Shown here piece by piece: positions 1-64,000 of a stretch of 64,000 nt of DNA (position 1 is its first letter; each line of letters starts with the position of its first letter). The translations under genes and the position numbers were made by a program. A model generated the notes under the pieces. It saw only the letters and a program-made list of their open reading frames with translations. It was not told where the DNA came from and did no database searches. The stretch is from Bolinopsis microptera (lineage: Eukaryota; Ctenophora; Tentaculata; Lobata; Bolinopsidae): positions 8,129,908 to 8,193,907 of the forward strand of contig NC_087082.1 in the NCBI RefSeq assembly GCF_026151205.1, read 5' to 3'.

Positions 1-1220
1 GTACACAGCCCTGTCAGTAAGTGAGTAAGCAGGACCCCCAGTACACGGCCCTGTCAGTAAGTGAGTAAGCAGGACCCCCACTACACAGCCCTGTCAGTAA
101 GTGAGTAAGCAGGACCCCCAGTACACGGCCCTGTCAGTAAGTGAGTAAGCAGGACCCCCAGTACACAGCCCTGCCAGTAAGTGAGTAAGCAGGACCCCCA
201 GTACACGGCCCTGTCAGTAAGTGAGTAAGCAGGACCCCCAGTACACAGCCCTGTCAGTAAGTGAGTAAGCAGGACCCCCAGTACACGGCCCTGTCAGTAA
301 GTGAGTAAGCAGGACCCCCAGTACACGGCCCTGTCAGTAAGTGAGTAAGCAGGACCCCAAGTACACGGCCCTGTCAGTAAGTGAGTAAGCAGGACCCCCA
401 GTACACAGCCCTGTCAGTAAGTGAGTAAGCAGGACCCCCAGTACACAGCCCTGTCAGTAAGTGAGTAAGCAGGACCCCCAGTACACAGCCCTGTCAGTAA
501 GTGAGTAAGCAGGACCCCCAGTACACAGCCCTGTCAGTAAGTGAGTAAGCAGGACCCCCAGTGCAGTACACAGCCCTGTCAGTAAGTGAGTAAGCAGGAC
601 CCCCAGTACACGGCCCTGTCAGTAAGTGAGTAAGCAGGACCCCCAGTACACGGCCCTGTCAGTAAGTGAGTAAGCAGGACCCCCAGTACACAGCCCTGTC
701 AGTAAGTGAGTAAGCAGGACCCCCAGTACACAGCCCTGTCAGTAAGTGAGTAAGCAGGACCCCCAGTACACGGCCCTGTCAGTAAGTGAGTAAGCAGGAC
801 CCCCAGTACACGGCCCTGTCAGTAAGTGAGTAAGCAGGACCCCAAGTACACGGCCCTGTCAGTAAGTGAGTAAGCAGGACCCCCAGTACACGGCCCTGTC
901 AGTAAGTGAGTAAGCAGGACCCCCAGTACACAGCCCTGTCAGTAAGTGAGTAAGCAGGACCCCCATACACGGCCCTGTCAGTAAGTGAGTAAGCAGGACC
1001 CCCATACACGGCCCTGTCAGTAAGTGAGTAAGCAGGACCCCAGTACACGGCCCTGTCAGTAAGTGAGTAAGCAGGACCCCCACTACACAGCCCTGTCAGT
1101 AAGTGAGTAAGCAGGACCCCCAGTACACGGCCCTGTCAGTAAGTGAGTAAGCAGGACCCCCAGTACACGGCCCTGTCAGTAAGTGAGTAAGCAGGACCCC
1201 CAGTACACAGCCCTGTCAGT
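1..1220. repeat. 40-bp minisatellite, about 30 copies
   Basis: The unit begins GTACACAGCCCTGTCAGTAA and continues GTGAGTAAGCAGGACCCCCA. Copies are nearly identical, differing mainly by A/G in ACAGCC versus ACGGCC and a few 1-6 bp indels (near 560 and 965-1060). The array runs off the left edge of the window. An open frame on the minus strand here (about 74 aa) only reflects the repeat and is not a gene. Each unit holds GTAAGTGAGT, a strong splice-donor-like string on the plus strand. Confidence 0.97.
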
Positions 1221-2332
1221 AAATATATAGTAATACAGTAAGGGTAAGTATTATCTGTGTGCTGTTTACGTGTCACCCCCCCCCCCCCCCCTGAGCTGTA
1301 CTGTTTACTAGCATTAAATTACAGCTCCTTATCGCTAAAACAGTTCGGGTATTTTAATGCAAACCTAATATGGTTATTTATGGTTATTAGATTACATGCT
1401 ATTACATGACAAGGAGACCTGTGTATTTACATGGCGGTAAATGTAGTAATGGTTTGTGTCATAATGGAGTTACATCAATTTTATAGGCTTGGTCTTTAGA
1501 AGTTTAAATAACATGCCTTATTTACTATTTATTATTATCTAAATAACTTATTATACTTATATTGTAAACTTATTATATTAACAAAAACTACCTTTTCGGC
1601 TATTTTTGTCGTAATGTGCATACTGTGTATATTAATTAGTGTAATCTATATATAGCTAATCTTTAGTATAGTGAAATATACATCTGGCTGATCTTTTCTC
1701 CAATTTAGATCGAGCAATAATATGCGCTAATGACACGCTCAATAGAACACGATTACATGCTGTGACCAGTGACTGTTAATCAGCACTAATCTAGTGCTAA
1801 CCAGTACTTGCTCAATTTCTCATTTAATAGAAGTTCTAAAGGAGGGATCTAGTTAAAAAAACAAGTTAAAGTCTAATTTTTCCCTTAAACAAATAACTAA
1901 ATATCAACATTTCATTGTAGTTTCTGCCAATATCTCTTATTATCATAAGCTAAATTACGGAGATGATACAGATAAATTAATACTAACCTAGTACTAATGG
2001 CTGTTAAAACAATGATCATATTTTACCAATCATACTCCAAATAGTATAATGTATACATTACACACATGGTATACATTACACAGTGTATAGATTACACAGG
2101 TGACAGGATTGGATAACTTAATTGTAAATATATTATATATAAAGCTATCCTGTTACACTGTTTTACCCATTTAATGGTTATATAAGTGATAAATGATAAT
2201 ATTATAGATGATTCGTGTACTTAAATGCGCATGCATTATAGTGTATTAAAATGAATAAATAGCACAGCTGCAGAATCTCATCATTCGATACCGATTCCTA
2301 CACATCTTGCCGCTGTAGAGTCTCACGAGTCC
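1221..2332. other. AT-rich stretch with no gene recognised
   Basis: After the 40-bp array comes a 16-base C run (1276-1291), then AT-rich unique-looking sequence. On the minus strand near 2290-2340 a CTACAG acceptor-like site is followed in phase by four codons and TAG, which could be a terminal exon of the coiled-coil gene, but it is too short to call. I see nothing else. Confidence 0.5.
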
Positions 2333-3042
2333 GGACCCCCATCCCCAGTACCACCCTCTCCCTCACCAAGTACTACCCCTCCCCCTCCCCAGTACCACCC
2401 TCCCCCTCACCAAGTACTACCCCTCCCCCTCACCAAGTACTACCACTCCCCCTCCCCAGTACCACCCTCCCCCTCACCAAGTACTACCCCTCCCCATCCC
2501 CAGTACCACCCTCCCCCTCACCAAGTACTACCCCTCCCCCTCCCCAAGTACCACCCCTCCCCCTCCCCAGTACCACCCTCCCCCTCACCAAGTACTACCC
2601 CTCCCCCTCCCCAGTACCACCCCTCCCCCTCACCAAGTACTACCCCTCCCCCTCACCAAGTACCACCCCTCCCCCTCCCCAGTACCACCCTCCCCCTCAC
2701 CAAGTACTACCCCTCCCCCTCCCCAGTACCACCCCTCCCCCTCACCAAGTACTACCCCTCCCCCTCACCAAGTACTACCCCTCTCCCTCCCCAGTACCAC
2801 CCTCCCCCTCCCCAGTACCACCCTCCCCCTCACCAAGTACTACCCCTCCCCCTCACCAAGTACTACCCCTCCCCTCACCAAGTACTACCCCTCGCCCTCA
2901 CCAAGTACTCCCCCTCTCCCTCCCCAGTACCACCCTCCCCCTCCCCAGTACCACCCTCCCCCTCACCAAGTACTACCCCTCTCCCTCCTCAAGTACTATC
3001 CCTCCCCTTCGGCCTTCCCCCAGTACTACCCCATCCCCTTAA
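2333..3042. repeat. C-rich minisatellite (CCCCAGTACCACCCTCCCCC family)
   Basis: About 30 copies of 21-24 bp units alternate between CCCCAGTACCACCCTCCCC and CACCAAGTACTACCCCTCCC. Units differ by small indels. It is followed by an (AT)n patch at about 3060-3090. On the coiled-coil gene's sense (minus) strand it is G-rich and lies 3' of the last exon I can see. Confidence 0.95.
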
Positions 3043-3767
3043 TTGCGGTTGCTTCTAATATTATATATATAATATATATATATAATATTCGAATATCGAA
3101 TTATTCGTTTTGCAAAGAGATATATATTGATCGTACTACTACTAGTGGGTGTCCATATTGGAGCACCATATGTGAAAATCCCCCAGTATTACTTACTGTG
3201 ACGGGTATATTGTCGTCTCGCTCAGCTGGTTCTCGAATCTTCTTTAACGATTGTGAAAATAGGGCCGGCTGAAAATATTTTATTAATAATAATCATATGC
3301 ATATTGTAGCAGAAGTCAGCATTTACCCTAGTAGGGTCGGGCCTTCCTTTTTGCCCCCTCCCCCCGCGCCACCCGAGAGCATTTTTTGTACACTAAATAT
3401 TTTTTCGCGTCGACCGAACGTTAACTTTAAAGCAGATTATGTAGGCTTATTACAATATTATAATTATCAATAAATTACTCTACTACATGTCGATTTGTAA
3501 CATTAATTCTAAATCATTGTAGTTATTATTGAAGCTACTATTGAAGGAGTGATGCCTATAACATATAGTATTTTACAATATGATATCATACTCTAATAGC
3601 TCGGATGACAGTGACTGTGATCTCGTAAGGTTTAGTAAGTGTTTATATATTATATAGTGTTTATATTCCGTTATCTCAATAAACATTCCCGGATACCATA
3701 CGATTAGAATGTACCTCTCCCCCTTCAATGTACTGTATGAGTAGATAACATTAAACCATTAAGTCAC
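3043..3767. other. Intergenic/intronic DNA around coiled-coil exon 11
   Basis: Contains an (AT)n tract at 3060-3090 and the 72-bp exon 11 of the coiled-coil gene (3197-3268, minus; TTTTCAG acceptor, GTAAGT donor). The rest is AT-rich intron without recognisable features. Confidence 0.6.
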
Positions 3768-6700
3768 AACATGTTATCAAATGGCGTACTGTGTAAATAC
3801 CGTGTAAATACCGTGCTAACTGTTAGACTTTATGGCGCGATCTGTCAACGAGACATTATATTCATAACCCCCTCCTCCCTTAAACTCCCCTCCTCCCTTA
3901 AACTCCCCTCCTCCCTTAAACTCCCCTCCCCCTCCTCCCTTAAACTCCCCTCCTCCCTTAAACTCCCCTACCCCTCCTCCCTCAAACTCCCTTCCCCTCC
4001 TCCCTTAAACTCCCTTCCCCTCCTCCCTTAAACTCCCCTCCTCCCTTAAACTCCCCTACCCCTCCTCCCTTAAACTCCCCTCCTCCCCTACCCCTCCTCC
4101 CTTAAACTCCCTTCCCCTCCTCCCTTAAACTCCCTTCCCCTCCTCCCTTAAACTCCCCTCCTCCCTTAAACTCCCCTCCTCCTCCTCCCTTAAACTCCCC
4201 TCCTCCCTTAAACTCCCCTCCAAACTCCCTTCCCCTCCTCTCTTAAACTCCCTTCCCCTCCTCCCTTAAACTCCCCTCCTCCCTTAAACTCCCCTACCCC
4301 TCCTCCCTTAAACTCCCCCCTCCTCCCTTAAACTCCCCTCCTCCCTTAAACTCCCCTACCCCTCCTCCCTTAAACTCCCCCCTCCTCCCTTAAACTCCCC
4401 TCCTCCCCTACCCCTCCTCCCTTAAACTCCCTTCCCCTCCTCCCTTAAACTCCCTTCCCCTCCTCCCTTAAACTCCCCTACCCCTCCTCCCTTAAACTCC
4501 CTTCCCCTCCTCCCTTAAACTCCCCTCCTCCCTTAAACTCCCCTCCCCCTCCTCCCTTAAACTCCCCTCCTCCCTTAAACTCCCCTCCCCCTCCTCCCTT
4601 AAACTCCCCTCCCCCTTCTCCCTTAAACTCCCCTACCCCTCCTCCCTTAAACTCCCTTCCCCTCCTCCCTTAAACTCCCCTCCTCCCTTAAACTCCCCTC
4701 CCCCTCCTCCCTTAAACTCCCCTCCCCCTCCTCCCTTAAACTCCCCTCCCCCTTCTCCCTTAAACTCCCCTACCCCTCCTCCCTTAAACTCCCTTCCCCT
4801 CCTCCCTTAAACTCCCCTCCTCCCTTAAACTCCCCTCCCCCTCCTCCCTTAAACTCCCCTCCTCCCTTAAACTCCCCTCCCCCTTCTCCCTTAAACTCCC
4901 CCCTCCCCCTCCTCCCTTAAACTCCCCTACCCCTCCTCCCTTAAACTCCCTTCCCCTCCTTCCTTAAACTCCCCTCCTCCCTTAAACTCCCCTCCCCCTC
5001 CTCCCTTAAACTCCCCTCCTCCCTTAAACTCCCCTCCCCCTTCTCCCTTAAACTCCCCCCTCCCCCTCCTCCCTTAAACTCCCCTTCCCCTCCTCCCTTA
5101 AACTCCCTTCCCCTCCTCCCTTAAACTCCCCTCCTCCCTTAAACTCCCCTCCCCCTCCTCCCTTAAACTCCCCTCCTCCCTTAAACTCCCCTCCCCCTCC
5201 TCCCTTAAACTCCCCTCCCCCTTCTCCCTTAAACTCCCCTACCCCTCCTCCCTTAAACTCCCTTCCCCTCCTCCCTTAAACTCCCCTCCTCCCTTAAACT
5301 CCCCTCCCCCTCCTCCCTTAAACTCCCCTCCTCCCTTAAACTCCCCTCCCCCTCCTCCCTTAAACTCCCCTGCCCATCCTCCCTTAAACTCCCCTCCTCC
5401 CTTAAACTCCCCTACCCCTCCTCCCTTAAACTCCCTTCCCCTCCCCCCTTAAACTCCCCTCCTCCCTTAAACTCCCCTCCCCCTCCTCCCTTAAACTCCC
5501 CCCTCCCCCTCGCCCTCCTCTCTTAAACTCCCCTCCTCCCTTAAACTCCCCCCTCCCCCTCCTCCCTTAAACTCCCCTCCCCCTACTCAGGCCCCATGTA
5601 GCCTCCAGGCTCGACAAACCCCGACAAACCCCGACATATCCCGACAAACCCTGATAAACCCCGACTTGTCGAGATATGTCGTATCATGTCGTATCATGTC
5701 GGGCCCACCGGCTACATGAGGCTAGCTGAGCCATCTCGGCCTCTGAGCCTAATCACTTTTCATCCATTATTAACGAATCCCGACAAACTCCGACACACCC
5801 CGACAAACCCCGACAAACCCTGACAAACCCCGACAAACCCCGACAAATCCCGACAAACCCCGACGTGTCGAGATATGTCGTATCATGTCGGGCCCACCGG
5901 ATACATGAGGCCTCTACTCCCTTAAAATCCCTCCCCCTCCTCCCTAAAACTCCCCCTCCTCCCTTAAACTCCCTTCCTCCTCCTCCCTTAAAAAGCCCCC
6001 CTCCCCCTCCTCCCTTAAACTCCCCTCCTCCCTTAAACTCCCCTCCCCCTACTCCCTTAAACTCCCCTCCCCCTCCTCCCTTAAACTCCCCTCCTCCCTT
6101 AAACTCCCTTCCTCCTCCTCCCTTAAAAAGCCCCCCCCCTCCTCCCTTAAACTCCCCTCCCCCTACTCCCTTAAACTCCCCTCCCCCTACTCCCTTAAAC
6201 TCCCCTCCCCCTACTCCCTTAAACTCCCCTCCCCCTCCTCCCTTAAACTCCCCTCCTCCCTTAAACTCCCCTCCTCCTACTCCCTTAAACTCCCCTCCCC
6301 CTCCTCCCTTAAACTCCCCCTCCCCCTCCTCCCTTAAACTTCCCTCCTCCCTTAAACTCCCCTCCTCCCTTAAACTCCCCCCTCCTCCCCTAAACTCCCC
6401 CCCCCTCCCTTTAACTCTCCTACCCTTAAGCATTTAAAAAACCAGCATTATACACTGTATTAGATAATATATAGTTGTATAGTTTAGTTACGCTACTAAC
6501 CTCCAGACTGGAGGCTCTTGCGCGGATGGGGGGTGCTGTGTTGTGCGCGACACGGTGCTTCTGTCTGCACTCCTCCTCCTTAGCGCGCAGCTGCTCCAGC
6601 TCGGTGCCGCACCTCTCACGCAACTCCCGTTCAGACAGCACCTCGCGCTGCAACTGACGCACTTGGAGCTCCGCTTGATCGGCTCGGTCCCGGTGCCTGT

Positions 6701-9700
6701 CTAACTCCTGTTATATATATTTAACTTTATCTGCACTAACATAATATAGAGTATATAATATTATATAATATTATATAATATTGTTTAGGAAACATAATAA
6801 TAATAAAACAAATATTGCCTGCTAAAATGATAGTGCTCGCCGTTTGTTTTTATTATACTTAGTACTAGAGTCTCATATACCAGATAGCTGCATTTTATAA
6901 TGTGTACTTTTGGCTTTATAGTTGCAATATTCAGCAGTATTACAGAGCAGGGCATAGAATAATGCAACACTAATCAAGGAATGTTGAAAGATAATAACCT
7001 TATGGAGATTAATGTAAATAAGTTAGGAAGATAATAAATTTATTAAGATTAATGTAAATTATAAGTTTGAAAGATAATAACCTTATCAAGATTAATATAA
7101 ATAAGTTTGAAAGATACCTCAGTTCCCAAAAATTTGTGTGCCATTACATTGAGCACAATTTATTTGAGCCCGAAAAATTTGGGCAGAAAATTTGAACTCA
7201 TTTGGGCGACCGAAAATTTGGGCACAAATTCTTCGAAAAATGAACGATTTTCCACTAAAATTTCAGTTAGATATTTGCCTTAGTTCATTATTATTCCTTA
7301 TTATTCCAGTCATTTTGCTTTCAATTTTAAGCATGTAGGTGGTAGTCTGAGTTGTTTCACATTATGAAATTTACGATCTGCCCAGTAACTACTAAAAAAT
7401 ACAGTGATGATGGCACAGTACAAAATGATAGATATACAATAGTGATATTTAGTCTCTCAATCAGATAGTTTAGTCTACTTACACTCAGCATATCTTATCA
7501 TACCCCTTTCACATACAATTATCATTATGACGCCTCACCAGATGGTCGAAAGGTTTGGAAGAAAATTAGAAGGTTTACATCATGATCTATCAAACTAAGC
7601 GGCACATACGCTTAGCTTTGGGGGAAACAAAGGTGTACATAATTGTGTGTAGCGAACTACTGTAAACCCGGACCAAAGGTCTTGAAGTCTAATTCCAGTT
7701 ATTTCTATTCATTTAAAATATAAGCCTTTTTACTTGGTCAAGCCATGAATGACAGATTAGAAAACTAAAATTTCAAATATTATTTCACTTGGATTATATA
7801 TGAAGAAAAAGCCATTTATAGATTTCAGGGCCACAGGCCAAATGCCAAAAGTTTGGTTAGCAAAAAATTTAGCAGACGGAAAAGATTTATGCAATTAATT
7901 TGGTCTGCAAAAAATGTGGGCAAGAGGCCCGCTCAAATTTTTGGTCGCCCAAATGTTTGGGAATTAAGGTAATAAACTTATTGAGATTAATATATACAAG
8001 TTTGAAAGATAATAACCTTATTAAGATTAGTATAAATAAGTTTGAAAGATAATAACCTTATTAAGATTAATGTGAATGAGCTCCACATCACAGAGCGCTG
8101 AACACTTATCTTGTAGTCTGGCTACCTCTGCTCTCAGTGACACCAACTAAGAGAAAACCGTTATTAATTTATTAATACACCTCTTTCTAAAACAGAGTGT
8201 TTATTTAAGTGTTATGTTCTAAAATCAATAACACAATTTTGAATTACAAACAAGAGCGGAATGTAATTAATAATTAGTAATAATCAACTAGTCTGATGAT
8301 TACCTCTTCATCTTTAGATATAGCCTCGTGCCTAGTGGCGTCCACGTCCGACAAAGTCCGTTTTATTTGGCTGAGTTCCAAGTTTTTCTTCGTGTACCCC
8401 TCATGTAACTCGTCATTTTCAATCTGGTGAAATTAACTGACTTATATTATATATTAGTAATTTACTAGATCTACAACTTTCTTTGCTCCCGTTTGGCTGA
8501 GATATCATTGTGATATTGAAAAAGAAGCTTGTGATGTACTGCGCCAAATCTTTTAATTTGTCAAGTTACGTTACACAACTCCGCGGTAAATGGGATTTTA
8601 CTGAATTATTATAATTCCTTCTTGTTAGGGGGATGGAGAGAGTGGCCCACAATAGGATAGCATAAAATTGTTTGCCTACCTCTGGGGTGTCCCTACCTGT
8701 AGTCGTGATATCTGTGTCTGCAGACTCTGTATCTCCGACAGGTGACTGGAGCGTAACTCTTCCAGTTCCATTTGACTTTCATCAAAATTCTCCTAAAGCA
8801 ACAAGAAAAGAATTAAAAATATGCAATATTATTTGCATAACATAAACAGCTAACAAACTTCCGAGCCATCCAGATTTTAATAAACATTATTAATTAATTT
8901 TAATTAATAAATAATACTAGATATAAATTATTCATCTTTTAAAACCTTAGCAGAGAGAAGTTGTCTTTCTAATTGTGTTATCTGATTATCCTGGCGGTCG
9001 CTCTCCACTTTGCTGATCTTATCTTTTAGTCTGTTATTTTCCACTTCCACCATCCTGACACATAATATTTTATATTGAATAATCTACTTCTTAAAAATCT
9101 ACTTTTTTATAATCTACTACTATATATATATTATGTGAAAGAGTAATATAATCCTGTAAAAATGTTTCACTATATTTAACAGAACACACTGTTTCTATGA
9201 CTGTGTTAAACCCTACTGCTCCTTTATAATATACCCCAATCGTCGTTGAGTCTGTCTCAGCTGATCCTCTAGCTCCCTCGCCCGCTCTTCGTCTACATCG
9301 AATGTTGTGGACAGTCTTCTACTTTCCCTCTGTATGCTCCGATACGCTTTACGCAGACATTCCAGCTCCTGCTCAGCTTCCTCCTTCTCCTAGTAATAAT
9401 ACTACTTATTATTTACTCCTCTTCTAACCCCTCCTTCTCCTAGTAATAATACTACTTATTATTTACTCCTCATCTAACCCCTCTTTCTCCTAGTAATAAT
9501 ACTACTTATTATTTATTCCTCTTCTAACCCCTCCTTCTCCTAGTAATAATACTACTTATTATTTATTCCTCTTCTAACCCCTCTTTCTCCTAGTAATAAT
9601 ACTACTTATTATTTGCTCCTCTTCTAACCCCTCTTTTTCATAGTAATAATACTACATATAACACGAGTAATAAAATATAAACAACATTATTCACAACTGA

Positions 9701-12502
9701 TGCAATGAAGAAGTATTTTAAAAGTATGGGTTATCCTAGCCAGTGTAATTTGACACTACCATCCCTACCATACTGTCATACAATAACGATCATTTATTAG
9801 TTGAAGTAGGTATAATATCGCATGAGCTGTATCACAACGTACTCACAAAAAGGATTGCCGTTAAATGGTAATACTATATTATACCTATACTAGATACCTC
9901 CTAAATTAAGGGATGGTTCTATATATTATCACGTTCATTGAAGTTGAGGATATTGCCTATTGGTCAATTTTAGTAATCCCATTGAAAGGCATGATGTATG
10001 TAACCTTGTCACACTAAGAAATTACAGAAACCCTTGATGGTTAGGATAATCCTCATATTTAATCCTTTAGGAAAACTATGTCTGATATCTCAATCAGGTG
10101 ATAAAATATATAATATATTATTTATAGTTGTACAATGTACAGGGGGGGGGGGGGGGTAAAAGTCAGTACAATACGTTGGGGATTGTTTCTCAGTCACTGA
10201 GTGTCCGAGCGATCGAAATAATTCATTTTGGTATAACTAAATAAATCAATATCGTTTGTCTCTTGCCACCACTTTAGAGTTAGACGGGTTTCTGCTACGT
10301 AAAGTTAATTTTCAAGAACTATTGAAACAATTTGATTTTTGATTTATATTGAGGCCTGCCAGCGGCTTTTGCGAAATAGATGTGATTCGAGATTAGGGAA
10401 ATCAGGAGGACGAGTCCTGGAAATAGTGTTTTCAGTAAAAAAAATAGGGGGGGGGGGGGGGGTGCTCCATAGAACTGAAAGACAGGTAGAACCTGCTCTA
10501 TGGTTTTAACAGTCATACCAAATTCTTAACTTCTTAAAACTATTTTAAAATCTTTAATAAATTCTTCGAGTAAATCTAACCTCATTCTCATATACTTTTT
10601 GAAAGATTTTTTCTTCATTTCAACGCACACACTTTGTGCACCCCAAAATATTTTAAAAACCTCACTTTGAGTTCCAGGGCCTATTTTGGGTGTTATTTGC
10701 AGGGGTTACCTGAGTGACGCTCTGTTTATGTTTCTGTTCCCGCTCCACCCTCAGTTCTAGCAGATAGTGTTCGTGCTCCATCGAGTTTATCCTTATTTTT
10801 AGCTTACTAACTACTTGCTCTTCTTGCTTTAGTGTCTCCTCCACATCTAGTAACAAGGTTATAGGTAGCCAGGTAGTCACATGAGCCATAACCAGTTACA
10901 ACTTAAAACAAACAAGGTAAGGATAGTGTTAGCATCCGCAGAATAAACACGTTCATAAAATATCGATAAATTCTCAAAATTACGTTACAATTCTTGACTC
11001 ACTCTGTTTTTCTTCCTTCAGTTTAGCATTCTTCACTTCCATGTCCGACAGTTTCCTTCGCAGACTCGCTATTTTGTCCAACATCTTGCGGTGTTCTTCT
11101 TCTGATTGTTGGGTTTTAGCAAGAGCAGCATTCTGATCTTTTAATGTCCTGAGGGAGAGAGGGAGAGGGAGAGGGAGAGGGAGAGGGAGAGGGAGAGGGA
11201 GAGGGAGAGGGAGAGGGAGAGGGAGAGGGAGAGGGAGAGGGAGAGGGAGAGGGAGAGGGAGAGGGAGAGGGAGAGGGAGAGGGAGAGGGAGAGGGAGAGG
11301 GAGAGGGAGAGGGAGAGGGAGAGGGAGAGGGAGAGGGAGAGGGAGAGGGAGAGGGAGAGGGAGAGGGAGAGGGAGAGGGAGAGGGAGAGGGAGAGGGAGA
11401 GGGAGAGGGAGAGGGAGAGGGAGAGGGAGAGGGAGAGGGAGAGGGAGAGGGAGAGGGAGAGGGAGAGGGAGAGGGAGAGGGAGAGGGAGAGGGAGAGGGA
11501 GAGGGAGAGGGAGAGGGAGAGGGAGAGGGAGAGGGAGAGGGAGAGGGAGAGGGAGAGGGAGAGGGAGAGGGAGAGGGAGAGGGAGAGGGAGAGGGAGAGG
11601 GAGAGGGAGAGGGAGAGGGAGAGGGAGATTGAAGGGGCAGAAAGACCTGAGGTAATTTCCAGCTTGGAAATTGTTAAGGGAATTTCTATTCCCCTCTCTC
11701 CACACTCCAGATTTGTACCCCTGTTTAAGACATTGATTGTGTGATACAAATTAAATCTATTTAGACTAATTGGTGTCTAACACTTTGATGGTCGAAGAAT
11801 GCTGCGTTGCAAATTATTCAATGATTGCCGCAAATACATACAAATCTTGTTCACTTTGTTCACTTCCTGTTCTGTGTTTACCTTATTTCGTTTTCTAGAT
11901 TCTGGTTTCTGACTTCAAGATTATGGATTTTGTCATCTTTGGCAATAAGTTGTTTGTTCATTTCAAGTCGAAAGTTGATGTTTTCAATAGGAGATGTGAT
12001 CGGAAGATTTTGGGGAGTTTTATCTTCCTGGCTAAGTAATTTAATCTGAAAATGATATTGGTAAGACTAATACTGATAAAAAATCAGCCATCTGTTATCC
12101 TCTAACTACAAAATATCATTTGAAATTTTTTTTAATCTGATTTAATTGCAAGAAAACTTTTTCAAGGTATCTCACCCTAGTTGGTCTATTTTTAACACTA
12201 TCAGAATCTGAAGACAATATGGAAGGTGATTCATCAGAGTTCGATCCAGTGTTCCGTCTCGTTGGTGATCTTGGCATGTTTTCATCTCTTTTGATAAATG
12301 AGGAACTTAATCTTTTTATCTTCGGAGACAGAATAGTGGGATTGTTGGTGTGAACGCTTGTTATATTTTCCTTGCTAGCTGGGTTGTTGGTGTGAACCTT
12401 GCTAGCTTTCTCATGACTCTCCTTGTCGTTGAAGCAGAATTTACACTTTGTAGCTCTCCAGAGTTGAGGAGTGAATTGATTGCAAACAGAGCGTTGAGAC
12501 AT
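3197..12502 (-). CDS. Coiled-coil protein gene, 11 exons seen, 541 codons, MPRIP/outspread-like N-terminal motif
   Basis: Exons in transcription order: 12502-12176, 12045-11882, 11148-11003, 10846-10710, 9389-9235, 9054-8946, 8792-8697, 8423-8304, 8146-8057, 6707-6501, 3268-3197. Every junction has AG/GT and the phases chain exactly (0,2,1,0,2,0,0,0,0,0). The start ATG at 12502 gives [15 protein letters not shown]; residues 17-30 hold K19-C20-x2-C23-F24-x3-E28-S29-H30, resembling the short Cys motif at the N-terminus of myosin-phosphatase Rho-interacting protein. Residues about 31-109 are Ser/Thr/Pro-rich with a VHTNNP duplication; about 130 onward is heptad-like coiled coil (for example [15 protein letters not shown]). 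I see no PH domain. The 3' end is not found; exon 11 is followed by a strong GTAAGT donor, so more exons should lie further left. Likely cytoskeletal or scaffold protein by inference only. Exon structure is confident, family assignment tentative. Confidence 0.82.
3868..5590. repeat. CTCCTCCCTTAAACTCCC minisatellite, large block
   Basis: About 90 copies of an 18-26 bp unit built on CTCCTCCCTTAAACTCCCCT, with variable linkers (CCCCT, ACCCCT, TCCCCT). Higher-order repeats of about 150-170 bp are visible. It lies in the intron between coiled-coil exons 10 and 11; on the sense strand it is purine-rich (GGGGAGTTTAAGGGAGGAGG). Long open frames here come from the repeat and are not genes. Confidence 0.96.
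5596..5915. repeat. CCCGACAAAC repeats with a duplicated flanking module
   Basis: Two runs of a 10-bp unit (CCCCGACAAA) at about 5612-5665 and 5776-5865. Each is followed by the same module, TGTCGAGATATGTCGTATCA then a GGGCCCACCGG(C/A)TACATGAGGC string (5666-5721 and 5865-5912). The module is thus a direct duplication about 200 bp apart, sitting between the two blocks of the CTCCCTTAAACTCC minisatellite. Confidence 0.85.
5916..6420. repeat. CTCCTCCCTTAAACTCCC minisatellite, second block
   Basis: About 25 further copies of the same unit, some with TTAAAAAGCCCCC variants. It lies about 80 bp from the donor of coiled-coil exon 10. Long frames on both strands are repeat artefacts. Confidence 0.94.
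6985..8078. repeat. About 40-bp tandem repeat spanning the exon 9 donor, split by an inserted element
   Basis: Units of the form AAGATTAATATAAATAAGTT then TGAAAGATAATAACCTTATT. Three units lie at 6985-7115 and about three more at 7971-8078. On the minus strand each unit contains CTTAATAAG|GTTATTATC, which is the donor of coiled-coil exon 9 (exon end at 8057). The last nine codons or so of that exon therefore belong to the repeat. The array is interrupted by the 7116-7970 element. Confidence 0.83.
7116..7970. mobile_element. Non-autonomous TIR element, about 855 bp, in an intron
   Basis: The left end reads ACCTCAGTTCCCAAAAATTT; the right end reversed reads ACCTTAATTCCCAAACATTT, so the termini are imperfect inverted repeats of at least 21 bp. 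Shorter internal inverted motifs rich in AAATTTGGGC and GGGCGACC recur near both ends. It sits exactly inside one unit of the flanking 40-bp tandem repeat. No coding potential is seen. A target duplication longer than 1-2 bp is not evident. Confidence 0.72.
9389..9650. repeat. 50-bp tandem repeat copying the exon 5 acceptor
   Basis: Five copies start at 9391, 9441, 9491, 9541 and 9591 (unit start TAGTAATAATACTACTTATT, end CTCCTTCTCC). On the minus strand each unit carries ATTATTACTAG|GAGAAGGAG or a variant, that is the acceptor of coiled-coil exon 5 plus its first codons. The last copy (near 9630) has CATAG in place of CTAG and is decayed. Confidence 0.9.
10141..10156. repeat. G homopolymer (about 16 bases), with another at 10447-10462
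   Basis: Two G runs lie in the intron between coiled-coil exons 4 and 5 (at 10141-10156 and 10447-10462). They interrupt otherwise AT-rich intron sequence. I see no TIR structure joining them. Confidence 0.8.
11151..11629. repeat. Perfect (GGGAGA)n hexamer, about 78 copies, forming a polypyrimidine tract
   Basis: 468 bases without a single interruption (11161-11628), plus an imperfect unit at 11151-11160. On the minus strand it is (TCTCCC)n and ends directly in CTCCCTCAG|GACATT, the acceptor of coiled-coil exon 3. It thus makes up most of the 733-bp intron 2. The Leu-Pro and Leu-Ser frames through it are artefacts. Confidence 0.97.
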
Positions 12503-12599
12503 CCTCAAATGGTCAAACACATGTTAGATTTACAGAGTAAAAGTTTTTGGCCATTTTTCTGGAATTACAATTTATTGGTATTTGAAAGGTCCAAAAAAT

Positions 12600-13332
12600 A
12601 AATAGCTGAAATATTCAACTCATAGTATATTTTCAATTTTGACTAGAATTTCACTGCAGTCACACCCTGCACAATAAATGTTCCTCACATAGTTGTACTA
12701 ATAATCATTTTAAATGGTATATGGAAAGCGTTTCAAGTTCTGCATTTTTAAACAAGCAGAACTTGAAACACTCTGCTCGTATTTAGGGTGTCGCTATGGT
12801 TTGGTTATACTTGTTGGTCACTTCAAATTTCGCCTATTGCAAAGGGGAGTAGTGCAAAATTCAGCACAGTAAGGCAATATAACACCAGACCGGTCAAACA
12901 ATATATATATATGTATATATACATTCAATTATAAATCAAGTGTTGCAATTGGCAGAGCACAATCAAATTAAGTGTTGCAATTGGCAGAGCACAATACATT
13001 GCTACCAATATTTTAAAACTTTAACAGTCAAATATATACAGTATAATACACACAAGTTTTAAAACACATGATCTACTCCATTGAAGGGGCAGGGATGAGG
13101 TGGTATGAGATAGAGGGTCTCATGTTTGGTGTACACCTTCTTTCCTCTGTACCCTGGCCCTTGTAGAGTAACAAAAGTTGCTCTCAACATTGCAAATCTT
13201 ATCCTTGTCTCACAATTTTTGCTTTGCAACACTGGTTAAATTACAGCATAAATTTAAAACTAAATTACTCAGTTATATATTACATGTTGTATTTGTATTT
13301 TAAAATTGTATTTCATTATTATTTAATCAAAC
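12600..13332. other. Upstream flank of the coiled-coil gene with small repeats
   Basis: Holds a hairpin (12730-12769), a TA-rich tract (12901-12922) and a 30-bp direct duplication containing AGTGTTGCAATTGGCAGAGC (12936-12993). The promoter and 5' exon of the coiled-coil gene probably lie here but I see no clear core element. Confidence 0.55.
12730..12769. repeat. Perfect 14-bp inverted repeat (hairpin)
   Basis: GTTTCAAGTTCTGC at 12730-12743 pairs with GCAGAACTTGAAAC at 12756-12769, with a 12-base loop. It lies about 230 bp upstream of the coiled-coil gene start codon on its minus-strand side. Confidence 0.85.
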
Positions 13333-14943
13333 GTGATTTCTGAATATCAATCCTTAGACGAGGCTGTGAACCTTTATCAAAATGTCCTTGAACAGGTGCT
13401 GGACAAACATGCCCCACTTATTACGAAACGATTTACTGCTGAAAAGTCTGATTTTTGGGATGAAAAATGTCAAATTGCTGTCAGAGAGAGGAGAAGAGCA
13501 AAACGAAAAGCCAAAAAGTATCCAGAGAATGATGAGTTTAAAACTACTCATTTTGAAAAGTGTGTTGACGCAGAAATCACCATCAATCGAGCTAGAGATA
13601 GCTACTATGATAAACAGCTCAGTTCTTGCAAAGGAGACTCGAAAGGGACATACAAAGTCATAAATAAACTTTTAGATAAAGAATATGGCTCCAACAAACT
13701 GCCAAATGGTGAAGATATCGAAGTGGCTGAAAAACTCAAGACTTTCTTCGACAAAAAAGTAAAAACCATTTACTCTAATATTGAGAAGGAAATTCACAAC
13801 ACTTCTCTAAACGGTCAAGGTACCAAAAACTCTACTTCAATAGAGAATGCAAAGTGTAGACTTGATCAGTTTAAGGAAGTCTCATTATCAGAACTTGAAA
13901 CCTTAATTAAGAGTCTTCCCAATAAATCAAGCGTACTCGATGTAATACCAATGTGGCTCTTCAAGAACTGCTTACCCGAGCTTCTCCCAATCATCCATTA
14001 CATCGTGAATGAATCACTAAGAGTTGGAAAGTTTCCATCTGCCCTAAAAGAAGCATCTATAAGGCCTGGACTCAAGAAACCTACCTTAGATGTTGATGAG
14101 CTGAAAAACTATCGACCGATTAGCAATCTAACCTATCTGTCCAAAATACTAGAAAAAGTAGTTCATTGCCAATTAAATGAATATGCTGATGTCAACAACC
14201 TATTTTCCCCATATCAATCAGGCTATAGAAAATTCCATAGTTGTGAAACTGCAGTTACAAAGATACATAATGATATTCTAATGATGATTGATAGCAAATC
14301 GAATGTTGTGCTTCTACTCTTAGATCTATCAGCTGCTTTCGACACCATAAACCATAATCTCCTTCTTACGAAACTGAAGAATGCATATGGTATTACAGAA
14401 CTAGCACTCAGCTGGTTACAATGTTACCTTAATAATCGCACATTCAAGGTTAAAGTTAAAAAAGCCACATCTTCTGAATGCTATCTGGATATTGGTGTAC
14501 CTCAAGGATCCATTTTAGGACCACTACTGTTCATATTGTATACCAGAGATCTTGAGGAAATTGTCACAAAATATGGTTTCTCGATACATTTGTATGCAGA
14601 TGACACACAGGTGTACTTTACTTTCGATGTTCACAGTTCTAATCCTGATTTAACAGCTGTGAAAAATTGCTTTCTGGAGATAAAGCAATGGATGACAGTT
14701 AACTTCCTAAAACTGAATGATGAAAAAAACAGAGTTCATTGATATAGGACCATATGTCAGCCCAATCCAGTCAATGGATTTAGGAGACCTCTCAATCTGT
14801 CCTGTTAGCAAGGCCAAGAACCTGGGATTCCTTTTCGATCACCAAATGAATCTGGACTCTCAAATAAATGCTGTCTCCAAAGTATGTTATTTGAATCAAA
14901 GGGACTTATCAAGAATCGGTTCAAAGCTTTCCCATGAACTAAA
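13333..14943 (+). pseudogene. LINE-A (CR1/L2-like) reverse transcriptase, 5' part of a split copy
   Basis: A 5'-truncated non-LTR retrotransposon begins between the endonuclease and RT domains. RT blocks in order: NYRPISNL (about residue 258), SGYRKFHSCETA, LLLLDLSAAFDTINH, GVPQGSILGPLLFILY and LYADDTQ, the catalytic Asp-Asp pair. An A-run at about 14722-14728 causes a frameshift: the frame then continues as FIDIGPYVSPIQSM through SRIGSKLSHELK to 14943. There a DNA element interrupts it. The same LINE resumes at 17174-17190 (KVQLVHS) and at 18436. It shares family traits (SGYRKFHSCETA) with LINE-E at 29-30.7 kb. Confidence 0.9.
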
Positions 14944-15017
14944 GGGGGGGGTGTCACGTCCGTCTATGTCCGCCTATGTCCTGTCCTTTTTGGATTCTAT
15001 GAGACAACGGACGTGTT

Positions 15018-15190
15018 TTTTGGGACATTGGCGGACACGGACGGACATTGGCGGACACGGACGGACATTGGCGGACACGGACGGACATTGGCGGACTCGG
15101 ACGGACATTGGCGGACTCGGACGGACATTGGCGGACTCGGGCGGACATTTGCGGACTCGGACGGACATTGGTGGACATTAGCGGACATAT
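15018..15190. repeat. GGACATTGGCGGACACGGAC 20-bp repeats inside the G-tract element
   Basis: About eight copies of GGACATTGGCGGACACGGAC or the variant with ACTCGG. The core TGTCCGCC/GGCGGACA also occurs in the 17012-17120 array and in the TIRs, suggesting subterminal protein-binding repeats (inference). Confidence 0.9.
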
Positions 15191-15423
15191 AAGAGGTCTA
15201 AAGAATAAAGATCTCACAAATATTCCCAATATTTAATTAAATCCAGTCACCAAATCCGGTCGCTAAATCCAGATCTATTTGTGTCGTCAACATATCTTTG
15301 AAACAGTTACACAGGGTACACAGTAGGCACAGTACCTATTTAACGAAATATAGGGAATATAACTTATATTAATCACACTAAAGCTATTAATAGCTTTAAC
15401 TTATTTTATCAAATTATATAGGG

Positions 15424-16862
15424 ACCCAGGAAAAGGCCCCAGGAGGAGGAGGAGGAGGAGGACTGGGGAGGAGGAGGACTGTTGAGGACTGATGAGGAGG
15501 ACTGAGGACGAGGAGGAGGAGAACTGAGGAAGAGGACTGAAGAGGACTCAGGAAGACCCAGGAGGAGGACCCAGGAGGATGACTCAGGAGGAGGAGGACT
15601 CAGGAGGAGGACTGAGGAGGACTGAGAAGGTGGAGGACTGTTGAGTACTGAAGAGTACTGAGGAGGATGGCTGAGGAGGATGGCTGAGGAGGATGACTGA
15701 GGAGGATAACTGAGGAGGATGACTGAGTAGGATGACTGAGAGGGAGGAGGAGGATCAGGAAGACCCAGGAGGAGGAGGAGGAGGAGGACCCAGAAGGAGG
15801 ACCTAGGAGGAGGAGGAGAAGGACTGAGGAGGAGAAGGAGGACCCAGGAGGAGGAGGACCCAGGAGGAGGACCCAGGAAAAGGCCCCAGGAGGAGGAGGA
15901 GGAGGACTGGGGAGGAGGAGAACTGTTGAGGACTGATGAGGAGGACTGAGGACGAGGAGGAAGAGTAGGAGAAGGACTGAGGAGGGGAGGAGGAAGAGGA
16001 CTGGGGAGGATCAGGAAGACCCAGAGGACCCAGGAGGAGGAGGAGGAGGAGGACCCAGGAGGAGGAGGAGGACTGAGGAGGAGGACTGAAGATGACTGAG
16101 AAGGAGGAGGACTGAGGAGTACTGAGGAGGATGGCTGAGGAGAATGGCTGGGGAGGATGGCTGAGGAGGATGACTGAGGAGGATGACTGAGAGGGAGGAG
16201 GAGGAGGACTCAGGAGGAGGACTCAGAAGGAAGAGGAGGAGGACTCAGGAGGAAGACTCAGGAGGAGGACTTAGGAGAAATGAGAAGGAGGACTGAGGAG
16301 AACTGAGGAGGAGGAGGAGGAGGACTGAATAGGAGGAGGAGAAGGAGGGGGACTGGGAGACGACTGGGGAGGAGGAGGACTGATGAGAAGGATGAGGAGG
16401 AGGACCCAGGAGGAGGAGGACTGAGGAGGAGGACTGAGGAGGACTGAGGAGGATGGCTGAGGAGGATGACTGAGAGGGAAGAGGAGGAGGAGGAGGAGGA
16501 GGAGGACTGAGGAGGACTGAGAAGGAGGAGGAGGAGGAGGAGGACTGAATAGGAGGAGGAGGGGGACTGGGGGAGGACTGAGGAGGAGGATGGAGGACTG
16601 AGGAGAAGGATGAGGAGGAGGACTGAGGAGGACTGAGGAGGAAGAGGAGGAGGATGAAGAGGAGAAGGACCCAGGAGGAGGACCCAGGAGGAGGACTCAG
16701 GAGGAGGAGGAGGACTAGGGAGGAGGAGGACTGTTGAGGACTGATGAGGAGGACTGAGGACGAGGAGGAGGAGTAGGAAGAGGACTGAGGAGGGGAGGAG
16801 GAAGAGGACTGAGGAAGATCAGGAAGACCCAGGGGAGGAGGAGGAAGAGTAGGAGGAGGAAG
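15424..16862. repeat. Purine-only GGA/GAC/GAA array, 1.4 kb
   Basis: Dominated by GGAGGAGGAGGACTGAGGAG and CCCAGGAGGAGG modules with higher-order repeats (for example 15424-15530 recurs at 15880-15990 and 16690-16790). The strand asymmetry is extreme. The minus-strand Pro/Ser-rich frame across it is a repeat artefact. Confidence 0.93.
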
Positions 16863-17011
16863 CATCTAAATGTTATTTCCATTTTTGTCCGTTTTTGTCC
16901 GCTCTATTTTTTGTCCGTTTTGAAAATATAAGGTACCAAACGGACAAAAAACATGATCCCCCTATAACAGCAAAAATTTAACATTTTATTTAGCAATTTA
17001 GGTGTCCATTA

Positions 17012-17130
17012 ATGTCCGCCTATGTCCGCCTATGTCCGCCTATGTCCGTCTATGTCCGCCTATGTCCGCCTATGTCCGTCTATGTCCGCCTATGTCCGCC
17101 TATGTCCGCCTATGTCCTGTCCTTTTTGGA
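17012..17130. repeat. TATGTCCGCC 10-bp tandem repeats
   Basis: About eleven copies of TATGTCCGCC or TATGTCCGTC run into the right terminal module of the G-tract element. The matching left end has only two copies. Confidence 0.9.
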
Positions 17131-17173
17131 TTCTATGAGACAAGCGGACATAGACGGACGTGACACCCCCCCC

Positions 17174-18435
17174 ACTAAAAGTTCAGTTAGTTCACTCCAA
17201 TATTCAATGAAACAAGAAATTTCAATGAAACAAGAAATTTAATTTTAGCACATTTTACAGAATAAAAAGATGTAAAACAATTCATAAAATATAATGCCCA
17301 TTTGGTGTATGACTTTTTGTCCTTGACTGCTAGTTTGGTTTTGGAAGGACAGGTAACTAACGGGGCAAGGAATGCGCGTGCCTGAAAGCTTTTGCACACA
17401 CCGAAACGCTAGTTCAGTTAGGTTTTTAGAGACAGGGCTCATTTTAGGACTAGAAGAAATTTGTTAGTAGACATTAGGGGTTCTGTTTATAGTTGTTACT
17501 ATAGGTTGCAGTCTTGTTGTGACAAAAAGTCTACACTAAAACATGCTTTAGTTTATATTGTGTGGTTCAAGGATATAAAATGTGGCTTCAAGGTGGATAT
17601 TAAAGAGCTTGCGAAAAATTATGGCCTTTGTATCAATGGTTATAATAAGCTATAAATATCTTAAACTATACAGTGCTAATTAAAAATTTCTTTATACTTC
17701 ATTCTCAGATTAGATTTAAAAATTCAAAAAATATACATTTATTTTATTAATACCTTCTCACACATTCTTTACTCACAGGACAAGACTTGGAAAACAGTAG
17801 CCTAGAGGAATTTAATTGAGATGTGTGTGAACAGCCAGTTATAATGTTTGGAAAATAATATTTGTGCAGTCAAAATCTTTTACGGTCCAATCAAGCAGGG
17901 CGTGGTTATGCTGATTGGCTAATAGCGCACTTTTAAGTTTTCCTCGCAAGCACATTACACTAGTAGTAAAGTCAGTCATTCTGAACTTTGGGGTTAAAAT
18001 GTTAAAAATTTTGGTTGACCTAGTGTTGTGGTTGTCAGGTGGGTCTACCTGACAGATAAGAAGGCAGGGTTTCCTCGACGAACATGTGTAACCCTCATAT
18101 AGGGATATTGGAGCACGGAATTTCATTATCTTGTAGAGCTCGAGGTAACTGTGGTATGTATAGAGATTTTGTATAGCTAGAATATTATTATGCTTGAATA
18201 TCGGTTTGGTGTGTTCTTTTATGAAAAATTTTTGGTCAAGTTTCTGGTGTCCTATAGGCCTAGTACGTGCACAAGTCTTAAACTTATCAAGGTACGCCAG
18301 CCTATCACCAAATAGTACTCTGAGACAGTACTTCTGAGCAGTAAATAAGTCAGTCAAAAAGCTCCACTTTTTACCTGTTCGGTTCAGAATCAAGTTCAAA
18401 ATATCACTTCTGGTCTTCAAGTGTCTTAATAACAT
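17174..18435 (-). pseudogene. LINE-B 3' fragment, antisense insertion into LINE-A
   Basis: The minus-strand frame at 18435-17839 carries the region after RT of a non-LTR element: CLRVLFGDRLAYLDKFKTCA then EHTKPIFKHNNILAIQNLY, matching the same region of LINE-D (CVRILFGNREAYLEKF). The 3' tail is at about 17200-17240 as TTTCTTGTTTCATTGAAA repeats. It replaces about 70 codons of LINE-A, whose frame stops at KVQLVHS (about 17190) and resumes at 18436. So the event was insertion plus deletion, or a template switch. Confidence 0.82.
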
Positions 18436-18906
18436 AGCCCCTCAGTACTTACAAGGACACATCAATCTAAGGGTAGTACGAAGACAAAGTTCCAGACTAG
18501 ATGATGACTTTTATTTGTTGAAAGTTCCTCCTGCTCCTCATTTCAGACGAACGGATGCTGCATTTATGTTTTGTGGACCAAAAATTTGGAATGAACTACC
18601 CTACTCAGTGAGATCATTATCATCTGTAGAATGTTTTTAAAATGCGCTAAAGACGTTTTATTTCCACATAGCTTTTGATAATATTTCTAATATTTGTCCA
18701 TAAAGTCTGAACTGATATGAAAGTGCATAATTTTGGAAACTTCATACAAATATTTGTTCATAAAATGTGAACTGATAAAAAGTCCATAATCTTGGTATTT
18801 CATCACTAAGTCTCGCTTGAATGACTTAAATGTACATCTTTGTTGGGTATATTTTAATGTCGAAGCGTGTAATAAATGTTAGAATTTATTTATTTATTTA
18901 TTTAAG
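18436..18906 (+). pseudogene. LINE-A 3' end
   Basis: Plus-strand frame resumes with APQYLQGHINLRVVRRQSS then IWNELPYSVRSLSSVECF, a TAA stop in place of an expected codon, and LKTFYFHIAFDN. This aligns residue by residue with the end of LINE-E. A 3' UTR follows, ending in (TTTA)n at about 18886-18906, typical of CR1/L2-type tails. Confidence 0.85.
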
Positions 18907-19860
18907 TGTTTGATAAGTCAGCCACCCAAATGTTCAGGAATGCACGGAAATTAGTCATTTGAACGGAATTGTCAATGTATGGTGTAAGTCTTATCTTATA
19001 CAAGACTTACATCATCAAGAGTGTCAAGTATCAACATTTTGAAATTTATTAGTGAATGTTCAAACTTCATGAATCGAAATCAAATCATTTACAATGTATT
19101 CAGAATCAATATATTTGTAGGTTTATAACCTACCAGGACGCGCGCCGAGTTGGACTCGTCGACGGTCCTAATATTTGGAAAAAATATTTTACGAGTATCA
19201 CCCGTTAACAATATATGCACTTATATAAATTACTTGGAATACTTTTTTATTGAGAATAAATAGCTCAAAAACGTTGCTGTATTATTTCTTCGTAAAAAGC
19301 AGGATAGCTTGTGTAGCTTTTGTCGAGGTGCCTCAAAAATTATCTTAAACGATTCCCCGTTCAATTTTAGTCGAAACACGTTACGTCATGTCAACTAGTG
19401 CAGAATCAAGCAAGTTATAGATCATAAACATAGGTCAAACATAGGTCACAGTTTTAATACTTTCAACACTACTATATAACAAATAATTTGAGTGCTATGT
19501 AACCTGGCAGTAACGTTGAAAAGGACTTTGAGGGGGGTCTGTAGTCCCCCCGCATAGTGTGTTTGTGTTTCACTGACTTGTAAACTGAAGACGTAAATAA
19601 GTATCGAATTAGATGTGCTTCGGTGGAGCTGGAGATATAACCTGTACCTATTTAAAACACTAAATATTGAGATGCTGGCATTTAAATTAGCTAAATAAAT
19701 GAAACAAATTAGTGTTAATATCTCACGAAATCGATTTTATTTTGGATTGACGATTTTAATCCATACATTGAGATCGTTGCTCTGCAAATAAAAGCTATAT
19801 CGGCGAGATGCGCTACTGTGCCTCGCCGATTTGCCATGAATTGACATCATCAATTAAAAG
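18907..19860. repeat. Mixed interspersed repeats (GGCGCGCG/AACGATCT family) and unique DNA
   Basis: A short hairpin GTAAGTCTT/AAGACTTAC lies at 18984-19010. At 19120-19215 a module (GTTTATAACCTACCAGGACG, GCCGAGTTGGAC, ATCACCCGTTAAC) is an inverted copy of 58025-58110. At 19775-19855 GATCGTTGCTCTGC and ATCGGCGAGATGCG match 59220-59380. No gene seen. Confidence 0.6.
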
Positions 19861-19988
19861 TGCAACCATCCAATTACAGGAAGCCGAAGGATTTGTTTTT
19901 AGCCAGTGACGGTTAAGGTAGTGACAGTGTGTACCATACTTTCTTCGCCCGAGACTTTGCTGCAATGTGCAACTCCTCATTTAACCCT
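19861..19988 (-). mobile_element. SINE fragment (3' body only)
   Basis: AGGAAGCCGAAGGAT, CCAGTGACGGTTAAGGTAGT and TTCTTCG(C/T)CCGAGACTT match the 3' body of the tRNA-derived SINE at 47286-47590. The tRNA head is missing. It directly abuts the LINE-C tail. Confidence 0.75.
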
Positions 19989-21838
19989 AAAGTAAAGTAA
20001 AGTAAAAATTATGACATAACATCATCACTAATGTCTACAAAGTATCATCACACTACATGGAAAAATAACTATTTCTCCATCAAATTTAAAGGTAATAATT
20101 TATCAAATATTAATCATGAATAAAAACAACATTACAAAAAATTAATTTATTCATACTTCCCAGTGGAGTAAAGATTTATAAAACGTTTCTTTGCTACATA
20201 AGGATGGAACCACAGATAATCATTGTGTTTTTCCTTATTACTGATATAACTGGTACCTTCAATTCTTGTTAAAACTTCTTTCGAAACATTCCAAAAATGA
20301 AAGTCATTTACAATACATTTAGAAATCATATTCTTTTTAAAACTTTCCAATCCAATTTTAAAACTCAAAACTGTCAAGCAGTTCTTCACCTCCGAAGGGA
20401 GTTTGTTCCAATAAGGAACTACCCGCTCTGGAAGAAAAGAACACTGAAGATTCTTGACCTTTGTCACACTCTTACTACATCTATTGGATGAAACCAGATT
20501 AAGACCTGATCTGCTTGGTCTGAACAAGTCTGAACCATAATCAGTCAAGCCATTAATAACCTTAAAAGCTTCAATAAGGTCCCCACGTATTCGCCGCTCT
20601 GCCAGCGTTGTCAAATTAAGGATTTCCAGTCTACGGCTGTAAGGAAGAGTACCCACCTCATCAATCAGACGGGTAAACCGCCTCTGGACGCTCTCCAGCT
20701 CCAAAACAGTCCCCCAACTTCCATGAGCCGCAACTGGATTCCACAATTGGACACAATACTCTAGATGAGGTCTTATCAAAGCTTTATAGATGGCTATCAA
20801 TACACATTTTTCTCTAATTATCAAATTTCTTACAATCCAGCAAATCATTCGATTTGCCTTGGAAATTCATGCTTTTATCTGTTCATTCCAAAGCAGGGAA
20901 CTATGGGTAATAACCCCCAAATCTTTTTCCTGATCAGATACTTCAAGTTCTACGCCATTTACTAAATAATTTAAGTTAGGGTTGCTATTAAGATTAATAT
21001 GAACAACTTTACATTTAGCAGGATTAAACTTCAAAAGCCAAATACTCTCCCAGACTTCCAGTTCTACAATATCTTCAGCAACACTGCTGTGGTTAGCTGC
21101 ATTACCAATCAACTTGAGGTCATCTGCAAATAATTTAATCTTGTTCTTGACTATATCAGGTAAATCATTAATATAAAGAATAAATAGCAAAGGACCCAAT
21201 ACTGACCCCTGGGGAACACCAGATAACACGTGTTTCACCTCAGACCATTGTCCTTCTACACAAACCCTCATGGTTCTGTCTGTAAGAAAATCTTTAATAA
21301 CATCTAAAACTTTTCCTTTGACCCCAAACCCCTCCAATTTAGATAAAAGTCTAAAGTGGGGGACAGTGTCAAAGGCCTTACTAAAATCAAAATACAGTAG
21401 ATCAACAGGATCACCTTCATCTAAAATATCAAGAATATTATCAAATGTCTCTAAAAGATTAGATAAGCAAGATTTGCCCTTAACAAATCCATGCTGATGC
21501 TTTGATATTCGTTCTTCTAAAAAATCCAATAAATGTGCCCTCACCAACTTTTCGTACACTTTGCACAAAATACAAGTTAAGGAAACTGGTCTATAGTTTA
21601 AAGGATCTGATTTAACACCCTTTTTAAACAATGCTACAACGGATGCTGACTTCCACACCTCAGGAAGAGATCCCGTTTCTGAACACATTTTAAATAATTT
21701 AGTGACTGCTTCTACAAAGTTGTCATCATAAGCTAACGATTTTAACTTTGGATGAACACCATCCGGACCTGAACTCTTAAAAATATTAAGCTTTAAAAGT
21801 TGCTTCTTAATATCAGCACTGCTAACTTGCAAATCACA
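19989..21838 (-). pseudogene. LINE-C reverse transcriptase and C-terminus (3' half of a split element)
   Basis: RT blocks on the minus strand: KSSGPDGVHPK, NYRPVSLTCILCKVYEKLV, HGFVKGKSC, DLLYFDFSKAFDTVPH, GVPQGSVLGPLLFILYINDL, LFADDLKLIG. A frameshift or short gap near 20850-20890 separates RT from the C-terminal frame (RPHLEYCVQLWNPVA to 20147). The tail is (TTTAC)n at 19989-20008. The 5' edge at 21838 is the junction with inserted LINE-D: the interrupted frame QI|CDLQVSSADIKK continues in the endonuclease half near 25839. Confidence 0.9.
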
Positions 21839-24800
21839 GATAAAAAAAAGGGCACTGGAGTGGCTCTCTATGTTTGTGACACTCTTAGTGCCAGAGTAAA
21901 CGGCAATGTATCCCATATCACTGAACATTTAGAAACTCTTTTTGTGGCCGTAAGTAGTACAACTTCCCCAGTAACAGTTGGTGTAATGTACCGTCCTCCA
22001 AGTGGTAATGTCAATGTTGCACTATCTGAACTCTCTGACATCCTTGACAGTCTCCCCAAGTGTAGTTACCTAGCGGGTGATTTTAACATTGATTTACACG
22101 ATAAGAATAGCACAATCGTACAACGCTATGAAGAAATACTATTAAGTAAAGGATTTTTCCCCCTAATTTCGTTAGCAACACATGAGAAACCAGGCTGCAA
22201 AGCATCCTGTATTGATAACATAATAACTAACGACGTAGAGAGTATAGTAGCTTCTGGAATACTGACTGACCGTATATCACACCACTCACCCATCTTCCAA
22301 ATCTTTGATAGAAACTTGGACTCTAGCAGAATTGACCTGAAATACAAACAGTATTATGATTACAACAAACCGAATGTAAAAGCTTTTTTACAGACTCTGG
22401 AACATGATCTCAATAATAATGTTATCGACAATTTTACAACATTTCACGACATATTTAAGGACTGTATAGATAGAACTTGTAAGTTAGAAACCCCTAAATG
22501 CTCTAAAAGAACAGCACTGAACAACCCATGGATTACACCAGACCTTGTGGGCAAAATTTCATATCAGCACGAACTTTACGATAAATGGGTAAAGGTCAGA
22601 AAAGTTAAATGTAAATTTGGGGAAATTGAAAATAAAGGGGGGACATGCCAATGCCCAATATGTTGCTCAAAACGTGACAAGTATAAAAAATACAGTGACT
22701 GCAGGCGGAAGGTCAAAAAAGATCGCCGCAATGCTCAATCTAAGTTCTATGGTGGAAAATTTGCAGAGTTGCACGGAAACAGTAAAAAGACGTGGGAATT
22801 AATTAACCAAATACGGGGTAAACGAAAACGACAAACCAAACCTCTATTTACTATCAATAATGAAAAAATTACTAATCGTAGGGTAATAGCTAATGAGTTT
22901 AATAAGTACTTTGTCTCCCTAGCTTCTAATCTTAACGAGGCATACAATGAAATCGGCGAACTATTAATTAATGGCATCCCCAGTATCTATGACTACCTAC
23001 CAAAATCCAACACGACCAGTATTTACATGCATGATTGTACAATCGATGAAGTATGTAAAATAATATCAGAATTGAAAAATGGCAAATCGTCTGATATCCC
23101 AATACATGTTGTAAAAGCGTCATCCAGAAATCGCCCCCCTATTATCTGTACTATACAATGAATGTTTGAAGGAGGGAATATTCCCGGACGATTTAAAGAT
23201 TGGCAGGATCAGTCCCATATACAAGAAAGAAAATGAAGAATTACTTGAAAACTATAGACCAGTCTCTACCTTAGCCGTATTTGGTAAGTTATTCGAGAAA
23301 ATTATATATAGTAGGCTATACAGCTTTTTCCAGTCACAAAATATGATCTATGAAAATCAGTATGGATTCCGTAAAAATCACTCTACTAGTCATGCCCTGA
23401 ATTTCTCAGTGAATTATATAGAATCATGCCTTAATAAAAAGCAGCACGTGCTCGGAATATTCATTGATCTAAGCAAAGCATTCGATACCATCTCAGCTGA
23501 CAAATTACTGAGTAAGCTAGATAATTACGGAATTCGAGGCAATGCCAACAAACTCATTGCTAGTTATCTCTCTAATAGATATCAATACGTCTCGGTCCTA
23601 GGAGAAGAGTCTGACAAGCTTCCAGTTCTCTTTGGAGTACCCCAGGGATCTTGTCTTGGTCCGTTACTATTTATTATTTATATCAACGACCTATATAGGG
23701 CAACTGAACTAGGCAAGTTCATTCTATTTGCTGACGATACAAATATATTTGTCGCGGATGAATGTAAGATAAAGTTATATGAACGAGCAAACCAAATTCT
23801 CAAACTGGTACAACTGTATATGAAATGTAATCTCCTGCATATTAACATTAAGAAATGCTGTTACATTCACTTTAAACCAACGAATAGAAAAAGCAAGGTA
23901 GAACATAATGAAGAAGAACACGTACTTACTCTAAACAATGTAGTAATAAAGCAAGTCAAAAAGGTGAAGTTTCTTGGTGTTATTATTGATGATCAGCTTA
24001 AATGGGATGCTCATATACGGTCGCTCAACACAAAGCTGAAATGTGAAAGTGGGAAAATTTGTAGAATACGGCACATTATTCCAGAAAAACTCTACAAAGA
24101 ACTGTACTACACACTATTTGAATCACACTTGCGATTTGGGATATCAGTATGGGGTGGCCTTAGTAACAACAGGCTTGAACCAATATTTATCACTCAGAAG
24201 AAATGTGTTAGAATACTATTTGGTAACCGAGAGGCGTACTTAGAAAAGTTTAGAACTTGTGCTAGAACACGAAGTAAAGACAAGCAAAAATTAGGAAGCG
24301 ACTTCTATGAAAAACAGCACACAAAACCGCTATTTAAGAAAAATGGTTTACTAACCATACACAGTTTGTTCAAACACACATGTTTATTGGAAATGTTCAA
24401 AATCAATAAATTAGAATCCCCAGTCCCACTCCTAAATCTATTTAACAGATCATCAAGACGTGCTGATCGATTCATCACTCCAACCCCATCCACCTCCTTC
24501 ATATATCAATCGACAAAAATGTGGAACGATTGTAGAAACACTGCTAGCAATATCAACTTCTCTACATCAACGAACCTTGTGAAATCCACAATAAAAAAGG
24601 AGTTACTCGGCATGCAGTCCAGGTACGACGAAATAGATTGGTGTGAACTGAACTTCGATTCCAACGAACTGAAATTCTAATGTCTACTCAATGAAGATAT
24701 GCTGAGCGCTAAAGCCGATTGAAATGTTAATGTCTAAAGTATAAAATTTCGGCGGTCACGCCGCGCATTTTGCGCGCTGTGCCGCTATTTTTGGCCCATC

Positions 24801-25838
24801 TTATCAGATATTATTTACAATGTACTCGCACAGTACATGCAGGGCATGCCTCAAGATCATATTAGTGTAGGAATCATTATGTTTTCAACAATTCATTATA
24901 TGTCGAATTCAGCAGTGAGTCCTCTCTTCGTCCGGTTTGTGGGTTTGTCGCCTGTCTGGACTCTCGTAGTCATGTAATTTTTAATTTTTAATTTCTAATT
25001 TGTTATTTTAATTTTAATTTTAATTTTTCAATTTTCTAAATGTGTGTTCTGCTCCGGGACTCGATTACCGTATCGGCTTTCTTGAGACTGTAAATTTGGA
25101 AAGCCAACTATGCGGGGCGCCTGCCCACCGGCACTGAAGAGTGATCAAAGAATTAACTAAAATTTCCTAATATAACGATTGAATATAGAGTTGTTTAACC
25201 GGCGCGGCCATGGGTGTGTGGCCTAGCTTTGGCTGCACACCTATGACTGCGCTGTTGCTGGTGGACAGGCGCAGTTTTTGTTGTGCAGTAGTGTTGCAAG
25301 AGAATAAAACCAACTTATTATGTACTAAATGGAATCAAGAATATTATTGACTATATTTGATAACGATGAATTGTAAATTTCGATCAATTTATATTTTTCG
25401 GTCTCCAATTATTGAACTGCGGAAGCTGGTTGCCTCAACAATGTTGACTATGCATGGTATGACTGAATTATAAAAACGTGATAATTGAACGAAAAATAAA
25501 TGATGAACATGATTCAAAAACTGTAAACCACCAAATGAATTATCGCTTAAATTTAAATAAGTATTTAAACAAAAACCACCATGTGCCGTTAAGCAGCAGG
25601 GCGCGGCTCATCTGGGCCACAGCAAATCGGCGAAAATGGGTTCGAAAAAGCCACTATTGGCACTCGAGTCCTTGATCTTTCCGATGGTTCACTGGGGCTT
25701 TTGAGCTGCCGTCCTTCAGCTTCTGTAAACTGAAATTACTACCAATCCAAGTTGAAGCAATCAGCCGACGCGCGGCTTTTATGGTTATATATGATATGTT
25801 TAATCTGTAATAAAGATCAAAATTCAAATTTGTTTCTC
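21839..25838 (+). mobile_element. LINE-D (5'-truncated non-LTR retrotransposon) inserted in LINE-C
   Basis: The 5' edge falls inside the endonuclease: GTGVALYVCDTLSARV, LAGDFNIDL, SCIDNII, then SHHSPIF where the family normally has SDH, so the catalytic Asp may be lost. One extra base at about 23131 shifts the frame; it continues at 23166-24680 with NYRPVSTLAVFGKLFEKII, QYGFRKNHST, FIDLSKAFDTIS, GVPQGSCLGPLLFIIYIND, LFADDTN and the C-terminal CVRILFGNREAYLEKF. Coding ends at 24680. The remaining 1.1 kb to the LINE-C junction is non-coding; how much is LINE-D 3' UTR is unclear. Confidence 0.87.
24681..25838. other. Non-coding segment between LINE-D coding end and LINE-C junction
   Basis: Contains GC-rich patches (CGGCGGTCACGCCGCGCATT near 24750), an ATTTTTAATTTTTAATTT tract at about 24977-25035 and a degenerate near-duplication (AAATTTGTTTCTCTCTAAAATTTGTTTCTCC) at the LINE-C junction. 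No gene seen. It is probably LINE-D 3' UTR plus tail or another passenger. Confidence 0.5.
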
Positions 25839-27225
25839 TCTAAAATTTGTTTCTCCACTAATAACATCTTTATCATAATCCAAAGTGTCATTTTTAGGAA
25901 GAGGGCCAGGTGGCTCACACACAAACACTGAGCTGAAGGCACTTGCAAGTACTTCAGCAGACTCAGCAGAACTATCTGTGCGTGTACCATCTCCTCTATC
26001 CAGGGAAACCACACTTGATTTTACTTGCCTTTTGTTACGTAAATATGAGTAAAAAGACTTACTATTCTGCTTTAAATTAGATGTAATCTTCTTTTCATAG
26101 TTAACTTTAGCTTTAACTTCAGCCACTTCAAAAATATGTTGCTTGCTATTAGCATAACTAAAATTGATTACAGATGGATTTCTATCAAACTCAGCCCATG
26201 CTTTGTCCTTATTCTTCCTCATTCTCTTAAGTGAAGTTGTACTCCATGGCAACTTGACAGGCCTGTTGTCGAGATAAACAGAAGCAGCTGGGACAGCAGC
26301 GGCAACAGCCTCCAGTTTACCATGTAGTTCAGTCCACATTTCTTGAACATTATAATTTGTAGAACTATAATCCCAGTCAATGTTATCCATACTAAACTTC
26401 AATAATTCATCAGACGAAATCTTACCCCAGATAGGTTTTACAGTTTTCTCTTTAGGACTCTTATCAGTATTTGGCGAAACAACCAGTTCGACAAGTATCC
26501 CAACGTGATCACTCTTACCAAGCGGTGAAACAATCTTACAACCGTTGACAAGAGCATCATTTGTATACAAGACCTGATCAAGGAGGCTCTCCTGGAGAGT
26601 ATCTTTCACAAGCCGTCTTCTGGTTGTTTCGTTGGTAAAGTACCACGTTAAACCACTGTCATTAAAAATATCCATATACTTCTGTTGAATAGTTAAAAAT
26701 TGATTTCTACTAAAGATATTATTATTTACACTTCCATTTACCCATGATACAGTAGGTAAATTAAAATCTCCTATAAGGATTGCTTCAGAATTGTTCTTTT
26801 CACTACATATACCCTTGATACAAGATAGTAATTTATTGTTCTGTTTTAAATTTAAAGAAGTTGATCTATAAATACAACAAATAGTAATCAATCCACCAGA
26901 TGTGTTAATACTAACAGCTAAAGAGTCTGGTGCACTTAAAAAAGAGCTTACTAAAGAAGCATTACAACTGTTCTTGATATAAATGATAGAACCACCACCC
27001 CCACTTATAATATTGGTTGAATTGTCAATCTTAAAATCTCTATCCTTTCTAAACATAGTAAAACCTTCAATAAAAATTTCAGCATCTAATATGTCACTAC
27101 TAAAATGAGTTTCTGTTATGCAAATCACATCAATAGATTTATATACTGGTAAAATACATTTAAGTTCATCAATTTTATTAAAAAGTCCATTAGCATTGGT
27201 GTAAAATATATTTAAGCCTTTACTG
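25839..27225 (-). pseudogene. LINE-C endonuclease (5' part of ORF2)
   Basis: APE-type endonuclease motifs on the minus strand: YTNANGLFNKIDEL (about 27190), ICITETHF with the metal-binding Glu, LIGDFNLPTVSW, and PLGKSDHVGI with the catalytic Asp-His. A linker leads to SVFVCEPPGPLPKNDTLDYD. The ORF2 frame overlaps the end of ORF1 by a few bases (ORF1 stop in GCTTAA at 27212). The frame ends abruptly at the LINE-D insertion, where ETNFREKQI runs into foreign sequence. All endonuclease key residues look intact. Confidence 0.9.
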
Positions 27226-28141
27226 ATTCTCCTTTCGTCTTTTCCAACCTGTTCTTCTCTGCTTCCAACTGTCTCTTCTTCCTCTCCTTTCTGGCTAAAA
27301 AATGAATCTCGCGGTCTGATCTACACTGGTCTTGATTGATCCAGTAGGACGATTCCTTCCAGCCTTTACCAAAGTCAGAGTAAAAATTTACTGACTCTTC
27401 GCCGACTGTCTGTATGATGAGAGGTCGACAGTAGTCATGGTTGTTTGGATCAACTTTTCCAGCACGATGGCAGCTAACAATGTCGTCTTTCTTCATCTTG
27501 AGTGTTTCTACGCAGAAAGAGACATCATCCTTCTGACGCTGCTTAGGGTTCTTCTCCTTACTCTCAGGAACCTTCAGAACACATAAGTTATGTTTCCTTC
27601 TGTCCCTTTCAAATGCATCAGTGTGCATCTTGGACTGCACTTTAGCAATAACATTTTCTGATGACTGGGAGTTGCTCAGATCTTCTATTACTGTCCTCTG
27701 AGATTTTGCTGTAATTTCTGAGTAAAGTTGCACAGCTTTGTTGACAGTTTTATCTGTGCTTCCTTTAATAGCTTCCTTAATCGAGTTAGTCAGGGCTGGG
27801 GTCAAATGTTGGAGTTCCTCTTTAATAATAGCCCTGACAGCCCCGTTTTCCTTAGTGTCAGCTGAGGTATGAGGCGCCACAAAACAGTATGGGCACTTCC
27901 AGTTTGTTAGATTCAGTAACATCTCGTTTTTAAGGCCAGATAAACCAACACAACTCAGGTGCCAAAATAATTGGCAAGCTTCACATTCAACTGATAGTTC
28001 TTCTGACATGTAAACATCACATTGGCAGTATTTTTCCTCTGGCACTGGGACATTATCAGAAGATGAATCCTTAGGGGGACTCGTCTTGACTCCACGTTTT
28101 TTTCGTATCGACACCCTCTCGGGTACATTGTTACTTGCCAT
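27212..28141 (-). CDS. LINE-C ORF1: PHD-finger nucleic-acid-binding protein, 309 aa
   Basis: Residues 38-86 form a PHD finger (C4HC3): CQCDVYMS, CEACQLFWHLSCVGL and WKCPYCF. A helical, probably coiled-coil region follows (about 100-170), then a C-terminal domain with CVLKVPES, VSCHRAGK and RPLIIQTV motifs typical of the RRM-like domain of CR1/Jockey-clade ORF1 proteins. The C-terminus is very basic (ARKERKKRQLEAEKNRLEK). The protein should bind element RNA and chaperone it in the RNP. The frame is intact, with ATG at 28141; the element's ORF2 is split, so this copy is not autonomous. Confidence 0.88.
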   Translation of the reverse strand: MASNNVPERVSIRKKRGVKTSPPKDSSSDNVPVPEEKYCQCDVYMSEELSVECEACQLFWHLSCVGLSGLKNEMLLNLTNWKCPYCFVAPHTSADTKENGAVRAIIKEELQHLTPALTNSIKEAIKGSTDKTVNKAVQLYSEITAKSQRTVIEDLSNSQSSENVIAKVQSKMHTDAFERDRRKHNLCVLKVPESKEKNPKQRQKDDVSFCVETLKMKKDDIVSCHRAGKVDPNNHDYCRPLIIQTVGEESVNFYSDFGKGWKESSYWINQDQCRSDREIHFLARKERKKRQLEAEKNRLEKTKGESVKA

Positions 28142-28180
28142 CCCTCAAATTATTTGTTATATAGTAGTGTTGAAAGTATT

Positions 28181-28363
28181 AAAAAAAAAACCCTCACACC
28201 CGATTTCTCGAGTATTCGGATGAGTAGAACGGGGGGCTGCATAGACCACTCACGATCCTTAGCTGAATGTCAACGACACTCACCCCACGACCAGGCAGGC
28301 AGTGGGATTTGAACCCGCAACCTCACGATTGCAAAGCTGGCTAACCAACTGCGCTACCTGGCC
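28181..28363 (-). mobile_element. tRNA-derived SINE, copy 1
   Basis: Minus-strand head at 28363-28292 has a pol III A box TAGCGCAGTTGG and B box GGTTCAAATCC in a tRNA-like cloverleaf. The body continues GTGGGGTGAGTGTCG, TGCAGCCCCCCG and CTCGAGAAATCGGGTGTGAG, ending in a 10-base homopolymer at 28181-28190. It is inserted just upstream of LINE-C. The body is shared with copy 2 at 47286-47590 but is shorter. Confidence 0.85.
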
Positions 28364-28532
28364 GTTAAAAAAATAGCTGGTTATAAATTAATATAATCGT
28401 AATTAAGCTTTTACATGTATGCCCGGTTGAGCTTAATGCAGCTGCAGGTGAAACTTTTAGTTTTCACCTGAATAGATGAAGGCCGCGCCACGCATCAAAT
28501 AATGTTTTTCACAACCTGCAACCACACCCAAT

Positions 28533-28640
28533 ATGACCTTGTCATACGTTGTATGACCCGCCGCGCACGAGTGCGCGGCTCCCCCTGTATCGTAGAAACT
28601 CTACTATAGTTAAACGACGATGGGGGTCACGTTACCTGAG
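28533..28640. repeat. TCATACGTTGTATGA repeat family, copy 1
   Basis: A palindromic core TCATACGTTGTATGA is followed by CCCGCCGCGCACGAGTGCGC (itself a hairpin) and GGCTCCCCCTGTATCGTAG, ending near GGGGGTCAC. Copies in the opposite orientation are at 58258-58347 and 59533-59628. No coding potential. Confidence 0.75.
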
Positions 28641-28680
28641 GACCCCAGGCTTTAATGTTGGTAAACAACGAATAGAGATT

Positions 28681-28790
28681 TGGTCGGGATTATTATGACC
28701 GGGATAAAGTGGTGGGTTTAGGGTAAGTTCGCCATATTTTTCCCGAACCACATTTTCACCGGTCGTTAATAAACCCGCCTACTCAGCTTT
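28681..28790. mobile_element. MITE of the CCCGAGTAAGG family, degenerate copy
   Basis: GGTCGGGATTATTATGACCG and CGCCATATTTTTCCCG match the complete copy at 48724-48844. The terminal CCTTACTCGGG is missing or worn. Confidence 0.65.
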
Positions 28791-29142
28791 TAGGGTTCCC
28801 AAGGGGTATGGGTGCTCATATTTTAATCGTTGTCTTATATTCACTAAAGAAGACTATTGGGACACTTGTTGTAGGTTTTTCGACTTCATTTGGCTAAAAT
28901 TGCAAAAAATTTACCTTTTTGCCCAATTCTTGTCATATATCCTTATTGTCAAATTTGATTTAAATAGGCCAATTTTTAATTTCTTAGGTATTGACTATCT
29001 CTACATAATGAAATAGGACTCAAAGTAAAAGTAACAGTTAAATTTAAACTTGAATTAATTAAAACTGATGAAAGGTATGATCCAGATGAAGATAACGAAG
29101 ATGATTACAACTTATTGGAAGACTAAACAGCTCTCCCTTTAT

Positions 29143-30662
29143 AATAATAATAATAATAAATACAACTTTTATAAACCGCCTTATAGCTAAATCATATAAC
29201 TCGATATAATTTAATCCTGGAGATAAACTCCAGTGCTTTCTAAAGCGGCTCTTACATTAACTGAGCTTAGTTTAATTGAAAATTAGACATGACAAGTTCA
29301 TTTTACCTATAATGTAAATGCAAAATCAATCAAATGCTAGAGAAAAGAAGTATGTTTTAAGTTTGGTCTTGAAAGATGTAACTGACTCAGCTGATCTTAT
29401 GTCGTATGGCAAGGAATTAAATACTTTAACTGCACAGTGACTAAAAGCTTTCTCTGTGTTTACATAGTTAGGAGAGGGCGGAAAACTAAGGTAAAAATAA
29501 TCATTATCAAGACGTACATTTTTAAAACTTTGCTGCCTAGGAGATATCAACTCTTTTAAGTAAGGAGGAGCTATATTATTTAAACACTTGTAGGCAAGTA
29601 GGGCAATCTTAAAATCTATTCTAAATCTAACTGGTAGAAAATGAACTTTCTTAAGTAGTGGAGTAGTGTGTGCCTTTCTTCCTCTCCCGAAAATAAATCT
29701 TACAGCAGAATTTTGCACCTTCTGTAAACGACTTAAATCATAAGAGCTCAGTCCAAAATATAAACTATTGCAATAATCAATTCTAGAGAGTACTAGAGCA
29801 TGAACAAGCTGAATCTTAAGGTTAAAAGACAGTTTTGATGCAATAAACCACAAATTTCTGATCTGAATATTACATGCTTGAACCACTGACGTAATCTGAT
29901 CACTCATTGAAAGATAACTGTCCAAATACAGCCCAAGACTCTTCACAGTTCCACTAACAACATGTGGCTCTTGATCCTTAACAATCTGTAGAGAGGCTGG
30001 AATATTTTTTGAGTCAAATTTAGAGGATATAACGATGACGTCAGTCTTAGAAGAATTCAGTTGAAGGAAATTGTTTGTCATCCATTTCTTGATATCAGAC
30101 ATACAGTGTTCCATATTGTGCTCTAGCTGTGATGGGTCATCAGAATCAAGAGTGAAATACAGCTGGGTGTCATCAGCATACAAATGAATACAGCACCCAT
30201 GCATACTTGCAATGTTCTCAAGATCTTTGGTGTACAATATGAATAGCAGGGGGCCAAGGATTGAACCTTGTGGCACACCTATCTCAAGAACAGTTGATGA
30301 GGAAGACGAATCCTTGACTTTGACACAAAATGAACGGTTAGCCAAGTAGGACCTGATCCATGTAAGAGCAATGCCTGTAATGCCATAAGCAGATCTTAGC
30401 TTCTTGATTAATCTTGGGTGATTGACAGTATCAAAGGCAGCACTCAAATCTAGAAGTAAAAGAACAACTTTAGTTTTCTTGTCAATAGTTATCAAGATGT
30501 CGTTATGGATTCTGGTTGTTGCAGTTTCACAGCTATGAAACTTCCTATAGCCGGACTGAACTTTAGAAAGCAAGTTGTTATCCTCAAGATAACTGGTGAG
30601 CTGTATAGATACACACTTCTCAATGATTTTTGACAAGAATGAGAGATTGCTAATAGGCCTCA
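29143..30662 (-). pseudogene. LINE-E (same family as LINE-A), 5'-truncated, frame intact
   Basis: The frame starts in RT block 2 (RPISNLSFLSKIIEKCV) and carries SGYRKFHSCETATTRIHND, LLLLDLSAAFDTVNH, GVPQGSILGPLLFILY and LYADDTQLYF, then the long C-terminus ending FKTKLKTYFFSLAFD at 29326. There are no stops over about 445 codons, so the insertion is recent. The 3' tail is (TTA)n at 29143-29162. The 5' break at 30662 abuts a 320-bp repeat. Endonuclease and ORF1 are absent, so this copy is immobile by itself. Confidence 0.9.
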
Positions 30663-30666
30663 CCAT

Positions 30667-31000
30667 ATCATAACTAGCAGGAACCCGTATAACTCTAAAA
30701 TAGTGTCAAGACTCAAGAGACTAAATAATTATTACCAATTTAATTCGCGTTTTTGACACCACTTGGGGGTTCAAATTTTGGGCTCTAAAACTCCTATTCC
30801 TTGGCCAATTTTTTATTTTTTCATGCTGATTTGGAGGCCATTAAAGCATTTGACCCAGTCAAAAAAGTATCAGTTGTATATCTTTTACGGTTTTTGCGGA
30901 AAGTCGCGTTAAAGTTGATGCCGTGGTGTCAGTAAAATGGTACGGATAAACACATCCATATATATCGTCTCGCTTTATATATAGTAAGATATCGATCTGG
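30667..31000. repeat. 320-bp interspersed repeat, copy 1
   Basis: Matches 36336-36652 over its length (TTTGACACCACTTGGGGGT, CTTGGCCAATTTTT, TATCTTTTACGGTTTTTGCG, GATGCCGTGGTGTCAGTAAA). An internal inverted pair, GTGTCAAGACTC and TTTTGACACCACTT, can form a stem. No coding potential. Confidence 0.85.
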
Positions 31001-31203
31001 TTGTTACGCTTCAAATGTTAAAAATTATTTTCCATCTAGTTTGACTAACCACGAGTTATTATTTCTGTCTACTTTCAACAATTATTGATAATTCGACTTG
31101 TTTCACAAGTTTTAGCAATGCGAAAATTTCTAAACTTGCTTATCTCTAATAAGGAAATTTACATCTGAGACAAAATTTTTGAATCTAAAATTGAAAGGTT
31201 GGA

Positions 31204-31319
31204 CACCGGTAAAATGGCGACCGGGAAAATGTGGTGGGTTTTGAGCAATTTCGCCATATTTTTCCCGAACCATATTTTAACCGGTCGTTATAAACCCGTC
31301 GTAATAATCCCGAGTAAGG
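31204..31319. mobile_element. MITE of the CCCGAGTAAGG family, partial
   Basis: ACCGGTAAAATGGCGACCGG, GCCATATTTTTCCCGAACCA and the right terminus AATAATCCCGAGTAAGGT are present. The left terminus is degenerate. Confidence 0.7.
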
Positions 31320-32091
31320 TAGGCGGAATGACAGGCTGAGCGCGGCCCAGTAAGGGGTCACGACGTGATACAAATATGAACTAGTTTCCAACGAAAACTT
31401 TAATTAAATTATTTCATGGGACACCAAATAATTAGCAACATATACCACGGCTTATGGGGTATAAATCATTTCACTTTTTAATAATCATAACTATTGCTTG
31501 CTACATAACACGTTGTATACCTCTCGCGCGATCGAAAAGGGTTACAGCGTGTGTAAAACTATTGCCACTTAGGAATCCAAAAGGAATCTGTGGCAATTTA
31601 GCACTCCATCTGGCCACGAGGAATCTACCAAGGAACCGTACCTGCACGTATATTTTACTTGTGAAAAATGCGTCACACAGTATGCATAGACTCATGGCTA
31701 TGTGAATATTATACAGAGTTCAACATTTTGTAATACGTTACATGCTGGTTGCTGAGTGGTTAAGGAATCAATGCCGAATAAAATTGTCATTCTCAAATTT
31801 TCAAAATTTGTTTAAATATCGCCATGCTTTTAAGACAAATACATGAAATGACATGATTCCACGCCACTTTGATGTCTTTAAATTTGATGTCCTTAAATTA
31901 TTTCAATGCAGTCACTCAGATGATTTTTAAATCGGGACACTTAAATAAAGACACATACTCTGCCCACAATAAGGGGCCATAATTTTTAAATTATGTAACA
32001 GTATAGAATTATTATTATTATTATTATGTCTTAGCGGACTAGGAGTAGCTAAATAGTGTCTAGAAGTGGCTACCTTTTACAAAACATACCA
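31320..32091. other. No gene recognised
   Basis: AT-rich, with an (ATT)n tract at 32011-32028. A short open frame at 31454-31705 shows no known motif and is probably fortuitous. Confidence 0.4.
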
Positions 32092-33424
32092 GAGGCTGTT
32101 GAGGGCGTCCAGGCGTTCGGGACGCCCTAAAATTATTACCTGGTGGCTGGTGCTTGAAAATGAAAATAGTTGTTGTATTCGGAAATATTAAATCGCGATA
32201 CAAAGCTTTTTATTCTACTCAAACGATCGAATGTAAGCGCACGCATGATCTTTGTGAAATCATGTTGAAGGGCGTCCAATCCTCGTTTGGACACCTCAGT
32301 CGCGCAGTTTTAGCACACAGTTAATTGCAAACTGCTACAAAGCTCATCATCGCATCAACATACTGTATATTTATACGACCAATGTGTCCAGGACACCCTG
32401 AACTATTTGAACTATCTGCTTTCATACTGCGTGGCCTGAGATCGTACACGTGTGCTGTCCTATTTTACTAATTTTATAATTTTCCGTCTTTGTTTGCTGT
32501 CACCTGTTACACATTACATACAGGCCCTGTGTGTAATTGTAATGTTTAAAACATGTGGGCGTGTGCTAGTGTATGCATGGTAAGTTCTAGCTTCGATGTA
32601 ATATTTGAAATCATGCCTTATATGTTAGAATAATTTAATTAATTAATTACCTGTGGTATCGTATGCAGTCATCAGCAAATAGCCATCGACAGTTGGGGGA
32701 GGGGGCCGCCCCCAAGCCCCCTGAATCCTTCGATTGGACTCCTGACACAACTGCCAGCCAGCTCCCATGAGCTGCCTCTAAAATACGTCGTGGAGAATCC
32801 ATGGGATCAGAGAGTGCAGACCAAAGACCGTGAGGATTATGCACCCACCTTTGCCTCTTGAATTCTTGATTGGATAGATACTTCTACTTCTTATGAGTGG
32901 TTCGATCACATATGATTGCTGGGGACAATCAATTTAAAGAATCTGCAATGTAACATACGTTCTTACTTTGTCATGTTGTATTGATACAACAGTTTATTTT
33001 AACAATTGTGCAGAGGCAGCTCGGTGACCTAGCTGGCCGTTTACTAGATGCTACATATCGAATAAATAACATAATACATGCACACGCACATCCGAAAGCC
33101 ACACAGCAAACCAATATAAAATGAGTGTAAAGTGTAACCAAACCTAATACCAGCAATTCTCTTGTAAGAAAGCACCACACGTGCTACACATCAGCTGCAC
33201 AGGACACTTAAGTTTCATCAATTCAGGTCGTCCTGAACGCCTTGACGTAAGTATTTTCAGTTGGTGGATGAAATGTTTTGCTTTGTAGCGTTTACAATTA
33301 ACTGTGTGTTGCACTGAAAGTTTGCGGAGTTAAATTGTTAGCTTCTTGCAAAATTTCTTTTCTTCGACCACCAGGTAATACTATTAGGGCGTCCGCGGAC
33401 AACTGGACACCTTCAATAACATAC
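32092..33424. mobile_element. Long-TIR DNA element, about 1.3 kb
   Basis: The left end (GGCTGTTGAGGGCGTCCAGG, GACGCCCTAAAATTATTACCTGGTGG) and the right end (ACCACCAGGTAATACTATTAGGGCGTC, GTGTCCACCTTCAATAAC-like) are inverted. Each arm carries its own GGCGTCC/GGACGCC palindrome. Deeper inverted segments (32298-32345 with 33276-33320) show that the arms extend inward. A partial relative lies at 63044-63540 and a terminal scrap at 60373-60399. Confidence 0.75.
32640..32790 (-). pseudogene. Reverse-transcriptase relic
   Basis: On the minus strand the frame reads WLAVVSGVQSKD and, about 20 residues on, WLFADDCIRYHR, recalling the VSGVPQG and LFADDC(x)LYR blocks of LINE RT with the intervening part lost. 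It lies inside the long-TIR element; the 63440-63540 copy has kept only the flanks. Low-complexity G/C blocks replace the missing part. Confidence 0.45.
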
Positions 33425-34084
33425 TCTGTTCTGCTAATCAGTTCTGACTGTTGATATTCTTTAAATTTTATAAAATTTATTTTTGTATCTCAAAAATGAT
33501 GTCGAGTTTTTAATATGACGTAGAATTATAGCTATTTCCGTACAGCCTAGGTGTGCGCGTTTGAAGAACTATGAACATGATAGCTCTTTTTATTTTTGTT
33601 AGTCAGGCGACATCTTGGGTTGCACTGGACCTAACAAGTTTATTATCGGATGTCTACTTATATTTATTATGATATCATTATTCATTGTAATGGCAATAAA
33701 ATTTAAGCTTTGTTTTACTTAAATTTTGTTTTACTTAATAGCTGCCTCTACAATTGTGTTTTGCAGCTATGTAAGAAGTTATTGCAAAGTCTTGTCCATG
33801 ACAAAGACGTGTTGCCAAAACGTTGACACTGAGTGGAGACTCTCATTTTGTCCCCAACAATCAAATAAGATTCGGAATTTCATAGAACTAATCTGACACT
33901 GCACATGATTAACCGTTTAAATTTAAATAGTTTGAATTAAAGTGTTCTGGTTGATAATTTTTACTTGATAAACTCTATTGCAAAAGGATCTAATAGCAAC
34001 TTCAACATTTAATGATGCACATTTTTGCAGGGATGTTACTAATAAATACTGAAGATTGAATCCATCAATTATAGTGACGTCTGG
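33425..34084 (+). promoter_or_regulatory. 5' flank and probable 5' UTR intron end of the intronless-CDS sulfotransferase
   Basis: AT-rich. A TTTTTGCAG|GGATG acceptor at about 34025-34031 suggests that a non-coding first exon is spliced to the coding exon. An in-frame TAA at 34043-34045 sets the start at ATG 34085. The segment 33770-33860 (GACAAAGACGTG, CCAAAACGTTGACACTG) looks repeat-derived. No TATA box can be assigned. Confidence 0.45.
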
Positions 34085-35281
34085 ATGGCATCCAAAAAAT
34101 TCCTCCTTGGTCTGGTTGCAACCTTTTGTGTATTATATGTGATGTTTGTACACCTTGAATCGTCCTACAAATACTACAATGACACAGTTGGCATAGACTT
34201 TTCAAATCTGGGGAATAAAGAAGAAGCCAAACATCACACAAAACCAGTTGTTTACTCTCAAGAAACAGGAACATCTGAAGCTGATAGCAGTTATTCTGAT
34301 TTCCCGGATAATTCTAATGTTGCCGTCATTTTAAATTGTGAGGGACGTTCTGGTTCAACATGGCTTAGTTCATTCTTTTGGAATAACCCACATGTGTTCT
34401 ATGTTTACGAGCCCTTGTACCCATCAGCATCTAATGCCAAGGCAAGGGAGGATGCAAATCTGTCGACAGAAAGAGGTCACGTCCTTCAGCTAGCAGATTC
34501 CTTCAAATGTAACATAGACAACCCATCAGAGACACAGTTTCCCATGGTTCTTGGGCGGTATCCTAGTTACCAACCATTTCTCAAACACTGTGTTGATAAC
34601 GGCAACTGTCCCGAAAGTTTGACCTCATACTGCCAGTCCAAATCTCACATGGTGCAGAAGGTTATTAGGGTGCACAACATCAGTGATTATATTTCCCTAC
34701 AGCAAGAGCTTGGTATTCCGCTCAAGATAATTCATTTGATTCGTGATCCTAGACCTCATGTCATGTCCAGAGAGAAACTGTTTGACTACATGTTCAGTGA
34801 GGGAAGCACAAAGTACAGCAAACTCCCTCCTGCTGAAAAAAGTGACCAGAGGAGGAAACTGTGTTTACGAGAACTAGATAACATTAAAATTGGTGATTCT
34901 GGTGTTTTTAGTGCTGACAGTTATATTCGCTTGAGTCATGAGGAGATGTCTGTTGATCCAATAAAATGGGCTAAGCGTTTGTACGAATTTGTTGGATTAG
35001 AGTTTAACCAGGAGACAGAGCTTTACATAGAGGGAATTACGCACGGCAAATCTTTGGTTCAGAATGGTAAGGACCCGGACGGGAGGTTTGCTGGATTCAG
35101 TGTTTACAGAGACACTTTAACTGTGCTCTACAAATGGATGTCGGCTAGTCCTAATCACGTTCATGAAATAGAGATTGAGTGTAAAGAATTGTTGGACTAT
35201 TTAGGTTATGTTAATATTTATGACGATAATTTGATCAAGGTAGCAGAGAATCCTTGGCCCAAAATCGTTACAAACCCTTAA
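34085..35281 (+). CDS. Carbohydrate 6-O-sulfotransferase (CHST family), single coding exon, 398 aa
   Basis: Type II Golgi membrane enzyme that moves sulfate from PAPS to galactose, GlcNAc or GalNAc in glycans. Residues about 5-24 are a signal anchor (FLLGLVATFCVLYVMFVHL). A stem follows, with an N-glycosylation site at N32. The 5'-phosphosulfate loop is GRSGSTWLSSFF (residues 87-98) and the 3'-phosphate motif is HLIRDPRPHVMSR (217-229; R220 and S228). Further sequons are at N125 and N198; paired cysteines lie at 142, 169, 175 and 183. The length fits the family (about 390-480 aa). All key residues are present and the frame is intact. A multi-exon paralogue lies 12 kb downstream on the same strand. 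An intronless coding region next to an intron-rich paralogue may mean retroposition or a lineage of intronless CHSTs. The acceptor sugar cannot be told from sequence. Confidence 0.93.
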   Translation: MASKKFLLGLVATFCVLYVMFVHLESSYKYYNDTVGIDFSNLGNKEEAKHHTKPVVYSQETGTSEADSSYSDFPDNSNVAVILNCEGRSGSTWLSSFFWNNPHVFYVYEPLYPSASNAKAREDANLSTERGHVLQLADSFKCNIDNPSETQFPMVLGRYPSYQPFLKHCVDNGNCPESLTSYCQSKSHMVQKVIRVHNISDYISLQQELGIPLKIIHLIRDPRPHVMSREKLFDYMFSEGSTKYSKLPPAEKSDQRRKLCLRELDNIKIGDSGVFSADSYIRLSHEEMSVDPIKWAKRLYEFVGLEFNQETELYIEGITHGKSLVQNGKDPDGRFAGFSVYRDTLTVLYKWMSASPNHVHEIEIECKELLDYLGYVNIYDDNLIKVAENPWPKIVTNP

Positions 35282-35815
35282 AAAGCTCTAATATTCTCAA
35301 ATTAAACAATATGACGTATTTAAAGTAAGTATATTTTAAAGTTATGTATATTTTATTAGTAATATAGGGAATATCGTGGTACACCTGCACCCTGTAGTAC
35401 ATGTAGTAGTTCTTGTTATTAATAAACAATCTAAAATAAATCATTCACTAAAATGGCTACTGACAACGCTAATCATTTGCTTTGAGAAAAATAGTTGCAT
35501 TTGATTATGCCATTTATTTCTGCTCATTTAGTTCAAATTGGTAAATTTCTCTGTTTAGTAGACTTTAGGTATGTGTTTAATTGATTAATTAAATTAATAT
35601 CATTTAATGGGGCAAAGTTAGTTTGCGAAATTGCAAACTGAAATATTCAAATTTTGGTAAATTTGCCAAATTTCGGTTTTTGGCGTTATTCCTGATATTA
35701 ATCAAAAACAATTATAATAATAAGGCCTAGATTTAGAATATGGCAATCCACTAGATCAGAGTCTAGCTGTTATTACCCAGAATATCTTAAAATTGTTACA
35801 ATAAACATTGCCTCA
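35282..35815 (+). other. 3' UTR and downstream flank of the sulfotransferase
   Basis: AATAAA-type signals at about 35421 (AATAAACAATC) and 35435 (AATAAATC) would place the poly(A) site near 35450. The rest is AT-rich without features. Confidence 0.5.
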
Positions 35816-35817
35816 AT

Positions 35818-36240
35818 GTACCACAAGTCTCAGTACCTACCCCAGTAACCATGGTAACACGTACCTAACCCAGTACCTACCCTAGTAACCATGGTAACAC
35901 GTACCTACCCCAGTACCTACCCCAGCGGCCAGCAACCATGGTAACACGTACCTACCCCAGTACTTACCCCAGTACCTACCCCAGTAACCATGGTTACACG
36001 TACCTACCCCAATAACCATGTTATTACACGTACCTACCCTAGTACCTACCCCAGTAACCATGGTATTACACGTACCTACCCCAGTACCTACCCCAGTAAC
36101 CATGGTATTATACATACCTACCATAGTAACCATGGTGTTACAAGTACTTACCCCAGTACCTACCCCAGCGGCCAGCAACCATGGTAACACGCACCCAGTA
36201 CCTACCCAGTAACCATGGTAACACGTACCAGGTACCTACT
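35818..36240. repeat. ACCTACCCCAGTA / ACCATGGTATTACACGT minisatellite, array 1
   Basis: Units combine CAGTACCTACCC (11-12 bp) with CCAGTAACCATGGTAACACG (about 22 bp). The same repeat fills the arms of the large inverted repeat (37560-37775 inverted, 45270-46330). Each unit carries an NcoI-type CCATGG. Confidence 0.93.
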
Positions 36241-36335
36241 CTAGGTAGGTTCACGAAACCACTTTTCGTTCAAATAATTTAAAGATATTACCTCTAATTA
36301 GTTGCTCTATAGCAGGAACAACGGTCTCTACGGTT

Positions 36336-36652
36336 TCGTATAACTAGCAGTAACCCGTCTAATCCTTGAGTGGTGTCAAGACCCAAGAGACTAAATAAAT
36401 TATTACCTATTTAATTCGCGTTTTTGACACCACTTGGGGGTCCAAATTTTGGGCACTAAAATTTCTATTTCTTGGCCAATTTTTAAATTTTTCATGCTGA
36501 TTTGAAGGCCATTAAGACATTTGACCCAGTAAAAAAAGTTTCAGTTTTATATCTTTTACGGTTTTTGCGGAAAATCGTGTTAAAGTTGATGCCGTGGTGT
36601 CAGTAAAATGGTACGGATATATATCGTCTCGCTTTATATATAATAAGATACT
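36336..36652. repeat. 320-bp interspersed repeat, copy 2
   Basis: About 90 percent identical by eye to 30667-31000 in the same orientation, with the same internal inverted pair (GAGTGGTGTCAAGACCC and TTTTTGACACCACTTGGG). Confidence 0.85.
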
Positions 36653-36780
36653 GACTTGGGCCACGCCCATATTTTTCACCAAATTTTAACAGTTTCTCTA
36701 AAAATTCTCTAAATCGTCAATTTAGTCATGAAGGAGTATGGAAGGAGTTCTAAATGTGTGCTCCTCTAATATTGTCAGTA

Positions 36781-36936
36781 GAAAATGGTTAACCTAAATC
36801 GAGGTCTCAAGTCTCTACAATGTCTTATGTCGGGAAGTTCCTGCAGGAGTTTGCGCGTTGCGCTGAAGTGTGAGATTCACTGCGCCAAAAGCGAAGGTCG
36901 TAGAGACATGAGACCTTGACTAAAGTTAACCATTTT
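36781..36936. repeat. Inverted repeat with about 35-bp arms
   Basis: GAAAATGGTTAACCTAAATC followed by GAGGTCTCAAGTCTCTAC pairs, with a few mismatches, with GTAGAGACATGAGACCTTGA and CTAAAGTTAACCATTTT (36899-36936). The loop is about 80 bp. It may be the core of a small foldback element. Confidence 0.75.
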
Positions 36937-37574
36937 ATACCATTACTGAAAGAGTATGACACTTTCAGAGTCCTGAACGCACTCATATATCTCTTAATCG
37001 TCAATTATATGAATTTAACCTGTTAAAATATATCATCCTTAACTGATGTCGATTGAGTTTAACACTGTTAGCTTTTTAAAATAAAATAATGCTTCACACC
37101 AAACTTACACACAATATAAAAAATTCCTTCTTTACAATATAAAAAATTCTACATTAACTGCCCCCCCCCCTACTGTAGCATAAAACTTTAAAATTAACGA
37201 GCCTATTTGACATTGGAGATAAAGTTGACATAATATTAACGTGTACCAATTATATACAGAATAATAACGTGTTATCATTGTAACAGGATTACACATGATT
37301 CAAATTAAACTATCGTGAACCGTCATATTTGTACGCAATTAGATAAACAAAGGATTACACTGTGTATAATATCATATTACTACTGCGACGTGTCACCATG
37401 GTTACAACTGTACTATACTACGTGTGGGCCGTGGGGGAACATTTTGCCCACTTAACCTCATGAAATAAAGTTCAACAAAATATGTACATTTACATTTGGA
37501 GGGGGATTTGTTTTAAAACATATAAGAGATACGAACAGAGTCTAATGACGTGGAAATATGGTATGTTCTGGGGT

Positions 37575-37775
37575 AGGTATGTGTAATACCATGGTTATTA
37601 GCCACTGGGGTAGGTACTGGGGTAGGTACTGGGGTAGGTACTAGGTACTTGTAATACCATGGTTACTGGGGTAGGTACTAGGTACTTGTAATACCATGGT
37701 TACTGGGGTAGGTACTGGGGTAGGTACTTGTAATACCATGGTTACTGGGGTAGGTACGTGTAATACCATGGTTAC
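37575..37775. repeat. CCATGG minisatellite in the left arm (inverted sense)
   Basis: GGGGTAGGTACT and TTGTAATACCATGGTTACTG units, about ten, are the reverse of the 45270-46330 array but far fewer copies. Confidence 0.93.
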
Positions 37776-38559
37776 TGCGTGTGGGGGAACATTTTGCCCA
37801 CTTAACCTCATGAAATAAAGTTCAACAAAATGTACATTTAAATTTGGAGGGGGATTTGTTTTAAAACATATAAGAGATACGAACAGAGTCTAATGACGTG
37901 GAAATATGGTATGTTCTGGGGTAGGTGAGTGTAATACCATGGTTAAACTTAATAGATATCGATTCCCGTGGGGAGGTGATACATGTTTGTTTACGTTTTA
38001 GGTGGCGCCTCTATTCAGCAGGTTGAAGATGTGATGCCACTTTGGAATTATAGAACGCTTGTAACTCCTTCTTGTTACCCCCTTTGGCCTTTGAACTTTT
38101 GAAGGTCCCGAATTATTTTCTGAACGAAAGCTCAAAAATAACCGAGAAATCGACCTTCTTATTAACTCATTTTGATGACTGTTTCTGACCTAAAATTGCA
38201 CGAAAAATCGATTTAACTAGGTTTCAGAACCTATTAACACTTCCTTATCCCTCAAAATCGATGTTTTATAGTTAATACGAGCAACAAGCAACATATATTT
38301 TGATCCTTCAGCTTCGGTTCTACTCATGACCCAGGGCCTAGGGAGTTAAGCTGAAACCGAAAGATCGAGGCAATCCTCACTTTAACTGATCGAACAGGTA
38401 CTAACACAATTTTCAGATAGAAATGTTCGTTGCAATATGTTTATTGCAGCTTTGCAACTTGAGCGAAGAGCAGAGTACGAAAAAACACAGCAAGTAAGCA
38501 ACTCAGTTTGGTGACTGTTCTTCACCTAACATTGCACCAAAAATCGATTTAAGTTTGGT

Positions 38560-39905
38560 TTACAGCCCAATAACGCTTCCCTATTCCTCAAAATTCTTGT
38601 GTTACTCAAACAAAGAACATTTTGATTCTGAAACGAAGGAGATCATCTCGTTAACAACTCGAACAGGTTACAGGTACTATCACAATTTTCAAAGCAGAGT
38701 ACGATGATAGCAAAGTCAAAAGAAACACAATGAAGGTAGGTAACCAACACCATGATTATATAACAATCATAATAACAACTGAATTATATTTATTCTGAAC
38801 GATGGGCAGCCATGCGCTTCGTGATCCTGACCGAGCGACCAATTGTAATACAGGTGTAATGTCAAGTGACGCCGATTCGTCCAATCACAAACAAGAAGAG
38901 CGAGTAGACGGATATCGTATGTTTACTTTCCTTATCTGTATTTGACCCTCTGTTCACATAACACATTGTTATCTCTACCACAGCTTGGCTCGGCAATTTC
39001 AAGGTGCTCATATCTGCACGTTACACTGCACTGCAGTACACGCCATGATTACGTCATGAACTAGAAATAGTGTGATCGTTATAATATAACCGTGCCCACT
39101 ACCCACGTACAATATAAACTGTTGGGGGGGGGGAAGGGGTTTTACGATAGGCAAACGATCTTAGAATTAGAAGTAGAATTAGAATCAAATTTACACAGCA
39201 ATACAATTAGAATAAAAAATAATTTAAGAAGCTTCAATTTCAAGAAGCTTCTTGATAGTCGCTCCTCCAACTGACTGTGGTGCTTACCTTCCAATCATGA
39301 ACAAAAGTAAACGAACGATATAATATCCGTCTGCTCACTCAGTCTTCCTGTTTGTGATTGGACAGATCGGCGTCACGTGACATAACACCTCTATTACAAT
39401 CGATCGCTCGATCAGGATCACGGCTGCCCGTCGATTAGAATAAATAAAATTCAGTTGTTATTATGATTGTTATATCATGGTGTTGGTTATCTACCTTCAT
39501 TGTGTTTCTTTTGACTTTGCTATCGTGCTCTGCTCTGAAAATTGTGATAGTACCTTTTTTTTTATTTCAAAATTCAAATAAACTTTACATCAATGTATTA
39601 CAGTTATATTCAATAAAAAGACCACAATATCTCCTGTGAAGCAAAAACATGGAAAAAGAGAGCTAGAAAAATATTCATGATACTCAACACTACCAGACTC
39701 AGCTGGAGTGAGAAACAATATGTAAAAACATCAAGGTAAAATTTATTTCGGCTGAACCAAAACACGGTGGCAAGACCATAATTACATTGGTGCCGACCCT
39801 ACATAACCTGTTCGAGTTGTTAATAAGACGATCTCCTTGTTCTTTCGTTGCAGAATAAACATTTTCTTTGTTAGAGTAACACAAGAATTTTGAGGAATAA
39901 GGGAA
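38560..39905. repeat. Inner inverted repeat inside the giant element
   Basis: 38585-38950 pairs with 39290-39560 and 39795-39905 (for example CACCATGATTATATAACAAT, ACGCCGATTCGTCCAATCAC, AACAACTCGAACAGGTTA). The right arm is interrupted at about 39555-39795 by an unrelated 240-bp segment that starts with a T run. The loop is about 330 bp and contains AGAATTAGAAGT repeats. Confidence 0.78.
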
Positions 39906-40287
39906 CAAGGACAAAAGAAAATCGCGATAATTTAGGCCAAAAATCACGGCGCCGCGACAAGCCAAACAAATCGCGGCGAAAAGATAATATTTTTGCAGAG
40001 CTAAGTTAGATGTTATATATTCCCAAACTATTTAATTTTATCGGCTCATGTTCCATGATGATTTAATCTCAAATCACATCATCATGACAAGTATCTGACA
40101 AGTGATAATCAATAATAACACTGATTTCACCTAACTGCACAATTTCATAATCCATTGTATGACTCTAATGGTCAAGTCTATGTAATGTCTAGTGGTCTAG
40201 TGAACTTTATGAGGTTTCTGCTTAAGACAGCTTACTATCAGATAGAACCATCACACCCGTCTCTTTAATACTTTTCTCTGGAGTTTT
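39906..40287. repeat. AAATCGCGATTTGTCGCGG-related fragment and flank
   Basis: AAAATCGCGATAATTT, CGCGACAAGCC and AATCGCGGCGAAAAG are related to the 44462-44610 tandem units in inverted sense. The rest (40000-40287) is AT-rich with GTCTAGTGGTC strings that recur at 43900-43955. Confidence 0.6.
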
Positions 40288-40419
40288 ACTGCTTAACTTA
40301 TTAACTTATTAACTTATTAACTTATTAACTTATTAACTTATTAACTTATTAACTTATTAACTTATTAACTTATTAACTTATTAACTTATTAACTTATTAA
40401 CTTATTAACTTATTAACTT
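40288..40419. repeat. (AACTTATT)n octamer array, about 16 copies
   Basis: Perfect 8-bp tandem repeat over about 130 bp inside the giant inverted-repeat element. Confidence 0.95.
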
Positions 40420-40999
40420 CTTCTAATTCTAGATAGAGCGGTAAAGTAAGAATGCGTGTTTCTGCTTGCCCCATATCATAACCGTTTATACACGGTTATT
40501 TTAAAACATTCTACATTCTATGCTATTGTGTACAATGGGTATTTTTTCGTAGATTCCACGGTTTTTCAAGTGAACAAGTTGTTCTTAGGCACGTGCTTCT
40601 GGAACAAGTGGTCCTATGGCATATTATGGTTATCGGACAGAATGAGGTTTAAATCACTTTACATCTTTAGATCTATCAAGTAGTGGCAAAATTTTGCAGC
40701 TCAGGCTCAGTGGGCGACTTAGAGGCTGTGGCATATTGCCAGCATTGTGGCATCCTTTGTATAAGTTATTCACTATCAATATGTTCGTAAAAATATTTCC
40801 TTTACCATTATGAGCTGTTTTCCGTATTGAGTTCGCTAAGGTTTGTTATAAAGTTATAATATAGATTCATTGTCTTGGGCATGGTTCCAAATCTCATGAT
40901 TCAATGTCACTTTAAAAATTCCTAACTTGGCCTTAACTAACCTTATGCCTAACACATTACATATTATTTTATTTCCTCATCTTTGCCTTTTATTTGACT

Positions 41000-41704
41000 G
41001 TACTATTGTTCATCTTCTCGTACAATTCCTTAAGTTGGGTAAGGCATCGTCATATTTGTTAAATGATTGATTAACTAATTAATTAATTATCTAATCCAAA
41101 GGTTGTTAGAGAAAAAGTTGTTCTATTTTATGTTTTAAACACATTGGTTCAATCTAGAACCTTCTACGACATTCAGAAGTCGTTTTATTAGCGGAGATTC
41201 AATGTGGTGAAAAGTGGTAATAGTGGTTATTCTTTACAAATTTCGAAAAGTCCAAAATATTGAAAGTGTTTTATAAAAGTTTAATAAAAATTAGTTCATT
41301 ATACGTGTAATGTATTTGTGAACATTATTTATCAAAATGTATTTTTGAAATATTTAAAAATTTATTAATTATTTACGTAATCAAATAATTAAATAATTTA
41401 TTTTTGAAAAAGTTGTTTATGAAAAAGTTGTTTAAGAAAAAGTTGTTCTTCTTAGTTTTCTAAACATAATGCTTTAAACTAGAATCTTCTAGGATATTCA
41501 GAACGTGACTTATTTGCGGAAAACCAAAGTGGTAAAAAGGTGGTAAAAAAGTGGTAATTGTCGATTTTGGAATTCTCTGGAATGATTCCTGGGACCTGTC
41601 CCGACCATTTCCCGTTAAAATTGCTTAGTTGCGAATTTTGTCCGACAAAAAGACGTATTTGACTGTATTATTTAATTTCTTCATCTTCTCGTACAATTCC
41701 TTAA
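41000..41704. repeat. Diverged direct duplication of about 350-650 bp
   Basis: TCATCTTCTCGTACAATTCC occurs at about 41010 and 41684; AGAAAAAGTTGTTCT and CTAGAA(C/T)CTTCTA(C/G)GA pairs at about 41110-41170 and 41435-41495; AGTGGTAATAGTGG and AGTGGTAATTGTCG follow. This suggests an old tandem duplication, the second end of which was the target of the piggyBac-like element. Confidence 0.65.
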
Positions 41705-43823
41705 GGGGGCATACACCAAAACAGTGGTTTGTGCCGTCCAGACCAAATGACCTCATAGGCAGTTCAGTGACCTTCTAGCGCACCGTTTCCACACCAAAAA
41801 AAATTATTTTGAGAATACCCATTTTTGTAATCGACCATTTCCTGGTTAAGAGTGCAATTTTCGGAAAAAATTATTTTGTGGTTGAGACACTATAAGTTAA
41901 TCATATTTTGCGGTATCGGGTTGAAATTTTGCTCGCCGTTTATTCACATCTATTTCAAGGTGTGTGTAAAATGTTGATATCGTATCTAAAAAGGCTGGTG
42001 TGTTATGAATTTTTAAAGTCAAAAAGCTAAAATTGTCCTTTTCAGGCTTATTTTAACAAAAAGTCAGTCAGGGAAGATCGGATTGTTTGATGCTTGACAT
42101 CAAATTATTCTCTGAATTCTGGCGCAGTTTTTGATGCCCTCAAAAATGTTTTTACTCATTCACCTTCTGATCTATTGGACCTCAAAGCCAAACAACAAAT
42201 TTAGGCACATTTTTCGTTTTTAATATTTACTGATTTTTCCAAAATTTTGATAGGAATGTGCTAGTGACTTTTTGAAGGGTGCAAAATAACCGCAACTAGC
42301 ACATTTATATACAGGGTGGGCCAAAAGTCAGTACCCATACGTTGGCCTTAATAGCTCCGCTGTGTTTTATATCTGAGAGCTGTTGCTTTGCAGATGGCAT
42401 ACTGTACTTACTGGTTCGAGGATTCCGTCGTCAAAATTTAAAAATTCGAATATTTTAGACCACGCCCATTCAATATTAAAACACTTATATTGTTTTCTCT
42501 GAACATGCTGAACGCCTAATTTTTTCAGAGACGGTAGATTATCAAATGTTGCATATGATCTAACAACATGAGGGAAAACGGATTAGAAATGACGAAGTTA
42601 TCAAGCATTTTCTGTATCTCGTTAACAATATTGACTGGGTGATTATGTGACACCGTGACACGACACCTTAATTGGGCACTCTTAACAATTCCCATAATGT
42701 TTAACGGGGTAGTTAACGGGGGCACCTTATCACGTGATTAGGTAAACCAATCACCTGATCACACGTAATGAATAAACTCGTTATGCTTCATATCTCGGTC
42801 ATCTGAGAAGGTACAGTTCTAATTCTTTCAGGACAAACGTAATTCGAATGGCCAAACACAATTCAATAACATTTAGCTTGATCCGACTATCCAAATTATC
42901 AAATAAATGTGAAAATGAACCTCCATTTGAAAAAAATGAACGCGAATATTTTTCGAGTTGACAAATTCCTCGAACCAGTGGTGGTACTAAGTCATACCAG
43001 AAAGAAGTATTTAAATTGGGCACTCAGTGACTGAGCTATAAAGGCCAACGTATGGGTACTGACTTTTGGCCCACCCTGTATGAGTTATGAACAAAAAAAC
43101 ACCCTTAAATGCTTCCCTTTGAAGTTATGGGAAAAAATGTGATTTTTTATCTGCAAAGCCAAAAAATCACATTTTTTCCCATAACTTCAAAGGGAAGCAT
43201 TTTAGGGTGTTTTGTTGTTCATAACTCATAAATAAATGTGCTAGTTGCGGTTATTTTGCACCCTTCAAAAAGTCACTAGCACATTCCTATCAAAATTTTG
43301 GAAAAATCAGTAAATATTAAAAACGAAAAATGTGCCTAAATTTGTTGTTTGGCTTTGAGGTCCAATAGATCAGAAGGTGAATGAGTAAAAAAATTTTTGA
43401 GGGCATCAAAAACTGCGCCAGAATTCAGAGAACAATTTGATGTCAAGCATCAAATAATCCGATCTTCCCTGACTGACTTTTTGTTAAAATAAGCCTGAAA
43501 AGGACAATTTTAGCTTTTTGACTTTAAAAATTCATAACACAACAGCCTTTTTAGATACGATATCAAGATTTTACACACACCTTGAAATAGATGTGAATAA
43601 ACGGCGAGCAAAATTTCAACCCGATACCGCAAGAAATGATAACCTTATAGCGTCTCAACCACAAAATAATTTTTTCCGAAAATTGCACTCTTAACCAGGA
43701 AATGGTCGATTACAAAAATGGGTATTCTCAAAATAATTTTTTTTGGTGTGGAAACGGTGCGCTAGAAGGTCACTGAACTGCCTATGAGGTCATTTGGTCT
43801 GGACAAATTTGGTGTTTGCCCCC
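41705..43823. mobile_element. TTAA-flanked near-perfect palindrome (piggyBac-like foldback MITE)
   Basis: The element starts GGGGGCATACACCAAA and ends TTTGGTGTTTGCCCCC, and is bordered by TTAA on both sides (41701-41704, 43824-43827). TTAA duplication with G/C-rich ends is the piggyBac pattern. Once the nested 767-bp MITE is removed, the two arms are each about 670 bp and nearly perfect complements around a centre near 43155 (CAAAGGGAAGCATTT... arms). The flanks AATTCCTTAAG and TTAAGTGGGGTAAGGCATCG rejoin as the sequence seen intact at 41029-41050. No transposase frame. Confidence 0.85.
42312..43078. mobile_element. Mariner/IS630-like MITE, 767 bp, nested in the palindrome
   Basis: Termini CAGGGTGGGCCAAAAGTCAG (left and reversed right) are identical over at least 37 bp. 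It is flanked by TA dinucleotides (42310-42311, 43079-43080), the target of Tc1/mariner. The interior has no transposase frame. Confidence 0.88.
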
Positions 43824-44049
43824 TTAAGTGGGGTAAGGCATCGTCATGTCAATGTTTGCAGTTTTCCAGAGTCTAAAGTCTAAAGTGGTCTTGAAACTTT
43901 ATGTCTAGTGGTCAAGTTGTATATGTCTAGTGGTCAACTTTATGTCTAGTGGTCAAGTTTTTGGCTAACAATGTTACGTCAGCAGACGACTAGACGATTG
44001 GGTTAAGAAATGCTATTGAAAGTGGATTCCTGTAAAACAATCGTTTTCC

Positions 44050-44350
44050 ACAGTTCATGCTACCCTGATCATTATATCATATATATTATGTGAACATATT
44101 TTCTCGGTTTACTTTACTGAAGTCCGTACCTAGTAATAGTACCTACCTCTCGATATACGATTTGGGATTCGAGGCTTCCCTTTTGTTACTTGTAATGCGA
44201 TCTCGGAATGCAGGCGGGAGCTCTGTCATTAGAGGTACGTATCGAGAATTACTCGGACCGAAAATTTTCTCAGTCAAAATTTTTCAAAGTTTTTCTGGAA
44301 ACTTTTTTTCATGTTCATGTTTCATGCTACCCTGATCATTATGAGCTTCT
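44050..44350. repeat. Direct duplication flanking a 270-bp segment
   Basis: TTCATGCTACCCTGATCATTAT occurs at about 44054 and 44321, and CTGAAGTCCGTAC at about 44118 and 44347. No gene. Confidence 0.65.
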
Positions 44351-44461
44351 GAAGTCCGTACATACATTCGGAAGGCTGTGAATGTGATTAGTTCCATATA
44401 ATACTTAAAAAGAACGTGATATTTGGCACTCAGATTTAAAGGAGAATGCGCAAATTTGGTT

Positions 44462-44610
44462 CTCAGATTTAAAAGAAAATGCGCAATTTGTCGCGGAGAA
44501 CTGAAATAGTCACGATTTGTCGCAAGGATCTGAGAAAATCGCGATTTGTCGCGGCAAACGTCAAAAATCGCGATTTGTCGCGGAGAATGGGAAAAATCAC
44601 GATTCCGCAC
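44462..44610. repeat. AAATCGCGATTTGTCGCGGA tandem repeat
   Basis: Four to five units of about 36 bp share CGCGATTTGTCGCGG, a near palindrome. The array borders the right arm of the giant inverted repeat. Confidence 0.85.
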
Positions 44611-45269
44611 GTGCCGCGATTTCCTTTTTCCTTGATAGGGAAGCGTTATTGGGCTGTAAACCCAACTTAAATCGATTTCTCGTACAACGTTAGGTGAAGA
44701 ACAGTCACCAAAATGAGTTGCTTACCTGCTGTGTTTTTTCGTACTCTGCTCTTCGCTCAAGTTGCAAAGCTGCAATAAACATATTGCAACGAACATTTCT
44801 ATCTGCAAATTGTGTTAGTACCTGTTCAATCAGTTAAAGTGAGGATTGCCTCGATCTTTCGGTTTCAGCTTAACTCCCTAGGCCCTGGGTCCTGAGTAGA
44901 ACCGAAGGATCAAAATATATGTTGCTTGTTGCTCGTATTAACTATAAAACGTCAATTTTGATGGATAAGGAAGTGTTAATAGGTCTGAAACTTAGTTAAA
45001 TCGATTTTTCGTGCAATTATAGGTCAGAATCAGTCATCAAAATGAGTTAATAAGAGGGTCGATTTCTCGGTTATTTTTGAGCTTTCGTTCAGAAAATAAT
45101 TCGGGACCTTCAAAAGTTCAAAGGCCAAAGGGGGTAACAAGAAGGAGTTATGTAAGCGTTCTATAATTCCAAAGTGGCATCACATCTTCAACCTGCTGAA
45201 TAGAGGCGCCACTTAAAAGTAAACAAATATGTATCACCTCCCCACGGGAATCGATATCTATTAAGTTTA

Positions 45270-46330
45270 ACCATGGTATTACACGTACCTACCTCAGTAA
45301 CCATGTTATTACACGTACCTACCCCAGTACCTATAACCTACCCCAGTACCTACCCCAGTAACCATGGTATTACACGCACCTACCCCAGTAACCATGGTAT
45401 TACACGTACCTACCCCAGTACCTACCCCAGTAACCATGGTATTACACGTACCTACCCCAGTAACCATGGTATTACACGTACCTACCCCAGTACCTACCTC
45501 AGTAACCATGGTATTACACGTACCTACCCGAGTACCTACCTCAGTAACCATGGTATTACACGTACCTACCCCAGTAACCATGGTATTACATGTACCTACC
45601 CCAGTACCTACCCCAGCAACCATGGTAACACGTACCTACCCCAGTACCTACCCCAGTAACCATGGTATTACACGTACCTACCCCAGTACCTACCCCAGTA
45701 ACCATGGTATTACACGTACCTACCCCAGTAACCATGGTATTACACGTACCTACCCCAGTAACCATGGTATTACACGTACCTACCTCAGTAACCATGGTAT
45801 TACACGTACCTACCCGAGTAACCATGGTATTACACGTACCTACCCGAGTACCTACCTCAGTAACCATGGTATTACACGTACCTACCCGAGTACCTACCTC
45901 AGTAACCATGGTATTACACGTACCTACCCCAGTAACCATGGTATTACAAGTACCTACCCCAGTACCTACCCCAGTAACCATGGTATTACACGTACCTACC
46001 CCAGTACCTACCCCAGTAACCATGGTATTACACGTACCTACCCCAGTACCTACCTCAGTAACCATGGTATTACACGTACCTACCCCAGTAACCATGGTAT
46101 TACACGTACCTACCCCAGTAACCATGGTATTACACGTACCTACCTCAGTAACCATGGTATTACACGCACCTACCCCAGTAACCATGGTATTACACGTACC
46201 TACCCGAGTACCTACCTCAGTAACCATGGTATTACACGTACCTACCCCAGTAACCATGGTATTACACGTACCTACCCCAGTACCTACCCCAGTGGCTAAT
46301 AACCATGGTATTACACATACCTACCCCAGA
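45270..46330. repeat. CCATGG minisatellite in the right arm, about 1.06 kb
   Basis: Around 45 modules of ACCCCAGTAACCATGGTATT plus ACACGTACCT, with or without an extra CCCAGTACCTA step. CAGTAACC, GAGTACC and CTCAGTA variants are spread through it. All long open frames on both strands here are repeat artefacts. Confidence 0.96.
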
Positions 46331-47086
46331 ACATACCATATTTCCACGTCATTAGACTCTGTTCGTATCTCTTATATGCTTTAAAACAAATCCCCCTCCA
46401 AATCTAAATGTACATATTTTGTTGAACTTTATTTCATGAGGTTAAGTGGGCATAATGTTCCCCCACGGCCCACACGTAGTATAGTACAGTTGTAACCATG
46501 GTGACACGTCGCAGTAGTAATATGATATTATACACAGTGTAATCCTTTGTTTATCTAATTGTGTACAAATATGACGGTTCACGATAGTTTAATTTGAATC
46601 ATGTGTAATCCTGTTACAATGATAGCACGTTATTATTCTGTATATAATTGGTACACGTTACTATTATGTCAACTTTATCTCCAATGTCAAATAGGCTCGT
46701 TTATTTTAAAGTTTTATGCTACAGTAGGGGGGGGCCTAGTAAATGTAGAGTCACTGCAGGATGGTTCCTTTTGCAAGGTTCTAATTACTAGTTACTAGTT
46801 AATAGTTACTAGTTCTAGTTACTCCTGACAACGGCTAAATGTTCACAAAACACCTGTTTATATAAGGTTTCTGAGAAAATGTAACAATTCAGTAAAACGA
46901 GGCTTTACTATAATTAACAATCAACACTGTGCATCATGCCATCATGCCATCATTCCGTTTCCAAAATGTTATTTTGGTTATATTTTAAGTAGTTGTATTT
47001 AGATAACTGATATTACGTATTACACTACAGTAACCATATGCATAGTAAAACTGTATACTACAGGTATGGAATGATGGATAGTGATC

Positions 47087-48305
47087 ATGATATCAAGACG
47101 GGATATACCTGTAGGACTGTTCACTATAGTAGTTACAGTTATAGTGCTGTGTGCTATTACTGCTTATAGGAACTGTTTTGATGGAACCCTCCAACCCTTC
47201 ACTAATCAGGTACACAACCCTTTACTTTTTTTAAAAATCTCAACACTTATTTTACTTCGGACATTCCAACAGCCACATTGTTACACAAGTGTGTAACCAG
47301 CCAATAACAGGAAGCCGAAGGATTCAATTATACATTAGGCCAGTGACGGTTAAGGTAGTTTGTACCATATTTTCTTCGTCCGAGACTTAGCTGCAATGGG
47401 CAGCTCCTCGTTTAACCCTCACACCCGATTTCTCGAGTATTTGGCTGAGTGGACCGGGGGGCTGCATAGACCACTCAGGATCCTTAGCTGAGCGTCGACG
47501 ACGCTCACCCCACGGCTAGTGACAGAGTCGGGAATCGAACCTGGTACCTCAAGCAATGCCAGGCAGATTAACCAACTGAGCCACTAAGCAGTAAGCCGTT
47601 TATTAACTAATCAGGTGCACAACCCTTCACTGATAAGGTACACAACCCTTTACTAATCAGGTACACAACTCTTCACTAATCAGGTACACAACTCTTCACT
47701 AATCAGGTACACAACCCTTCACTATTCATGTACACAACTCTTCACTAATCAGGTACACAACCCTTCACTAATCAGGTACACAACCCTTCACTAATCAGGT
47801 ACACAACCTGTACTACAGGTGATTGCGTTCGTTATTGATTGCATGCAACTTAAAGTTTGTTGAATCGTCGTTTTATTTCGCTCCCCTCCCAGGTAGAGCA
47901 GTCTTGAAACTGGAGAAATCCAAATATAACATCACAATATATTATATATTTATAAAAGGTAGGTTATTGATTAATATTAGTACATTTGAATCTGGCTATC
48001 GTTTCTCGTAAATTGTGTTTACTAACAACAATTTTCAACGAACTTCATATTTTAGCTCCTTAAAAAGTTAAAACAAGAGTTACGATATAATACGCAGTAA
48101 GATGCAAGTTTTAAGCAAAGTACGTTATTTATATGGGCCTGAACACATGGCTGCTAATTGAGAGATTGAATCACCGGACTAACAGATGTGCGAGCTTAGC
48201 ATTTCAAAATCAGGGCACTTACGTCTTACTAACAGGGATCCCAGAGATCTACACTAGTGTGTGTAACCTACAAATAATTACCTGTATGCAATCCTAGCCG
48301 CCGCC

Positions 48306-48336
<31 letters not shown>

Positions 48337-51300
48337 TAGTGCACATTACTCCATGTTGCCACAGCCACTAAAGCAAGGTGTCTTACACAGTGACGTGTGT
48401 ACTGTGTAATGAATAAAAAGGGGTATCCCGTATCATTTACTTTGTGTGGTACAAATTTTATACAATTATACTGATTAGATTAGGCAGTATACTTATATGT
48501 AGTAAGATTTACACATATCACACATACGTGTCGGTTTTTTTATAAAGAGAATTTTTTAAATTCAAATTTTCAAGGAAATCAGAGCTGAGATAGAAGTAAA
48601 AGACAGCACCCTGGAGCAGGCACTAAAAGATCACCAATCTTCTGAGAATGTGCCAGTTTCAAATTCAAAGACAAAACTTGTCATTATTGCTACGGAGAGC
48701 AGGTCAGTTACTGTTTTAATGTACCTTACTCGGGAATATTATGACTGGGATAAAGTGGTTGGTTTTGGAAAATTCCGCCATATTTTTCCCGGTCATTAAT
48801 TTTCCCAGTCATAAATTAACCGGCTATAATGTTCCCGAGTAAGGTAAACTAATGGTAATACATTTTGATGCTTGGTGGGTTTTGGAACATTCCGCCATAT
48901 TTTTCCCGGCCATTAATTTTCCCAGTCATAAATTAACCCGCTATAATATTCCTGAGTAAGGTAATCTCATAATACTACTACTAGGGGGGGGGGGGCCAAC
49001 GCCCCAAAAGGCCCACACATATCGAAAATCCGAAAAGGGCCCTAGAAATCGGGGCTTTTTGGGGCCTTTTGGGGCCTTTTGACCCTTACCACTATTTGAT
49101 AGTGTTTATGGACCATAATCTCCATGTTAATACACTCAAATAAACACAAAAGTACTGTGCAAGTAGTCAGATAATATCATTAAAGCACTTCGCATATATC
49201 AAACTTGATGAAATTGAAGTTAATTCTAGGGCCCCAAAAGGCCCTACACATATCGAAAATCCAAAAAGGCCCTAGAAATCGGGGCTTTTTGGGGCCTTTT
49301 GACCATGACCACTATTTGATAGTGTTTATGGACCATAATCTCCATGTAAATACACTCAAATAAACATGAAAGTACTGTGCAAGTAGTCAGATAATATCAT
49401 TAAAGCACTTAGCATATATCAAACTTGATGAAATTGAAGTTAATTCTAGGGCCCCAAAAGGCCCTACACATATCGAAAATCCAAAAAGGGCCCTAGAAAT
49501 CGGGGCCTTTTGGGGCGTTGCCCCCCCCCCCCCCCCCCTACTACTAGTAGTAGTACTGGGTGGCCCAGAAGTAACTGCCCACACGCAACCCTTTAATAAC
49601 TAACATAATTCTTCTTACAATTGCACAGAAATTTCAGAGATTATAGATATGGGTCAAACTTAGATTTCCTGAAAGTTTCGTCAAATTTAATTAATTACAG
49701 TGGGTGTGGCACGCAAATCCCTCTTTTTCGCTAATGTCACCATAAAGTGAGAACACTTTCAGCTAGGGACTTCAAAGTTTCGAGACACATTTGGCTTGAT
49801 ATTTGGAGTGTTTTCCCAAAATTTCAAGTTGGTTGTTCACAATTTTACTGAGTTATGCCCCTTTTAAGATCTTGCAGATACTTGATCCAGAACTTAATTT
49901 TGGCCACCCTGTATTACTCATCTCATAATGAGTTTATATAGTTATATGTATGTTAATAAGTTTATGAAACACTACAATAATATGAATGTTAATAAAACCA
50001 CCCCACACCCCCCCCCCCCCCCCCCCCCCCCAACACCATGAGGTTCCATTCTTTCCCTTCAGTGGCCTCTGCTTTGTATAACGCTGTGCCTCACGAAATC
50101 AAGTCTATCCCAACTTTGCCAAAATTCAAGGCAGCACCTGATCGCTTTCTTCATACCGTCCCCGACACCCCTCCTACCCCTGGAATCTGGATATACAGGG
50201 GCTAATGGCAATTCAATCTCGGAATGGGCTGTGAGCAAGACATGATAACGGAGACACCGGTGGTGGAGACGCAAGATGTCTGTCCCCCCCCCCCCCCCCA
50301 CATAACAGTAAACCCCCCCCTAACAATAAACATCCTCCCCACTTAATAGTAAACTCCCTCTAACAGTAAACACCCCCCCCCCCCCCCCCCCGGCCGCCCC
50401 TCCCCCCATAACAGTAAACACCCCCTCCCCCCTTAACAGTAAACAACATTCCAGGTCCGGCTCCACCTGGCTGGGGACCATATTTCAGATGATACCTGAT
50501 CTGATGTACGTGTTCGAGCCCCTAGATGCTCGACATGCTAGTGGCATGGGATATCCGCATGTGAGTGTTTATTATCACTTCGAGATGGCAGGGCCTACTT
50601 AAAATATTTCGCAGATTGGCAATTGATCGGTGTAGTTGGTGTTGTACACACTGCACTGATAATGATATCACGTTGAACGTGTAATGTAAATATAGTGTGG
50701 ATATATGCGAATATATATTCTAAATAACTGAGTGTTTATTGTATGAACAATTATTTTGGGACAAATTATTATCGAAACATTATAATAATAAATTATTAAT
50801 TTCACACATCTAATAATCAGAAATGAGATCAAAATTAATTTATAATTGTGGGAATGTCGTTTTAAAATAGAGTTAGCACTTGCAGTGGTTAAGTTGAGTT
50901 AAATAGGCCTAGGGTTTTAGCACAGAAGAGCTATTAATAACTATTACTTACTTCGACTTCGACTTAGGGCGGTTCAATGTCCGAGCAGATATGATTTTTC
51001 TCCAGATATTTCTATCCAGCATGAGCTTGTTAATCTCTCTGCTGTCGTGTCCCTCCGTATAGCATTCATCTACTGGGTGACAGTTTTAGAGCCATATAGA
51101 TTATAGAAGAAATGGCAGGGACCGGGAAAAATTCAACAGTTGATAATGCACTTATTGAGTAATGTTGACTGTAATGTTGACTGTAATGTTGACTGTAATG
51201 TTGACACTAAATCTTTCAGGCACAGCACGATCCATTTGATAACAGGCAGCTGTCAGAAGACTCAAAGTTGAAAGTATTGTCTAGTCTGTGCACGTGCAAA

Positions 51301-54300
51301 TTTCAGACAATACAAGCCTTTGGAAAGGCGCCAGTAACGGTGGAGCAGTCAAGTCATACAGAGTACAATCTCCACAAGGAGGTGCTCAGTAAGTACCATT
51401 AACTCTCATGATATTTTATTTTAAATAATAATCCCCAATTCAGTAATGATAATTTCAAACTTGAAGAAACTTCATAGAAAACCGAATTTGAGCTTCCCAG
51501 CCAATAATTAGATGTCCCAAAGAGTCTCCAAAAATCTGGATACTCTGGAGTCTAGAAATTTGATGATTATTGGGGAAATTGTATGAATGTCGCGCAAATG
51601 TCGCCCAAGGTTTATTCTCAGAATTGTAAATTTTGTCGCCCACATCGGAAATTAACGCCGATAAATTATACTGTAGGGAGAAAACTGTCCGTGAAAGACC
51701 TTGTCCGGAAAAGGCCTAGTTCACACAGAGACATGTCAAATGGTAAATGGAGTTATCGAGTAATGTTTGTTCTGTTAGATTAATAACTGCAAACCAGATA
51801 ACAGCTGAAATCAAAGGATGGAACATTGATTTGAAATTTACTTTTAATAAACAGCTAACGAACAGTGTATTATTAAGGTGCTCTACTGTTTACTGTAGTT
51901 GATTAATTCATGATTGCCAAAACAGTGAACAAAATCTCCCTCGACGTGATTCCAAACCGCCAGGATTTCCCTTGATATTCACGCCTAACTACTCCACTAC
52001 GTACGCATTGACCCTTACGATAAGCTTAATCAAGAAAACGGTCAAAGGTATGGGACTGGTTTTTTCAGTATAGTGCCGAAAAAACTCTGTTTTTATGTGT
52101 ACTCATTTGATTTCAGCTATTATCTAGTTTGCAGTAACCATAATTTACCAAACCGAATATCTGACATGTATCTTTGTAAACAAGGCATTCTCCGGGTAGT
52201 CTTCCGCACTTTTTCGCTATTTCGGATCCGAACTTGGGCGATTTAGACTACTGATCTGAGGAGTTGGACCTTCCGTACCAATCTGTACCATGGTACAATA
52301 TTTGACGAAAGTCGATTATTTCGAGATCTGAATGTTAGATTTTCTTTAAACTTGCCAGATAAGTCATATGGCTATAAGACGGATGATCTGTGCAAGTTTG
52401 GGCGAATTTCTATGTGCCAAATTTGAGATATCACTTCAAATCATAAGAAAATATCTCCAAATCGATACAATATATACAAAGGCATTTATCTGCAAACCCC
52501 CCATTTTGAGGTATTTTCTTGTGTTTGAAGTGATATCTTAAATTTGGCACAGATTATCCGTCTTATGACTGACTATAAAACTATCTGAAAGTTTCGAGAA
52601 AATCGTATATTCGAATCTGGAGAAAATTTAAAATTAGTTAAGTTATTTGTTGAAACACTCTATTTTCGACCTTTACCATATTATGATATGGTACAGTGCA
52701 GTTTTGACGAAAGTCCTTCTGGGTCCAGGAGGTGTTCTAGCAAAATTGTAAGCGAAATTGTAAATATGTCCCCCAAATGTCGCCGATTATCGATGTGAAT
52801 TTACGCACGCACCGAACTTATTCGCTATTTTTGAACCAATTCACACCATTCACACCAATTCACACTTATTCACAATTTTGAGATGAAAACATCTGGATCG
52901 AGGAGGTGTTCTAGCAAATGTGTGGGCGAAATTGTGATTATGTCGCTTTATGTCGGGCGAGGTTTATTTCTCAGAATTGTGGGTATGTCGCTATTATTCG
53001 GATCCATAAATAACGAAAAGTTACTTGCGTGCGCCTATTTTTATATAGTTTTATAGATCTACATATTGTAAATCTGCTGAGCCTCTCGTAGGACGGCGGC
53101 TAAGGCCATTATAGTTAACTAGCTCATCCCGGTTCGAGCCTCGTCAGAGGTCATTTTTTTTGCATTTATTGATTACTTTACTACAATTATCAGCAGAGCA
53201 CCTTAGTAATACACTTTATCAGATAAATTGTAGTGTTCGGACTTCAGCTAGAGAAGACTTGCCTTCAAGGTTTTGTACGGAGAAGGCTTCGTTCACACTG
53301 GAACATGTCAAATTATCTGTAAATGTTTTTTTTGTTTATGGTTAGAATTTAGAATGGAATCAATGTGATGAAGATCCAGAGTTAATTACCTGCTAGGATT
53401 AATAAGTCAGTTCTACAGTTGAAGAGATTTTTTTCAAACTTTAAATGAAGAAATCGGCTCGGAACTTCATTCCTAGATTCATCACTTTCAGTTAGTAACT
53501 ACGGTGTACCATGGAACCAGTTAAAGCAGCGGATCAATTCAAAACATTCACATCCCACATTCTTAAATCTACATCCTTCACCAAAACCAGTTTGACCACT
53601 TAACTTTTCATTATTAATTGCAATATGAGAGGCGAGAGCCTGTAGCCAGTGCAGGAACAGTACCTTGAGATTTCGACCGTAACCGGACCATTTTTACCGT
53701 TACCGGACCATATCATCTTCATCTTGTGGCATGGTTCCCAAGCCTGATAGTAATACATATGCACTATGGCAGTATCTAGTATATCCTGAGCGGTGGAGAT
53801 CTATCAATAAAGCACTGTTCGTTACCTGTTTATTAAAGGTATTTCCAATCAATATCATGTGTGATAATTCCAGCCTATATCTATTTTTCAGGAACCATAA
53901 ACAATAGTCAATATACATACAATACAAGGCCTTCTCTGGGTAGTCTTCTCCTGACAACAGTATTATTTATGTAAACTCGCGCACGCACCTACCTTTTTGC
54001 GCATAACCATAGTTTTGAAAAGCGACATACCCACATTTTGAGAAGAAAACATCTACTGTCTGGATCTGAGAAAACACCCTTCTGGAACGCGCAAATGTGT
54101 TTTCTTTTGAGAGTAAAGCGCTTTAAGGCTAATTACCAAGCGCGCGGCCGGCTCGATCATAATATAATATCCGTGGCCTGCTGCATGCATGCAATGCATC
54201 CGGCCACGGATGAGGATGTTGTACCAGTGTCGAGGATGTTGTATGATGAGGATGTTGAGGATGTTATACCAGTGTCGAGTAAGCACTAAGCATCAACATT

Positions 54301-57300
54301 TTGGAATTAATTAGGGAATGTTAGATACAAATAATAATAATTTACATGAAACAAAACACAGATGAAAACACTGCGCAAAATTACCTACTATACAAATAAA
54401 CCACATACAGACGGCGACACCCAAAATGCTCGTAGAGTTTTTCAAGTTATACACGCCTAAAATTAAAACAGGATTGTCACGTGCGACACAATCCACCCTA
54501 AGATGCAAGTATAGTTTTACTAGTGTAGCCCAGGCCTAGTTTTATACTTTCCACTTAGAATTATAACTGGCACTTTGAAACACCCTGCTGTATCGTGCCT
54601 GGTGTAACCGCGGCGAAATTCTTGTTTTGACTGATGCGTGGTTGTAATAATGTTATTGATCTCCAGTACGTAATATAGAGCATTTACTAGAATTCTTCAG
54701 TAAAAGACATTCCAAATTCTCCCTTATATTATTAATATCAAACAGATTGCTGTTTTTTTTTTTCAAACAAATTCAAATTGTCTGATATAGCAGATTGAAG
54801 TGTTGCCTAATAAAATAAATAACTAGCATATTGATATATATAACAGATTTAATATTGATATCATGTAATTTATTTATTTAATTCGCAGAGGGTAGGAACC
54901 ACATGGAGACGTTTTGTTCCGAATTTTCTGTGGTCATGCCGAAATGTATCAGATTAACGGACCTGTCCATCCTTAAACGGTTACCTGAGTTCGGCTGCTC
55001 TAACTTCCAGGTTTAATATAATAATGGGGGGGGGGGGGGGGGGGCCAACCATATTAAAGTATATTAAAGTATATCCCCGGGTCAAAATCGGAAAAAATCC
55101 TACATTTTAATATACTTTAATATACCTACAATTAGTAGATTAGAAGATAAGCCAATTACTGGTCCCCTGAACTCATACTTCATATATTTTGGCTCATAAA
55201 TTAGTCAAGTATCAATATCTTTGAACAAGACTAACCTTACATGAAAGGTAAATCTAATCTATACATTAAATAAAACAAAATTTTTCACATAATTTTTTAT
55301 AATGTAGGTATATTAAAGTATATTAAAGTATATTAAAGTATATCCCGGGTCAAAATTGGAAAAAAAACCTACATTTTAATATACTTTAATATACCTACAA
55401 TTAGTAGATTAGAAGATAAGCCAGTTGCTAGTCCTCTGAACTCATAATTCATATATTTTGGCTCATAAATTGGTCAAGTATATGGTAAGTAACATGGATT
55501 CAAAATTTTAATGGAGAAAATGTAGGTATATTAAAGTATATTAAAGTACATTAAAGTATATTAAAGTATATTAAAGTATATTAAAGTATATTAAAGTATA
55601 TTAAAGTATATCCCCGGGTCAAAATTGGAAAAAATCCTACATTTTAATATACTTTAATATGGTTGGCCCCCCCCCCCCCCCCCCCAATAATAAGTTAATA
55701 ATAAGTTAATATAATAATAAGTTAATATAATAATAAGTTAATATAATAATAAGTTAATAATAAGTTAATATAGTAATAAGTTAATAATAAGTGTTTCTGA
55801 AACAGAATATCGTTTATACTCATTGATAACGTTCTTTAAGCTTACAGATCTTAACCCTATGTTACTGGTCATGGTATGTTACTGGTATGTTACTGGTATG
55901 TTACTGGTATGTTGCTGGTATGTTACTGGTATGTTACTGGTGTCTGATGTATATGCTAATTGTACGTAATGTTATTCTTTGTCAGGTTGTACATTTGATA
56001 CGAGATCCCAGAGCTGTTCTAAGATCCAGAATGGTTACTTTTCACGAGCTCTACAGTGGCAACGGACAAAAAACAGCCGTAAATGTACCTTTATTATTAT
56101 CTCTACAGTGACAATTACGGACAGAAAACAGCCATAAATGTATCTTTATTATTAGCTTTACAGTGGCAACGGACCGAAAATAGCCGTAAATGTACCTTTG
56201 TTATTAAATTCTAACTTCTAGTTACTTAGATTTCAGTGAATAACCAGTTTCATGACATGATTCATGCCAAGTACCAGACTTTTAGCTTGGGCAGCCTAAA
56301 TAAACTCATAAAAGGACTCCCAGGAAATGAGTGAGGAGATGATTTACGAAGCAGCGGTTGCCTTGTGTACTAACGGCGTGAAGAACGGGGCTACAGCCAA
56401 AGAGCCATGGTTACAAGAAAGATACATAAGAATACGATACCAAGATGTACGTTAATAACCTCCCTACCCCACCGGCCCGGCCCGCCCGCCCGGCCCCCCC
56501 CCCCCCCCCCCCCCCCCAGTATAACAGGACTGTACAACGGAGCTAGACTAGCGTGATCTTATTATTATGTGACATCTCCTGTATAATGTATAATGTATAC
56601 GTGTATAAATATAATGTATACGTGTATACTGTATATTGTATAATGTATATCTCCTGTAGATGGTTGATAAACCCTACGATAAAGTGGAAGAGTTGTATAA
56701 CTTTGTGAACAAGCCGGTCACAGAGAGAGTTACAAACTTTGTGGACACTTCAATGACAGGACATTCCGTCGGGTCTAACTTTGGTGTGAGTTCAATTAAA
56801 GATTCTTTATTTTCTTATAATCTTTCAAATCTTCGTTGTAGTGTTAACTTAGTATACTATACTATTGTAATAATCAAAAAATATTCATCCCGACCGAAGA
56901 TACAGTCGATCTAAGTGTAAAACATTAGTCATTAGACACAATGTAATAACTACAAAACCGATCATAATTTGGCTCCAATATTCATTGCATGTGCTCGTTT
57001 CATCCTCGTTACCACTTACCAATACCTTACATTTTCATTTTGCTGTTGTTCATCCAATTCCGCGTGGGTGGTACATATGTATTAAAAAACTTTCGAATTA
57101 TATAACTTGGATAATAAGACATTTTCAACTGTGGTAACTGATCATTTTAGTACCTAGAGCTGTATTTGAAAAATCAAACACAATGCATACCATTAACAAT
57201 GTGATTCGATCGAATCATTCAAAATATCTAAAATACGCGAAAATAAACGTTCATTCGGGAAAAAATGTACATCGTTATTATTTGATTTTTTATATTCCTC

Positions 57301-57502
57301 GAATGTTACATTCCTAGCGTGTCATTCCAAAATGAATTTTTCCTGGAGAAACCACAGCTTCTATTTTAAGGTTATTAAAGATTCTAAAGCAGTTGCGGAG
57401 AAATGGCGCACTATGGACGGGGACAAGATTGCAATCATTGAAAAAGCCTGCAGCGAATTTCTCAAAACATTTGACTACGAATTATTTGACGGGAACACAT
57501 AA
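47087..57502 (+). CDS. Carbohydrate sulfotransferase (CHST family), nine exons, 373 aa
   Basis: Exons: 47087-47209, 48575-48702, 50455-50560, 51220-51388, 54889-55010, 55986-56078, 56324-56446, 56660-56785, 57371-57502. All have GT/AG and phases chain (0,2,0,1,0,0,0,0). Residues 1-7 are cytosolic, about 8-27 a signal anchor (PVGLFTIVVTVIVLCAITAY). The 5'-PSB motif ESRSGSTWLGTIF is split by the phase-2 intron at R84; the 3'-PB motif is VVHLIRDPRAVLRSR (217-231; R222 and S230) at the start of exon 6. Exon 7-8 give RYIRIRYQD and DKPYDKVEELYNFV, the family's YEDL-like region; exon 9 gives KDSKAVAEKWR and stops at 57502. Acceptor TTTTAAG of exon 9 is the weakest site. Same strand as the intronless paralogue at 34085. 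Luminal Golgi enzyme; acceptor unknown. Introns are packed with mobile elements and C-runs. Confidence 0.88.
47200..47812. repeat. 23-bp tandem array of the exon 1 donor junction, split by a SINE
   Basis: The unit is CACTAATCAGGTACACAACC then CTT. The first copy spans the real junction CAG|GTACAC at 47209/47210; about nine further copies lie at 47605-47812, most keeping CAGGTACAC intact. The two parts are separated by the inserted segment at about 47221-47603. Confidence 0.92.
47286..47590 (-). mobile_element. tRNA-derived SINE, copy 2 (near full length, about 300 bp)
   Basis: Minus-strand head: A box TGGCTCAGTTGG and B box GGTTCGATTCC in a tRNA-like fold (47590-47518). The body reads GTGGGGTGAGCGTCGTCGAC, GCAGCCCCCCGG and CTCGAGAAATCGGGTGTGAG, followed by CTTCGGCTTCCTG near the end. 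Copy 1 (28181-28363) lacks the distal body and copy 3 (19861-19988) lacks the head. Inserted within the donor array of sulfotransferase exon 1. Confidence 0.87.
48307..48335. repeat. 29-base C homopolymer
   Basis: Preceded by CCGCCG. It lies in intron 1 of the sulfotransferase about 240 bp before exon 2. Similar C runs are at 50008-50031 (24), 50373-50391 (19) and 56494-56517 (24). Confidence 0.9.
48724..48844. mobile_element. 121-bp MITE, complete copy (CCTTACTCGGG termini)
   Basis: The left end CCTTACTCGGGAATATTATG and the reversed right end CCTTACTCGGGAACATTATA are inverted repeats, flanked by TA on both sides (48722-48723, 48845-48846). The interior has CGCCATATTTTTCCCGG. A second, 5'-truncated copy follows at about 48874-48960. 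Relatives: 28681-28790 and 31204-31319. Confidence 0.87.
48984..49538. mobile_element. G-tract-bounded TIR element, 555 bp
   Basis: Begins with 12 G then CCAACGCCCCAAAAGG and ends with CCTTTTGGGGCGTTG then 18 C. An 8-bp direct duplication TACTACTA flanks it (48976-48983, 49539-49546). The interior is three direct modules of about 225 bp, each with GGCCCTAGAAATCGGGGC(C/T)TTTTGGGGCC and TGATAGTGTTTATGGACCAT. No coding frame. It sits in intron 2 of the nine-exon sulfotransferase. Confidence 0.87.
49556..49911. mobile_element. Mariner/IS630-like MITE, 356 bp
   Basis: CTGGGTGGCCCAGAAGTAAC at the left and CAGGGTGGCCAAAATTAAG (reversed) at the right are imperfect TIRs bordered by TA. It is related in its ends to the 42312-43078 element but the interior differs. 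Confidence 0.72.
50040..50280 (+). pseudogene. LINE C-terminal fragment
   Basis: Reads SVASALYNAVPHEIKSIPTL, PKFKAAPDRFLHTVPDTPPT then PG and, after shifts, ANGNSISEW. The FKxxxDRFL-VPDTPPTPG ending is characteristic of a group of CR1/L2-like LINE ORF2 C-termini. It is bounded by C runs at both sides (50008-50031 and 50284-50298). Confidence 0.75.
50284..50450. repeat. AACAGTAAACCCCCC repeats upstream of the exon 3 acceptor
   Basis: Seven or so copies of (T)AACAGTAAAC separated by C runs of 6-19 bases. The last copy runs into AACATTCCAG, the acceptor of sulfotransferase exon 3 (50455). The C runs make an unusual polypyrimidine tract. Confidence 0.88.
53078..53158 (+). other. tRNA-like sequence, possibly SINE-derived
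   Basis: GCCTCTC at the start can pair with the late GTCAGAGGT, and CGGTTCGAGCC fits a pol III B box; a T run follows, as a pol III terminator would. The A-box region (TAGGACGGCGG) fits poorly, so a functional tRNA is unlikely. Confidence 0.3.
54169..54211. repeat. Hairpin ATCCGTGGCC / GGCCACGGAT
   Basis: 10-bp perfect stem with a 23-base loop made of ATGCATGCAATGCAT, itself palindromic. GAGGATGTTGTACCAGTGTC repeats follow (54210-54280). Confidence 0.8.
55026..55685. mobile_element. G-tract-bounded TIR element, 660 bp
   Basis: Begins with 19 G then CCAACCATATTAAAGTATAT and ends with the complement followed by 19 C. A 6-bp duplication AATAAT flanks it (55020-55025, 55686-55691). The interior has three blocks of (TATATTAAAG)n and two copies of a 190-bp module (CCTACATTTTAATATACTTT, TTAGTAGATTAGAAGATAAG). 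It begins just 15 bp after the end of sulfotransferase exon 5. Confidence 0.9.
55868..55945. repeat. GGTATGTTACT 11-bp tandem repeat
   Basis: About seven copies, 40 bp before exon 6 of the sulfotransferase. Before it, 55690-55795 is a TAATAATAAGTTAATA repeat. Confidence 0.93.
56049..56210. repeat. 52-55 bp triplication containing the 3' end of exon 6 and its donor
   Basis: Copies start near 56049, 56101 and 56156. Each has CTACAGTG, ACGGAC(A/C), AA(A/C)AGCC then GTAAATG or ATAAATG, and a T-rich end. The first is the exon end GCC|GTAAATG; the second has lost the GT; the third keeps it. Each copy also has an internal CTCTACAG that could act as an acceptor. Confidence 0.9.
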
Positions 57503-59192
57503 TCTACCCATCTTATTCTTACCAGACAACTTTTATAATTTATTAAAGGGGTAATAAGAGCAGAATGATAAACAGGTTTTTACAATTTATATTTACCAAA
57601 TTCTCCAGTAACAGGAGTATAATGAGAAATTATGAATTAATTAATTGAAACTATGGTTAAATTTTTGCTTGAATTATTTTGTTTGAAATGTAAATTATAT
57701 AGATATTAATGCAGTTCTTAATATAAGAAAGAAGAATGTTGACAAAAGCATGATTACAAACACTCGGAAATTGAGATCAGATTTGTATTGTTTATTTGCT
57801 ATACTGATACAAGCACATTATTTCATTTCATTTACATGAGGAAAAAAAGATAATTTAAAGTTATTGTGAGTTTAAAGAAAACCCTTTCCATATACTCTAA
57901 CTTATAACATGGATTCTTTGTCCTTGTCGGCTCGTCATCCACGTTAGTCTATGTGCTATGTAATAATTGGAGGACTTCGACGCGCAAACTATCATTCTTA
58001 CTAGACTATAGATCGTTGTTAACCATTAACGGGTGATTGGTGATACTCTTAAAATATTTGTCCAACTCGGCGCGCGTCTTGGTAGGTTGTAAACCTACAA
58101 GATCGTTGCTATATTAATTCGCAGAGCAACGATCTGGAAGGGTTGACATCGTCAATCAATGTAATAAAATTAAACGCTTTAACTATGAGTTGGTTCTCAT
58201 ATAGCCATGTGTATACGCGTACTGCACGTGACGCGCGCTACTGCAAGCGAGAGGGCTTTGTATCACGTTGTGACCCCCACGGTCGTTTCACACTGTAAAG
58301 TTTCTACGATACAGGGGGAGCCGCGCGGCGGGTCATACAACGTATGACAAAGAGGGCTTTGGTTATTATTATATAGAGCAAATGAGTTGGCACAGAATTT
58401 TGTCTCCGATTTTGATAAATTTTGTACCAAAAGTTGCCTCTAAATAGGTAGTGCGCCATCGACAGTGAGCCGCGCGTGCCGACTGTAGGATGGTTTTTTA
58501 GCGCTAATTTCGGCCAGCACAATTTTCTTCAAACAAATAGATATTAAGTATTCTTCCCGACCTCTGATTGCAACAAAAATTAGTAAGCTTACTCATAGAC
58601 TTACAAGGAAAGTGTCCGAAAAGTTTAAAGCATATCCAACCTTCAGACATTATGTTACAGCTAAAATCAGCGTATTTCGCCCCATTTTTATCACTATATC
58701 AACTCCGATATCCACCAAATTTTTCGGACAGTTGTGAAAGCCCTATTGGAAGGTCGTTGCCAATTTTCAGAATGATCTCATTCAAGGAACTGAAGATATA
58801 TCCAAATAATACGACAAAAATCAACGAATTTGGTCAAATTTGGTCAAATTACGCGACTTTTACAGCTAATTTCGCTCCAAAAGCCGCGCGCCATCAAATA
58901 TGGCATCTAGGCGAAACTCACTGATCTTTCCAAAAAGGTATGACAAATTTGGTATTGTGAAAATTCTCACAGTCTCTAGAAAACAATGGTACAAAAATTT
59001 TAAAAATCCGAGCAAGTTTATTTTTATGGTACACCCCCTACTCTAAATGTGAATAATTCAAAGTCGAGCTGTATGTGCCAATATTTGGCGCTAATATTAT
59101 TATTACATATAGACTACGTGTTCATTTTCAATTCCGTGCTGGGTTAGTCCATTAACAATGAACAAAGAAATTATAAATAATTTGAACGCGAT
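57503..59192. other. 3' flank of the sulfotransferase and repeat-rich DNA
   Basis: The likely 3' UTR runs to about 57840 without a strong AATAAA. 57955-58150 is an interspersed repeat related to 19120-19215 and 59957-60075. 58370-59100 looks unique; a minor open frame at 58568-58924 has no known motif. Confidence 0.5.
58258..58347. repeat. TCATACGTTGTATGA repeat family, copy 2
   Basis: Inverse orientation to copy 1: GTGACCCCCACGGTCG, CTACGATACAGGGGGAGCCG, GCGGGTCATACAACGTATGA. The GC hairpin is shortened here. Confidence 0.75.
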
Positions 59193-60075
59193 GCTTTGAT
59201 TGACGATGTCAATCCGTCGAGATCGTTGCTCTGCGAAGCGATCGTCGACGATGCGAAGCAAGAATGCTAGTTCGCGCGGCGCGTCGAAGCGGCGAAGTCC
59301 TCCAACGCGATGCTCTACAGGGCCGCGCTGCGCATTTAGTTTGGCAACCGTCTTGCGTCTGCAAATCGGCGAGATGCGAAAAATTGAAATCGTGAATCAA
59401 TAAATTATATTTTTAATTTTGCCTCTTAATCCAATTTGGTTTTATGGACGACGCGATTTCACCCTGGGGAGCGTAGGGCTAGTTTTCTTCATTCTTGAGA
59501 ATGCGCGGAACGTCCCCCATCTATAATATACTTGTATCACGTGGTGACCCCCACTGTCGCTCCACTATAATACGATACAGGGGAGCCGCGCACTTCGTGC
59601 GCGGCGGGTCATACAACGTATGACAATAATATACAAAGTGTTGCCTTGTACGTAGCAGATGTACTGAATAATTTTGTTTATTGCACACCCGCATCATTCT
59701 GTTAATTTAATTTATCAATCATCTAGCAAGCTATCACTGATTTCAAGTGTCATTATCACCCTCCCAATGGTGACATGACATTCATAACTTCGCAACGTCA
59801 TTTAATCACATCATACTTGTGGCTTGTGCTTGACAATATTGCAAGTTTGAAGTTATTATTTGTATGTATGTTTACACTACCAATATCATATAAATTTAAT
59901 AATTTTAATTGTTTCGGTTTTCAACCTTGCTAAAAAACAAATAACTTCCGGCCAATTTGGAGGACTTCGCCGCTTCGACGCGCCGCGCGAACTAACATTC
60001 TTGCTTCGCATCGTCAATCGTTGCTCTGCTTCGCAGAGCAACGATCTCAACGGATTGACATCGTCAATCAACCGG
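59193..60075. repeat. Inverted repeat with about 115-bp GC-rich arms
   Basis: TTGATTGACGATGTCAATCC ... GGCGAAGTCCTCCAA (59193-59306) pairs with TTGGAGGACTTCGCCGCTTC ... GACATCGTCAATCAA (59957-60075). The arms contain GAAGCAAGAATG and GCGCGGCGCGTCGAAGC. The right arm has an internal hairpin CGTTGCTCTGCTTCGCAGAGCAACG. The spacer (650 bp) includes copy 3 of the TCATACGTTGTATGA family (59533-59628). Confidence 0.82.
59533..59628. repeat. TCATACGTTGTATGA repeat family, copy 3
   Basis: Same orientation as copy 2, with the complete hairpin CCGCGCACTTCGTGCGCGG. Lies in the spacer of the 59193-60075 inverted repeat. Confidence 0.75.
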
Positions 60076-60399
60076 CCATTCGATAAAGCAGTCGCCAAAA
60101 CAAAGCTAAAATTGATAATTAACCTTTGTACTTCATTTCGGAGATTGTAAATTATCAATGAATAATCTGTAAAGAATAATGCAATGGTGTCCTCGATGTA
60201 ATAATGGGCAAGTACTAATATATAATAATATATATATATAATAATAACTCAATGAAACAAAAAGTTTTCTATGAAACAATAAGTTTTATTTTACATTGCA
60301 TTCCCTTAATCATAAATAAAATAAGAACTTAAACCATGAATCAATTAACTAGAAGTAAACTTGGGGTAATCAGAGGCGGCTATTGAGGGCGTCCAGGAC

Positions 60400-60688
60400 C
60401 AGTGGCGTAACGTTGCCTGTTGGCGCCCCCCTGCCGAAAAAAGCGCCCCCCTGTTGGCGCCCCCTCCCCTTTTGGTGCCCCTCCCTAAAATTGAACAAAT
60501 TAGGTGATTTTAAAGAATACGCCGGTAAAATCTCTAAAAAAGTGTGTATCTAGAGCAAAACGTGCAGTTTTGCTAGTACTTTAGTTAAGTTTTCGAAATT
60601 GTCCCACATTCAAACGACGATTTGGCACCCCCCTAAGACGGCGCCCCCCTGCACAGCGGGGTCAGCAGGGCCTTTCGTTACGCCACTG
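60400..60688. mobile_element. TIR element, 289 bp (CAGTGGCGTAACG termini)
   Basis: The first 13 bases CAGTGGCGTAACG are exactly complemented at the end (60676-60688). The flanks TCCAGGAC and TCCAGTGT share five of eight bases, which could be a worn 8-bp hAT-type duplication. The interior repeats GGCGCCCCCCTG several times. It lies inside a scrap (60373-60399) of the long-TIR element family. Confidence 0.82.
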
Positions 60689-60856
60689 TCCAGTGTTTAT
60701 TACGCTAACAGTGATAGCAGGAAGTCGGAAAACGTTCTACGCAACGACCTGACAGTGGCACTTTGTTTGTGTGTTATTTAGACTACAATTGAGAGACTAA
60801 TTTAGAGACTAATTTGAGAGACAGTTTTAGAGTTTTTTCTTAGTCGAACTATAACT

Positions 60857-61230
60857 ATGAGTCTTCGTGAGATACCAGTTTTAGACGACAGCGCTGACTA
60901 CAGCACATGGAAGAAGAAAGTGCTAATATGGCAGCTTGGCACCGCAGCATCAACGAAACAGCAAACTAGTAAGCTGATTATGAACATGAAAGGTAGACCA
61001 CAGGAGGTCTCTATAAACATGACATTAGAGGTGCTAGGGGCAGAAGATGGAGTCGTTAAACTCATTGCCAAACTGGACAAACTGTAGGACAGTACCCAGT
61101 CTTTATTTAAGGCAATAGATGATTTTGAGGGATACAGGAGAGGAGATGGAGAAGAAATACGGAATGATCGAGAGAGCTGGCAATACATAAAAACCTTTGT
61201 TCAGAGTAGATTTGGAAAAGTATCTTGATT
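60857..61230 (+). pseudogene. Retrotransposon gag-like relic
   Basis: MSLREIPVLDDSADYSTWKK opens a frame with WQLGTAASTKQQTSKLIMNM and KLIAKLDKL, then a TAG at 61085-61087, after which the frame continues DSTQSLFKAIDDFEGYRR and ends VQSRFGKVS. The W-x-K-K-V-x-I-W and LDKL-x-D-x(n)-F-E-x-(Y/F)-(K/R) pattern matches the N-terminal gag domain of LTR retrotransposons of invertebrates. No protease, RT or LTR is seen nearby. The assignment is from memory of the family pattern. Confidence 0.6.
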
Positions 61231-61954
61231 GAGAAATAATAAGGCAATCAAATGAATGTTTTGTGTCGTTTAATGTATGAGTCAAGAGCGTTGAGTCAAT
61301 CAAAAGTCAATGTTTCTATTTTAGGAATTGTGAGTTTATTCAGCTTTATGTTTTGTAATTTGTTATGTGTCGTGTTTTAAGTTTTTATCGCATTTTATTG
61401 TCGGATTCTATGATAATAAATTTAGAAATGAGTCAATTATGTCTGTTTATAAGAAATAAGAGTAATATTCAGTATGTATATCCAGTTCCATGATTCGTAG
61501 AATCGTGTTTTAGTCGTTTTTACGAGTTAATTGCTGAGCAATGTCAGGAGTATTATATATTATTTCGTCTCGTCAGTTTTTATTTTAAGTTTGTATATTT
61601 AATTTTAATTTGCAAAAGAATGTGGTCGCAGGTAAACATAATAATATATCTGCGTATATAATATGTTTGTAGCTAATTTAGGGAGCTAATCTACTTTGCT
61701 GAGTTGTTCTTTTAGTATTTATCTCAAATTATTTACTCGTTTTATGGGGACGCTTTTAGTTTTTGAGCTAGATATTATAACATCTCGGTGAGTTTTTTTT
61801 AGAACAAAGGGATCTCTGTATTGCTAGTAATTTTGAGCTCGTAGGTGTAGAAAGTACTTATAGTGTTAGCATTTGAAAATGCGCGCGCGCGGCATTTATA
61901 TTTTAGCGGGGTTTTAAAGAGATTTTAATATGACTTGTTATGTTTTTCTCTGTA

Positions 61955-62695
61955 ATAAGTTCCGAACAGTTTCGTCTCGATAGGTTACTCAAGGTGATAA
62001 TCTGAAGACATCTGATGCTCCAACGGGGTTGTTGAGCGTATTTATGATTGATGTGTATTATTAAAATGTTTGACAGTTTCGTCTTGATAGGTCACTGCGG
62101 GAGATAATCTGAAGACAGCTGTAGCTCCAACAGGGTTGTTGAGCGTATTTGTGGGTACAAGTTTATTGTTTGATAGATTCGTCCAGATAGGTCACTGCGG
62201 GTGATAATCTGAAGACAGCTGTAGCTCCAACAGGGTTGTTGAGCGTATTTAATTATTTGATGGATTCGTCCAGATAGGTCACTGCGGGTGATAATCTGAA
62301 GACAGCTATAACCCAAACGGGGTTGTTGACTGTATTTTAATTATATAATGGATTCGTCCAGATAGGTCACTGCGGGTGATAATCTGAAGACAGCTATAAC
62401 CCAAACGGGGTTGTTGACTGTATTTAATTATTTAATGGATTCGTCCAGATAGGTCACTGCGGGTGATAATCTGAAGACAGCTATAACCCAAACGGGGTTG
62501 TTGACTGTATTTAATTATTTAATGGATTCGTCCAGATAGGTCACTGCGGGTGATAATCTGAAGACAGCTATAACTCAAACGGGGTTGTTGACTGTATTTT
62601 AATTATTTAATGGATTCGTCCAGATAGGTCACTGCGGGTGATAATCTGACGACAGCTGTAGCTCAGACGGGATCTTCGAGCGTATTTTTGTGTAA
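61955..62695. repeat. About 88-bp tandem array, eight copies
   Basis: Unit core GATAGGTCACTGCGGGTGAT, ATCTGAAGACAGCTATAAC, ACGGGGTTGTTGA. Landmark TAGGTCAC starts at about 62088, 62188, 62275, 62363, 62450, 62536 and 62625, with a diverged first copy at 61981. The first three units are 100-107 bp, the later five 87-89 bp and nearly identical. Confidence 0.93.
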
Positions 62696-62727
62696 TTTAA
62701 CAGTGCAATCTTGAGAGAAATTGGGGC

Positions 62728-62906
62728 TAGCATTGCTGGAAAAGGAAAACCGGGGAATGTTATTACTGTTCACACCTTTCTCTCTCTTTCGTGACAGAAT
62801 ACTTCTAACCGTGTTTACCTTTTCTAGCAATGACAAGCAAAGAAGGATAACCGATTGGACTGGGGAGGAGTGGAACATTGGCAGCACACTACCGTCCAAT
62901 CGGTAA
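62728..62906. repeat. Two consecutive inverted repeats
   Basis: CATTGCTGGAAAAGG (about 62732) pairs with CCTTTTCTAGCAATG (about 62818), and ACCGATTGGAC (about 62850) pairs with GTCCAATCGGT (about 62894). Together with the 88-bp array they look like the non-coding end of a mobile element. Confidence 0.7.
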
Positions 62907-63043
62907 GTATTTATAATGTTTAGTTATTAGGTATTTATTTGGAATTGGTTTAATTTGGTGGTAAAGTTATTCTATTATGTAATAAAGTATTTTGTTTTAC
63001 AGGTTTTGTACATACGACAAATACGGGTTTTATTGTTCAACTA

Positions 63044-63540
63044 GAGGCCATCTAACATCCAGGACGCACTAAAATTATTTTATTTTGGCTGGTGCTTGAA
63101 ATATTGATTAGTAATCGAATGTGATCTTTGCGAAATTTTGTGTTGTAGGGTTCCAATCCTCGTTTGGACAACTACGCCGCGCGTTTTAACTCATAGTTAA
63201 TTGTAAACGGTACAAAGCACATCAAGCGCATCCACTACAGGTAATCTATATGATTTGGTCGTCCAGGACACCTTGCAATTTGAACTATTGACTGTTATGA
63301 TTCTGCGCGGCTGAGATTGTATACGTGTGGTGTCCTGTTTCACCCATGTTATAAGTTTTTGTTTATTTGCTGTCGCCTGTGACACATTACATACATGAGG
63401 CACTGTGGCCTGTGTGTAACTGTAATGTACGTTGTAATAATTTAATTAAAGTCATCAGTGAATAGACATCGGCAGTTTGGGGGGGGGGGGGGGGGAGAGC
63501 TTGGGGCGGTCCCAAGCCCCCCCCCCCCCCCCCCCCATTC
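63044..63540. repeat. Partial copy of the 32092-33424 long-TIR element
   Basis: Matches 32110-32720 in order: ACTAAAATTATT, TGGCTGGTGCTTGAAA, CAATCCTCGTTTGGACA, GTCCAGGACACC, GAGAT(T/C)GTA, GACACATTACATACA, GCAGT(TT)GGGGG. It ends at a G run (63480-63495) and a C run (63519-63533) forming an inverted pair around GAGCTTGGGGCGGTCCCAAG. Confidence 0.8.
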
Positions 63541-64000
63541 AATCGATTCACGATTCTTTGGTGATATATTGTGTACCATAATTATTTATTCAACTTTATT
63601 GGTTGTTATTATTTTTATTATGGCAAGTGGTTGAATTTAGTGCAACAGGGCCAGGGTCAGTTTCTCTATTGTCTTGAGACGATCTCTTCTTTATGGTCAC
63701 ACATAGAACTTGCACTGGTGCCAGATTTGCAAATGGTATGAAGCTGTTTATTTAAAACTGTGATTTAGCCCAAAGTGTCCGCCGTCCGGTGATGAGGTGA
63801 GGAGGTATATAATACTCTCCTGTCAAGCTGAGTTGTAAGCAGCTAATAAATTTCAAGGTTTGGAAAGTTTTTTTCTGGGCACTTTCCATTTTGAAACCTT
63901 AAATATTGGAATATGATCCCCTAGGCCCTATCCTATGGCTTGGGAGAGTTCCAGAATTAATAACTGTTTCCTTAGTGTTATTCAGGATGTTATCAATTTA
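63541..64000. other. No gene recognised
   Basis: Mixed-composition sequence without repeats or frames that I can identify, running to the right edge. Confidence 0.4.

Follow-up and report, generated by a model that had tools for sequence, protein, structure and literature searches.

The termini of a DNA transposon are usually its most sequence-specific part. The ends of hAT elements usually begin YARNG, and Foldback-type elements (FB/NOF, Galileo and Tetris) have ends of short tandem repeats with inverted arms and duplications of 7–9 bp; MULE-type foldbacks resemble such Foldback-like arms built of short tandem repeats. We know of no G-run termini in Foldback-type elements. Target duplications of 6 bp are reported for IS3EU, with termini TAYGG..CCRTA (PMC12730594), for hAT6 (PMC12730594) and for Dada-U6, which is without terminal inverted repeats, Dada elements targeting small RNA genes (PMC3706591). 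Duplications of IS256/MuDR elements are reported as 4–10 bp (PMC10045372).

The window analysed here is a 64,000-nucleotide stretch of Bolinopsis microptera contig NC_087082.1. It holds three stretches that, with a probability of roughly 0.86, represent three families of short, apparently non-autonomous DNA transposons with poly-G ends, duplications of about 6 bp and hairpin end blocks. Each element is bounded by homopolymer runs that vary in length; the three families are alike only in these runs, in duplication length and in architecture.

Three elements and their dispersed families

The initial annotation had delimited three elements with a poly-G start and a poly-C end, and both the coordinates and the runs (G8/C8, G12/C18 and G19/C19) proved accurate. 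The features of the window are as follows.

13327–14943, + strand: LINE-type reverse transcriptase sequence, split by the family 1 element
14938–14943, + strand: target duplication ACTAAA, left of the family 1 element, backed by an empty site
14944–17173, + strand: family 1 element, 2230 bp; G8 TGTCACGTCCGTCTATGTCCG ... C8, with AGG-rich repeats inside
14958–15012, + strand: family 1 left end block, a 96% identical direct copy of 17094–17149
17094–17149, + strand: family 1 right end block; hairpin fold and 10-bp repeats in 17070–17165
17174–17179, + strand: target duplication ACTAAA, right of the family 1 element, backed by an empty site
36950–37080, + strand: empty site, a dispersed sequence uninterrupted here, with a family 1 insertion in its relative L043
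48976–48983, + strand: family A left flank match TACTACTA, 8 or 5 bp (ambiguous), TAC repeat
48984–49538, + strand: family A element, 555 bp; G12 CCAACGCCCCAAAAGG ... C18, with a unit of about 220 bp present 2.3 times
49001–49068, + strand: family A left end block, a 94% identical direct copy of 49451–49519
49451–49519, + strand: family A right end block, direct partner of 49001–49068
49539–49546, + strand: family A right flank match TACTACTA, 8 or 5 bp (ambiguous)
55020–55025, + strand: target duplication AATAAT, left of the family B element, inside an AAT repeat
55026–55685, + strand: family B element, 660 bp; G19 CCAACCATATTAAAG ... C19
55051–55123, + strand: family B left end block, a 99% identical direct copy of 55588–55660
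55588–55660, + strand: family B right end block, direct partner of 55051–55123
55686–55691, + strand: target duplication AATAAT, right of the family B element
60426–60575, − strand: empty site, a dispersed repeat uninterrupted here, with a family B insertion in its relative L026

Each of the three is a member of a dispersed genomic family. Exact ends occur 409 times for family 1 and 256 times for family B (21-mers in both cases) in the 265-Mb genome, and 39 times for family A, for which the pattern was an exact 20-mer that included 4 G. Control matches in these whole-genome searches were zero or few. COX1 was sought in the assembly and not found. At least six G are present at 238 of the 256 family B ends. 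For family 1, comparison by hand of the first 100 ends listed found a G run at 95, and run length at element ends ranges from 6 to 58. Genome-wide, the pattern G12CCAAC is found at 263 places and the reversed pattern at 11. No further CCAAC family of this kind is evident, as G10CCAACT is found only four times genome-wide against two for its control. A G run joined to CCAACAGG at three loci (L016, L024 and L025) seems to belong to a dispersed repeat rather than to mark an element end.

The copies compared below come mostly from the first 100 places per listing, and hence chiefly from contigs C1–C5. Excluded were duplicates (L049, which is the L047 insertion, and the repeated loci L001–L004, L006 and L007), places with one end or tandem ends only (L005 and L029–L040), those with abutting or partial ends (L056, L058 and L059), the rearranged L072, and nested or tandem parts (the inner copy of L017, the second copy of L025 and the inner ends of L028). 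Family B copies are 94–99% identical to their best relative over the aligned part, and the family 1 copy of the window and L041 agree at 99.4% over 2230 bp; such similarity points to recent movement. Not all copies are young, since other family 1 pairs are only 82–93% alike over their aligned parts. The family B element of the window matches copy L023 at its ends (96–98% alike), with two interior spacers unmatched.

Empty sites and target-site duplications

Each of the three elements is an insertion; that insertion was clean is proved by empty sites. When the flanks of the family 1 element are joined, with one ACTAAA removed, they match unbroken LINE copies. All 40 of the best listed matches (among 648 candidates) run through the junction, and in four the identity is 100% over 126 bases; since 40 were scored, this establishes that empty sites exist and does not give their number. 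The LINE resumes after the element, where 24–26 bp from position 17180 resemble other LINE copies. Joined flanks were likewise compared for 37 copies, L009 being set aside as it sits in a tandem repeat, and uninterrupted relatives were found for L043 (two), L026 (seven) and L022 (one). Empty sites thus fix the element ends at G_n/C_n in four copies, and the G and C runs belong to the inserted DNA.

The direct flank duplications reported for the window (ACTAAA, TACTACTA and AATAAT) are present. Two of the three are weak singly because they are located in simple repeats, a weakness settled by further copies. Their absence elsewhere had been named as an observation that would count against the class; in a set of 42 copies, picked by runs and inverted ends alone, 37 have flanks duplicated over 5 bp or more (27 of 6 bp, five of 5, three of 7 and two of 8) and five have none. 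Duplications of exactly 6 bp occur in 3/6 copies of family A, 15/26 of family B and 9/10 of family 1. In an earlier set of 40 copies the flanks agreed over 5 bp or more in 36 and over exactly 6 bp in 28. That set was biased, L009 having been let in partly on its duplication and L008, L025 and L075 having been omitted; the 42-copy set adds these three and removes L009. Flank pairs shuffled between copies of the 40-copy set agreed over 5 bp or more in 1.3% of pairs and over exactly 6 bp in 0.5%, with never more than four matches of 5 bp or more per shuffle in 3000; this test and that of the end blocks (39 copies) were run on the earlier sets rather than on the 42. The insertion targets are varied and A+T-rich. 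A 139-bp element with a single end block, L057, is flanked by a duplication (AAATAA).

End architecture

Inside the runs, the first 14 bases of the two ends match in inverted orientation at 13 or 14 positions in 39 copies of the earlier set of 40, which were partly selected for inverted ends; the remaining copy, L009, matches at nine. Beyond the initial observation, the ends have a hairpin block architecture. In all three families, a block of 56–74 bp with 10-bp repeats lies near both ends in direct orientation, and such direct blocks are found in 36/39 copies at 84–99% identity. Hairpin z scores for the six blocks tested range from −3.0 to −5.5 (−5.1 for family B, 55045–55130). The 10-bp periodicity is detected by autocorrelation and is weak in family A. 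Apart from the G run, the ends of family 1 have no sequence in common with those of families A and B.

End families, duplications, empty sites and the common architecture together bear out the proposal of a class with G-run/C-run ends and duplications of about 6 bp. The giant inverted repeat of the window, which had been suggested as a further member, does not belong. Its C10 (at 37161) and G8 (at 46727) lie inside the arms, arm similarity extends outward beyond them, and the polarity is opposite, with C on the left and G on the right.

Search for a transposase

No autonomous copy with matching ends was seen among the elements examined, and inspection of the family 1 interior (14944–17173) by eye revealed no transposase-like frame. 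Among the places listed, the convergent end pairs of greatest length (L072, L073, L074 and L076) proved to hold nested, rearranged or neighbouring copies, and none of the seven open frames from the longest end pairs matches any Pfam family. Among seven frames next to ends, Pfam comparison identified host domains and one DUF3504 protein, with no end-linked transposase. The P-type transposase profile PF21788 has no match in this genome, and likewise none in the control genomes. A MULE was considered as a partner of two family 1 ends located 4–7 kb away; these ends belong to complete copies that have no transposase and are mere neighbours of it. The elements had been called a non-autonomous class. 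The class itself is well supported, and ‘non-autonomous’ expresses the lack of a transposase in the copies examined; this term, like ‘one enzyme’, relies on absence and analogy.

Origin of the runs and mode of movement

Each element has G_n at its left terminus and C_n at its right, with a family-specific inverted repeat of about 20 bp next inside; farther in comes a hairpin-forming block of about 56–74 bp with 10-bp repeats, directly oriented at both ends. A trans-acting transposase would excise or copy the element, and joining to A+T-rich target DNA cut with a stagger of about 6 bp would leave the duplications. The common duplication length and architecture suggest that a single enzyme may serve all three families, the hairpin blocks or 10-bp repeats could be its binding sites, and run length may drift through slippage between insertions. 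If one enzyme does move all three, end recognition would be by run and shape, not by sequence. Recognition of the G tract itself, as initially proposed, would fit the presence of a run at nearly every end counted, but the length of that run varies from 6 to 58 and the genome is rich in poly-G in any case. The runs distribute poly-G tracts throughout the genome, and one of them begins 15 bp past a likely exon end in the window.

The strongest alternative, plausible though at somewhat below even odds, is that these families are ordinary transposons from at least two known superfamilies, whose starts of a few G were lengthened by a poly-G-prone host, the run being passive and unrecognised. The window does hold 22 G/C runs of 8 or more, where base composition predicts 0.25; the three elements account for six of the 22. 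A G run by itself is therefore no evidence. A single insertion present both on C10 and on the small contig C18 differs in its runs (G47/C14 on C10, G13/C24 on C18), with one mismatch and two gap openings in the main alignment otherwise. G and C lengths within an element show no clear correlation (rho 0.25, p 0.14, 35 copies), and past the run families 1 and A/B have no common sequence, all of which a passive run would accommodate. It accounts less readily for duplications of about 6 bp in all three families, a length uncommon among superfamilies, for the direct end-block architecture common to them, and for almost every counted end having at least 6 or 7 G, as drift should yield short ones too. 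Chance and common slippage in a poly-G-rich host could nonetheless have given three families one end architecture. A passive run is compatible with a real class and conflicts only with run recognition or with one enzyme.

Membership in a known superfamily with duplications of about 6 bp, hAT6-like or MuDR/Foldback-like, whose autonomous copies were not sampled, is a less probable reading. The likeness of Foldback-like short-repeat arms to MULE-type foldbacks would fit, as would the duplication lengths reported for IS256/MuDR elements (4–10 bp; PMC10045372) and hAT6 (6 bp; PMC12730594). The genome has 88 MULE matches and at least 150 hAT matches (150 scored among 365 candidates). Paired G-run/C-run inverted ends were absent from the small sample examined, 3 of the 88 MULE loci (5 kb each) and 4 of the 150 scored hAT loci (4 kb each), and one MULE seems, by eye, to carry an 8-bp duplication.

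Two further readings fare poorly. Untemplated tails, added at each transposition and not inherited, would suit end lengths that vary widely without clear correlation; they are very improbable given that the C10/C18 pair varies without a new insertion, for which slippage or consensus error is simpler. Sequencing or assembly artefacts can be dismissed almost entirely: homopolymers are prone to error and one run differs in length between two contigs, yet random error cannot give runs at 238/256 family B ends with the complement opposite and duplications outside, and doubt is limited to exact run lengths only.

Returning to three families of poly-G-ended transposons, we offer one extension tentatively, and consider it rather doubtful. 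They may form a lineage outside the described superfamilies, in which one transposase moves families of unrelated sequence, using the G homopolymer as the outermost terminus and the hairpin block, with repeats of 10 bp (one helical turn), as a binding platform. If this is true, homopolymer/hairpin recognition would let the other end sequence diverge, giving unrelated families and one enzyme.

Comparison with known transposons

Among the papers listed in searches of open-licence full text, none dealt with poly-G-ended transposons of this kind. The 6-bp duplication is common to IS3EU, hAT6 and Dada-U6. The IS3EU termini TAYGG..CCRTA are replaced here by G_n..C_n, G-run inverted ends were absent from the four hAT loci examined in the genome, and, in contrast to Dada, the ends here are inverted and the targets varied and A+T-rich. 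Foldback-type elements likewise have short-repeat ends, with duplications of 7–9 bp there and about 6 bp here. The likeness is broadest to MITEs and other non-autonomous DNA transposons, which are also short, have no visible transposase, carry terminal inverted repeats and target duplications, and have hundreds of ends. Terminal inverted repeats, a characteristic duplication length and empty sites, the features by which MITE-like elements are judged, are all found here; in contrast to MITEs, the termini are G homopolymers, with direct hairpin blocks within the ends.

Three dispersed families with homopolymer ends

The assembly that contains the 64-kb window is eukaryotic and comprises 264.65 Mb in 232 contigs. 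We recovered in the window the three elements with a poly-G start and a poly-C end reported by the initial annotation:

14944-17173, family 1 element, run ends G8/C8
48984-49538, family A element, run ends G12/C18
55026-55685, family B element, run ends G19/C19

Each of the three is a member of a dispersed family. Exact occurrences genome-wide number 409 for the 21-base inverted end of family 1, 256 for the 21-base inverted end of the family B element and 39 for a 20-base end of the family A element (four G included), with 0 for the control in every case. Families A and B have G_n CCAAC in common, the 12-G form of which occurs at 263 exact places versus 11 for the reversed pattern. In end sequence, family 1 has only the G run in common with them.

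G/C runs are common in the window (22 of at least 8 bases versus 0.25 expected by composition), and the tests of the elements therefore relied on how runs pair, on inverted ends and on duplicated flanks rather than on the runs themselves. A G run of at least 6 lies directly outside 238 of the 256 exact family B ends, and a hand comparison of the first 100 family 1 ends among the places listed found at least 7 G at 95; one of the remaining five, on inspection, has 6 C. The G run is thus a constant part of the element end. Its length varies: among 40 copies with both ends (3 from the window, 37 fetched from loci elsewhere in the genome, labelled L), G runs span 7 to 58 bases (median 18) and C runs 6 to 50 (median 15.5), and the G and C lengths of the same element show no clear correlation (rho 0.25, p 0.14, 35 copies). 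One insertion is present on both contig C10 and the small contig C18, with run lengths of G47/C14 in one case and G13/C24 in the second, and its main alignment apart from the runs has 1 mismatch and 2 gap openings. C18 is probably the other haplotype of the C10 locus, and the difference in run length fits slippage or consensus error.

Several other arrangements of these ends occur. Three family B end pairs spaced 2.4 kb apart in the whole assembly (G000:C5:6766337-6771828) suggest that a segment with a B element was triplicated in tandem. At L056:190-245, two family A ends stand head to head with no DNA between them (GTTGG-C15-G11-CCAAC), and at L028:2996-3600 a family A left end together with adjoining flank (TAACGAAGATATCA-G_n) has been multiplied into a minisatellite, with units of about 40-50 bp and variable G runs. 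The large inverted repeat at 37148-46749, for which the initial annotation also noted C and G runs near the outer ends, has outer arms that are mostly 93-99% complementary and contains ACCTACCCCAGT-type minisatellites. Its C10/G8 runs lie within the arms, in polarity opposite to that of the elements.

Target-site duplications and empty sites

The direct flank duplications noted for the window elements recur in other copies. In the 40-copy set, for which L009 was admitted partly on its duplication and L008, L025 and L075 were omitted, flanks match over at least 5 bp in 36 copies and over exactly 6 bp in 28. A 42-copy set, selected by runs and inverted ends alone, has duplications of at least 5 bp in 37 copies (6 bp in 27, 5 bp in five, 7 bp in three, 8 bp in two) and none in five. 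A length of exactly 6 bp was found in 3/6 copies of family A, 15/26 of family B and 9/10 of family 1. Random pairing of flanks between copies of the 40-copy set gave at least 5 bp in 1.3% and 6 bp in 0.5%. The 6-bp targets of that set are 83% A+T, versus 66% for nearby flanks and 61% for the window.

The family 1 element at 14944 breaks into LINE-type reverse transcriptase sequence. When its flanks are joined minus one ACTAAA, each of the 40 places listed (the best 40 of 648 candidates) gives a match that crosses the junction, and four of these are 100% identical over 126 bases, 24-26 of them right of the junction. Since only the best 40 of 648 candidates were scored, the matches establish that uninterrupted copies exist and do not give their share. 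Joined flanks of 37 copies were compared with the DNA sequences in the comparison set, and four match across the junction (L043, L026, L022 and L009). For L043, of family 1, there are two uninterrupted counterparts: L064 aligns without gaps, and window 36950-37080 with two gaps, neither of them at the junction. In family B, L026 has seven and L022 one paralogue. L009 was discarded, since its location within a tandem repeat makes the match uninformative. Except for one ambiguous C in L026, the runs in copies with empty sites are not target DNA.

A dispersed repeat (window 60426-60575, L016, L018, L021, L024, L025 and L026) is the target of one family B insertion, and some of its copies adjoin a poly-C run and TGTTGG-like sequence. 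An open stretch at 54888-55025 ends in CTTCCAG/GTTTAA, which looks like an exon end with a splice donor; the family B G run begins 15 bp beyond. Sequences with the pattern (C)AGGGTGG(C/G)CCAAAAGT and relatives, by eye mariner-like ends, adjoin the family A element (about 49555-49640) and also occur inside family B copies L010 and L013. A lone G30 at L022:4347-4376, without a C-run partner, has the 6-bp direct repeat CAATAT on each side. Of 116 distinct contexts of runs of at least 10, no other has a flank repeat of 6 bp or more. A 58-bp G17-AGAGCTTGGGGCGGTCCCAAG-C20 at window 63479-63536 has the polarity of the elements and no duplication in its flanks; it could be a remnant, or a palindrome with no relation to them.

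End architecture and internal variation

Immediately inward of the short inverted ends, 36 of 39 copies tested have the same block of 56-74 bp on the left and on the right, in direct orientation; it is absent from L013, L028 and L050. Left and right blocks are 84-99% identical. Each comprises an outer arm, then a core, then an inner arm in inverted orientation, with a predicted hairpin fold (z-scores of -3.0, -3.7, -5.1, -3.9, -3.0 and -5.5 for six blocks, all from the window elements of the three families). Repeats of 10 bp are present in the ends: the autocorrelation has its peak at 10 bp at both family B ends and the family 1 right end, at 20 bp and then 10 bp at the family 1 left end, and weakly at 10 bp in family A. 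The block sequences differ from family to family, so it is the form that is shared and not the letters. This architecture unites the three families, and with three families only, chance could also account for it. The initial annotation did not include these direct hairpin end blocks.

Family B copies are 94-99% identical to their best relative in the portion that aligns, and the family 1 copy of the window shares 99.4% identity with L041 across 2230 bp, which indicates that part of the movement was recent; other family 1 pairs are 82-93% alike, in aligned parts only. The window B copy and L023 match in the ends and one inner block (element positions 1-116, 295-385 and 542-660), with unmatched spacers between; family B ends have moved around differing interiors. 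The 139-bp L057 consists of one end block between G23 and C31, with duplication AAATAA.

Proposed mechanism

Beside the insertions, boundaries, duplications and end structure observed here, the interpretation with the best support is that the elements transpose by means of a transposase, which would be supplied in trans, with a staggered target cut of about 6 bp that would produce the duplications. The route may be cut-and-paste; copy-out would leave identical marks. One enzyme could move all three families, as the initial annotation proposed, and the G run, the hairpin or the 10-bp repeats may act in its binding. Recognition of G-tract termini, also part of that proposal, is compatible with the sequences. 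The main rival holds that the G run is passive, in a host prone to poly-G, and is not recognised.

Comparison with known transposons

MULE and hAT genes are abundant in the genome. No autonomous copy was found among the loci and end pairs read; the small sample of three MULE and four hAT loci has no paired G-run inverted ends, and in the similarly small sample of longest end pairs, seven frames had no Pfam match and no transposase-like frame was seen. We found no description in the open full-text literature of G homopolymer termini combined with direct hairpin end blocks and duplications of about 6 bp. We classify the elements as probable non-autonomous DNA transposons, which are a known kind, and there is a less-than-even chance that they represent a new lineage. 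Dada (PMC3706591) does not agree with the elements in inverted repeats or in targets. In the MULE-type loci L063 and L065 the inverted ends consist of short tandem repeats (CTGTCCGAAAGCGACAT, for example), alike in style to those of family 1, and L065 has an apparent 8-bp duplication (by eye). IS3EU (PMC12730594) has the duplication length found here and termini that differ from G_n/C_n.
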